From: a virus
IMG/VR virus record: IMGVR_UViG_3300037245_000525
Coordinates: 1-35,640 of that record
DNA: 35,640 bases
Strand: one strand, 5' to 3'
Shown here: positions 1 to 35,640 of the stretch, in pieces
How the letters are laid out: every line of letters starts with the position of its first letter
Position numbering within the stretch: the first letter of the stretch is position 1
Notes under the pieces: model-generated
The model's input: only the letters and a program-made list of their open reading frames with translations
What the model was told of the DNA's origin: nothing
Databases searched by the model: none
Translations under genes and position numbers: made by a program

Positions 1-95
1 CCCAGACGAACCCGATAAAGGATGGTGTGTGTTCCGATGAAAATCATGCGGCGAAGTGGTGGACGAGACGGTACCGGGGGCCGAGTTCGGTTGAC

Positions 96-515
96 CTATG
101 AAACCACCCACCTAGCCTCTACACCCCTGCTGTCAACGTGGCACCTATTGGAATACCGCCCTATCCCATACTTGCCGGGGTAGGTGCGGCACAGATATTT
201 ATACTGTTCTTTCGCGCTAATCTGTATCCACTTGCCACGGTTCCACAGCATCTTTCCGCGTCGGAATAGTTTATGATCCGCTGCCTTCCCCCGTATATGT
301 TCGCTATTTTCAGCCGCGCCGGGGATGGTGGCGTTGTGCGCTGTGCACCGGTTGGGGCCGGTGATGTCGATGCGGATACCCGTTTTGAGTGTGTGCCTGA
401 AATGGTCGCACTCGGCTTGCAGGATCGCCACCAATACAACGTCAGCCACATCCATGCCACAACCGCAGCGGCAAGCGAACTCGGAACGGGATAGATTGCG
501 TGTCAGATCGCCCAT
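96..515 (-). CDS. M15A-type peptidase, probable endolysin
   Basis: 139 aa. Zn-dependent peptidoglycan peptidase of the M15A (YcbK/DUF882-like) fold. The sequence shows the N-terminal FACRCGCG segment typical of the family, SEHIRGKAAD at residues 71-80 (zinc ligands H73 and D80) and HVD at 126-128 (third ligand H126). It should cleave cross-link peptides in the host wall at lysis. There is no signal peptide, so it would need a holin or another export route; the 42-aa membrane protein just upstream is a candidate. I chose the ATG at 515, preceded by AAAGGAAATCAA. An in-frame GTG at 611 would add 32 residues unlike the family and would overlap the upstream gene. This is the last complete gene of the late unit. 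Confidence 0.85.
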   Translation of the reverse strand: MGDLTRNLSRSEFACRCGCGMDVADVVLVAILQAECDHFRHTLKTGIRIDITGPNRCTAHNATIPGAAENSEHIRGKAADHKLFRRGKMLWNRGKWIQISAKEQYKYLCRTYPGKYGIGRYSNRCHVDSRGVEARWVVS

Positions 516-601
516 TTGATTTCCTTTCGAGGAAAAAAGCCCCGCACCCCGGCGGAGAGTTCCGGGGGCGAGGTAAGCGCGGGGGCGGTACACCCGCCTT
601 T

Positions 602-730
602 CTATTCCCACCTTTTCAGCGCGGCCTTCACAAAATGATTACCGAGTATCAACATAGCCGCACAGCTCGCAATGTGGGTAACGAGTTCTCGCCAGATTAA
701 CGGGTCTTGTAGGTGGGCTAGTTGGCACAT
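602..730 (-). CDS. 42-aa single-pass membrane protein, possible holin or lysis accessory
   Basis: A short gene with a good ribosome site (AGGAAAG, 8 bases before the ATG), starting two bases after the stop of the DUF1353 gene. The product has a polar N-terminus, one hydrophobic stretch at about residues 16-30 (LVTHIASCAAMLILG) and a basic C-terminus (KAALKRWE). It lies directly upstream of the endolysin. Position, size and a single membrane span fit a small holin or a lysis accessory protein; this is inference, as I see no family signature. The hydrophobic stretch is short, so a peripheral protein is also possible. Confidence 0.6.
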   Translation of the reverse strand: MCQLAHLQDPLIWRELVTHIASCAAMLILGNHFVKAALKRWE

Positions 731-732
731 AA

Positions 733-1113
733 TCACGTCTTTCCTGTTGCTATTGCGTAGGCTCTTACACCTGAGTATATCAAGTTACGGCGAATCCAGC
801 CCACCCCTGAATCCTTCATGGCGCGTTTGAATATCTGGTCACCCAACTTGCGCGAGCACATCTTTTGGACGCACAGCCAATCGTGTATCACCGCAGCCTT
901 GCGGTACTTGCCCGTGAGTGGCGAGCCAATGAGACTCCAGAATGGGCGGGGTATACTCGCGCCGTCCGTAACAAAACCAATGGTAGCGGTAACGTTCTCC
1001 ATGCCCAGGTCGTTGGCTTGATCGGTGTCGAGGATGTACGCAAGGTCGTCATCAAGCTGGATGTGCTCATCGTCAATGAACGTCGCTGCGAGTAGGTACG
1101 GGAAACTGCCCAT
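733..1113 (-). CDS. DUF1353 family phage protein
   Basis: 126 aa. The central block TDGASIPRPFW followed by GKYRKAAVIHDWLC (about residues 49-80) is the signature of DUF1353, a small family found in tail and lysis regions of many phages. Its role is not established. The conserved HDW has been suggestive of an enzyme or metal site, but that is not shown. The gene starts one base after the end of the large exported protein and is followed at once by the 42-aa membrane protein, so it belongs to the tail-lysis end of the late operon. Full length for the family. Confidence 0.8.
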   Translation of the reverse strand: MGSFPYLLAATFIDDEHIQLDDDLAYILDTDQANDLGMENVTATIGFVTDGASIPRPFWSLIGSPLTGKYRKAAVIHDWLCVQKMCSRKLGDQIFKRAMKDSGVGWIRRNLIYSGVRAYAIATGKT

Positions 1114-1114
1114 C

Positions 1115-3040
1115 TTACAACTCCAATCCTATGCCAAGGTTAAGCCCTGAAGTGTCAGGGGCAACGGGCACACCAGCCACCGCGCTAACAGCGGGGTCAG
1201 AGAATGTGCCGGAAATTGCGCCTTTTTCACCTTTGATCTTGTAAAAATATCTGACACCGTTTGTGCGTCCGGTGTGCGTGTATTCCAGAACATTCCCTAC
1301 AACTATCGTGGCACCTCCGACAGGATCGCCGCCGGTTAAAGATGTGCCCCACAATACTGAATAATTATCAGCATCGTCAGTTGCAGCCCACGTCAACTCA
1401 ACAGATTCATCCGCTCCGGTTGCTGTTACGCTGGTTGGTGCGGCATACGAGACAAAGAAATTTGCGCTGTCCGTCGCGCCCCAGCCGTCCGAACTAAAAC
1501 CGCGTACGTGTATTAGCCAAGCACCATATCCGATAGAAGAAGAATCTATTGAAGCATCTACGCTAAACGGACTGGAGCCACCCGGCATAACCCCCGCCGT
1601 GCCAGAACCTTCGCCGGGATCAGAGTTGCCAATGTACCACTCCCATGCAGTCGTTACGTTGTCACCATCGGTGATGGTGGCGCTCAGTTCAATGTCGTCA
1701 CCCTTCGGTATGGGCGTCGTAGCGACTGCGGTGTTAGTGACTACTGGAGCAGAGACAGCGAGGGAATATTCAGCGTACAGCCCAATCTGATGGGCGTCAA
1801 CATATGTAGTGTGAATGTCTGGTGACGCACTCCACACTTCCGTTGTGAAGTTATATGGCGTATTAAACCTGTAGGCCAAGCTAGGAGAAACGTTGTCGTA
1901 CCAAGAAAAAGCATCAGCGTCTATAGCTAAAGCAATGCAATGATCTGTGCCCGGCGATAACACCATGCCCGGCGAGCCGGAAGCAGGTATCGTTATTTTG
2001 GTTTTGCCTGTTATTGTGCCTACCGTAAAATTCCCGGTGTCACCTTCGAGATTCACGGGTTCGGGGGTTGCGTTTTCATCGTAAATGGCTCCCGCAACTT
2101 CAAGCCCTGTGCTGCCCGTATCTCCCCAATAAACCACACTGTCAAGTGTTACATCACCTACACCATCGAATGCCCCATTTCCTCTAGCTACAATAGCAGC
2201 GAAGTTCTCGGCCGTAAGAACGGGCTCAGCAGTGTATCCCAGGTCTGCCGACACCGAAATAGTCTGCGGATTCCCAATCCCCCGGCGCGTCATGTCAGCG
2301 TCAAACTGTGCATTCCTGAAAAATACTTTGTCGAAGGTGTACGGGCCTACCTGTCGGTATCTGCCATACGCCCAACCTGTTATTTCTCCGTTGAGCCAGC
2401 CGATTGCTATGGGTCGGGGCGGGTGGGCTATTTTGCCAGTGGTGTAGCGGTGGTGCCCCCCACTGTTGCGCTTGTCTAAGTGGTAAATGGCGATGGAGTA
2501 GGGTACCCAATCAGGGTAAGTCGAGCCGGGTAGGAAGTTGGCGGGGTCTTGGATGGTAAAACTGCAATCATCCACCATGCCGCTAAACGCGATGCGCTTC
2601 GGTATCCACTCGCCTTGAGGGATATTCGCTACGGGCATACCGCTGTAAATCAGGGCTACGCCGTTGCCGAGGTAATTCTCAAGCGCGTCGGGTACACGGG
2701 CACTCTGGAGGTCAACCAACTGTAGAAATGTCGCGCCATAAATATGGTTCTTTAGCGGGACTTTCCAGCCGTAGGGAGTCTCCACCATCGGGCCGTCGTA
2801 CTCCAGCCCCACAGGCTGCATGTACAGCACGTCGGTGCTACCGTCCTGCCATGGGTAGAGGGCGAGGGCTTTCGCGTCCAGGTCGAGGTAAAAACTGCCA
2901 CCGCGCTCAATGGCGTCGGCTTGCTGAGATACAGGTATGTTCTGCCACATCCCGTTAAGGCGTCGCCAATGGTCAGGCGCAGCGATAGCAGTAGAGGCCA
3001 ACAGGACAAGGGCGAGGAGGGAGAGGGCTAGTTTACGCAT
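1115..3040 (-). CDS. Large exported or virion protein with signal peptide and C-terminal FN3 domain
   Basis: 641 aa. Residues 1-21 form a textbook Sec signal peptide (MRKLALSLLALVLLAS, cleavage after AIA). The middle (about 25-430) is rich in aromatic residues, glycine and beta-prone sequence with no domain that I recognise. About 432-533 looks like an Ig/PKD-type beta domain (ELSATITDGDN, AWEWYIG). About 534-625 reads as a fibronectin type III domain (SVTATGADESVELTW, YFYKIKGE). It sits after the tail fibre in the tail module, so a spike or adhesin on the virion is the usual expectation, but the signal peptide points to the periplasm or cell surface. It could be a surface-displayed adhesin made during infection. 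Function unknown. Confidence 0.75.
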   Translation of the reverse strand: MRKLALSLLALVLLASTAIAAPDHWRRLNGMWQNIPVSQQADAIERGGSFYLDLDAKALALYPWQDGSTDVLYMQPVGLEYDGPMVETPYGWKVPLKNHIYGATFLQLVDLQSARVPDALENYLGNGVALIYSGMPVANIPQGEWIPKRIAFSGMVDDCSFTIQDPANFLPGSTYPDWVPYSIAIYHLDKRNSGGHHRYTTGKIAHPPRPIAIGWLNGEITGWAYGRYRQVGPYTFDKVFFRNAQFDADMTRRGIGNPQTISVSADLGYTAEPVLTAENFAAIVARGNGAFDGVGDVTLDSVVYWGDTGSTGLEVAGAIYDENATPEPVNLEGDTGNFTVGTITGKTKITIPASGSPGMVLSPGTDHCIALAIDADAFSWYDNVSPSLAYRFNTPYNFTTEVWSASPDIHTTYVDAHQIGLYAEYSLAVSAPVVTNTAVATTPIPKGDDIELSATITDGDNVTTAWEWYIGNSDPGEGSGTAGVMPGGSSPFSVDASIDSSSIGYGAWLIHVRGFSSDGWGATDSANFFVSYAAPTSVTATGADESVELTWAATDDADNYSVLWGTSLTGGDPVGGATIVVGNVLEYTHTGRTNGVRYFYKIKGEKGAISGTFSDPAVSAVAGVPVAPDTSGLNLGIGLEL

Positions 3041-3050
3041 TGATTACCCC

Positions 3051-3377
3051 TTAACGCTCGAAGGTGAGCCCGACCATTGCGGTGGCGTCTGTGCCTGTAT
3101 CGCACACCTTCCACGTTCTGACACGTAGCAGCGACCCCGCAGCCATAACGAATATCGGGGCGTCTGAGCAATCATAGGTGGTCTTGTCGTTGGTGGCGAT
3201 CACCCGCACGTCACCAGCACCGCCTATGTATACCGCTGTGAGCGGGGGGCTATGCTCTGTTGAGTCGCTTTTGGTAATGGCGACTGTCTTGGTGCCCGGC
3301 TGCACCCATTCCTGCTTCTCTGCGAGGGCGGCGGTTGCAAATAGAAGTATGACGATGGCGAGAAGTAGTTTTTTCAT
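3051..3377 (-). CDS. Small exported protein resembling a phage spike-base fold
   Basis: 108 aa from the ATG at 3377, which has GAAAGG seven bases upstream; an ATG at 3392 overlaps the previous stop (ATGA) but has no ribosome site. Residues 1-19 are a Sec signal peptide (MKKLLLAIVILLFATAALA). The mature part has the pattern SDSTE..PPLTAVYIGGAGDVRVI, then AAGSLLRVRTWKV and DTGTDATAMVGL. This resembles the short spike-base proteins of gene transfer agents and phages (RCAP_Rcc01079 type). Two cysteines (C70 and C92) could form a disulfide, which fits export. The fold assignment is from remembered pattern, not a search. Confidence 0.65.
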   Translation of the reverse strand: MKKLLLAIVILLFATAALAEKQEWVQPGTKTVAITKSDSTEHSPPLTAVYIGGAGDVRVIATNDKTTYDCSDAPIFVMAAGSLLRVRTWKVCDTGTDATAMVGLTFER

Positions 3378-3388
3378 CTGTGTGCCTT

Positions 3389-3652
3389 TCATGGACCAGT
3401 ATTGTAAACATGCTGTGCAATGCTTTTCTCAAGAATGCAGATTCTACTTGTCAGGTGCCCACGGTCTGCTTCGCCGGTTGCGAGGCGTTCACCGTGTTGG
3501 GCTTGGATGGTTGCATAAGCCTTTAAGTCACCCCGTAAACCATCGTAGGAGCCGGACGCAACGGAGGCGGCTATTGTGAGCATCGTCATGGATAGAACCA
3601 CTGCGATACCCACCGCCCACGTTATTGCCCTTGTTACGCTTATGTCTCCCAT
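3389..3652 (-). CDS. Small membrane protein with coiled-coil tail, possible spanin or holin-like
   Basis: 87 aa. One hydrophobic helix at about residues 9-32 (ITWAVGIAVVLSMTMLTIAAS) follows a short N-terminus. A polar, helix-prone C-terminal half (about 38-80) is likely a coiled coil. This N-in, C-out layout is that of inner-membrane spanins or other lysis accessory proteins, but I see no specific family motif. The ATG follows GGGGGT. It lies between the PagL-like barrel and the small exported protein, overlapping the possible upstream start of the latter by ATGA. Role inferred from layout only. Confidence 0.65.
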   Translation of the reverse strand: MGDISVTRAITWAVGIAVVLSMTMLTIAASVASGSYDGLRGDLKAYATIQAQHGERLATGEADRGHLTSRICILEKSIAQHVYNTGP

Positions 3653-3660
3653 ACTACCCC

Positions 3661-4092
3661 CTAAAAAGTTACGCCTACGGTGAAAAAGTCAACGCCACGA
3701 TTGGCCTGTTTCGCGCTTTCATCCCCGTGCTGGAAAAAGTTAGCGCCGTTGCTAAAGTGCATCCACCTGAAGACGAAGCGGTCATAGGTCACGCCAGCGG
3801 TTAGGGTGAATTGTAAGTGATTGTCAAGCGCGTGGTGTTCGGTGATAGCCCCAACCCCCACACCAGCGAACAGCGGCCCGTAATGGCCTTCCTTGAGGAC
3901 GTGGGCGTAGTGGGTAGTGCCGAACCAGCCCCCGCCCACTCGCACCGGGCCAGCGTCGGTTAGGAAGCCTGTAATCTCTTCGCCTGTGAACTCGGACATG
4001 CCCCGTATGGAGTGGCCGAGGTGTACTTCGCTTGCTGAATAGCAAGGCGCAGAAAAGGCAAAGAGGCATAGGATTATGACTAGGCTGCGCAT
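3661..4092 (-). CDS. PagL-like outer-membrane beta-barrel (putative lipid A 3-O-deacylase)
   Basis: 143 aa. The signal peptide spans residues 1-19 (SLVIILCLFAFSAPCYS). The mature protein alternates polar and hydrophobic residues and ends in FFTVGVTF, a C-terminal aromatic residue with hydrophobics at -2, -4 and -6, as in the BAM beta-signal. HFSN at 112-115 matches the HxSN active-site motif of PagL (His and Ser of the His-Ser-Glu triad). NRGVDF at 131-136 aligns with the N-x-G-x-E segment, so D135 would replace the catalytic Glu. Length fits the PagL/acyloxyacyl hydrolase family. Start: the ATG at 4092 overlaps the tail-fibre stop (TAATG) and has AAGGAG; the ATG at 4122 lacks one. If active it would remove an acyl chain from lipid A in the outer membrane. 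Confidence 0.65.
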   Translation of the reverse strand: MRSLVIILCLFAFSAPCYSASEVHLGHSIRGMSEFTGEEITGFLTDAGPVRVGGGWFGTTHYAHVLKEGHYGPLFAGVGVGAITEHHALDNHLQFTLTAGVTYDRFVFRWMHFSNGANFFQHGDESAKQANRGVDFFTVGVTF

Positions 4093-5219
4093 TAGTTGAC
4101 ACTCCTTGACAGCTCGTACCAAACGCTACTTATCAGGATAAAAATAGCGGTATCGCCCACGCTTGTGTTTGTCCAATCAGCGCCACCAGCAAGCACCAGG
4201 GTTGCGCCATCAACTAGGTCAACCTTGCCCGTTGTAGAAAGAAAAAGCAGCCGTATTACTTGGCCTTCTATCCCATCATTAAAAGTAGTGATGGCATAAC
4301 TTGCCCCATTAGGCACAGTGAAGGCAGAGGCACCCACTACAGATGGGGTGGTATCGCCGTCTGTGATTGCAGCAACCTCAACCACCTCCACCAGTGCCCC
4401 ACCGTTTGCCGCGTTGCTATGGTCGTGGGTGGCATTGGTATAGTTTGCTATCGTGGGGATCGTGAGGGTATTGCCACCCCCAGCCGCGTCGGCGTGGTCG
4501 TGGGTGGAGTTCGCAAAACTGGTAACAGCCGGGGCGGCTAATGCTACCGTCCCATCGTCGTAGCCGTCGAGCGTTTCGGTTACGGTTCGCACTGTAGCGG
4601 TATGCGCTACGAGGTCGGAGCCCTTGCCCACGTCGGAGCTAATCAGGTCTGCGAGTCCGTCCCAGCTATTACCGTCTACTGCTAGGTCAAAGTTGGCGAG
4701 GTTGCCGCTGCCATCGTAGCCTATGACGTTACCCGCCGCTGGTGCCACGAGGAAACCCGGCGCGCCCTGCACGGAGTTCTGATAGCGTAAGGCGTTCACG
4801 TTGGCATCTTCTATTTGCTTCACCAGCGATACCGCCCGGTCGAAATCGTTGTTGACCACATCGGGGCGAAAGTCACCGTTGAACTGGTAATCTACTGTCC
4901 TACTGGTTGGGATTGCTGAAACGATGGTCACCGCGTCGTCAAGGGTTGCGCCGCTGTCCAGGGTGATCGAGCCGCCCGCATCTTCCCCTGCACCCGCTAC
5001 CGTGTAGGCCGTGGTGATGTCGGTAGAGTCGTTGGGGGTTGCGCCCGAAGCGGTGATGTAGACGCTCAAATCGGTATCGGCGTAGATTTTAAACGTGTAG
5101 TTGAATACCGTCTGCCCAGCGGTGGCGGTGTATTCGTTGCGCCCGGCGTTGGTGCTGACGGTGGCGAATGCGGTTGCCGCCATGCAAAGGGCGATAAGGG
5201 CTAGAAGTAGTTTTCTCAT
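4092..5219 (-). CDS. Tail fibre protein with T7 gp17-like N-terminal domain and a Sec signal peptide
   Basis: 375 aa. Residues 20-145 match the virion-anchoring N-terminal domain of T7-type fibres (NEYTATAGQTVFNYTFKIY, DLSVYI, GGSITLDSGA, DYQFNGDFRPDVVNNDFDRA). This is followed by a short shaft with two THDH motifs (239-242 and 264-267), like the metal-binding HxH motifs of other fibre shafts, and a beta-rich tip (about 275-375). Unusually, the anchoring domain is preceded by a complete signal peptide (MRKLLLALIALCMAATAFA). The start overlaps the ejection-protein stop by TAATG. The virion role follows from the family; why it should be exported is unknown. Confidence 0.85.
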   Translation of the reverse strand: MRKLLLALIALCMAATAFATVSTNAGRNEYTATAGQTVFNYTFKIYADTDLSVYITASGATPNDSTDITTAYTVAGAGEDAGGSITLDSGATLDDAVTIVSAIPTSRTVDYQFNGDFRPDVVNNDFDRAVSLVKQIEDANVNALRYQNSVQGAPGFLVAPAAGNVIGYDGSGNLANFDLAVDGNSWDGLADLISSDVGKGSDLVAHTATVRTVTETLDGYDDGTVALAAPAVTSFANSTHDHADAAGGGNTLTIPTIANYTNATHDHSNAANGGALVEVVEVAAITDGDTTPSVVGASAFTVPNGASYAITTFNDGIEGQVIRLLFLSTTGKVDLVDGATLVLAGGADWTNTSVGDTAIFILISSVWYELSRSVN

Positions 5220-8200
5220 TATTGGGCTCCCAATTTAATGGCCTTGTTGCGTTTGATGTCCTGAATCTCCATGAATAGCCGGGGGTCTTCTTCCATCATA
5301 GCACCCTGCGCGGCATTTCTGTAGGCTTCAAAGACTGCCTTGATAAGTGTGGACTTCCCACCCTCTTGGCCGGCTGTCGCGTTCTGGTACATGCTCGTGC
5401 TGAAAAGCTCGCGTAGTTTGGTCTTCAAGGGCATCTTGACGAAGCGGTTATTTTCGCCTGCGTAGAAGCGAATGTACTTGTCATACTGGCGGGTGTCGAG
5501 TTCTACCCGGCCAATCATGTTGCGCGGCATTCTCAGAAGGGTCTGCTGCTTGACTATCTCATCGGCTATCGGGTCTTTCTTGTCGGTGCTGGTGTAGATC
5601 GGGCTCATTATGTCCGGGCCTAATCCACCACTCAACACAATCGGCTCCCCGAAGATGTTGCGCCGTGGGGGCAACCCCTCAGAGTAGCCGGGGATGCGCG
5701 AGCGTAGTTTTTCAAGTATGCCCTGCGTAGCCTCCAGGCCCGGCGACATAAGACGCTCTGCCTGTGCTACGCCAGCCGGTACAGCGGAACCAGCCAGCCG
5801 TTCGACCCACCGTTGCGCGCGTTTGTTGCGCTTGTCGGGATCGGGTGACACGCTGCTCATTACATCGAAGAACTCCGACACGCCGCGCATGTAGGTCTTA
5901 GAGGTGACATTCTGCGCGGTAGCAACTACGGCGGCGGTGGTCACGTCCAAGGCGTCGGCTTCGGTGGTCTGCCCTACTATCTCGGCTATGTCGGCGCTCA
6001 TGCCTATCAAGGCGCCAATCGGGTCAAGGCGGCTGTAAGAGTAATACGTATCGCCCACCTTGATCGAATACGGTTGCCAGCCTGTAGTTCTCAACAGATT
6101 ACGCATGGCGGGGTTCTGTGGGCCGCCCCCGGTGAGTTGACCTGATAAGGTGTAGTCAGCCGATGCCGCCATTACCATTGAGCCGGTCGCTATCTTGGCG
6201 AGTGCCAAGTCTCTACGCGCACCACCAGCCGCAACCTCTGCCCGTACATTCTTAGCGAGGGGCGCAAGGATGGTGCGCTCTCCTGCGTACTTCATAATGT
6301 TGACGGGTGTACGCACGAAGGGCACTATCACGCGCGCGCCCGGTATCTTCTTAACGAGGTCTTGCAGGGCTTTCCCGCCCTCTTCAAGCGGCTTGGTGAA
6401 CGTCTGGTAACGGGCGGCGTCTACAGAGGCAAGATGAAGATTTTCCGGGGGGTTCTCGACGATCTCGGTTATCCGTTTGGCGAGGTCGTCACCTTGCAAA
6501 CCTTCGCCGCTCGCCTGCCTGAACGCCTGCGAGTGTAGCTCCATGCGGTAACCAACAGACTTGAAAAACTCATCCGAAGCGGTCAAAAGCCGTCCGGGGA
6601 TGCGTACCGTTTCGCCCATGAAGTCAGCGAAGCGCCCAGCCGTGCCACTAAGCCCAAGGTTCTCCCCGGTGAGTGCTTTGTGCCCCTGCGTCTCTATCTT
6701 GGTTACTACGTCGGCGGGCTCCCCGGTCTTCAGTGCTTTCCACGATAGGCGCATCCCGTCCTTCGCGCCCTGCACCATGCCAAATAGAGAGGCGGTGGCT
6801 TCACCTTCGGGGATGCTCTGCACGTCCAGCCCTGCGCCAATCAGCGACGCCACCTTGCGCTCTGCCACCGACCATGCAGCGGTGATGGAGTTGCCGAGTA
6901 CGTTGACCATATGGGTGGCGGGGCTGCTGAGTAGCCCGTTAATCCACGCCTCAAATACTATATCTTTAGTCTTCGCCCCCGCCGACTGTTTGATGAAGGT
7001 GTTTATCTGGTGCGGGTGTTCGAGCTGTAAGAGCTTATCAGCAAGGTCGCGGGACGTTTTGACACCACCACCAGCTTCAAGGGCTTCTTTGATTGCGCGG
7101 GCTTGGGCTTCCTCGCTCTTGGCGGCGATGCGGAACGATTGGAGCGCCCGGCCTGCTTCGGCGGTGGCTCCTGATACCTGTAGTTGGATCGCGTGGTGGT
7201 TCGCCATTGCTTTTCGGAACTTGATGAGGTCAACATCCGCGCCCGCAGAAGCAGCCTTAGCAAGCTCCACAAGATTTTCACCAGAGGCCACAAGAATTTT
7301 ACGAGCAGCAAGAGCTTGTTCGGCATTGAATGCTTCCCCTTTCCTGCGCTTTAAGAGGGTGTCAACGGTCATCCCTAGATCGGCGGCTAGCTTCTCCGTC
7401 TCCTCGTTGGTGATAACTTCGCGGCGGGCCTCGTTGATGTCTTTGGAGAACTTCTCGCCTACGCGCTCAATCAATTCCTTTACATCGTCGGCTGTTTCTA
7501 GTTTCGCCGTATTGATGTTGAGTGCGCGTTCCTCTCCTGCCTTCTTAGAACCCACTTTAAAAACAGGCTCATCAGTTTCGTCAAAAGGTTTAAATTCCGC
7601 GTCCGGCTCAATTTTGGCCTCCCCTTCTACTTTGGGTGCTTCCCCCGTGGCTGCAAGGCGCTCAATGGCCTCTTGCTCGGCGTCTGCTGCCCCCTGAGCG
7701 AGCTTTCTCGCCCTGTTGGCCCTGATACCCTTGGCGGCGAAGAAAAGCCCGTCAGAGAGGACGCCGAGCCCTAGCCCTTCGATGGCATTCTTAAAGCGGC
7801 CTTCGGCTTCGGTGTCGTCGGGTTGCGCGGCTAGGAACTCAGATACCGGGTTTTGTAGTTCCGGCTGCGCTTCTATCAAGTTGGATAGGCGGTCTTCGTG
7901 GGGGTCGAATACGGCGGCGTCCGCTACAGCGCCGGCCACCATGCTGGTGATGAAGGGTGCGCCCTTAGTCGCTACGCCTACAGCCTTGGATGCTGGCAGG
8001 AATCCGGTTAAGAACTGCGCCACTCCCCGGATTAAGCCACCTGTAACGCTTGCCGCCTCTTTTGTGCTGGGGATAAAGCTAGCCACGCCCATTTGAGGAT
8101 CGAACAAGGGGGCGAGTGCGGGTGCGCCTAGCGAGGTGAAAAGCGACTTGACCGAAGTGCTGATTTCCTCAACGGCGTCGGCAATCCCACCCGTTACCTG

Positions 8201-8389
8201 CGCGGGTATTTCCAGAATGCCCCGGCCTATATCCTTGGCTATCTCAACCGGTGCGAAGTCAAACGGCTCGGCTCCATGGTCGGCTTCCTGCGTAGGGGGC
8301 TTTTGTGCCAAGTCCAACCGCTGCGCCGGGGTCAGTTCCGTGCTCTGCCTAGTCTTCAGGAATTGGCCTGTGCTATCGTCTAAGGGCAT
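5219..8389 (-). CDS. Large internal virion (DNA ejection) protein
   Basis: 1056 aa, the largest gene. It is placed as T7 gp15/gp16 are: after the tail nozzle and two smaller internal proteins, before the fibre. The sequence is mostly helical with an Ala/Glu/Lys-rich stretch (about 220-460). Two blocks are ones I associate with podovirus internal proteins: WINGLLSSPATHMVNVLGNS (about 490) and RIPGRLLTASDEFFKS (about 590). Gly/Ala-rich amphipathic segments at the N-terminus (SMVAGAVADAA and others) could insert into membrane. I do not see a transglycosylase motif. Expected role: stored in the capsid and ejected to help DNA cross the envelope. Confidence 0.8.
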   Translation of the reverse strand: MPLDDSTGQFLKTRQSTELTPAQRLDLAQKPPTQEADHGAEPFDFAPVEIAKDIGRGILEIPAQVTGGIADAVEEISTSVKSLFTSLGAPALAPLFDPQMGVASFIPSTKEAASVTGGLIRGVAQFLTGFLPASKAVGVATKGAPFITSMVAGAVADAAVFDPHEDRLSNLIEAQPELQNPVSEFLAAQPDDTEAEGRFKNAIEGLGLGVLSDGLFFAAKGIRANRARKLAQGAADAEQEAIERLAATGEAPKVEGEAKIEPDAEFKPFDETDEPVFKVGSKKAGEERALNINTAKLETADDVKELIERVGEKFSKDINEARREVITNEETEKLAADLGMTVDTLLKRRKGEAFNAEQALAARKILVASGENLVELAKAASAGADVDLIKFRKAMANHHAIQLQVSGATAEAGRALQSFRIAAKSEEAQARAIKEALEAGGGVKTSRDLADKLLQLEHPHQINTFIKQSAGAKTKDIVFEAWINGLLSSPATHMVNVLGNSITAAWSVAERKVASLIGAGLDVQSIPEGEATASLFGMVQGAKDGMRLSWKALKTGEPADVVTKIETQGHKALTGENLGLSGTAGRFADFMGETVRIPGRLLTASDEFFKSVGYRMELHSQAFRQASGEGLQGDDLAKRITEIVENPPENLHLASVDAARYQTFTKPLEEGGKALQDLVKKIPGARVIVPFVRTPVNIMKYAGERTILAPLAKNVRAEVAAGGARRDLALAKIATGSMVMAASADYTLSGQLTGGGPQNPAMRNLLRTTGWQPYSIKVGDTYYSYSRLDPIGALIGMSADIAEIVGQTTEADALDVTTAAVVATAQNVTSKTYMRGVSEFFDVMSSVSPDPDKRNKRAQRWVERLAGSAVPAGVAQAERLMSPGLEATQGILEKLRSRIPGYSEGLPPRRNIFGEPIVLSGGLGPDIMSPIYTSTDKKDPIADEIVKQQTLLRMPRNMIGRVELDTRQYDKYIRFYAGENNRFVKMPLKTKLRELFSTSMYQNATAGQEGGKSTLIKAVFEAYRNAAQGAMMEEDPRLFMEIQDIKRNKAIKLGAQ

Positions 8390-10004
8390 CTGCCGCAGCC
8401 TTTCTTGCCTTGGTGTACTCTTGGTTAATCGCTATCATCTGTTGCAGCCGTTCGATTTTGCGGAATTCAAAATTATATGTATCATCGTCTATCTGGTTTG
8501 ACAACTTCGCTTCGTTGAGTCTTTCCAGAGATAGGTCAAGATTCTCCTTGCTGCCGAACATTGGATTGGGTGCTTGGTTCACATCATCCAGCCCGATTAG
8601 TAGGTCGGCTACTGCCCACGGGTTTTCCCCAGCGCGCACAGATTCAAAGAGTTCTCTTTCGGCGTCGGCTAGGCGGCTCTCTGCTTCGGTGTCCAGCGCG
8701 CCAAAAGGGCCAGTTACGCGCATCTTACGCCGCACGAATGATTCGGCCTGCTTGTAGTTCGGGTCGTTGGTGAAATGCTTGGAGTTTACCCGCGCTTCTT
8801 TGGCCTGTAGCTGCCTGTCAAGAATTTGCAGCCCCTGTGTTTCGGTCAGGTTGCTGCCGACATTCGCTATCACGGTGCCCGTCACGTCCCGGCCTTCCCT
8901 GATATCTTGATGGAGTCCCAGCACTAAGCTCCAATCCGTCGAGCCCTTACCCCGTGAATTGAGGGTTGTCAACAGTTTACTACCTTGCTCAACGGTGATG
9001 GCCTTTGACTTCGTAGCTTTGATAACATCTTGTGCGGTGGCGGTGCCCGAAGCTATCCCGGTGAACAGTTCGGCGTAGCTGTTTTCCTGCGCGGTTTTTA
9101 GCGCGGCATCTTCGCCATCTTCAATCTTGTTGCTGAGAGATATCGACTCGTTAAGCTCGGCAATCATCCCGCCTACTACTTCATCGTGTTCGTCAGTGGT
9201 GAAACCGCCCGGTATCTTGTCGCGTGTCTTCTCTATTACCTCGATAGCCTCGTTGATTTTACCCTCGCGAATAAGAGCGTTGACACCACCTAAGAGGGTT
9301 TCCTTAGTCGAATTAAAATCAGCGTCACGGCGCTTTACCTCGGCTTCGGGCACGGTCATTAAACCGCTCTCAACCATCGTGTCAATGATCGTGTTGAACT
9401 CTAGGAGCTTTTCACCGGAGCCTATCAGGTCGCCATCACGCGCTGCTGCCTGGGATTCGTCGGCGGCATTGTTGGCGGCAAGTTGCATCTGCGCCGTGGC
9501 CTCCACCCGGTCGGCGGCTCTGTTGGCCCTGTGTACCCTTGTACGGGCTGCGGTGATCTTGCCATCAAGGAATACCGACACGTCTTGCCGCGCGCTGGGG
9601 TCTACTCCGCTCAATATCCCCTTGCTCAAACCCCTTACGGAGTCATTAAAGTTTAGGAGGTCGGCGGGGTTTTCCGTCTCAAGGCGGTTGACGCTTTCGG
9701 TTATGTCGTTACTCAGTGAGGCGAGGTAAGCACCACGCAAGGCTTTGTTGTGGGCGGTGGCTTCGATGCTGCCGAAGAAGCCTACCTTGTCCAGTTTGGG
9801 TGCTTGCGTAATACCGTCCTTCGTCACCAGCTCAGTACCCGCCGCCCTGGTCGTCCCACGTTCTAACGCTTGCTGCCCCGCTGCCTGAGTCGCCAAGGTC
9901 TTGAAGTCTTCAAGCTGGTCGGCAAGAGATAGCGCGGCCTGTGCGGCCCCTGTGCGGGTATCCACTGGCTGTAGATTAATTGTTTCCCTAAAGCGTTCTG
10001 CCAT
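8373..10004 (-). CDS. Internal virion protein, helical
   Basis: 543 aa, overlapping the start of the 1056-aa protein by 17 bases. Rich in Ala, Glu, Lys and Asp with long helical stretches (for example residues 150-200 and 400-460), no cysteine and no catalytic motif that I recognise. The N-terminus (MAERFRETINLQPVDTRTG) resembles the start of other podovirus internal core proteins. By order (after gp12-like and gp14-like genes, before the largest ejection protein) it is the counterpart of T7 gp15. Structural role inferred from position and composition. Confidence 0.75.
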   Translation of the reverse strand: MAERFRETINLQPVDTRTGAAQAALSLADQLEDFKTLATQAAGQQALERGTTRAAGTELVTKDGITQAPKLDKVGFFGSIEATAHNKALRGAYLASLSNDITESVNRLETENPADLLNFNDSVRGLSKGILSGVDPSARQDVSVFLDGKITAARTRVHRANRAADRVEATAQMQLAANNAADESQAAARDGDLIGSGEKLLEFNTIIDTMVESGLMTVPEAEVKRRDADFNSTKETLLGGVNALIREGKINEAIEVIEKTRDKIPGGFTTDEHDEVVGGMIAELNESISLSNKIEDGEDAALKTAQENSYAELFTGIASGTATAQDVIKATKSKAITVEQGSKLLTTLNSRGKGSTDWSLVLGLHQDIREGRDVTGTVIANVGSNLTETQGLQILDRQLQAKEARVNSKHFTNDPNYKQAESFVRRKMRVTGPFGALDTEAESRLADAERELFESVRAGENPWAVADLLIGLDDVNQAPNPMFGSKENLDLSLERLNEAKLSNQIDDDTYNFEFRKIERLQQMIAINQEYTKARKAAADALRR

Positions 10005-10012
10005 GCTTGCCC

Positions 10013-10420
10013 CTATGCAGTCGCGGCTAGGCTGGCGAAATCACCTACCAACCCGGTAAACGCGCTTGTCTTTGCTGCCTGTTTCGCCACTTGCCCTCGT
10101 GCCCTTAGTGTCATCGCTTCCAGTTCCGATGTGAAGATATCGCGCTCGGTCGCCGTCTCTTCAGCGGCTATGTCGGCTTCAAGTATGGATAACGGCGAAC
10201 CCTCAAAGGCTGATATCCCCCTAGCCCCAGCCGAAGCTGTTTGGCTCGCCATCGCGCGCGCTAGAACCTCTTTCCTGTCGGCTTCGCGCTGCGTTGCGCC
10301 AAGCTCTACCTGCCCAGCGGTGAACTCGGCTTCCTGCGCGGCGATCTCCCCCGCTTTTCTTTTCTGCCCGGCTTGCACAAGCGATAACCCGGCGCTGATT
10401 GCTAACGGTGCGAATGCCAT
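10013..10420 (-). CDS. Internal virion protein, T7 gp14-like
   Basis: 135 aa. It begins with a hydrophobic, glycine-containing N-terminus (MAFAPLAISAGLSLVQAG), continues as one long Ala/Glu/Gln-rich helix (about 20-110) and ends hydrophobic (FTGLVGDFASLAATA). This layout is typical of the smallest ejection protein of T7-like phages, which forms the outer-membrane part of the ejection channel. The gene sits directly after the nozzle gene with a TAATG overlap. Assignment rests on size, layout and order. Confidence 0.75.
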   Translation of the reverse strand: MAFAPLAISAGLSLVQAGQKRKAGEIAAQEAEFTAGQVELGATQREADRKEVLARAMASQTASAGARGISAFEGSPLSILEADIAAEETATERDIFTSELEAMTLRARGQVAKQAAKTSAFTGLVGDFASLAATA

Positions 10421-12438
10421 TATTGACTGACCTCCATGCCTATGTTCAGAATGGTGAACGGCATCGGTGTGTCTTGTGTTATATCAAATTGCGCCTCTAA
10501 ACTCCAACCGGATAGGAATATGCGCCTAACCCCCGTTTGTGGGGAGGGTGCGTCAAACTGATCCTGCCCAATCGTCTTGTCGGCTATGCGCTGCCCGTCT
10601 ACGATTATACCGTTAGACTCGGATATCTGCAAAGAGACGCGGGTGATCTTCTTTTTCCGCGAAGCATTCGGGCCGTTCTTCAAGTTGACGTTTAAGGGCA
10701 TCGGGCGAATAAGCGGCACAAAGGCCAACCCCGCCTCTATCGTGTCGGCTTCCCTGTTAATCGTAATCTCGCCACCGGATACCACGAAAGCGCCCATAAA
10801 CGAGTCGTCAGCCTTCACCCATACAGTTTCGCCTTCAAGGTGAGAAAGTCCCGTCAGCGTGTCGCTGGCTAGCCCTGCGCCTATTGTGGCGGCGTCGGTG
10901 TTGAGCAAAGTATTCTCACGCTCGATGTAGTAGACCGTCGAGCCGCCAATGACTCTTTCCACCAGCAAGTACACCTGATCGGACACCACGGCCACCGACT
11001 TGATATTGCCGCCAGTCTCCCACCGGGTGAACCCGGCCACGTCTTCAGAGGCGAGGGTATTAAATACGGTCAGGTCGCCATCCTCGTTTAGGATGTAGAC
11101 ATAATTCGCGTCAGTCTCTTCCGTTCCACGACTAACCACCAGCTCCACAGGAGTGCGAATAAGATGGGGAGAGAGAAAAGAAATGCTGCGGGTTTGATTC
11201 GCCTGAAAATCGTTGAGAAAGACAAATTGCACCACCGCCTTTCCTGTGCGCTGCGCAAAGAGTGTCACACCTTCCAGCGTCACGGGGCGTATGCGCTTTG
11301 AGCCTAGATTGCTCTGAGGGCTGACGGCTATATTCTCCGGGGTTATCGGTGACTGCGGTACGTAGAACTCCCCGCCGCTTGTGAATATCTGCAAAGCTCT
11401 GTTCGAGAATATCCCCGTTACTGCATTTACCTGATCGGTGTCAAGCACTGCGGTGATTGCTTCGTCGTCTAGGGCTTTTCTATCCTTGAAGTTGAAGAAG
11501 TCATTGACACGCGAGCCCCATATAGTTGCGGGTCGCGATCCGGAGCCGCCGAACCACAAGCGCCCCTCGTGGAAGGTACACGTTACAGGCCACCCACGGG
11601 TGGCGCTCCATGAGTCCTCGGCTTGGCTCACACCGTCCTGCGTGGTCGCTGTAGCTGCGGCGAATGACGCACTTGTGGTAGAAATGGCGGTCACCACCAT
11701 CTCATCCCAATCTTTAGCCGAGTCGTTGGCGAAGGTGACGGTAACCACGGAACCAACGAGCGCGGCGGTAATCCCTGAGTTGCCCGTGTTCAGCAGGGCT
11801 TGCAGTTCGTCGCGTATGTCGTTAGCTACGTCAGCACCCCAAACTATATCGGCAGTCTGGAGTCCTTCCAGTGATATGCGGAACCTGTCGCCCTCTGTCT
11901 CGTTGCTGAATGTAAGCGTCTGAATCTCTGACGTGGGCGTAGGGCTGGAAGCATCGCTAAAGTTGAACTGTGGCACGTTGGTGAGCCCCAGGTTGCCGAT
12001 GCTCCACGCCGTGTCAGAGGTGCGGGTGATCTTCTGTGTCTCCACTGCCGGGTGGGTGATTATCACCGTGTCGGCAGATTGGATGTAATCGAAGTCGCGA
12101 ATCTGCGCGGTTGTCCATGGGGTCACCAGATAAGGATTGCCGCTACCGTTGATGTTGGTTTGCAGTACACCGTCTTTGAATATCTGCATACGCAGGTCAG
12201 TGAAGACTAGCAAATACGTTTGCTCGACGTTGAATGAGAAGTTCTCAAGGCGTCCATTTCCTAGCGCGCTGGCGAGGTATTCCTGCCCTGGTCGTTTCTT
12301 CAGGCCACCCTGCGGGATAGATAGGACGTTTAGCGCCTGCTCCACCCCGGCGTAGTAAGCAGCAAGGTCAATGCGTCCCACCAGCGTGGGCACAAGCTCC
12401 CCCCGGTTCATCGAGGTTTGTATTTGCCAGAAGCCCAT
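10420..12438 (-). CDS. Tail tubular protein B (nozzle), T7 gp12-like
   Basis: 672 aa. The N-terminal block MNRGELVPTLVGRIDLAAYY, followed by ALNVLSIPQGGLKKRPGQEY, is characteristic of podovirus nozzle proteins. The rest is beta-rich, fitting the propeller fold of gp12 (repeats around residues 70-330). HEGRLWFGGSGSRPATIWGS (about 288-307) is another conserved block. It forms the distal tail tube that joins the adaptor ring and the fibres. It follows the gp11-like adaptor directly and is about the usual length for the family. Confidence 0.9.
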   Translation of the reverse strand: MGFWQIQTSMNRGELVPTLVGRIDLAAYYAGVEQALNVLSIPQGGLKKRPGQEYLASALGNGRLENFSFNVEQTYLLVFTDLRMQIFKDGVLQTNINGSGNPYLVTPWTTAQIRDFDYIQSADTVIITHPAVETQKITRTSDTAWSIGNLGLTNVPQFNFSDASSPTPTSEIQTLTFSNETEGDRFRISLEGLQTADIVWGADVANDIRDELQALLNTGNSGITAALVGSVVTVTFANDSAKDWDEMVVTAISTTSASFAAATATTQDGVSQAEDSWSATRGWPVTCTFHEGRLWFGGSGSRPATIWGSRVNDFFNFKDRKALDDEAITAVLDTDQVNAVTGIFSNRALQIFTSGGEFYVPQSPITPENIAVSPQSNLGSKRIRPVTLEGVTLFAQRTGKAVVQFVFLNDFQANQTRSISFLSPHLIRTPVELVVSRGTEETDANYVYILNEDGDLTVFNTLASEDVAGFTRWETGGNIKSVAVVSDQVYLLVERVIGGSTVYYIERENTLLNTDAATIGAGLASDTLTGLSHLEGETVWVKADDSFMGAFVVSGGEITINREADTIEAGLAFVPLIRPMPLNVNLKNGPNASRKKKITRVSLQISESNGIIVDGQRIADKTIGQDQFDAPSPQTGVRRIFLSGWSLEAQFDITQDTPMPFTILNIGMEVSQ

Positions 12439-13022
12439 TAGCTAAAGAATCCCGTGCTGGAACCACCAAAGCGCACGTCAACGAAAGGGCTATCGATGAT
12501 CGGGATGGGGGGCTCCTGCTGACTGTCTATGCCACGCGCCTTTGCAGCCTGTCGCTCGTGCTTGCCTTCATAGTATTTTGCCTTGCTCTCGCTCTCGGTG
12601 ACCAACATTGCGAAATCTGACGCCAGGAGGTATTCAAGCCCGGTCACGAAATGGGGCGGTAGTTTGGACTCCGCCACCTTAAAGCCGTACATCGCCAAGA
12701 GTTCGGGCTGGTTGGAATACAAGATGTCACCGACGATAGTGTAATTAGAATGCGGCTTGATCGCCCACAACCTTATCAAGTCCGTTGGCATCTGATACCC
12801 ATACTTGAAGTTGATAAACGGATCAGGCTCGGCAGTCAAGCGGGATAGCCGTTGAAGTTTTAGGGCGAATGACCACGGGTGCGAGGCGATGAAGCTACGG
12901 TATTTCACAGGGTACAAGTTCGCCGCTGCCTGTGCGCCTGCGCCCGGATCATCAAACGACGATATCGGGTCGTCGCCCACCAGAATTAAAGCGTTGCTCG
13001 CGATGTCTATGTCTGATGCCAT
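12438..13022 (-). CDS. Tail tubular protein A (head-tail adaptor), T7 gp11-like
   Basis: 194 aa. The pattern IDIASNALILVGDDPISSF, then YPVKYRSFIASHPWSFA, then LPPHFVTGLEYLLASDFA is that of podovirus gp11-like adaptor proteins, which form the 12-mer ring between portal and nozzle. I chose the ATG at 13022, with GAGG five to six bases upstream; an upstream in-frame codon at 13043 would run back into the previous gene. It ends by overlapping the nozzle gene by one base. Confidence 0.9.
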   Translation of the reverse strand: MASDIDIASNALILVGDDPISSFDDPGAGAQAAANLYPVKYRSFIASHPWSFALKLQRLSRLTAEPDPFINFKYGYQMPTDLIRLWAIKPHSNYTIVGDILYSNQPELLAMYGFKVAESKLPPHFVTGLEYLLASDFAMLVTESESKAKYYEGKHERQAAKARGIDSQQEPPIPIIDSPFVDVRFGGSSTGFFS

Positions 13023-13029
13023 GTTACCC

Positions 13030-14373
13030 TCAATTATCCACAAGTACGATGTCGAAGCCAGCTGAGAAAGCCGCTGCCGTGGTGCCTGATGCTGATACAG
13101 AAACCTTCATTTCTATATCTGTTTTTTCTTGGAACACTTCCGGCTCTTGATACTGGTGTTGGTGGCTGCTAGTCCCGTCATCGGAAATTGACGATATGTG
13201 TTTGGTTCTGAATACGCCGCCAAACTCACGAGCCACTAGAGATAGCGGATAATTAGAGCTTCTGTTCGCCCCCGAAGTAGCACCGTACCAGTCACGCATA
13301 TATCCCGTTTTGCCAGCAGGGATTGTGTAAACGGCCATAAGGGTTTGCTGGTGTTCCGGCTGGACGACGGCGCGAATATCTGCGTTGGTATTCGGCACCC
13401 CACCGGTCAGCGTTCCGTTAACGTAGACGAAAACATGCCCTGCAAATGGCGTCGAGTTTGAGTTGAAAACGCGGTACACTCTCAACAGTGCAGTGCCTAG
13501 CGCTACCCGTGTCTGGCCGTTGAGCGTTGCCGTCTGCATCACCGGTATGTAGTTAGCATCCAGGCCAACTATATTGACTTCTGCCGTGTCGGCGCCGTCA
13601 CTTGAGCTAATGCTATCAATATCTGCGGAGGTCGAATAGACATACTCCATCAGCTCCCATGCGGTGCCGTCTTCCGCGCCATCCCAAACGGTGACCTCTC
13701 CATCGGTGGCGTCGAAGTCCGGGGCGTTGCCGAACTTGTGCACAAAGGTTGTGCCGACGACTTCACCCTTCGCAATGGCGAGCCCGTTCTCTGCGTCGGT
13801 GGTCTTGAGGTTGCCGGTGTCGCTTGCCCCGATGTTGACAAAGCCATCACCCGCGATCTGCGCAGATAGCACAGACTTTACAAGCTCGGCGTCGTCGTCA
13901 TCGGTGATGCTGTCTTGTACTCGGTGGCTGGATGGCTTCGCGTTGACCGACTTGAGGATAACTTGCAGCCGAAAGTCGGTCTGTGCAATAGCCCCGTTTG
14001 TGTAGACCACCCGCATGTACCTAGCGTATGGGTTGATGGAGTAGTTTTTGCCCGTATCAGCTGGGACGGTGTAAACGTCATCATGATCCCAATTCGTACC
14101 GTCGGAGCTTTGCTCTATCGCTAGCCCATCGGTGGCGCTGGCTACGTCTGAATATACATTTATAAATATGATTGCGTAATTTGTTATATCTTCGGCGGTG
14201 CCCGTATAAACCCCGTCTGTACCCAGAATTGCAATAGAGGAGTTGTCCGTTGATATCGTGCCCTCTATCGTCTCAATGGTGTTGGAGCCGCGCTCGTTGG
14301 TGATGCCACGGGCGGCATGTGCTGGTGTGATAATTAGAAAAGTGAGGAGTATAAAAAGAAGATTGCGAATCAT
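13030..14373 (-). CDS. Signal-peptide-bearing virion or exported protein in the head-tail module
   Basis: 447 aa from the ATG at 14373, which overlaps the previous stop by ATGA and follows a GGGGG ribosome site. Residues 1-20 (MIRNLLFILLTFLIITPAHA) are a strong Sec signal peptide. The mature N-terminal part (about 30-150) reads like phage beta-sandwich structural proteins (GLAIEQSSDGTNWDHDD, YARYMRVVYTNGAI, TDFRLQVIL). The C-terminal half is also beta-rich (TIPAGKTGYMRDWYGA). There are no cysteines in the mature part. The position between decoration-type proteins and the gp11-like adaptor suggests a capsid-surface or tail protein, which makes the signal peptide odd. Confidence 0.75.
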   Translation of the reverse strand: MIRNLLFILLTFLIITPAHAARGITNERGSNTIETIEGTISTDNSSIAILGTDGVYTGTAEDITNYAIIFINVYSDVASATDGLAIEQSSDGTNWDHDDVYTVPADTGKNYSINPYARYMRVVYTNGAIAQTDFRLQVILKSVNAKPSSHRVQDSITDDDDAELVKSVLSAQIAGDGFVNIGASDTGNLKTTDAENGLAIAKGEVVGTTFVHKFGNAPDFDATDGEVTVWDGAEDGTAWELMEYVYSTSADIDSISSSDGADTAEVNIVGLDANYIPVMQTATLNGQTRVALGTALLRVYRVFNSNSTPFAGHVFVYVNGTLTGGVPNTNADIRAVVQPEHQQTLMAVYTIPAGKTGYMRDWYGATSGANRSSNYPLSLVAREFGGVFRTKHISSISDDGTSSHQHQYQEPEVFQEKTDIEMKVSVSASGTTAAAFSAGFDIVLVDN

Positions 14374-14672
14374 GTAGCCCCCGTTTCCCAGCGGGTTACG
14401 CCAACAGGTGAGGCTGTAACGCTCTTGACTACCCGGTAGAGCCCCGGCCCTGAGATGGTTAACTGTGTGTGCTTGCGGTCTATGGTCTGCACAACGCCGT
14501 TTAGAATAACGTCTATCCATGTGGAGCCATCGCGTGTCTGCTGCAATGTCACTTTCTCAGTACGCCCAACCAGCGTGTCAGCCATGACGGTTTGAGTGCC
14601 AACAGTGTTGAACTGGCCGCTGGTTTTGGCTTCGGTGGTTGCGGCGATGATTTCCTTTGGGACTACGCTCAT
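14370..14672 (-). CDS. Small virion-associated protein
   Basis: 100 aa, beta-rich (TEKVTLQQTRDGSTWIDV, LTISGPGLYRVVKS), no cysteine. The last part (SVTASPVGVTRWET) and the size suggest a small decoration or joining protein, but I recognise no family. It is the first gene after the hairpin at 14689-14714 and is coupled by ATGA to the signal-peptide protein downstream. Confidence 0.65.
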   Translation of the reverse strand: MSVVPKEIIAATTEAKTSGQFNTVGTQTVMADTLVGRTEKVTLQQTRDGSTWIDVILNGVVQTIDRKHTQLTISGPGLYRVVKSVTASPVGVTRWETGAT

Positions 14673-14688
14673 TGCATACCTCGAAGAA

Positions 14689-14714
14689 GGGGGCTAGGTT
14701 TTACCCCAGCCCCC
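14689..14714 (-). terminator. Terminator-like GC hairpin after the capsid/decoration genes
   Basis: Perfect 7-bp stem GGGGGCT/AGCCCCC with a 12-base loop that can add two GC pairs. In the transcript it is followed by UUCUUCG, a weak U-tract. It lies between the decoration-like gene and the next small gene. T7 has its main terminator at the same place, after the capsid gene. It probably lowers expression of genes beyond the capsid rather than stopping it. It could instead be an RNA-processing hairpin. Confidence 0.55.
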
Positions 14715-14721
14715 CGGTAGG

Positions 14722-15273
14722 TTAGCTCAGAGCTACAGAGCCCACGTTCACGAGGACTTCGCCCAACCCCGCCGAGTCGAACCATACGGCGAGAAATTCA
14801 AGCGGGGCGTTGAGGGTTGCCACAGTGTTACCGGTGGCGTTGAAGGTGCCAGCGGTTAAGGTCACGGTGTGCGCGGCGGTGCCCGATGCGGAGGTGTCCT
14901 TGATGATGAACAGCCCTTGGTGCGCCTTGGAGTCGGCAATGGTGGTAACTACCGCCACGGTGGCGTGGTTGAGTTCGATGGACTGAACGCCGGGGGTGAT
15001 AGCTGCGGAGGCGGTCAACTCCTGGCTGGTCTGGAGCTGGGTAGTTACAACACCAGCCGAGGAAATAGCCGCTACGGTCATCGCGTAGACCAGAGCCCCG
15101 CCATTGCTAGCGACGATGTTGTCGCCAGCGGTGAGGTTCATAAATACGGTGTCAAAGTACCCTGAAGCCTTGACTACGGCTACGGTGTCCGTGGTCTTGT
15201 AGACGAAGGTGCGCGGTGCGTTGCTATTCGCCTGTGCGGAGAGAGGGAGAAAACTTGCAAGAGTAAAGGCCAT
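14722..15273 (-). CDS. Capsid decoration-like protein
   Basis: 183 aa. The N-terminal pattern (SANSNAPRTFVYKTTDT-type start, then VAVVKASGYFDTVFMNLTAGD) is the one found in small head decoration or stabilising proteins encoded next to capsid genes in many phages (aSGYF, then a hydrophobic strand, then GD). The sequence is beta-rich with a C-terminal half of alternating Val/Thr. It starts 12 bases after the major capsid gene and ends before a terminator-like hairpin, so it should be made in amounts close to the capsid protein. Confidence 0.7.
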   Translation of the reverse strand: MAFTLASFLPLSAQANSNAPRTFVYKTTDTVAVVKASGYFDTVFMNLTAGDNIVASNGGALVYAMTVAAISSAGVVTTQLQTSQELTASAAITPGVQSIELNHATVAVVTTIADSKAHQGLFIIKDTSASGTAAHTVTLTAGTFNATGNTVATLNAPLEFLAVWFDSAGLGEVLVNVGSVALS

Positions 15274-15285
15274 TGTTATTCCTCC

Positions 15286-16149
15286 CTAAGTGGTTTCATT
15301 GTACTGGATTTTTACTATACCCTGCGGCTCACGGGCTATCGCACCGGCTTTAAACATGCCGTTTGCGAGCCAGGAAGTCTTCTGGGCAATCCAGTCTATG
15401 GTGGTTTTCATGTCGATGCCGATGGCGAGGCCAATAGCCGACTTGTGATAGGCAAAGGCGATGCGGTCAGCGGCAACACCGGGGAGCCCGCCTTCAACGC
15501 GAGAGCCGATTTTGTGGAACTCAAAGCCCATGTAGGACTTGAGGTCGCCACGCATCAGCGCCTTGACGGTATTGAAGTCCGAGCTGGTGACTTCGGTATC
15601 ATCCAGCAACTCTTGAACGGCAAGAGCGCGAAGGACGATATGACGATCTTCGGCGGGTGCTTCGATGTCGTCCAGGTGTCCGGCTGCGCTCTGGACAGAG
15701 GCGAGGTCGAAGTTACGGGTGCCGGAGATGTCGAAGGTGCGCCCGGTGTCGGGGTTGCCGTCGTTGGTGGACGCGAAAGAGATAGCGGCCAGTGCGTCAA
15801 TGACAAGCTGGTCTTCTCTGCGGCCCAACGCCTTGGCGATGGTCTGCGCGAGTTCCTGCTTCTCGTCAAAGTTGACTTCGGCCTGATCGAAGATGTCGGT
15901 ATATTCGGGAGCGTTCCAGTTCTCCATAACGGCAGTCTGGCGCGCGTGGCTGATGTCCATAGGGGTAACATCGGCCTGGGAGGCTTTCTGGTTGGCGAGT
16001 CCCTTACCCATGCGGGTAAACTTGTAGGATTCGCCGACGACGTTGGTGCGGAGTGATACGGTACTGCGTAGGGTTTCCATACCCTGATACTCGTGCTTGA
16101 CCTCGTTGTCAAACTCGATTACCGCAGCATTGGTTAGATTCTTGGACAT
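15286..16149 (-). CDS. Major capsid protein
   Basis: 287 aa. HK97-fold podovirus capsid of the group with the N-terminal block EVKHEYQGMETLRSTV and LGRREDQLVIDAL at about 106-118. It ends with DRIAFAYHKSAIGLAIGIDM and WLANGMFKAGAIAREPQGIV, which is typical for this family. The gene has a near-perfect AGGAGG six bases before the ATG, its own promoter and a structured leader, fitting very high expression late in infection. It lies between scaffold and decoration protein as in T7-like phages. Confidence 0.9.
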   Translation of the reverse strand: MSKNLTNAAVIEFDNEVKHEYQGMETLRSTVSLRTNVVGESYKFTRMGKGLANQKASQADVTPMDISHARQTAVMENWNAPEYTDIFDQAEVNFDEKQELAQTIAKALGRREDQLVIDALAAISFASTNDGNPDTGRTFDISGTRNFDLASVQSAAGHLDDIEAPAEDRHIVLRALAVQELLDDTEVTSSDFNTVKALMRGDLKSYMGFEFHKIGSRVEGGLPGVAADRIAFAYHKSAIGLAIGIDMKTTIDWIAQKTSWLANGMFKAGAIAREPQGIVKIQYNETT

Positions 16150-16155
16150 TTTAGT

Positions 16156-16266
16156 CCTCCTGCGTGGTTGATGAAGTGTGTTGGCACTTGATCGAGTGTC
16201 CGGTTATCCGGGGCGACCTTGTTACCGTAGAAGTAACAACCCTGAATCCGGCCTCCACGCAGGAGG
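16156..16266 (-). promoter_or_regulatory. Structured mRNA leader that can hide the capsid ribosome site
   Basis: Inverted repeat of 12 perfect bases, CCTCCTGCGTGG at 16156-16167 and its complement at 16255-16266, closing an 87-base region. Inside are three more hairpins: 7 bp at 16219-16225/16233-16239, 4 GC bp at 16200-16203/16208-16211, and 4 bp at 16185-16188/16195-16198. In the transcript the 3' strand of the long helix contains the AGGAGG of the capsid gene, so the fold would block the ribosome site. The layout is a four-way junction. Roles that fit: translational control, RNase III processing, or a ligand- or protein-binding leader. Confidence 0.6.
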
Positions 16267-16285
16267 GTATCGGAGAGTTATGTAT

Positions 16286-16314
16286 TACTTAACACATTGT
16301 TTAGTATCTGTCAA
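16286..16314 (-). promoter_or_regulatory. Promoter for the major capsid gene
   Basis: Reading leftward: TTGACA (16309-16314), 17-base spacer ending TGT, then TAAGTA (16286-16291), an extended -10 type with a poor hexamer. The -35 overlaps the stop codon of the scaffold gene. The spacer holds an imperfect dyad (ACTAAACA-ATG-TGTTAAGT), a possible operator. The predicted start, near 16279, would give a leader of about 130 bases carrying the structured element. Confidence 0.45.
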
Positions 16315-17156
16315 CCGATGACCTGGGTGTGCTCGCCCGTGCCATAGAACATATCGCGCTTCTTTTCATACTCAGCCTTGAACGCCTTGTCTGTGTGTAT
16401 CTTGCGGTTACCATGTTCATCCTTGGCAAACTGCATCTCCTTGAGTTCTGTTTCAGTGACACCGCCGGGGGATGGGTCGCCGTTGGGGTCAAGCGGCCCT
16501 GCCTGCGTCATGGTGATTAGGTGCTCGATGGCCTTGACAGCATTAGCCGATGGCATGGACTCAAGAAAACCCTTCACCAGTTCTTCGGATAGATTCGCAT
16601 CACCCCATTTCTTCAGGTTGTCAATGCGCCCCTGTGCGTTCTGCCCCAACGCTTTGAACTCATCGGCCCTCACCTGTTCGTTGTGCTGGTCGGTGGCGTC
16701 ACGCTGGGCGAGCTGCGCCATAGCGTAGATGTTCACCATGCCCTCGAAGCCGCTCTGGCTCATCCCCGCCTCTTTGGCCCACTCCATAGCCTTCGCCATT
16801 GCCGGGTCTTCTGCGTCAAGCTCTACACCCTTCTCGGTGAGTTCTTCACTTAACTTGACCTCGTAGGCTTCGGGGGCACCTGTGAAGGCTCCAAACTTAC
16901 CCTCTAGTGCGGGGTAGGCTTGAGCCTGGGCAACTACGGTGCTGTACTTGTCGGCCTTGTAACCTTCGGGCGCGTCACCTACGCCGGGCACACCTTCAGC
17001 CCAAAACCACTCAGAGCCGCCGCCGTCTCCACCTTCGGAGCCGCTACCGCCCTCGCCGCCATCTTGTCCACCTTCGCCACCTGCCCCACCCTCTTCTTCA
17101 AACGCTACGCCAAAGGGTGAGCCCGTACCTATTTGACTCAGTATCCAGTTTCTCAT
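16311..17156 (-). CDS. Capsid scaffold (assembly) protein, T7 gp9-like
   Basis: 281 aa, acidic. After a short start (MRNWILSQIGTG) comes a Gly/Glu/Ser-rich disordered stretch (about 20-50), then a helical acidic body with GYKADKYSTVVAQAQAYPAL and PEAYEVKL (typical of podovirus scaffolds) and a basic C-terminus (FKAEYEKKRDMFYGTGEH) that would contact the capsid shell. I chose the ATG at 17156: AGGAGAGAA lies just before it and it overlaps the upstream stop by ATGA. It acts inside the procapsid and leaves on maturation. Confidence 0.85.
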   Translation of the reverse strand: MRNWILSQIGTGSPFGVAFEEEGGAGGEGGQDGGEGGSGSEGGDGGGSEWFWAEGVPGVGDAPEGYKADKYSTVVAQAQAYPALEGKFGAFTGAPEAYEVKLSEELTEKGVELDAEDPAMAKAMEWAKEAGMSQSGFEGMVNIYAMAQLAQRDATDQHNEQVRADEFKALGQNAQGRIDNLKKWGDANLSEELVKGFLESMPSANAVKAIEHLITMTQAGPLDPNGDPSPGGVTETELKEMQFAKDEHGNRKIHTDKAFKAEYEKKRDMFYGTGEHTQVIG

Positions 17157-17461
17157 TTCTCTCCTGCCTCCACTTGTTTGACTGATCGGATGATTGCCCT
17201 TACAAAGCGGCTGTACCCTTCGCGTACGCATATCTCTTGCACGTCTAACCCCGCCTCTACCACAGGGGTCATTAGGACTGTAGCCGTCCAGATTGATAGG
17301 AGTTCTTTCCCCTCTTCGGTTTGCTCAAACACCCTGTGAGCCAAGTAAGCTATGCGCCTACCGATAGACTCTTGCTCCTTTAGGTATTTCTCCATACCCT
17401 CCGGGTCGAACCCTTGCAGTTCGTCGTAAAAGTTACGCTCCTCCGGTTTCAATGTCTCCAC
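17153..17461 (-). CDS. Bbp19-like small protein
   Basis: 102 aa, overlapping the end of the portal gene by 29 bases. The pattern FEQTEEGKELLSIW, then VREGYSRFVRAIIRSV resembles the Bbp19-like phage domain (phe...T.eGk.vL.dL...EG.R....I), a small protein encoded between portal and scaffold in podoviruses; function unknown. The start is uncertain: GTG at 17461, or TTG at 17452, which has a better-spaced GGAGG. Confidence 0.65.
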   Translation of the reverse strand: METLKPEERNFYDELQGFDPEGMEKYLKEQESIGRRIAYLAHRVFEQTEEGKELLSIWTATVLMTPVVEAGLDVQEICVREGYSRFVRAIIRSVKQVEAGEK

Positions 17462-18986
17462 CTCCTCCTAGTTCGGTTTCCGCTGCCTGCTTGACGGCTT
17501 CCGCTAATTTCTGGCGCTCCTCGTCTGTCCTCACCAGTTCGGCGGGGATGCCTAGCTTCTTCTGCGTCCAGCGCGGTATCTCCTCGATCTTGACCGACCC
17601 GGCAACCACCGCTTCGGGTAATAGCGATATGGTGTCAAACCATACCCGGAAATTCTGGTAGTCCTCCAGGTCTTCAGCCTTTGCCAGCGGTGATGTCTGC
17701 TTAAGTGTGACCGCCCTACCATCCACCTTGATCGGTGCGACTTCGCCCAGCTCGCCTAGGATATCCACACCAGCGGCGGCTAGTGGCTCAATTAGTTCGG
17801 ACTTCAACCGGCCAAGGGATGCGCCGCGCTTCTCCAGCATCTCCTGCTTACGTAGCATCTGCTCAGTGGCAGACCGTACAGCGTCTTGTATTTCCCCGAA
17901 GGGCTCGGCAAACAGGGCTTTCTTGATATTGTTTTGTAACTTTTCAAGGATGACCTCGCCAACACCGATGTTACCCGATGGGGTTATGGCGACAAGTGAG
18001 GGGTTCTGGCTATTGTTGCTGCTTACGGTCATAACCGTGCCGGGGTTTATTCGCGCCGTGTGTGGGTTGAATACCCCATCATCCACGCCCGTGTAAATAC
18101 CTGCCATCTGGATGGCGGCATTCTCAAGCATGAACTGCATGACCTTGTTCGCCGTGCGGATGTCGGGAAGCACATTGATTATCGGGCCACGTCCGAAGGT
18201 TTCACCGGGTACAACATGCCACCTGAAGACGATCAGCCGCTTGGTGTTGAATGACTGCGTAAACATGAGCGTCTTGCTGGGCTCATGGATGACTAACTGG
18301 TGATACTTGCCGTCCTGAGGGTTGAACAGGAAGCCGTTGAGTATCTTGATCTTCGCGTGTGGCTGGCGCTTAACCTTGCCTGCTATGGCGTCCGGCAAGT
18401 CCGCTTGCGGCCACGTTGTCTTGATATCCCTTGCGATGACCTCCTGCAAGCGCCACACGTTCTCTATGGGGCCGCTAGAGGGCTTCTCCGGGTACAACTC
18501 GGCTAAGGGCGCGTTGGTGAACCTGAACGCTTTGCCCTGCTTGAAGTCACCTTGCTCAATCATTATCGCCCCGGTGCCGATGCCAAGGTCGGTCAAGGCT
18601 GGGGTGATCTCTGTTGAGAAGTTGGAATGGTTGAGGTGCTGGAAGAACTTGTTTGTTACATCCTCCAGGGCCTTGTTGGTTCTATCCTGCTCATCTTTCG
18701 GGATATCCCCGCCAGCAATGTAATTAAAGAAGTTCTGCCACGATGGCACCACCGCGCCTTCAATGGTCGATGCAAATTGCTCCAACCCAAACACAGCAGT
18801 TGAGTCGAATATGTGGCGGTTCTTGCTCTGCCCCGGTGAGTGCTGGGTGAAGGTCTGGCGCTGTGGTGCGGAGAAGTCAAACGCCTCCTGGTGGAGTGAC
18901 CTGAATAGCTCCCAACTCTCTCGCGCCTTCTTGAAGCGGCGTAGGAGATCTTCAATGCTGCCGAATCCTTTGGGCACGCTAGCCAT
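17433..18986 (-). CDS. Portal protein (podovirus head-to-tail connector)
   Basis: 517 aa. Podovirus-type connector (T7 gp8 family): an N-terminal helical part with AFDFSAPQRQTF and HIFDSTAVFGLEQFASTIEG (about 35-80), a central FRWHVVPGETFGRGPIINVL-type block (about 250-270) where family members have GRSP or GRGP, and a helical wing with GEIQDAVRSATEQMLRKQE (about 350-370). The length is usual for the family. It forms the dodecameric ring for DNA passage and joins the gp11-like adaptor. It overlaps the gp7.3-like gene upstream by one base. Confidence 0.9.
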   Translation of the reverse strand: MASVPKGFGSIEDLLRRFKKARESWELFRSLHQEAFDFSAPQRQTFTQHSPGQSKNRHIFDSTAVFGLEQFASTIEGAVVPSWQNFFNYIAGGDIPKDEQDRTNKALEDVTNKFFQHLNHSNFSTEITPALTDLGIGTGAIMIEQGDFKQGKAFRFTNAPLAELYPEKPSSGPIENVWRLQEVIARDIKTTWPQADLPDAIAGKVKRQPHAKIKILNGFLFNPQDGKYHQLVIHEPSKTLMFTQSFNTKRLIVFRWHVVPGETFGRGPIINVLPDIRTANKVMQFMLENAAIQMAGIYTGVDDGVFNPHTARINPGTVMTVSSNNSQNPSLVAITPSGNIGVGEVILEKLQNNIKKALFAEPFGEIQDAVRSATEQMLRKQEMLEKRGASLGRLKSELIEPLAAAGVDILGELGEVAPIKVDGRAVTLKQTSPLAKAEDLEDYQNFRVWFDTISLLPEAVVAGSVKIEEIPRWTQKKLGIPAELVRTDEERQKLAEAVKQAAETELGGGGDIETGGA

Positions 18987-19381
18987 TACACGCCCCCTAG
19001 CGTCTGCGCTCTTGTCCCTGTGGGTGACGTTGCGATAAGGAGTGAGCGTCCACCCCTGCCGGGTAACGCGGATGCTCTACGCTCGGCTATGTCGCTCTCT
19101 GCGGTGGCGAGTCGTGCGGCTTCGGCTTGCTTGGCACGGAGGAGCTTTTCTTTTTTAACAGCCGCCTCCTTCTTTAACTTCGCCTCCAGCACAGGATCGT
19201 CGCCAACCTTGGCGCGGCCTTCACTCACTAGCGGCCCCTTGCGAGCAAACCTCTGCGCGAAACCGCTGCCGGTGGCCGACTTTACAACCTTGCCGCCTGG
19301 GTCAAGCATTCCCGCGATGTCTTCGCCACCCGAACTAGGGTCTATTAATGATTTGAATGTTTTCTCTGCGCTACCGCCCAT
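18986..19381 (-). CDS. Small virion assembly protein, T7 gp7.3-like layout
   Basis: 131 aa. Disordered and charged with a Lys/Ala/Glu-rich helix (about 65-100), then a C-terminal GRGGRSLLIATSPTGTRAQT motif. That short C-terminal motif (G-R-x-S-L-L-x-T-S-x-x-G) occurs in small proteins next to the portal in many podoviruses. T7 gp7.3, a tail assembly protein, has a similar composition and ending. It is placed just before the portal. Role inferred. Confidence 0.65.
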   Translation of the reverse strand: MGGSAEKTFKSLIDPSSGGEDIAGMLDPGGKVVKSATGSGFAQRFARKGPLVSEGRAKVGDDPVLEAKLKKEAAVKKEKLLRAKQAEAARLATAESDIAERRASALPGRGGRSLLIATSPTGTRAQTLGGV

Positions 19382-19763
19382 TTGTCAGCCTTTCATACAG
19401 TTGCCGCGGTGTCCACAACCAGAAGTCCTTTATTCCCAGCAATGACTTGACCACCTCCACGCAGTTAAACACGCACAAATTGTGCAGCCGCTTCGATGGA
19501 TTTAGGTGCGCCATTACTGGCACTATAACCGCATTTGCCCCAGCATACAACCTGGGGTGCGGGTAGTCGTCCACAATCTCCGTGGTCACCTTCGTGTAGC
19601 AGCTCATCGGGTCTATGATTACCCACAGGTGGCCCCCTGCGCTTTTCTTCATGGCGTAGCAGTGTTGGAAGTGCGGGTTCAGCCATCGCATTAGCCAGTG
19701 GCGCAGGGTGGAGCTGGTGAAGACTATAAACCATTCGGCTTTCTCCTGGCTACCTTGCTTCAT
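19371..19763 (-). CDS. Conserved podovirus protein, possible permuted papain-like (NlpC/LRAT-type) fold
   Basis: 130 aa from the ATG at 19763; a TTG at 19793 is also open. HWLMRWLNPHFQHCYAM has paired His and Cys, then WVIIDP, and near the end FNCVEVVKSLLGI and TPRQLYERL. A His block followed later by NC.E.V resembles the circularly permuted NlpC/P60 (LRAT-like) cysteine peptidase/acyltransferase order, but this is inference. I recall similar proteins beside terminase genes in other podoviruses, without known function. There is no clear ribosome site, so translation is probably coupled to the 50-aa gene whose end it overlaps. Confidence 0.6.
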   Translation of the reverse strand: MKQGSQEKAEWFIVFTSSTLRHWLMRWLNPHFQHCYAMKKSAGGHLWVIIDPMSCYTKVTTEIVDDYPHPRLYAGANAVIVPVMAHLNPSKRLHNLCVFNCVEVVKSLLGIKDFWLWTPRQLYERLTNGR

Positions 19764-19902
19764 GTTGCCGAAGAACGACAGCACCGCTATCAATAAGGCG
19801 TTGAGTAAATAGCGCTTGCTCTTCTGGTTGTTTGCCTAAATAAGCCACAAGCGCGGAGAAGAGTGGGCCAAGCACCTTTTTTTCTTTATCCGTTGCTACC
19901 AT
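19750..19902 (-). CDS. 50-aa hypothetical protein after the terminase
   Basis: Starts ten bases after the terminase stop with AAGGAGAG ahead of the ATG. The product has a charged start (MVATDKEKK), a hydrophobic helix (VLGPLFSALVAYLG, about residues 10-23) and a helical, charged end. The middle is too weakly hydrophobic for a sure membrane span. It overlaps the next gene by 14 bases. No family recognised. Confidence 0.55.
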   Translation of the reverse strand: MVATDKEKKVLGPLFSALVAYLGKQPEEQALFTQRLIDSGAVVLRQHEAR

Positions 19903-19911
19903 AGTCTCTCC

Positions 19912-21387
19912 TTAATCGAACACGTTGAAGCCGGTATTCATCTGCACCGCGCCTGTACTGGTGGTGTGCCCTGGTACCTTCACGATTGAACGCCCCTCAC
20001 CCTCACCCTGCAAGCCATACTCGCAAGCCTCTACCGGGTGTGAGTATTCGTTCTTGTCAGGGTCATCGGTGTACTTCTCGCCAGATACTTGGATGCGGCG
20101 ATAGCAGAAGCCACCCTGTAAGCCCTTGCGTACCATCTTGGCCTTCGGCAGGATGATGAAGCGCGGCTTGCCGTCCATGCACAACTCTTTCATGGGCTCT
20201 TCGATAGCTGCGCGCCTGAATGAAGCCTTGTTGGTGACTGTTGGTGTGCAGGGTATACCCGCCCCCCGGATGATCTGGAATGGCGTATCATCGGTTGCTT
20301 GGCCCCCACTGTCGCCTGATGGGTCTCCCCACCCCCTGAACTTGTGGCCTGCGTAGTCGCTCTCCAGGTATTTCTTGAGGTTGGGCGCAAAGGAGGCGGC
20401 TGACATACCAGTGGCGCAGAACTCATCGAACACCACCCACCGGTTGTAGACAGGCTGCTTCTGCATAAATACGCAAGCGGGTGTCCTGCCGAAGTCGAAG
20501 CCTAGCGTGATATGGATGTCTCTTGACGGGGTGAACTCAATATCTTGGCAGTGTACAGAATCAACGTAGAGAGGATGCACGGGCTTGCCATCGATCACGA
20601 AGCCGTATTCATTGGCGAGCATCACCTTGATCCAGTCAGCCTTCTTCCCCTGCTTACCGTTGAGATAGTAGCCATAGCCCCCTGGTAGGTTCTGGATGTT
20701 CTCGGCCTCTGGGTTGATCTTCCAGTCTTCACCATCTTTCATCAGGCCGCCCGGTTGACGGTGAAACTTCCACCCCTCCGGCTTAATCTCTTCAGCGAGT
20801 TCATAATACCAATGGTCTTCATCTGGCGCGTTGGTGTCGCCTATCATGCCGTGCTGTGTGCAAGCAACCCCCTCCTTGTTCGAGGGATAGCGGCCTGTTC
20901 GTAGGTCAAGGATATCAACCACCGCCTTCGAGTGCTCCTTGGTCTCGTTGAGCCACACCCATGTGGCCTGAATGCCCCTCGCCTTCTTAACGTGGTCGGG
21001 GCGGTCAAAGGCTATGAATATCACCTCAGACTTAACGGTAGTGCCGTCTTCAAGATTGAACTCTACCTTGTGCGATGGCGGCTCTTTGCTGCCAGCCTTG
21101 AACGGGCCAAGCTCTTCCATGATTTCGAGGTAGTCTTTGATAGTGGTCGAGAACAATTCGCTGTAGGTATTCCGGGCGGCAATGAAACGAGTAAGGCGCA
21201 CCCCTTCGTTCTTGTGGTTCTTGCCCCTCACTGGCTCTTGCTCGCACATAAGGTCAAGAATCTTTAGTATCGCCTGGACGGTCTTACCGGAGCCGAGCGG
21301 CCCCATTATGAAAGACTTGGGAGACCGACAATCTGCAAACTCTTGCAGCACCTTGCCCTGTGGCTGGATAGTGTATTCAATCTCCAT
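19912..21387 (-). CDS. terL: Terminase large subunit
   Basis: 491 aa. ATPase domain: Walker A GPLGSGKT at 29-36 and Walker B-like WVWLNE at about 145-150. C-terminal RNase H-like nuclease: LGFDFGRTPACVF holds the first catalytic Asp, and further acidic residues follow. It packages DNA through the portal and cuts concatemers. The start overlaps the small-subunit gene by 11 bases (ATG within GACGATGGAG), so translation is probably coupled. Length is normal for podovirus large subunits. Confidence 0.92.
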   Translation of the reverse strand: MEIEYTIQPQGKVLQEFADCRSPKSFIMGPLGSGKTVQAILKILDLMCEQEPVRGKNHKNEGVRLTRFIAARNTYSELFSTTIKDYLEIMEELGPFKAGSKEPPSHKVEFNLEDGTTVKSEVIFIAFDRPDHVKKARGIQATWVWLNETKEHSKAVVDILDLRTGRYPSNKEGVACTQHGMIGDTNAPDEDHWYYELAEEIKPEGWKFHRQPGGLMKDGEDWKINPEAENIQNLPGGYGYYLNGKQGKKADWIKVMLANEYGFVIDGKPVHPLYVDSVHCQDIEFTPSRDIHITLGFDFGRTPACVFMQKQPVYNRWVVFDEFCATGMSAASFAPNLKKYLESDYAGHKFRGWGDPSGDSGGQATDDTPFQIIRGAGIPCTPTVTNKASFRRAAIEEPMKELCMDGKPRFIILPKAKMVRKGLQGGFCYRRIQVSGEKYTDDPDKNEYSHPVEACEYGLQGEGEGRSIVKVPGHTTSTGAVQMNTGFNVFD

Positions 21388-21955
21388 CGTCTACGGTTCC
21401 ATCGTAAGTCTTGCGGATACGCTTGAGGGTCAAGCCACCGCCTAGCTCTATCTTGTCGGTGAACAACTTGAGGTGCTTGCCCAACAGTTCCAGGCTGGCC
21501 TTCTTGTCGGCTACCTTGTACTTGCGGCGCAGCACAACACCCACCACCTCTTCGGGGTCGCCCTCCTCCCCCTTGACCTCCCCCTTGACCTTCGCCGTGG
21601 CCCCGTGTAGCACCTCCTCGGTCACTTCCTGAATGGTGGCTGTCACCTCTGGGGGCATGTCTTGAACGTGTAGCAGGTTGCCTGCGGAGTCGTAGAGGTT
21701 CTTGATGTTGCCGAAACCTATCTTGGCTAGCTCCTGCAATACCCTGTCGCTGGTTATCTCGGTGCGTTTTGATCGGGCGTCCATCTTCTTTTGGATTGCA
21801 GCCTTCACCCTAGCGTTACCTATCAGTTGTGACCCCAGTTTATCGGCGTTCTGTGTGCTGACTTTGTACCCCGCCCGTTGACACGCTTGTGTAGCGTTGA
21901 GGTCTAAAAGATACTCCTCTACGAACTTCTGTTGTTTAGGGGTTAGCTCGCGCAC
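21377..21955 (-). CDS. terS: Terminase small subunit (Terminase_2 type)
   Basis: 192 aa. N-terminal LTPKQQKFVEEYLLDLNATQACQRAGY is the helix-turn-helix start of the Terminase_2 family, followed by NADKLGSQLIGNARVKAAI. The remainder contains a coiled region and KASLELLGKHLKLFTDKIE near the C-terminus, also typical. It starts with GTG at 21955 with AGAGG eight bases ahead. It binds the packaging site and feeds DNA to TerL, whose gene it overlaps. Confidence 0.9.
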   Translation of the reverse strand: MRELTPKQQKFVEEYLLDLNATQACQRAGYKVSTQNADKLGSQLIGNARVKAAIQKKMDARSKRTEITSDRVLQELAKIGFGNIKNLYDSAGNLLHVQDMPPEVTATIQEVTEEVLHGATAKVKGEVKGEEGDPEEVVGVVLRRKYKVADKKASLELLGKHLKLFTDKIELGGGLTLKRIRKTYDGTVDDGD

Positions 21956-22074
21956 TCGCGTTTCCTCTTGGCTGCTTGTATCTGCCTGATAGCGTCCTTC
22001 AATACGCCCTGTGCTGCGCTATGGGGTGGCTGCTCCCCCTTTATCTTGACCAAGATGCGGATTGCCTCATCCAT
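21943..22074 (-). CDS. 43-aa hypothetical protein before the terminase
   Basis: The ATG at 22074 follows GGGGTAGGTG, which contains the stop of the upstream gene, and the frame overlaps the terminase start by 13 bases. The product is helical and basic at the end (QIQAAKRKRECAS). Tight spacing on both sides and a good ribosome site support it as a real gene or a translational coupler for TerS. No family recognised. Confidence 0.55.
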   Translation of the reverse strand: MDEAIRILVKIKGEQPPHSAAQGVLKDAIRQIQAAKRKRECAS

Positions 22075-22077
22075 CAC

Positions 22078-22296
22078 CTACCCCTTACGCTTTCGCATGG
22101 ACTCCTGGGTTACTTCCCACCTGGGGATGCCAAACTCATCCAGCACGCGGTTGGTGCCGGTGAAGTGTGCCATCTTGGATAGACAGTTTTCGAGGTTGGT
22201 TACGCGGGCGGCTAGTGCCTTACAGTCGCAGCCCTTGGCTTTCGCCCCCGGCTTGTTCTTCTTAGTGGTATTTGAGGTTGCTGATTTTTCTTCCAC
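22078..22296 (-). CDS. Hypothetical protein, Lys-rich start
   Basis: 72 aa starting at a GTG with AGGAG eight bases upstream. A basic, probably disordered N-terminus (TTKKNKPGAKAKG) is followed by a CDC pair and a short coiled segment (ALAARVTNLENCLSKM). It overlaps the preceding gene by 35 bases in another frame. No family recognised. Confidence 0.5.
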   Translation of the reverse strand: MEEKSATSNTTKKNKPGAKAKGCDCKALAARVTNLENCLSKMAHFTGTNRVLDEFGIPRWEVTQESMRKRKG

Positions 22297-22534
22297 TTTG
22301 CTTTCTCCTCTCGATTATTTTTAATTTCTCTGCGATGAATGGCGCGCAGGTTCTCTCCCTGGCTTCGGTGATGATGTATTTGCGTATGCTGTTGAATGAC
22401 GATTGCCCGGCCCCGGCCTTGGCGAATATGTGGGCGAGTTCGATTAACTCATCGGCTCCCCGGTTGATATCGTCATCTACTAGGGCGTCAATGGCTTCGT
22501 CGATCAGGTCGTTAAATTTGTCGCTAGCGTCCAT
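22262..22534 (-). CDS. Hypothetical acidic helical protein
   Basis: 90 aa; acidic N-terminal helices (KFNDLIDEAIDALVDDDI) and a basic C-terminus. It has a strong GGAGGTAGC ribosome site and lies immediately downstream of the promoter at 22552-22580, which makes it the first gene of the packaging unit. No family recognised; a regulator of late genes cannot be excluded. Confidence 0.65.
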   Translation of the reverse strand: MDASDKFNDLIDEAIDALVDDDINRGADELIELAHIFAKAGAGQSSFNSIRKYIITEARERTCAPFIAEKLKIIERRKQSGRKISNLKYH

Positions 22535-22551
22535 GCTACCTCCACCCCCTA

Positions 22552-22580
22552 ATTATTAGCCCTGTCGCGTTAAATGTCAA
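22552..22580 (-). promoter_or_regulatory. Sigma70-like promoter ahead of the packaging genes
   Basis: Reading leftward: a perfect TTGACA (22575-22580), a 17-base spacer and AATAAT (22552-22557), five of six with TATAAT. With a 16-base spacer the same place reads GC-TAATAA, as in the promoters at 25001 and 29815. It lies in the 109-base gene-free stretch 22535-22643. The start of transcription would fall only about ten bases before the ATG at 22534. Confidence 0.6.
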
Positions 22581-22643
22581 GGTTGTGGTCACCCACCGTA
22601 GCGGGAAGTTAACTTTGTTGCGTTATTCTGCGCGGTTGTGGGT

Positions 22644-23069
22644 CTAGGGTTTTAGCGCGCGGATGGCACTAGCTCTGCATAACTGTGTGCCGATTGTCAT
22701 ATCATCATGCCAATAGGTCTCTCCGTCCTCTGCTACGGTAGCAGGGTAGCCCAGGGCGCAAGCCTCGCATTGCGTTACCATCGCCTCCTCAAGCGCCTCC
22801 CCCCGTATCTTGTCGGTGTAATTCTGGGGGTAGTTTATGGCGGTTGCCGCATGGGATAGCAGCACCCCTGTTGAGTCGTAGAAATCGCGTGATATCCGCG
22901 CAGCCTCGCCTTTAGCCGCTTGCGCTATCAGGTCGTCTCTCTGCTGGGTGGTGAGCGCCACTCCCTCTTGGCATTTCTTGTTGCTTATGCAGCCGTCGCA
23001 GTTGGGCATGCAATCGCACACGCTACCTTCGCTTATGCCTACTCTGAGTCCAACCTGTTCCTTATCCAT
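22644..23069 (-). CDS. Hypothetical Cys-rich protein
   Basis: 141 aa from the ATG at 23069, preceded by AGAGGAGACACC; an upstream in-frame start at 23096 lacks a ribosome site. Cysteines cluster at the N-terminus (CDCMPNCDGC, then KKC) and again in CEACALG and LCRAS, with WHDD between, suggesting bound metal. The N-terminal half carries a helical stretch with LTTQQRDDLIAQAA. Last gene before the promoter at 22552. No family recognised. Confidence 0.6.
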   Translation of the reverse strand: MDKEQVGLRVGISEGSVCDCMPNCDGCISNKKCQEGVALTTQQRDDLIAQAAKGEAARISRDFYDSTGVLLSHAATAINYPQNYTDKIRGEALEEAMVTQCEACALGYPATVAEDGETYWHDDMTIGTQLCRASAIRALKP

Positions 23070-23080
23070 TGGTGTCTCCT

Positions 23081-23287
23081 CTAATCCGACGACCAAACAT
23101 CTTTAATTTCACATAGAAAAATTTCGTAGGAGCTATTAATACCATCGCGGTAATCGTCTCCCATACACATCGCTTTCTGCCTAGCGTATTTTTCTGCGTC
23201 CTTCTTGAGGTTGAAATCATCGCTTACCAAACATTCAGCACATCCGTCTTCGGTACATACCACTATATATCGTTTACTCTGGCTCAT
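23081..23287 (-). CDS. Hypothetical protein
   Basis: 68 aa. A beta start (KRYIVVCTEDGCAECLV), a helix (KKDAEKYARQKAMC) and a terminal strand (YEIFLCEIKDVW), giving a small alpha/beta fold with four cysteines. It has a purine-rich ribosome site ahead of the ATG. The strand-helix-strand order and a final DVW are common in tiny phage accessory proteins, but I cannot name a family. Confidence 0.55.
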   Translation of the reverse strand: MSQSKRYIVVCTEDGCAECLVSDDFNLKKDAEKYARQKAMCMGDDYRDGINSSYEIFLCEIKDVWSSD

Positions 23288-23319
23288 TCTCCGCTCCCTT
23301 CCCCGTTGGGGGTGCTAGT

Positions 23320-23583
23320 CTACTTGACGATCTTCACAGGTAGCCCATGCTCTAAGGCATATTCTTCTGCCCACACTCTCGCATCGTCTATACCTGAAAA
23401 CTTTACGCCGATGGTTAAGTTCCGGCCTTCACGGCACCCGCCTTCTGTCCTAGCCCAGTGCCAGACCTCTACGCGGCGTCCACGAGCAACAGCGGCGATA
23501 TACTCTTCTGGTTCGCCTGCTGCCTCTTCTCGCCCAAACACACGGCGCGCTCTTTTGCTTGGGAATTGCAGCAGCTCGCCCAT
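23320..23583 (-). CDS. Hypothetical protein
   Basis: 87 aa. Basic N-terminal part (FPSKRARRVFG), then a region with RRVEVWHWAR and a C-terminal helix and strand (DDARVWAEEYALEHGLPVKIV). It begins two bases after the next gene upstream ends. The second half resembles the small alpha/beta unit of the 68-aa neighbour (a helix rich in Ala/Tyr, then a strand), so they may be distant relatives. Function unknown. Confidence 0.55.
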   Translation of the reverse strand: MGELLQFPSKRARRVFGREEAAGEPEEYIAAVARGRRVEVWHWARTEGGCREGRNLTIGVKFSGIDDARVWAEEYALEHGLPVKIVK

Positions 23584-23584
23584 C

Positions 23585-24142
23585 CTATCCCGCTCCCTTC
23601 GCTATGGCTTGCAGTTTCGTGAATGGGCATCCGTCAATATGGCAACCCTTTGGGACTGCTATCGCCTTGAACTCCGAGATCCGGGCCTCTGCTTTGTCGG
23701 CGCGGTCTAGTACACGCCTCGCAGCAACGGTCAGCGGTAAACTTTTGTGCTCGCCAAGTATGTCTTTGGTTAAGACTCGTTGCTTTTCATACTTCGCCAA
23801 CTCTTCGCCGTGTATCTCCTCGGCTTCACCGACTACGGTTGTCAGGCTTTCGCGTAATCTTCCTACCACTTCTTCACACTCCACCAGCTCGGCGGTCTTG
23901 GTGGCTAACTGGCAGACCGGGCAGTGATCCTTGACTGTCGCGTAGGGTGCGAGGTGGTGAACGCCACAAATAAGTATAGGCTCAGTCACCTTCCCCTTGG
24001 TGAACTCGGCGTGGGCGGTTAGGGCGGCTTGGGCTATCTTAGGCATACAGGTATCACCTTCTTGGATTATCCAATCCCACCCTTTAAATACTTCCCCAAT
24101 AGCCTTCGCCATCGCCTCAAGTAGTTTCGCGTCGTCGGTCAT
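23585..24142 (-). CDS. Hypothetical protein with zinc-ribbon-like Cys/His pairs
   Basis: 185 aa from the ATG at 24142 (GGAGG nine bases ahead); an ATG at 24154 overlaps that ribosome site. N-terminal helices (AKLLEAMAKAIGEVFKG, AQAALTAHAEF) are followed by CGVHHLAPYATVKDHCPVC, a His/Cys cluster likely to bind zinc. A long coiled-coil-like region (about 80-155) and a C-terminal CHIDGCPF follow. It overlaps no essential phage gene and looks accessory. Confidence 0.55.
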   Translation of the reverse strand: MTDDAKLLEAMAKAIGEVFKGWDWIIQEGDTCMPKIAQAALTAHAEFTKGKVTEPILICGVHHLAPYATVKDHCPVCQLATKTAELVECEEVVGRLRESLTTVVGEAEEIHGEELAKYEKQRVLTKDILGEHKSLPLTVAARRVLDRADKAEARISEFKAIAVPKGCHIDGCPFTKLQAIAKGAG

Positions 24143-24143
24143 T

Positions 24144-24398
24144 CTAGCCTCCATATCTTACTGGGCCTTTATAGTGCGCTCCGTGGTAGTAAATGAACTC
24201 CTCTATTTTCTCTATGCGGTCTACCATAGACAGGGCCCGTCGATCTGCTATCCATATTTTCTTGTTGGCGCAGTCTTCGCAGTCACCATGTTTGTAAAGG
24301 GTAGATATTCGCTTATGGCATGTGTCACAGAGTTTCCAGTGCTTTATGCTGGCGATTTCTTTTTCCTGTTCGGGCGTAAATAAAGGCTTGTCGCTCAT
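24144..24398 (-). CDS. Small zinc-ribbon protein
   Basis: 84 aa with CDTC and CEDC pairs (about residues 24-27 and 40-43) in the spacing of a zinc ribbon, then a helical C-terminal part (LSMVDRIEKIEEFIYYHG). A strong AGGAGG precedes the start. It overlaps the gene before it by four bases (ATGA). Such ribbons bind nucleic acid or protein; no specific function is visible. Confidence 0.6.
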   Translation of the reverse strand: MSDKPLFTPEQEKEIASIKHWKLCDTCHKRISTLYKHGDCEDCANKKIWIADRRALSMVDRIEKIEEFIYYHGAHYKGPVRYGG

Positions 24399-24886
24399 TT
24401 GCCACCTCCTGGGGGAGTGGCCTTGGCCCAGCGGCCGCGCAATTTGCTGACTGCGTAAAAGTGTCGTTCCCCTCCTGGCGGCACGAAAGGGTCTTGAATG
24501 GCAAGGTAATCATGCCCCGGCCTTTTCACTACTTCATATGCTCCAAAAGGTAAGATCGAGTTGCCGTCAAACCACCACCAACCTGATTCGCTCGGTGATA
24601 CAGGGCTCCACTGCTTGCCCTCCCGGTACAGGGCGAGGGCTTGGCCGACCTTTAGGGCGACAACATGCTCCCACCTTGCACAGTCGGGCGTGGATGATAT
24701 CGCTCTCTCTACCGTCTCCTCCACCAGCCCAGAGTCGGGCGGCTGTATGGCGGCGAGGTCGGCGCGGAGTTTGTCTATCTGCGTGTGGTGGCTATCCAAC
24801 TCACACAGCGGACATTGCTCTGGTTCCCAACACTCTGTTTCAGTCACCGAATCGCAGCAATCCCATTCTCTCCTGTATGTACTCAT
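24395..24886 (-). CDS. Hypothetical Cys-rich protein, first gene after the leader RNA
   Basis: 163 aa from the ATG at 24886 with GGTGG upstream; a longer frame to 24940 would run through the terminator hairpin. N-terminal Cys cluster (CCDS, CWEPEQCPLC) followed by a short coil. The central part has ARWEHVVALKVGQALALYREG. The C-terminal part has GWWWFDG, LPFGAYEVVKR and HFYAVSKLRGRW, the last two reading like a small beta barrel. It is the first gene downstream of the promoter-terminator pair and could be the regulated product or just the head of the late unit. Confidence 0.6.
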   Translation of the reverse strand: MSTYRREWDCCDSVTETECWEPEQCPLCELDSHHTQIDKLRADLAAIQPPDSGLVEETVERAISSTPDCARWEHVVALKVGQALALYREGKQWSPVSPSESGWWWFDGNSILPFGAYEVVKRPGHDYLAIQDPFVPPGGERHFYAVSKLRGRWAKATPPGGGK

Positions 24887-24904
24887 CGCTTTCCACCTTC
24901 CACA

Positions 24905-24963
24905 AATAAAAAGAGCCCCATTCGCGCAGCCACCGACCAAGGGGGAATTGCGAATGAGGCTCT
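24905..24963 (-). terminator. Strong intrinsic terminator
   Basis: Stem of 14 pairs (13 Watson-Crick, one G-U) between 24912-24925 and 24950-24963, followed in the transcript by UUUUUAUUU. It works only on leftward transcripts. It lies 40-90 bases downstream of a promoter with no gene between, so it would stop that promoter's RNA after about 90 bases unless overcome. Confidence 0.8.
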
Positions 24964-24994
24964 AAAAGGTGTTTATCTTCGGTCGGTGACTACA
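24905..24994 (-). ncRNA. Putative ~90-base leader RNA with pseudoknotted terminator
   Basis: From the predicted start near 24994 to the U-tract. The first bases contain CACCGACC (complement of 24981-24988), which pairs perfectly with GGUCGGUG in the terminator loop (24931-24938), giving an H-type pseudoknot. A further segment (24964-24971) can pair with the ribosome site of the next gene (24894-24901), with two G-U pairs. This could be a stable small RNA, an attenuator or riboswitch-like leader, or a terminated late leader like lambda 6S RNA. It rests on sequence complementarity only. Confidence 0.5.
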
Positions 24995-25000
24995 TAAGTT

Positions 25001-25028
25001 ATCTTAGCACGTATCGTCTATAGGTCAA
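25001..25028 (-). promoter_or_regulatory. Promoter ahead of the leader RNA and late accessory genes
   Basis: Reading leftward: TTGACC (25023-25028), a 16-base spacer ending TGC, and TAAGAT (25001-25006): extended -10, four of six with TATAAT. The sequence upstream is AT-rich (UP-element-like). It sits in the 156-base gene-free stretch 24887-25042, just before the leader RNA. Confidence 0.6.
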
Positions 25029-25040
25029 CCCCTTTGTTAA
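25025..25040. promoter_or_regulatory. Operator-like dyad over the -35 box
   Basis: TCAAC-CCCTTT-GTTAA: one mismatch from the TTAAC-N6-GTTAA dyads at 29851 and 29883, with the same 16-base length. It overlaps the -35 hexamer, so a protein bound here would block RNA polymerase or, less likely, contact it. Confidence 0.4.
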
Positions 25041-25042
25041 TA

Positions 25043-25354
25043 TTATTTCGATTTAATCCCATGAAAGACGTCGTGGCACCCACCGTCGAGCGCCAGTAAA
25101 TTGTCGGGCTTGTCGCTGCCACCTTGGCTCTTGTAAATTACATGGTGGAAAGTTACATCCATCCCGCCACCGAGCAACACGCCCCCCTTGCGATCCCACT
25201 GCAAATATTCTCCGCACCGCTCACACCTACCCCCGCACCTTGCCCACACCACCTCGCACGACTCCTCCAGGCGGCGGTGCTTGGCCTTCCTGCGCGCCGG
25301 GTACTTCGCTCTACCCTTGCCGAGCTGGTCGGCCTTGCTGATACCGGGGGTCAT
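25043..25354 (-). CDS. HNH endonuclease
   Basis: 103 aa. CGGRCERCGEYL gives the first zinc Cys pair (C44 and C47). HH at 70-71 starts the beta-beta-alpha metal site, N85 in SDKPDNLLAL is the middle Asn, and GGCHDVFH carries C93, H94 and H98. All HNH key residues are present. Phage HNH proteins act as homing or packaging-associated nucleases. This one sits far from the terminase, so a free-standing nuclease or recombination role is more likely. It overlaps the preceding gene by ATGA. Confidence 0.85.
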   Translation of the reverse strand: MTPGISKADQLGKGRAKYPARRKAKHRRLEESCEVVWARCGGRCERCGEYLQWDRKGGVLLGGGMDVTFHHVIYKSQGGSDKPDNLLALDGGCHDVFHGIKSK

Positions 25355-26181
25355 TTTTCCTGACTCCTATAGATCGCGGGTAATTTCCAATACCTTCCGA
25401 GTGCGTTCCAATCCTTGCCCCAGTCCTGCCGTATCTGCCCTTGATAGAGTTGGGCGAAGGGTAGGAATCCGAGTTTATAAACCTTCCTCGCTCTGTCGTC
25501 AGCCTTTGCAAGAGTGGTCTTGCGCGGATCAAACAAGGTGAAGCACCGTAATTTATTTGCAGATGTATCTTTGAAGTACTTCGCCTTAATCTCTGCCAAC
25601 GTGTCGAAATCCGCATCGGTATCACAGGCGAAAAACATCTCACTCCATTTGATAGTGTCGAGCAAGTCGCGGTGGAACTGACTGAAGCACCGCGCATCTG
25701 CCCCGCCGCTAAACTTTGCGGGTGTTTTATTCTTGCGTAGCATATCAAAAACCGCGCTGACGTGATGATCCGGGCAACCGAAAAGGTTATTATCTAGGCA
25801 GTCATGCCCCTGCGTTATCGGCAATAGTCTAATCTGCCCCTCCCTCTCTGGTACGCTGCAATAGTCGGTACACTCAAAGCAGCACCCACGCATGGACATA
25901 AACCCGCCGCGCCCTATGAATCTGTCGGGCACGAAGGCTGCGCCCTTGTCGCCGTAAGCCGGGCCGCCTATTTCAACATCGTCGAAGTGGTCAGACCATG
26001 CACGATAGAGCCTTTCGGCTTCCTCCATGTCCCATGTGAAAATCACGCTAACCCTTACTGGTTGGTCCGGTGGCGCGTCCAACATGCGCGGATAGGCGTT
26101 GTCCTTCTTGCCCCGTATCGGAGCGAAGGCCAGAGCGTCCGTTGGCGTCATGCCCGTGCGGCTAGGGAATACACGAATCAT
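25351..26181 (-). CDS. Radical-SAM-like phage protein with unusual CX3CX3C motif
   Basis: 276 aa. It matches a phage/prophage family that I recall as radical-SAM-like: MIRVFPSRTGMTPTD, then QPVRVSVIFTWDMEEAERLY, IGGPAYGD, FVPDRF, a Cys motif followed by VPEREG, then DNNLFGC and RCFTLF, ending GFLPFAQLYQG. In the usual enzymes the cluster motif is CX3CX2C. Here C100, C104 and C108 give CX3CX3C (C101 is extra), one residue longer. It may still bind a 4Fe-4S cluster, or be altered in activity. Start chosen at 26181 because MIRVFP is the family start and it overlaps the previous stop by ATGA. Substrate unknown. Confidence 0.7.
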   Translation of the reverse strand: MIRVFPSRTGMTPTDALAFAPIRGKKDNAYPRMLDAPPDQPVRVSVIFTWDMEEAERLYRAWSDHFDDVEIGGPAYGDKGAAFVPDRFIGRGGFMSMRGCCFECTDYCSVPEREGQIRLLPITQGHDCLDNNLFGCPDHHVSAVFDMLRKNKTPAKFSGGADARCFSQFHRDLLDTIKWSEMFFACDTDADFDTLAEIKAKYFKDTSANKLRCFTLFDPRKTTLAKADDRARKVYKLGFLPFAQLYQGQIRQDWGKDWNALGRYWKLPAIYRSQEK

Positions 26182-26516
26182 CGCTCTGACCATGCCCTAA
26201 TCATGTTGGGAAAAGATTTACCGTCCGTTTTTTCAAGCGGTGTTACTGATATAATCTTTTTGCCAAGGGCAAACGCGGCCCCGAGGTCAAAGTGTGACCC
26301 GGTGCTGTCGCTATGGTAGTCGATATGCACAACGTCAGCGCTGCGTATAGCCTCCACGTTGTCCCGACAAATACGCAGCCCCGTTTCGCACTCCTGGTCT
26401 GTATCCCTGTAGGGCCAATGAACTTCGAAGCCGTCGGCCTCAAGGGCGGTCACAATCGCCGCCACTCTTGTTTGATCCTCAACACCGCGTATTTTACAAA
26501 TTAGAAAAGTCTTCAT
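26178..26516 (-). CDS. Nucleoside 2-deoxyribosyltransferase-like protein
   Basis: 112 aa. A Rossmann-like start (MKTFLICKIRG), RDNVEAIRSADVVHIDYH (about 51-68) and GSHFDLGAAFALGKKII (about 73-89) give the pattern of the NDT/TIR-related family, including the acidic residue after the ADVV strand and the G-S-x-F-D-x-G loop that bind nucleoside or nucleotide. The role could be nucleotide salvage, or cleavage of a nucleotide signal. A strong TAGGAGGTAAGGGG site precedes the ATG. It is coupled by ATGA to the radical-SAM-like gene, so the two may modify the same nucleotide pool. Confidence 0.7.
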   Translation of the reverse strand: MKTFLICKIRGVEDQTRVAAIVTALEADGFEVHWPYRDTDQECETGLRICRDNVEAIRSADVVHIDYHSDSTGSHFDLGAAFALGKKIISVTPLEKTDGKSFPNMIRAWSER

Positions 26517-26555
26517 CCCCTTACCTCCTATTCGCTGTAATGCGTGGTTAAATCC

Positions 26556-26705
26556 CTAGTCTTTCGCTGACTTATCCGCAAATGTCATTACCTTGCTGGC
26601 CTTTATTTTGCGCTCGGCGTCAACAATGGCTATCTCCGGGTGCTTGCCGTTGATTATCTGGTATATCTCGGCACAGTAGATTGTTGCGCGTTTGGCTTTA
26701 GTCAT
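26556..26705 (-). CDS. 49-aa hypothetical protein
   Basis: The ATG overlaps the end of the Lar-like gene by 8 bases; the ribosome site is weak, so translation is probably coupled. The product is a basic helical protein (MTKAKRATIYCAEIYQIING, then VDAERKIKASKVM). The following 39 bases to the next gene hold only its ribosome site. No family recognised. Confidence 0.55.
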   Translation of the reverse strand: MTKAKRATIYCAEIYQIINGKHPEIAIVDAERKIKASKVMTFADKSAKD

Positions 26706-26934
26706 CGTCTGCACCGTGTTCCTCCACTTCACAGTTCCAATTTAACACAGCCACATCAGACGTGGACGAGCCGCAGTTGCACTCGAAGTCGCATTTTCTA
26801 CAGCGCCCAAAATAAGTGCGCCCGAATACTTTGTTTTCGACTGTCTGCCACATCGGCAACTCTCCACACTTTGGGCACGGCTTAATAACCGTGAATTGAT
26901 TACACTTGAGCCTGTCGTTTAACTCGCTCATCAT
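26698..26934 (-). CDS. Lar-like zinc protein (restriction alleviation family)
   Basis: 78 aa. CPKC at 20-23 and CRKC at 45-48 with a final VAVLNWN (WN at 66-67) give the pattern of the Lar family: L-K-P-C-P-F-C-G near the start, a second Cys pair and a terminal A-I-x-x-W-N. Lar proteins of phages and prophages modulate type I restriction. Many family members are only small zinc-binding proteins of unknown role, so counter-restriction is inference. It overlaps the helicase stop by ATGA; an ATG at 26931 is an equal alternative start. Confidence 0.65.
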   Translation of the reverse strand: MMSELNDRLKCNQFTVIKPCPKCGELPMWQTVENKVFGRTYFGRCRKCDFECNCGSSTSDVAVLNWNCEVEEHGADDD

Positions 26935-28256
26935 CGCTCTCCCTTGTTGGTGTAGTGTTTCTGGTACTGGTGGTCAAGATTGCGATACGTGGTCGTCGCG
27001 CCGTCCCATTGCATATCAAACCATCCTGTCGGGCCGAACCTCGACTTGCCCACGTATATCCTGCCGATACCTTTTAGGTCTGGGTCGATGGTTTTTAGTT
27101 TACCGCTGTCTTCGTAGTAATCCTGCCTATAAATCAGTAACACCGACGCCGCTGTCTGTTCCGCTTCGCCCGTTTCTTTGACATGCCGGATTGCTGGTAT
27201 CGGCGGGGTTGCCTCTTCGCAGCTGCGCCCCAACTGCGCCAAGCAGATACATGGTAAATCAAAGTCACCCGCCATAGCGTCGAGCCCCAGCAGGCTATCT
27301 GAAAACATGGCCTGCCGGTCGTTGGTTTTGTATTCCCTCATGGCGTTTAGCAGGTCAACGATAACCACCGGCTTCTCTCCGTGCTTGGCGATAAACTGCG
27401 CTGTCGCAGCCCTGATTTTCCCGCTTGTCATGCGGGTGGCGCGGATAACATAGAGGGGTAAGCCGCCTATTCTCGTCGCTGCGCGTGTCATGCTCTCCAG
27501 ATCGGGCATGGTGAAATCGCCTGTTCGGAACTTGCGCCCGTTCACCTTCGCCACCGAAGATACTTCGCGGTCTACAATCTGCTCGTTGCTCATTTCACCA
27601 TTGAAGAACAGCACCGGACGCCCGGCCCTGGCTATCCCCCTGCCCAGCCCCATAGCAAACGCTGTCTTGCCCATCGCTGGACGCCCGGCGACTATTACAA
27701 GGTCGGAGTCGGCTATTGGACATAGGCGGTCAAGGTCGGTATACCCGGTGACTATCCCGGCGGTTTTCTCCTTGTTGTATAGCGCCTCGTAGTGGGCGGT
27801 TCTGTTGGCGTAGAGTTCACCCATTGATACGGGCACGTATTCCCCGGTGTTGGATTCGGATAGCACCTTCTGGAACTTCACCGCCGCCTCGTTGGCCTCT
27901 TCACCATTGCCGATTGCTTGGGCCACTTCCTCCGCTGCGGCCTTCACCCGTCGAGCGTGGGCAAGTTCGCGCAGCTTCCCGGCGTGGTGTTCCATGTGGG
28001 CAATGGTGGGCACTTCGTTGGTCAGGCTCGTAACGTATGACGCGCCGCCGTCCCATAACTTACCCGTGGACTTGAGCTTGTCGCATACGGTGATAATGTC
28101 AAACGGCGCGTTTTCAGCGGCTAGGGTTTTGAGAGCGTCCCACACCCGCTGATGCTTGCCCAGGTGGAAGTCGTCCAACTCCACGGCGGGTAGTACCTGT
28201 GTGAGTAGTGCGCCGCCTAGTACGGCGCGCTCGGTGGATTCGCTGTAGAGGTTCAT
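26931..28256 (-). CDS. dnaB: DnaB-family replicative helicase
   Basis: 441 aa. The N-terminal DnaB domain (LYSESTERAVLGGALL, FHLGKHQRVWDALKTL, YVTSLTNEVPT) is followed by a RecA-like motor: GRPAMGKT at 191-198 (Walker A), VVIVD at 296-300 (Walker B), LAQLGRSCE, the KETGEAEQTAASVLLIYR block and KSRFGPTG (arginine-finger region). It unwinds DNA ahead of the phage fork. The upstream winged-helix protein may load it. There is no strong ribosome site at the ATG; a five-codon reading frame at 28253-28270 with AGGAG overlaps it by ATGA. Confidence 0.9.
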   Translation of the reverse strand: MNLYSESTERAVLGGALLTQVLPAVELDDFHLGKHQRVWDALKTLAAENAPFDIITVCDKLKSTGKLWDGGASYVTSLTNEVPTIAHMEHHAGKLRELAHARRVKAAAEEVAQAIGNGEEANEAAVKFQKVLSESNTGEYVPVSMGELYANRTAHYEALYNKEKTAGIVTGYTDLDRLCPIADSDLVIVAGRPAMGKTAFAMGLGRGIARAGRPVLFFNGEMSNEQIVDREVSSVAKVNGRKFRTGDFTMPDLESMTRAATRIGGLPLYVIRATRMTSGKIRAATAQFIAKHGEKPVVIVDLLNAMREYKTNDRQAMFSDSLLGLDAMAGDFDLPCICLAQLGRSCEEATPPIPAIRHVKETGEAEQTAASVLLIYRQDYYEDSGKLKTIDPDLKGIGRIYVGKSRFGPTGWFDMQWDGATTTYRNLDHQYQKHYTNKGER

Positions 28257-28270
28257 GTTTTTTGCCGCAT
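28253..28270 (-). promoter_or_regulatory. Five-codon reading frame coupled to the helicase start
   Basis: AGGAG, then ATG at 28270 and the codons for MRQKT with a TGA that overlaps the helicase ATG (ACATGA). The helicase ATG itself has no ribosome site at a normal distance, so ribosomes would have to start at the mini frame and restart. Possibly a deliberate coupling element. Confidence 0.35.
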
Positions 28271-28292
28271 TTCTTATCTCCTGCGGTGGGGG

Positions 28293-28586
28293 TTATATAA
28301 TCCCTGCTTCTTCCAATACCTCTTCACACGACTCACAATCATCCCGCATGCATTCTATGTCATGCCCTTTTTCGCACCACAATATTTTGCCACAATTATC
28401 CCACCCGTCTGCATGGTGGTCTTTGCGGCAGTTCTCGCAGAACGAAACTATTTGACGGCACCTCGGCCCCTCCTCGTTGCCCTCTCCATAAGGGCCGAAG
28501 CACTCGTGCTTGTTGTCCCTGTACATCTCCTGCTGTGGCGTATAATCGTCGCATGGCTGTCTGCCCTTCTTGAATTTATCTCTCAT
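28293..28586 (-). CDS. Hypothetical Cys/His-rich protein
   Basis: 97 aa from the ATG at 28586, preceded by AAGGGGGGCC; the frame is open further up, but that part overlaps the previous gene. Contains C, CRQIVSFCENC, HHADGWDNC, WCEKGHDIEC and CESCEEV, at least nine cysteines, so probably several zinc-binding sites. Short basic start (MRDKFKKGRQ) and acidic end. Function unknown. Confidence 0.6.
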   Translation of the reverse strand: MRDKFKKGRQPCDDYTPQQEMYRDNKHECFGPYGEGNEEGPRCRQIVSFCENCRKDHHADGWDNCGKILWCEKGHDIECMRDDCESCEEVLEEAGII

Positions 28587-28716
28587 CTTTTTCGGCCCCC
28601 CTTCTGAAATCGTCACACGCCCCATCAACGCCGATAGTGATACACGACTTCATGCAATCCATGTCGTGATTGTGGGCGCACTCTTCTTGCTCGCACTCAA
28701 CATATATTTTTTCCAC
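28576..28716 (-). CDS. 46-aa Cys-rich microprotein, DUF1540-like
   Basis: Starts with GTG at 28716 after AAGGGGA. The Cys pattern (C8, C13, N16, C21, C25, then ITIGVDGAC and DDF) matches the DUF1540 layout: C-x4-C-x2-N-x4-C, a strand, then C near an acidic-aromatic end. DUF1540 proteins are small metal-binding units of unknown role. It overlaps the next gene by 11 bases, and both are Cys-rich, as is the following one. Confidence 0.55.
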   Translation of the reverse strand: MEKIYVECEQEECAHNHDMDCMKSCITIGVDGACDDFRRGAEKDER

Positions 28717-28726
28717 TATTTTCCCC

Positions 28727-29005
28727 TTATTTGGCAAGGCTTTGGTACGCTGGCATCGGTAAGTTCTCCGGGCCGTCTGGCCTTCGCGCCATTATTTTCT
28801 TAAACTCGCAGTTTACCCCATGTTCGCGACCTTCTAATTCATCGCAAAATAAGCACACAGTTTCGATTGACCCATATTTATTAGTCGTCGGCACCCTCTC
28901 CACGCGCTGTAGGAGTCTTAGGGCGGCGTTAAACTCAGCCTCAACGCCATCACGCATCCATGTAAGTGTCTCTACTTCCTTTTTCAATCTGCTTAGCTCG
29001 CTCAT
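28727..29005 (-). CDS. Hypothetical protein with coiled coil and Cys pair
   Basis: 92 aa. N-terminal coiled coil (SELSRLKKEVETLTWMRDG to about residue 36), a CLFC pair (51-54) and HGVNC, then a proline-containing tail. Strong GAGGAG ribosome site. It lies between the replisome-type protein and the DUF1540-like microprotein. The coiled-coil plus C-x2-C...H..C layout suggests a zinc-stabilised oligomer. Function unknown. Confidence 0.6.
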   Translation of the reverse strand: MSELSRLKKEVETLTWMRDGVEAEFNAALRLLQRVERVPTTNKYGSIETVCLFCDELEGREHGVNCEFKKIMARRPDGPENLPMPAYQSLAK

Positions 29006-29015
29006 TATACTCTCC

Positions 29016-29675
29016 TCATAGGTTATTCCTGGGCTGCTGGGTTGTGGGGGTTGCGTTGAATCCGTTGCGCTCCCATGTTCGCACCGCTGCCTTCCAATCC
29101 TTCATGGCCCCCCGGCCTCCAATCTTAAACCCGTTGGAAGTGTAGTGATCCATCCATGCGTGGGGGTCTACGCCCTTGCCCCGTTCTTGACAGTAGGCTG
29201 TGACCTGTTCGAGGGTGGGGCGCACAAAGGTTTTAGGTTCTTTATTACTTCTTACTTCTTTACCATTCTTGTTTATAGTGTCGTCTCGGTTTGTCCTTCG
29301 TAGCGTCTTCGTAGCGTCTTCGCTGTGGTCTTCATAATTGGTTGGGTCTTGGAAGTGCGCGTAATTTAAGATGGTTATTATTGAGCCGCGTGTGGTCTTC
29401 GTGGTGGTCGCCATAGCGTCTTCGCGTAGTCTTCGTAGAGCCTTCGCAACCTGTGTTTTTGAGTACTGTTTTGGGCAGCACCCAACGTACCATTCGAGCG
29501 CCTTTTGTATGTCTGGGATGCTGAATAGCCCCTGGCCGCGCTTGAACTTTCCATTGTCTTTATGGGTGACGTTGCGGAGCAGAAAGAACCACACTTCCCG
29601 CGTAACTGGTGGGAGGTGGGCCGCGTCCGACTGATCGAAGTAACGAGGCTGGAGGATGTAACCACCGCGTATCAT
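29016..29675 (-). CDS. Replisome organiser-like protein (winged-helix, O/DnaD type)
   Basis: 219 aa from the ATG at 29675 (GGAG seven bases ahead), which overlaps the leader peptide stop (ATGA). N-terminal half: LPPVTREVWFFLLRNV, GLFSIPDIQKALEW, KTQVAKALRRLRED, ITILNY is a winged helix of the type found in phage replication initiation proteins. A basic, polar linker follows (RTNRDDTINKNGKEV), then a C-terminal helical part (TLEQVTAYCQERG, DWKAAVRTWERNG) typical of DnaD/phage replisome organisers. It should bind the origin and load the helicase encoded shortly after it. No repeated origin sites are obvious inside the gene. Confidence 0.75.
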   Translation of the reverse strand: MIRGGYILQPRYFDQSDAAHLPPVTREVWFFLLRNVTHKDNGKFKRGQGLFSIPDIQKALEWYVGCCPKQYSKTQVAKALRRLREDAMATTTKTTRGSIITILNYAHFQDPTNYEDHSEDATKTLRRTNRDDTINKNGKEVRSNKEPKTFVRPTLEQVTAYCQERGKGVDPHAWMDHYTSNGFKIGGRGAMKDWKAAVRTWERNGFNATPTTQQPRNNL

Positions 29676-29776
29676 GTTGGACTCCAAACAAAGAAATCCT
29701 CAGAGATTTGCGCACCGCCAACAGGGTAGCGGGGTTGGGCTTTGCAGCGTCCAACATCTCTGAGGTCTCTAAACAT
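29672..29776 (-). CDS. 34-aa leader peptide upstream of the replisome gene
   Basis: The ATG at 29776 has AGGAG nine bases ahead and the frame ends in a TGA overlapping the next ATG. The peptide (MFRDLRDVGRCKAQPRYPVG and 14 more residues) has no known family and no run of one amino acid. Most of its coding bases are also used in the two competing RNA helices of the leader, so its translation would decide which fold forms. Could be a genuine small protein. Confidence 0.55.
   Translation of the reverse strand: MFRDLRDVGRCKAQPRYPVGGAQISEDFFVWSPT
29674..29765 (-). promoter_or_regulatory. Leader RNA with two mutually exclusive helices
   Basis: Helix A: ten perfect pairs between 29698-29707 and 29756-29765; in the RNA it is followed by AUUUCUUUGUUU, so it can act as a terminator-like fold with a long loop. 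Helix B: nine perfect pairs between 29674-29682 and 29749-29757; its 3' strand covers the ribosome-site edge and the first two bases of the replisome AUG. The 5' strands of A and B overlap by two bases and the helices cross, so they form a pseudoknot or exclude each other. A third small stem (29718-29722 with 29734-29738) lies inside. Confidence 0.5.
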
Positions 29777-29814
29777 TTGGTTAATCTCCTGTTTGTAATT
29801 TATGCGCACCTACT

Positions 29815-29842
29815 ATATTAGCAAAATCTCACCCGTTGTCAA
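29815..29842 (-). promoter_or_regulatory. Promoter for the replisome gene
   Basis: Reading leftward: TTGACA (29837-29842), a 16-base spacer ending TGC, TAATAT (29815-29820): perfect -35, extended -10. The transcript would start near 29808. It is in the 142-base gene-free stretch 29777-29918. Confidence 0.65.
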
Positions 29843-29850
29843 ACCTTTCC

Positions 29851-29866
29851 TTAACATATACGTTAA
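29851..29866. promoter_or_regulatory. Operator-like dyad 1, TTAAC-N6-GTTAA
   Basis: Perfect dyad TTAAC-ATATAC-GTTAA nine bases upstream of the -35 box. The symmetry extends outward (CCTTTCC/AAAGG, one base bulged), so a hairpin is also possible. Same length and half-sites as the dyad at 29883-29898; centres are 32 bases apart, about three helical turns. Confidence 0.55.
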
Positions 29867-29882
29867 GAAAGGATGCTTGCTT

Positions 29883-29898
29883 TTAACCTTTGTGTTAA
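29883..29898. promoter_or_regulatory. Operator-like dyad 2, TTAAC-N6-GTTAA
   Basis: Perfect dyad TTAAC-CTTTGT-GTTAA, on the same face of the helix as dyad 1. Two equal sites about 50-90 bases upstream of the transcript start suggest an activator or a cooperative repressor whose gene is not in this window. Confidence 0.55.
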
Positions 29899-29918
29899 TT
29901 GGCCGATGTTTTGGCCGA

Positions 29919-30398
29919 TCAGCCCTCTTTCCTGAATGTTGCGTATTCGAGGGCCTTGGCTATATCCTGGGCAGCGTCACCCTTGAGCCCGGCGCGTAAG
30001 CGGTATTTAAGTTCGTTGCCGAGACAGTAGGCTTCCCACGGTGATAGTTTTTCTTCGGCGTTGCAACAGTTCAAACATATCTCTATCAATTCCTTGACTT
30101 CTGCCGGGTAATGACCCTTGTAGTGGGCGGGGCTGTGTACCGCGTCGCTGTCGGGTATCACCGTGTCCACCGTGGGCTTTGCTACCCCGGCATACATACC
30201 ATTCCACCACGCCCCTTTAGTGGCCCGATTAGCCCCCCTATTCGGGTCACTATCTGGGCCGATTACCGTGTTGTCGGTGATTTCAAACTCTACCCCGTGG
30301 TCAGCCGGTGCGAACTGGCCGCACTCATGGCATGGCTTGTGTAACTTTAGGGCGCAACGGTGGTAACCCTCAGTGTTATAGTATTTGCAGGCGCTCAT
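29919..30398 (-). CDS. DUF3310 family protein with N-terminal zinc motif
   Basis: 159 aa. The C-terminal half carries the DUF3310 pattern: SPAHYKGHYPAEVKELIEIC, then EAYCLGNELKYRLRAGLKG and DIAKALEYATF. The N-terminal 45 residues form a separate Cys/His unit (CKYYNTEGYHRC, CHECGQF). DUF3310 proteins are widespread in phages beside replication genes, and nucleotide metabolism has been suggested for them. It has a GGAGAGGAG ribosome site and is the last gene before the operator-promoter region. Confidence 0.8.
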   Translation of the reverse strand: MSACKYYNTEGYHRCALKLHKPCHECGQFAPADHGVEFEITDNTVIGPDSDPNRGANRATKGAWWNGMYAGVAKPTVDTVIPDSDAVHSPAHYKGHYPAEVKELIEICLNCCNAEEKLSPWEAYCLGNELKYRLRAGLKGDAAQDIAKALEYATFRKEG

Positions 30399-30563
30399 CT
30401 ACCACTCCTCTCCGTGGGTGTCGCTGTGTTTGCCAAAATGGTACGACGATTTCAGGCAGTACGTAGAGCAGCGCCAATCACCGTTTTTTTTGTAATGATC
30501 CAGCCGTTTAGCGCACTGCGAATAGGATATACAGTTGTACCAAAACCATTTTAATAGCCACAT
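30399..30563 (-). CDS. 54-aa Cys- and Trp-rich protein
   Basis: The ATG at 30563 overlaps the phosphoesterase stop (TGATG) and follows GGTGGTG. The product starts MWLLKWFWYNC, aromatic and hydrophobic, then has QC (C17), DWRC (C32) and YC (C36) with His residues after them. A zinc-binding site is likely. Tight coupling on both sides supports a real gene. No family recognised. Confidence 0.55.
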   Translation of the reverse strand: MWLLKWFWYNCISYSQCAKRLDHYKKNGDWRCSTYCLKSSYHFGKHSDTHGEEW

Positions 30564-31429
30564 CACACCACCACCTTTCTGACGTTAACTACCTGTCGGT
30601 CTTCTACGTCGATTTCTAGCCAGCCAAAGTCGAGCGCACCTAGCCCCATTACTTCGGCGTAAGTTATTATGTCCGTGTCCGGGTCGGCGTATGCCTTCAT
30701 AAACGCGCCGCCATTACCGTAAAACCTAGCCTCTACCGGGATGTAGTCCGCTGTCTGGTCGGTGTGTGTACGGCGCACATTATGTATCTTGCCGTCTTTG
30801 GTTATCAGCGTCGGGTTTTCGTCAATGGTCGGTAGTGTCACCATCAGCCGGTGGGTGTGCCCTTGGCCCATGTATATGCAATCCGACCAGCCCGTTTTGA
30901 TTAGCACATTTTTGAGCTTCGCCTTCATGTTGGCGAGGGCTTGAACGGGGTCTTTCGCCTGCGAGTTCAGTGCACAGTTGCCATGCGTGAAAAACATCTT
31001 GTGCATGAGGTCGCCGCCGGTGGTGTACGATTCCAACTTGTACGACCACCCGCCGTATGCGTCTTCTCGCTTTATCCGCTCGCAAATATCACGGGCAACG
31101 TTTAACTGGTTGATAAGTTTCCATTCGTGGTTACCAGCGCCTATCGCTATAACCTTCGCCGCTACAGGCGTTAGAAACCTCGCAGCCTCGCGACACTGGT
31201 CTTGCGCTGTCTGCAACTCAATATCGCAAGAGGTGAAGGCGAATCGCTTATCGTCGGGCCGTATGGCTTCGATTAGATCGCCAGGAAGCGAGGCATAAAC
31301 ACCGGGCTCCTCAATGCGTCCTATGCAGTCCTTGATACCTTCGCGGTGTACTGAGGCCGCGCCAAGGTGCCAGTCCTGCGTCTGCACCACTGTATACTTG
31401 TCCGGCATTTTTCTAGAGATAATTTTCAT
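30563..31429 (-). CDS. Calcineurin-like metallophosphoesterase
   Basis: 288 aa. All five motifs are present: DWH at 19-21, PGD at 49-51, GNHE at 99-102, THG at 148-150 and GHTH at 190-193. This is the dimetal phosphoesterase fold, as in MPP-type phage enzymes and the SbcD/Mre11 group. The substrate is unknown; DNA-end processing with the nearby VRR-NUC nuclease or cleavage of a nucleotide second messenger are both possible. AAGGAGG lies ahead of the ATG. Confidence 0.88.
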   Translation of the reverse strand: MKIISRKMPDKYTVVQTQDWHLGAASVHREGIKDCIGRIEEPGVYASLPGDLIEAIRPDDKRFAFTSCDIELQTAQDQCREAARFLTPVAAKVIAIGAGNHEWKLINQLNVARDICERIKREDAYGGWSYKLESYTTGGDLMHKMFFTHGNCALNSQAKDPVQALANMKAKLKNVLIKTGWSDCIYMGQGHTHRLMVTLPTIDENPTLITKDGKIHNVRRTHTDQTADYIPVEARFYGNGGAFMKAYADPDTDIITYAEVMGLGALDFGWLEIDVEDRQVVNVRKVVV

Positions 31430-31430
31430 G

Positions 31431-31715
31431 CTACCTCCTTAACATCGGGTTGAAGTGCTGCGGCTCCCGGCACACACAACACTTGACCAGCGCCGGGTTG
31501 TCCAGTGGCCGCGCGCAGCCTGCGCACAAGCCGTTGTCCATACGTTCTTGCTTCTCTGCTCGCTGCCTATCTAGGCACACAGGGCACCTAGAGCGCCCGT
31601 CAGTCAACTTTGTGGGGCAATCCTTACACTCTCCGCTCGCGCGCTTGTCTGCGTTCCTCCTGCGGCGATATGCGCGGTCGTAGGCGCGGCGGGGGGTGGG
31701 GTCTTTAAGGGGCAT
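31431..31715 (-). CDS. Small protein with two zinc ribbons
   Basis: 94 aa. Basic N-terminus (RRAYDRAYRRRRNADKR), then CKDC and CPVC as one ribbon and CAGC and CCVC as a second. This layout is common in small phage proteins that bind DNA, RNA or partners. It starts right after the VRR-NUC stop (TGAATG) and ends one base before the phosphoesterase start. Function unknown. Confidence 0.65.
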   Translation of the reverse strand: MPLKDPTPRRAYDRAYRRRRNADKRASGECKDCPTKLTDGRSRCPVCLDRQRAEKQERMDNGLCAGCARPLDNPALVKCCVCREPQHFNPMLRR

Positions 31716-32081
31716 TCAGCGCCCTCTCAGATATTCCAAGATGATCGCCGCCGCTTCGCCCCAGGTATCGCACACCACCGCACGGTTGCCGCTGGTATTC
31801 ATTAGCGCGAGCCACGACTTTTGCGACTTGGATAAGTTCTTTTTCTTCCCCGGCGCTTTCATTTCAATCCACAACGAGCCGAAGCCGTTACGCTTAACGG
31901 GTAGGCATACATCGCTAACACCCGCCTTGACGCCCTGTAGCTTCATCCTAGCCGCTTCCCGTGCGTTGCGCTTGCCACCGTTAGGGATAGCAAACAGCGT
32001 GGCTAATTCGGGCACCTTGGCGGTCTGTAGTTGTGCCCAGGTGAATAGGGCTTCCTGCTCGTTGTCCTCGGCGTGGATCAT
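31716..32081 (-). CDS. VRR-NUC domain nuclease
   Basis: 121 aa. Single-domain VRR-NUC of the PD-(D/E)XK superfamily: AIPNGGKRN at 31-39, GVKAGVSDVCLPV (D57) and WIEMKAPG (E73 and K75), then LSKSQKSWLALM. Stand-alone phage members resolve Holliday junctions or cut branched DNA. It overlaps the M15C peptidase gene by ATGA. A NinB-like protein nearby fits a recombination module. Confidence 0.88.
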   Translation of the reverse strand: MIHAEDNEQEALFTWAQLQTAKVPELATLFAIPNGGKRNAREAARMKLQGVKAGVSDVCLPVKRNGFGSLWIEMKAPGKKKNLSKSQKSWLALMNTSGNRAVVCDTWGEAAAIILEYLRGR

Positions 32082-32494
32082 GCCAACTCCGCGTGGCCCA
32101 GGTCTTCGGTGCCGTCCTTCAATGTGGGCATTACGTTTATCGGGTGGCCTAGTGCGTATGCAATCCCTTCACGGTAACGCATAACCTCGCGCATCCTGCT
32201 ACGAGCTGTCAGGTCTTCATCGCCCCACCATGCGCGCCCGTCGTACCACAGGAATATATCGTTAGCTTCGGCGTTTGGCTGGCAATCCCGCGTGGTGTTG
32301 TGCTTGGACTGCCCCGGCTTGGCGTCACTCTTGCCAGCGTCGTAGGCTTCCTGTTGGGCTCTGCTGCTGCGATACCCGCAGGCTATCCCGTAGTCCCACG
32401 GGGCGTTGGTAATCGCCTTGTTGTCGATCTCCTGTAGCCGCCAATCGCAAGTCTCTAGGCGTTCAAGGCTGGACGGTGAGAATGTGTTGCCCAT
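32078..32494 (-). CDS. M15C-type L,D-peptidase (second peptidoglycan hydrolase)
   Basis: 138 aa from the ATG at 32494; AGGAG lies ten bases ahead, and a GTG at 32503 overlaps that site. FSPSSLERLETCDWRLQ, GYRSSRAQQEAYDAGKSDA, SKHN (H65), AEAND (D79) and GHAEL (H134) give the zinc ligands and layout of L-alanyl-D-glutamate endopeptidases such as the T5 endolysin. There is no signal peptide or wall-binding domain. It sits among replication genes, far from the lysis end with its own M15A enzyme, so its timing and job are unclear. Confidence 0.8.
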   Translation of the reverse strand: MGNTFSPSSLERLETCDWRLQEIDNKAITNAPWDYGIACGYRSSRAQQEAYDAGKSDAKPGQSKHNTTRDCQPNAEANDIFLWYDGRAWWGDEDLTARSRMREVMRYREGIAYALGHPINVMPTLKDGTEDLGHAELA

Positions 32495-32541
32495 CGTATC
32501 CACTCCTGCCCAGGGGCCGCAGCCCCAGGCGGTTGAAGGGT

Positions 32542-32817
32542 TTAGAGGTTGAGGGCTTCCAACGCCGTTGCGGCATCTTCGAGTTCACACATTGCGCCCT
32601 CTGCATCGCCTATCGCGTTTTTCACGTCGTTGAGCCTCCCGTTAGACGGCGCTGCGATGGGCTTGTCCTCCCTTACGGCATGTTCACCGCTCACGTCGCC
32701 GACCAGACGGAAAACGCGCTCACGCACTGCTGCCGTTCGTTCTGCAAGCGAGATAATGTTTTTGGCGATGCGTTCCAATTCTGTTGCTTCTCTTGCTGGA
32801 TCTCCAAGTTCGTTCAT
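32542..32817 (-). CDS. Hypothetical helical protein
   Basis: 91 aa from the ATG at 32817 with AGGAGAGAAAG. All-helical with a coiled pattern (REATELERIAKNIISLAERTA, RLNDVKNAIGDAEGAM), one Cys. No catalytic motif, no membrane span. Could be a small partner of a replication or recombination protein. No family recognised. Confidence 0.55.
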   Translation of the reverse strand: MNELGDPAREATELERIAKNIISLAERTAAVRERVFRLVGDVSGEHAVREDKPIAAPSNGRLNDVKNAIGDAEGAMCELEDAATALEALNL

Positions 32818-32851
32818 TCTTTCTCTCCTGCCCATACCGGGCGGTGGGGGG

Positions 32852-33406
32852 TTAGTCTGTCTCCTGTGTTAGCTCGTCAAGTTCCTTCCTTATCGCCTCT
32901 ACCCTCTTCTTTTTGTTTTCTTCCTTGACCATGCCAGCGTATTTTTTGCGTATATTGCTAAACTCCTTGTGGATGTACTTCGCTTTCTCGCAATCGAAAT
33001 ACAAACAATGGTTGTGGCTGTCAGAATATTTTGGTTCGTATGTTTTTAACTCCACAAAGAAGGCGTTGAAGGTTGCTGTGGGGTAACTGTCACCAAAGAT
33101 GTAAGCGCCAGTAGGGAATTGGATTAAATAAAGCCACTCATCTTCTGGTTGGTCCCCGTCGTCCGACCATGAGATTGTTCGGTTGTTCTCTTTCCCGTAG
33201 TGGCCTATTTTTTGGTGTTCTCCAATATTAAACCATGAGGGGTGGTTGGTATATCTGAAACGGAACCCAAACATTTCCTGTATCTCTAAACACCGTATGA
33301 AAGATTGTATTCTCTCTACCACACCCCTATGGTCGAAGTCTGATACAACACCACTACACCCCTTGAGTCTCCCCAGCGCATCTTTGTAAATATCTATATC
33401 ATTCAT
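32852..33406 (-). CDS. Hypothetical protein, AT-rich relative to neighbours
   Basis: 184 aa. Helical start (DIYKDALGRLKG), aromatic beta-rich middle (FRFRYTNHPSWFNIG, YLIQFPTGAYIFGDSYP) and Lys/Glu-rich helical end. The codon choice is visibly richer in A and T than in the genes around it, a possible sign of recent arrival. Good ribosome site (AGGAGAGAG). No family recognised. Confidence 0.6.
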   Translation of the reverse strand: MNDIDIYKDALGRLKGCSGVVSDFDHRGVVERIQSFIRCLEIQEMFGFRFRYTNHPSWFNIGEHQKIGHYGKENNRTISWSDDGDQPEDEWLYLIQFPTGAYIFGDSYPTATFNAFFVELKTYEPKYSDSHNHCLYFDCEKAKYIHKEFSNIRKKYAGMVKEENKKKRVEAIRKELDELTQETD

Positions 33407-33425
33407 CTTCTCTCTCCTGTGGGGG

Positions 33426-33830
33426 CTAGTAATCCTGCCCCGGTAGCGTTACGTAAATGTTAAGCTCCGAGCCGCAGTAGTGATCCACCTTTGTCATAAA
33501 CTCAGCCATGTCAGCGGTGTTAAGGTCGGAGGTGTGGCGCGTCCGTGTTACCACTTTGCCGTTCACCTCAAAGGACTCCTCGCCTAAAAACATTTCCTTG
33601 AAGTATTCCTTCCACCACTTAGCCGGTGCGAATCTTCCGGTGGCCTCTGCAAACTTCTGGCTAATCTCGGTCATCCAGCCGTGGAAGGTGCGGTTCTGAC
33701 GTAGCGACCGGCTATCCTTTTTTATCCGCAACACTTGCTCCCACCCCTGCGACAAGTCCAGTCGTTGCAACCTATCGCAAGCGAGGGCGACCACCTGGGG
33801 GTTAGCCAGTTGGAGGGTTAGGGGTTTCAT
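33426..33830 (-). CDS. ninB: NinB-like recombination protein
   Basis: 134 aa from the ATG at 33830 (GGAG ahead; overlaps the HNH stop by ATGA). It has the NinB pattern: RSLRQNRTFHGWMTEISQK, WWKEYFKEMFLG, TRTRHTSDLNTADMAEFMTKV. NinB of lambda binds single-stranded DNA and works in Red-type recombination. Length fits the family. It lies between two nuclease-like genes and downstream of an SSB-like protein, so a recombination set is likely. Confidence 0.78.
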   Translation of the reverse strand: MKPLTLQLANPQVVALACDRLQRLDLSQGWEQVLRIKKDSRSLRQNRTFHGWMTEISQKFAEATGRFAPAKWWKEYFKEMFLGEESFEVNGKVVTRTRHTSDLNTADMAEFMTKVDHYCGSELNIYVTLPGQDY

Positions 33831-34189
33831 TTGTTCTCCATGTGCCATTGCTTGTGATCCCTCATGCAAAGCCAGTTAACTTCAAGCGGCTTTGAATAGT
33901 CTGGGTGGTGGCCTTCTACCTGCTTTGTTGTTCCACAAATTTCACACGGCCCCTTTATCAGCCGTCCTGTTTTAAGCGCATACGCTACCTGTTCACGCGC
34001 GTAGTGTTGCTCTTTCTCTGTTACCCTGCGTACCCTCTGTCGCGCTAACTCCCCGTCCTTGTGCGCGTGATACCACTCGCGCCACCTAACCCTTAACTTG
34101 TCTCTGTGGCGTTCCCTGTAGCGGGCCTGATTGGCTTTGCCCTTTGCGGACTTGCTGTACTTTTCTTGGCTCTTTTTTCGGCTGTCCAT
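33827..34189 (-). CDS. HNH-type endonuclease with basic N-terminus
   Basis: 120 aa. N-terminal 70 residues strongly basic (KKSQEKYSKSAKGKANQ, RYRERHRDKLRVRWREW), fit for DNA binding. C-terminal PCEICG (C82 and C85), EGHHPDYSKPLEV (H94 and H95), NWLCMRDH (N105, C108 and H112) and H116 form the zinc/HNH site. Proteins of this type are often free-standing homing or recombination endonucleases. The ribosome site sits in a hairpin loop (see 34189-34223). Confidence 0.75.
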   Translation of the reverse strand: MDSRKKSQEKYSKSAKGKANQARYRERHRDKLRVRWREWYHAHKDGELARQRVRRVTEKEQHYAREQVAYALKTGRLIKGPCEICGTTKQVEGHHPDYSKPLEVNWLCMRDHKQWHMENK

Positions 34190-34223
34190 GTGGTAGCCTC
34201 CTTTCTATCCAGAGACTACCACA
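34189..34223 (-). promoter_or_regulatory. Hairpin around the HNH ribosome site
   Basis: Eight perfect pairs, TGTGGTAG (34189-34196) with CTACCACA (34216-34223). In the RNA the AAAGGAGG ribosome site is in the 19-base loop and the 3' strand of the stem ends in the A of the AUG. A second 8-bp inverted repeat (34200-34207 with 34247-34254) overlaps it. Translation of the nuclease is probably kept low or timed. Confidence 0.5.
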
Positions 34224-34245
34224 AATGACTACAAAACACAAACGA

Positions 34246-34920
34246 CTAGAAAGGAACGTCCGAGTTCGGGTCGAAGCCGCCGGGGTGTCCGTTGTCTGTC
34301 GGCTGCTGCGGCCCTTCCTCCTGTGGTATAAGCCCCATTAGCTCCTTGTACTCGTGGCTTTTGGCTACCATCTTTTGCAGCCCTTCGGAGAGTTTGTCGA
34401 AACTCTCCTGCTTGTACTCGTGGAGCTTGAAGGCGTAGCTGTCGTGGGTCGGTTGCGGTAGGAACAACTCTTTACCGTTGGAGGGGTCGAATTTCGGCAA
34501 CGGCCCGATGTGGCTCATCACCGCCTTTTTGTCGCCATTGTCTTTCACTTTGTGCGCGATGGTTATCATCGCCTGATAACCCAGGAGTTTTTCGAGGTCA
34601 AAGGCTGCGGCCTCTGTGTCGCTGGGGAAGGGCTTATTAAACCAGCCCTCTATCATCTTGCGCAGGTTGGCCTTGTCGCCCATCGAGAGCGTGTAGAATC
34701 CCGCGATAGTCCCGGTGCGTTGTACCTGCTGCCCGTCCTTTTCAAACTCGTACTTGAAGTCGGGCAGTTCCCACTCGATCATGATCTGGTGGCGGTCTTT
34801 GCTGTACATCTCGTTAAAGGTTGTGCCGAGGTCTACGATGCGAATACAGCGCGCCGCCTGGAAACCTTCGGGGGGTGGTGTGAATCCTTCGCCTGAGTTT
34901 GCTGGTGCGTTCCATGCCAT
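34246..34920 (-). CDS. SSB-like / DUF669-type DNA-binding protein with DVPF tail
   Basis: 224 aa from the ATG at 34920 (AGAGGAG ahead). N-terminal MAWNAPANSGEGFTPPPEGF and ARCIRIVDLGTTFNEMYSKD, then HQIMIEWELP and GFYTLSMGDKANLRKMI form the beta-rich part that phage single-strand-binding-like proteins share. The C-terminus is disordered and ends in FDPNSDVPF, like the acidic D-D-I-P-F tip of SSB that docks replication and repair proteins. Function inferred from this tail and from neighbours. Confidence 0.65.
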   Translation of the reverse strand: MAWNAPANSGEGFTPPPEGFQAARCIRIVDLGTTFNEMYSKDRHQIMIEWELPDFKYEFEKDGQQVQRTGTIAGFYTLSMGDKANLRKMIEGWFNKPFPSDTEAAAFDLEKLLGYQAMITIAHKVKDNGDKKAVMSHIGPLPKFDPSNGKELFLPQPTHDSYAFKLHEYKQESFDKLSEGLQKMVAKSHEYKELMGLIPQEEGPQQPTDNGHPGGFDPNSDVPF

Positions 34921-34921
34921 G

Positions 34922-35026
34922 TTATTTCTCCTCTTCGCGTTGTTGGTATTCTTCTGAGCCATCACAATCGTCGTGAAGGCGGCTGCAATATTCGCATCCC
35001 TCGTCGTGTGGGCATTGCTGTTTCAT
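34922..35026 (-). CDS. 34-aa Cys-rich microprotein
   Basis: Starts directly after the previous stop (TAAATG) with AGGAGAGG ahead. It has C5, C11, C14 and C21 and ends in a Glu/Gln-rich tail (EEYQQREEEK). Probably binds one zinc. It stops one base before the SSB-like gene start. No family recognised. Confidence 0.5.
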   Translation of the reverse strand: MKQQCPHDEGCEYCSRLHDDCDGSEEYQQREEEK

Positions 35027-35245
35027 TTATCCTCTCCTGAATCGTCGCGCCTCTTCTCGGCTGTCTACATCGTCGCGCCTGTTGTCCCGCTGTTCTCGCC
35101 ACCCGTCATCGCTTACACCGTCCAGCGAGGGCAACGGGGGTATTCTGGCTTGCGCCTCAGTCGGGCACCCCTGTACGGGCTTGCGCCGGATAGCCTCGCG
35201 TAACTTGTTAAGGTCGCGTTCGTAGGCGGTGAGGGGCTTACCCAT
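35027..35245 (-). CDS. Hypothetical charged protein
   Basis: 72 aa. N-terminal helix (MGKPLTAYERDLNKLREAIRR), a Pro-rich middle and an Arg/Asp-rich end. The bias suggests disorder. AGGAG ahead of the ATG, overlapping the previous gene by 8 bases. No family recognised. Confidence 0.5.
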   Translation of the reverse strand: MGKPLTAYERDLNKLREAIRRKPVQGCPTEAQARIPPLPSLDGVSDDGWREQRDNRRDDVDSREEARRFRRG

Positions 35246-35411
35246 TGTCGATCTCCTGCTGGATAGCGTCCACCAAGTCTTGAATGGTCATCCCGTCCGG
35301 AGGGTGGATTACCAGTTCGTTACCGCCGGAAGAGATGGACAGGCTGCGCTCATCGATCAACTCAAACTCAACGTCGTCGTCATAGTCGAACTCGATAAGT
35401 ATTTTGTTCAT
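35238..35411 (-). CDS. Hypothetical acidic protein
   Basis: 57 aa from the ATG at 35411 (GGAGGG ahead). Small alpha/beta protein: strand (NKILIEFDYDD), strand (LSISSGGNELVIHPPDG), helix (MTIQDLVDAIQQEIDNG). Overlaps the following gene by 8 bases. No family recognised. Confidence 0.5.
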   Translation of the reverse strand: MNKILIEFDYDDDVEFELIDERSLSISSGGNELVIHPPDGMTIQDLVDAIQQEIDNG

Positions 35412-35412
35412 G

Positions 35413-35535
35413 CTACCCTCCAATCGGGCCGAAAAAGTACATGCCGAGTTCTCCCAACCCGTAGGCTGCTACGAGAATCACTACGAATCTCCATGCAATT
35501 TCCTTGGCGTTCTGGATTATGGCGTGGGTGTTCAT
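35413..35535 (-). CDS. 40-aa single-pass membrane protein
   Basis: The ATG at 35535 overlaps the previous stop (TAATG), with AAGGGT ahead. One hydrophobic span (about residues 17-36: FVVILVAAYGLGELGMYFFG). It lies in the early region, so it is less likely to be a holin and could be an early inner-membrane factor. No family recognised. Confidence 0.5.
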   Translation of the reverse strand: MNTHAIIQNAKEIAWRFVVILVAAYGLGELGMYFFGPIGG

Positions 35536-35640
35536 TATTTACCCTTCGCGGCGGGGCGGTAGAGCAACACAATATCAGTCAATTCATCGCGGCCCTTGCC
35601 ATATTTATTGTCGGTGTAATAAACTCCGCCCCCCTGTACC
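35535..35640 (-). CDS. Partial gene, C-terminus only
   Basis: An open frame enters from the right edge and ends in a TAA overlapping the next ATG. The last 34 residues are visible (GVYYTDNKYGKGRDELTDIV and then LLYRPAAKGK). Good coupling to the next gene suggests a real product. Family not identified. Confidence 0.4.
   Translation of the reverse strand, partial: VQGGGVYYTDNKYGKGRDELTDIVLLYRPAAKGK

Follow-up and report, generated by a model that had tools for sequence, protein, structure and literature searches.

Predicted Sec signal peptides on the tail fibre and other late proteins of a T7-type podovirus

In the textbook view, the particles of tailed phages are finished inside the cytoplasm, and we know of no report of a tailed phage that exports its tail parts. 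The locus described here raises the question why a series of late proteins of such a phage, the tail fibre among them, begins with what look like Sec signal peptides (SPs). The window, i.e. the whole stretch of 35,640 bases that was analysed, is a virus record and represents a podovirus of T7 architecture. Its head and packaging genes comprise the small terminase subunit, a terminase-like gene, portal, a scaffold/protease-like gene and capsid, and its tail and lysis genes comprise tail tubular protein A, nozzle, three internal virion proteins, fibre and lysis genes. No near DNA relative of its first 20 kb was found in the phage records searched. A sequence-only reading had pointed out signals on four consecutive late proteins and suggested a cell-envelope programme, be it the masking or altering of receptors, help with release or a periplasmic assembly step.

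Signal peptides on five late proteins

The genes that bear on this question are the following.

96..611, minus strand: M15-family endolysin (PF08291, E 3e-8), no signal
1115..3040, minus strand: probable spike fibre, 641 aa, with signal (2981-3040; MRKLALSLLALVLLASTAIA before APDH), Fn3-like region and docking peptide (1118-1144)
3051..3377, minus strand: spike base, RCAP_Rcc01079 family, with signal (3321-3377; MKKLLLAIVILLFATAALA before EKQE)
3389..3652, minus strand: 87-aa gene, one N-terminal membrane helix followed by a soluble part, no cleavable signal
3661..4092, minus strand: putative outer-membrane beta-barrel of about 124 aa plus signal (MRSLVIILCLFAFSAPCYS before ASEV), HFSN...NRGVD motif, terminal Phe
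4092..5219, minus strand: T7-type tail fibre, 375 aa, with signal of 19 residues (5163-5219; MRKLLLALIALCMAATAFA before TVST), N-domain from T20 and short C-terminal domain
5219..10420, minus strand: three internal virion proteins (1056, 543 and 135 aa), no signals
10420..12438, minus strand: tail nozzle (tubular protein B; phrog_376, E 4e-135; Pfam Phage_nozzle), no signal in the window
12438..13043, minus strand: tail tubular protein A (phrog_394, E 3e-36), no signal
13030..14373, minus strand: fifth protein with predicted export, 447 aa, signal at 14314-14373 (MIRNLLFILLTFLIITPAHA before ARGI), located between the decorator/100-aa gene and tail tubular protein A

Signals were called by a simple rule of our own making together with inspection and, above all, by comparison between homologues; the rule is known to have missed one obvious case, the nozzle at L154 (see below). 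Predicted Sec signals were found on the T7-type fibre, the barrel, the spike base, the spike fibre and the 13030-14373 protein, and both the rule and the eye recognize in all five a basic n-region, a short hydrophobic core and small residues at -3/-1. For the four genes singled out earlier, the positions as well as the predicted cleavage after AFA (4092-5219), CYS (3661-4092), ALA (3051-3377) and AIA (1115-3040) were confirmed, and all four are minus-strand reading frames with a Shine-Dalgarno-like (SD) motif and n-h-c signal architecture. They are, however, not strictly consecutive, as the 87-aa gene lies between barrel and spike base, and their number rises to five, as a scan of all starts in the window yielded a further SP protein elsewhere, at 13030-14373. 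With about 9-13 residues the hydrophobic cores are too short for transmembrane anchors. Under the same rule, 5 of about 22 late genes in the window carry a signal versus 2 of 477 genes around the fibres of relatives (Fisher p about 2e-6, an indicative value only, as the genes are related). An SD motif was present at 16 of the 20 start sites examined, and an internal start with SD in one gene only. There is good support for the proposed export of late proteins, with the fibre among them, and we regard it as highly probable.

Note that one of the two background hits (L011:9499-10389) is an SP protein of 296 aa, encoded downstream of a T7-type fibre that is distantly related. A duplicated signal cassette was considered, but found no support: between fibre, spike base and spike fibre, the SP-encoding DNA is only slightly more alike than synonymous-codon nulls. 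Among the genes without signal, the internal virion proteins matched phrog_6651 (E 2e-61) and phrog_418, the 543-aa member being named from its position and relatives only. The 87-aa product has no family match in Pfam, PHROG or NCBIfam and appears spanin- or holin-like from its sequence. As the endolysin is devoid of an SP, lysis needs a holin to open the inner membrane. In a 183-aa protein (14722-15273), the first 80 or so residues match a separate 89-aa post-capsid gene of relatives (54%), which suggests a decorator extended at its C-terminal end.

In the fibre, the signal sits exactly at the initiator Met of its relatives. The PHROG tail-fibre profiles, which cover the tail-attaching N-terminal domain of T7-type fibres, begin at residue 20, equivalent to profile position 2 (phrog_13893, E 8e-20; phrog_1640, E 2e-19), and where the window reads TAFA followed by TVST, relatives read M followed by TIT. 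We inspected the N-termini of related fibres at about 80 loci from IMG/VR and GTDB, the window fibre being up to 65% identical to its IMG/VR relatives. Those complete at the N-terminus have a start codon directly before, or a few residues from, the equivalent residue, and none among the about 80 carries an SP. The profile match from residue 20 and the relatives' start position thus place the SP where the Met was, and after the predicted cleavage the fibre would start with Thr, like a fibre after Met removal. Four loci (L017, L019, L020 and L088) aligned from query residues 1-2, but were discarded as SP-bearing fibres because their alignments enter upstream sequence. A cytoplasmic isoform was likewise dismissed: the fibre start is preceded by the SD motif GGAG, and no internal start is supported by one. 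In the closest relatives of the window (internal virion protein 68% and 60% identical) the fibre is devoid of an SP, and the signal was thus either gained recently in the window lineage or lost in theirs.

The spike base passes the curated cut-off of NCBIfam NF048002 (28 bits) with 48.7 bits (E 7e-13). Five homologues are SP-less, with starts close to the predicted mature N-terminus of the window protein; a scan of close relatives with the window protein returned nothing. In RcGTA, the spike base forms a pentamer on the capsid vertices with its N-termini bound to the capsid, and the head fibre docks into this pentamer by the peptide IALGLGLGL (PMC7296036). The 641-aa protein encoded next to the base ends in GLNLGIGLEL, including the docking-type peptide LNLGIGLEL (1118-1144), and none of 2088 other ORFs shows this C-terminal pattern. 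Two isolate phages have a docking-type peptide (MIGLGLDLSL and MYIGLGISL) at the start of the gene that follows the spike base. No phage record matches the 641-aa protein, but as it adjoins the base gene and ends in a docking-type peptide, its sequence marks it as a probable spike fibre whose dock has moved to the C-terminus.

The barrel has no match in Pfam, PHROG or NCBIfam; it stays below the Pfam cut-off for PF09411, with nothing even at E 10, and neither the scan of close relatives nor the phage records yielded a match. Against a profile of 21 PF09411 proteins, hhalign nevertheless aligned its C-terminal half (74-141; 92%, E 6e-7), and the C-terminal HxSN...NxG motif of PagL is present as HFSN...NRGVD, with a loop between the motifs that is longer than in the 21 PF09411 loci showing HxSN. 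By hmmsearch it reached 13.2 bits with the PagL profile, second among 2000 shuffles, which is only moderate support for kinship with PagL. The single-sequence AlphaFold model has a pLDDT of 33. The terminal Phe is the usual end of outer-membrane barrels. Judged from its sequence, the protein is probably a PagL-like lipid A deacylase, and we call it PagL-like rather than PagL. A single PagL query found no relatives in 50,697 phage records. The possibility of a lipoprotein (SAPC) was dropped, as the Pro before the Cys is unfit for a lipobox.

The fifth protein belongs to phrog_8198 (E 1e-41), and its AlphaFold model (mean pLDDT 69) contains two beta-sandwich regions that are predicted with confidence and loosely linked. 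Its best match in the PDB is the exported protein XepA of PBSX (E 2e-8; 10% identity, global TM-scores 0.2-0.3), and carbohydrate-binding modules were matched as well. We describe it as an adhesin-like protein of two sandwiches. Two of its 12 homologues, L127 and L125, have SPs of their own, with a longer c-region in L125. Note that the contig of L127 and L143/L144 (G097) encodes, besides this homologue, three more proteins with SPs; its second half contains numerous similar ORFs rich in Ala and Ser.

A separate lineage with signals on the nozzle

The homologue L125 led to contig UViG_3300028610_000533 (G096), where SPs are found on the nozzle (MKRVILFLILIANAFG before YYGPVTSFNSGQ), on the T7-type fibre (MKKLMLIVLLFATPVFA before TVPAGE) and on several fibre-like proteins. 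Further members came from a nozzle scan, resulting in a separate podovirus lineage of eight contigs.

Members of the SP lineage (IMG/VR podovirus contigs): L142:9215-10710, L152:3367-4839, L154-L158, L160

Besides nozzle and fibre, this lineage has several more SP genes within about 13 kb. The signal is present in all eight nozzles (seven by rule, L154 by eye), 7/7 fibres, 4/4 members of a 300-aa family, 3/3 of a 677-aa family and two of the three small proteins of 106-140 aa, and is absent from tubular protein A (0/7), two families of internal proteins (0/5 each) and an acetyltransferase (0/4), in sum 0/21; members of one lineage are non-independent observations. In the tree the SP nozzles form one clade (support 100/97), apart from the nozzle of the window. 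Identity is 30% among the SPs and 56% among the mature chains: the signals have drifted more and yet were kept, so that their function is retained, as expected of signals under functional selection. From its residue 1 onwards, the window fibre aligns with SP-bearing fibres of this second lineage (E 7e-6 and 7e-5). The nozzle of epsilon15 starts without an SP.

A further set is found in G098, the closest relative of the window, with four consecutive SP proteins (573, 178, 339 and 157 aa) between terminase and portal (17644-21402; L145 17644-20000 and L146 1-1402) and a fibre without SP. The sets in the window, the second lineage and G098 point to at least two separate episodes, and probably three. 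At L182:4384-8213, a nozzle reading is divided by in-frame stops into two ORFs, each of which has an SP-like start; an intron, an insertion, recoding or an assembly error are candidate causes.

Proposed two-compartment assembly and its alternatives

T7-like particles are assembled along a path from portal and capsid through packaging, tubular protein A and nozzle to the fibre. The exported parts lie at the end of this path, from the nozzle outward in the second lineage and from fibre and spikes outward in the window, and in neither does an SP occur on a recognised protein that is required before packaging; in the window, those required during packaging lack one as well. For the window phage we consider assembly in two compartments the most likely mechanism, with a confidence slightly better than even. 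Sec signals would mark those virion parts that join the particle once its DNA is packaged. DNA-filled heads would form in the cytoplasm, while the exported adhesins, and in the second lineage the nozzle too, would be processed and held in the periplasm. Once the holin opens the inner membrane, heads and exported parts would share one space, and the particles could gain their fibres and spikes. Such export would keep receptor-binding parts apart from the cytoplasm and permit oxidative folding, and the PagL-like barrel of the same block would probably alter the LPS at the same time. That some tailed phages in general make heads in the cytoplasm and tail adhesins (plus the nozzle, in one lineage) in the periplasm, to be joined only at lysis, is to us an evenly balanced proposition, and we are equally divided on whether the set of exported parts marks the meeting point of the head and tail-part pathways. 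Among the functions proposed earlier, the periplasmic assembly step gains most, favoured by the exact fusion of SPs to the start of an otherwise normal fibre and spike base and by the conserved SPs on the second-lineage nozzle, which is implausible as a receptor mask; helping release found no specific support. A difficulty is that fibres diluted after lysis must still find heads. The SP-less fibre of the closest relatives shows that this fibre type does not require export, and exported copies could have another role.

Such a role might be a decoy or envelope programme, in which exported fibres, spikes and barrel block or alter the producer's receptors against other phages or sister virions, while virions are independent of the exported copies. 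The PagL-like, outer-membrane character of the barrel is in line with this, and so is lambda, whose outer-membrane barrel Lom has its gene between those of tail spike and fibre (PMC12309495). Both spike and fibre are adhesins, and spare adhesins would perhaps be explained. However, only one fibre gene was recognised in the window and it keeps the full virion-attachment N-domain, so that virions would be left fibreless; moreover, an exported nozzle is unexplained, and periplasmic adhesins have no evident path to the outer face. We thus consider this reading unlikely, though by no means negligible, and the earlier claim of altered receptors is likely to hold for the 3661-4092 barrel, with its PagL-like C-terminal half and HxSN motif, but for that member only.

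Heads and fibres need not meet after lysis if the N-termini, all hydrophobic and basic at the start, are cleaved late or not at all and keep their proteins tethered to the inner membrane, the tails being finished there from the side of the cytoplasm. The short cores and small -3/-1 residues are nevertheless those of typical cleaved signals, the fibre domain follows directly after the cleavage site, and spike-base N-termini bind the capsid in RcGTA (PMC7296036), all of which renders tethering improbable. Export for folding only, with an ordinary assembly order, would apply if the adhesins depend on disulphides or on some other modification in the periplasm, or do harm in the cytoplasm. Two cysteines each in the mature spike base and spike fibre fit this idea, but the mature fibre has none, nozzle cysteines vary across the SP lineage and these fibres commonly have homologues without an SP, so that we give it little credence. 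Finally, the signals were called by a simple rule, and some start sites are without an SD motif, as might be expected if the N-termini were chance hydrophobic stretches or wrong start codons; in view of SPs retained in 8/8 nozzles and 7/7 fibres despite sequence drift, and a background of only 2/477 genes, we hold this to be very improbable indeed.

Relation to known systems

In the literature, with few subscription journals and preprints covered, no report was found of SP-bearing tail fibres or nozzles or of periplasmic tail assembly. A conserved use of Sec signals that is specific to certain families, among them fibres and even nozzles, would imply that the particles of some phages are finished outside the cytoplasm, with a bearing on escape from cytoplasmic defences and on self-adsorption, and the order of tail assembly would become readable from sequence alone. 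For surveys of phage genomes, a searchable signature is an SP that immediately precedes the N-domain of a fibre or nozzle.

With T7-type podoviruses (gp11/gp12/gp17; e.g. the Pelagibacter phages HTVC010P and Skadi) the window shares the fibre N-domain, nozzle, tubular protein A, internal virion proteins and a T7-like gene order. Their fibres, however, begin at the Met before the domain, where the window has an SP fused, and in the second lineage the nozzle has one too. The filamentous phages also have virion proteins with Sec signals, the coat proteins pIII and pVIII, with cleavage established there and predicted here, but they are extruded through the membrane without lysis, whereas the window represents a tailed phage of the lytic type that encodes terminase, portal and an endolysin. 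XepA of PBSX, a phage protein described as exported, has two beta-sandwich domains like the 447-aa protein; at 10% identity and low global TM-scores it is a best fold match only. The barrel shares with Lom, which lambda exports, its place as a small outer-membrane barrel gene beside a fibre gene and with PagL the HxSN...NxG motif, but it is strongly diverged, below every family threshold. The pair of spike base and putative spike fibre resembles RcGTA Rcc01079/Rcc01080 in the base family and in that the neighbouring fibre gene encodes a Leu/Ile-Gly docking peptide, with the differences that both window proteins have SPs and that the dock is N-terminal in RcGTA, but C-terminal in the window.
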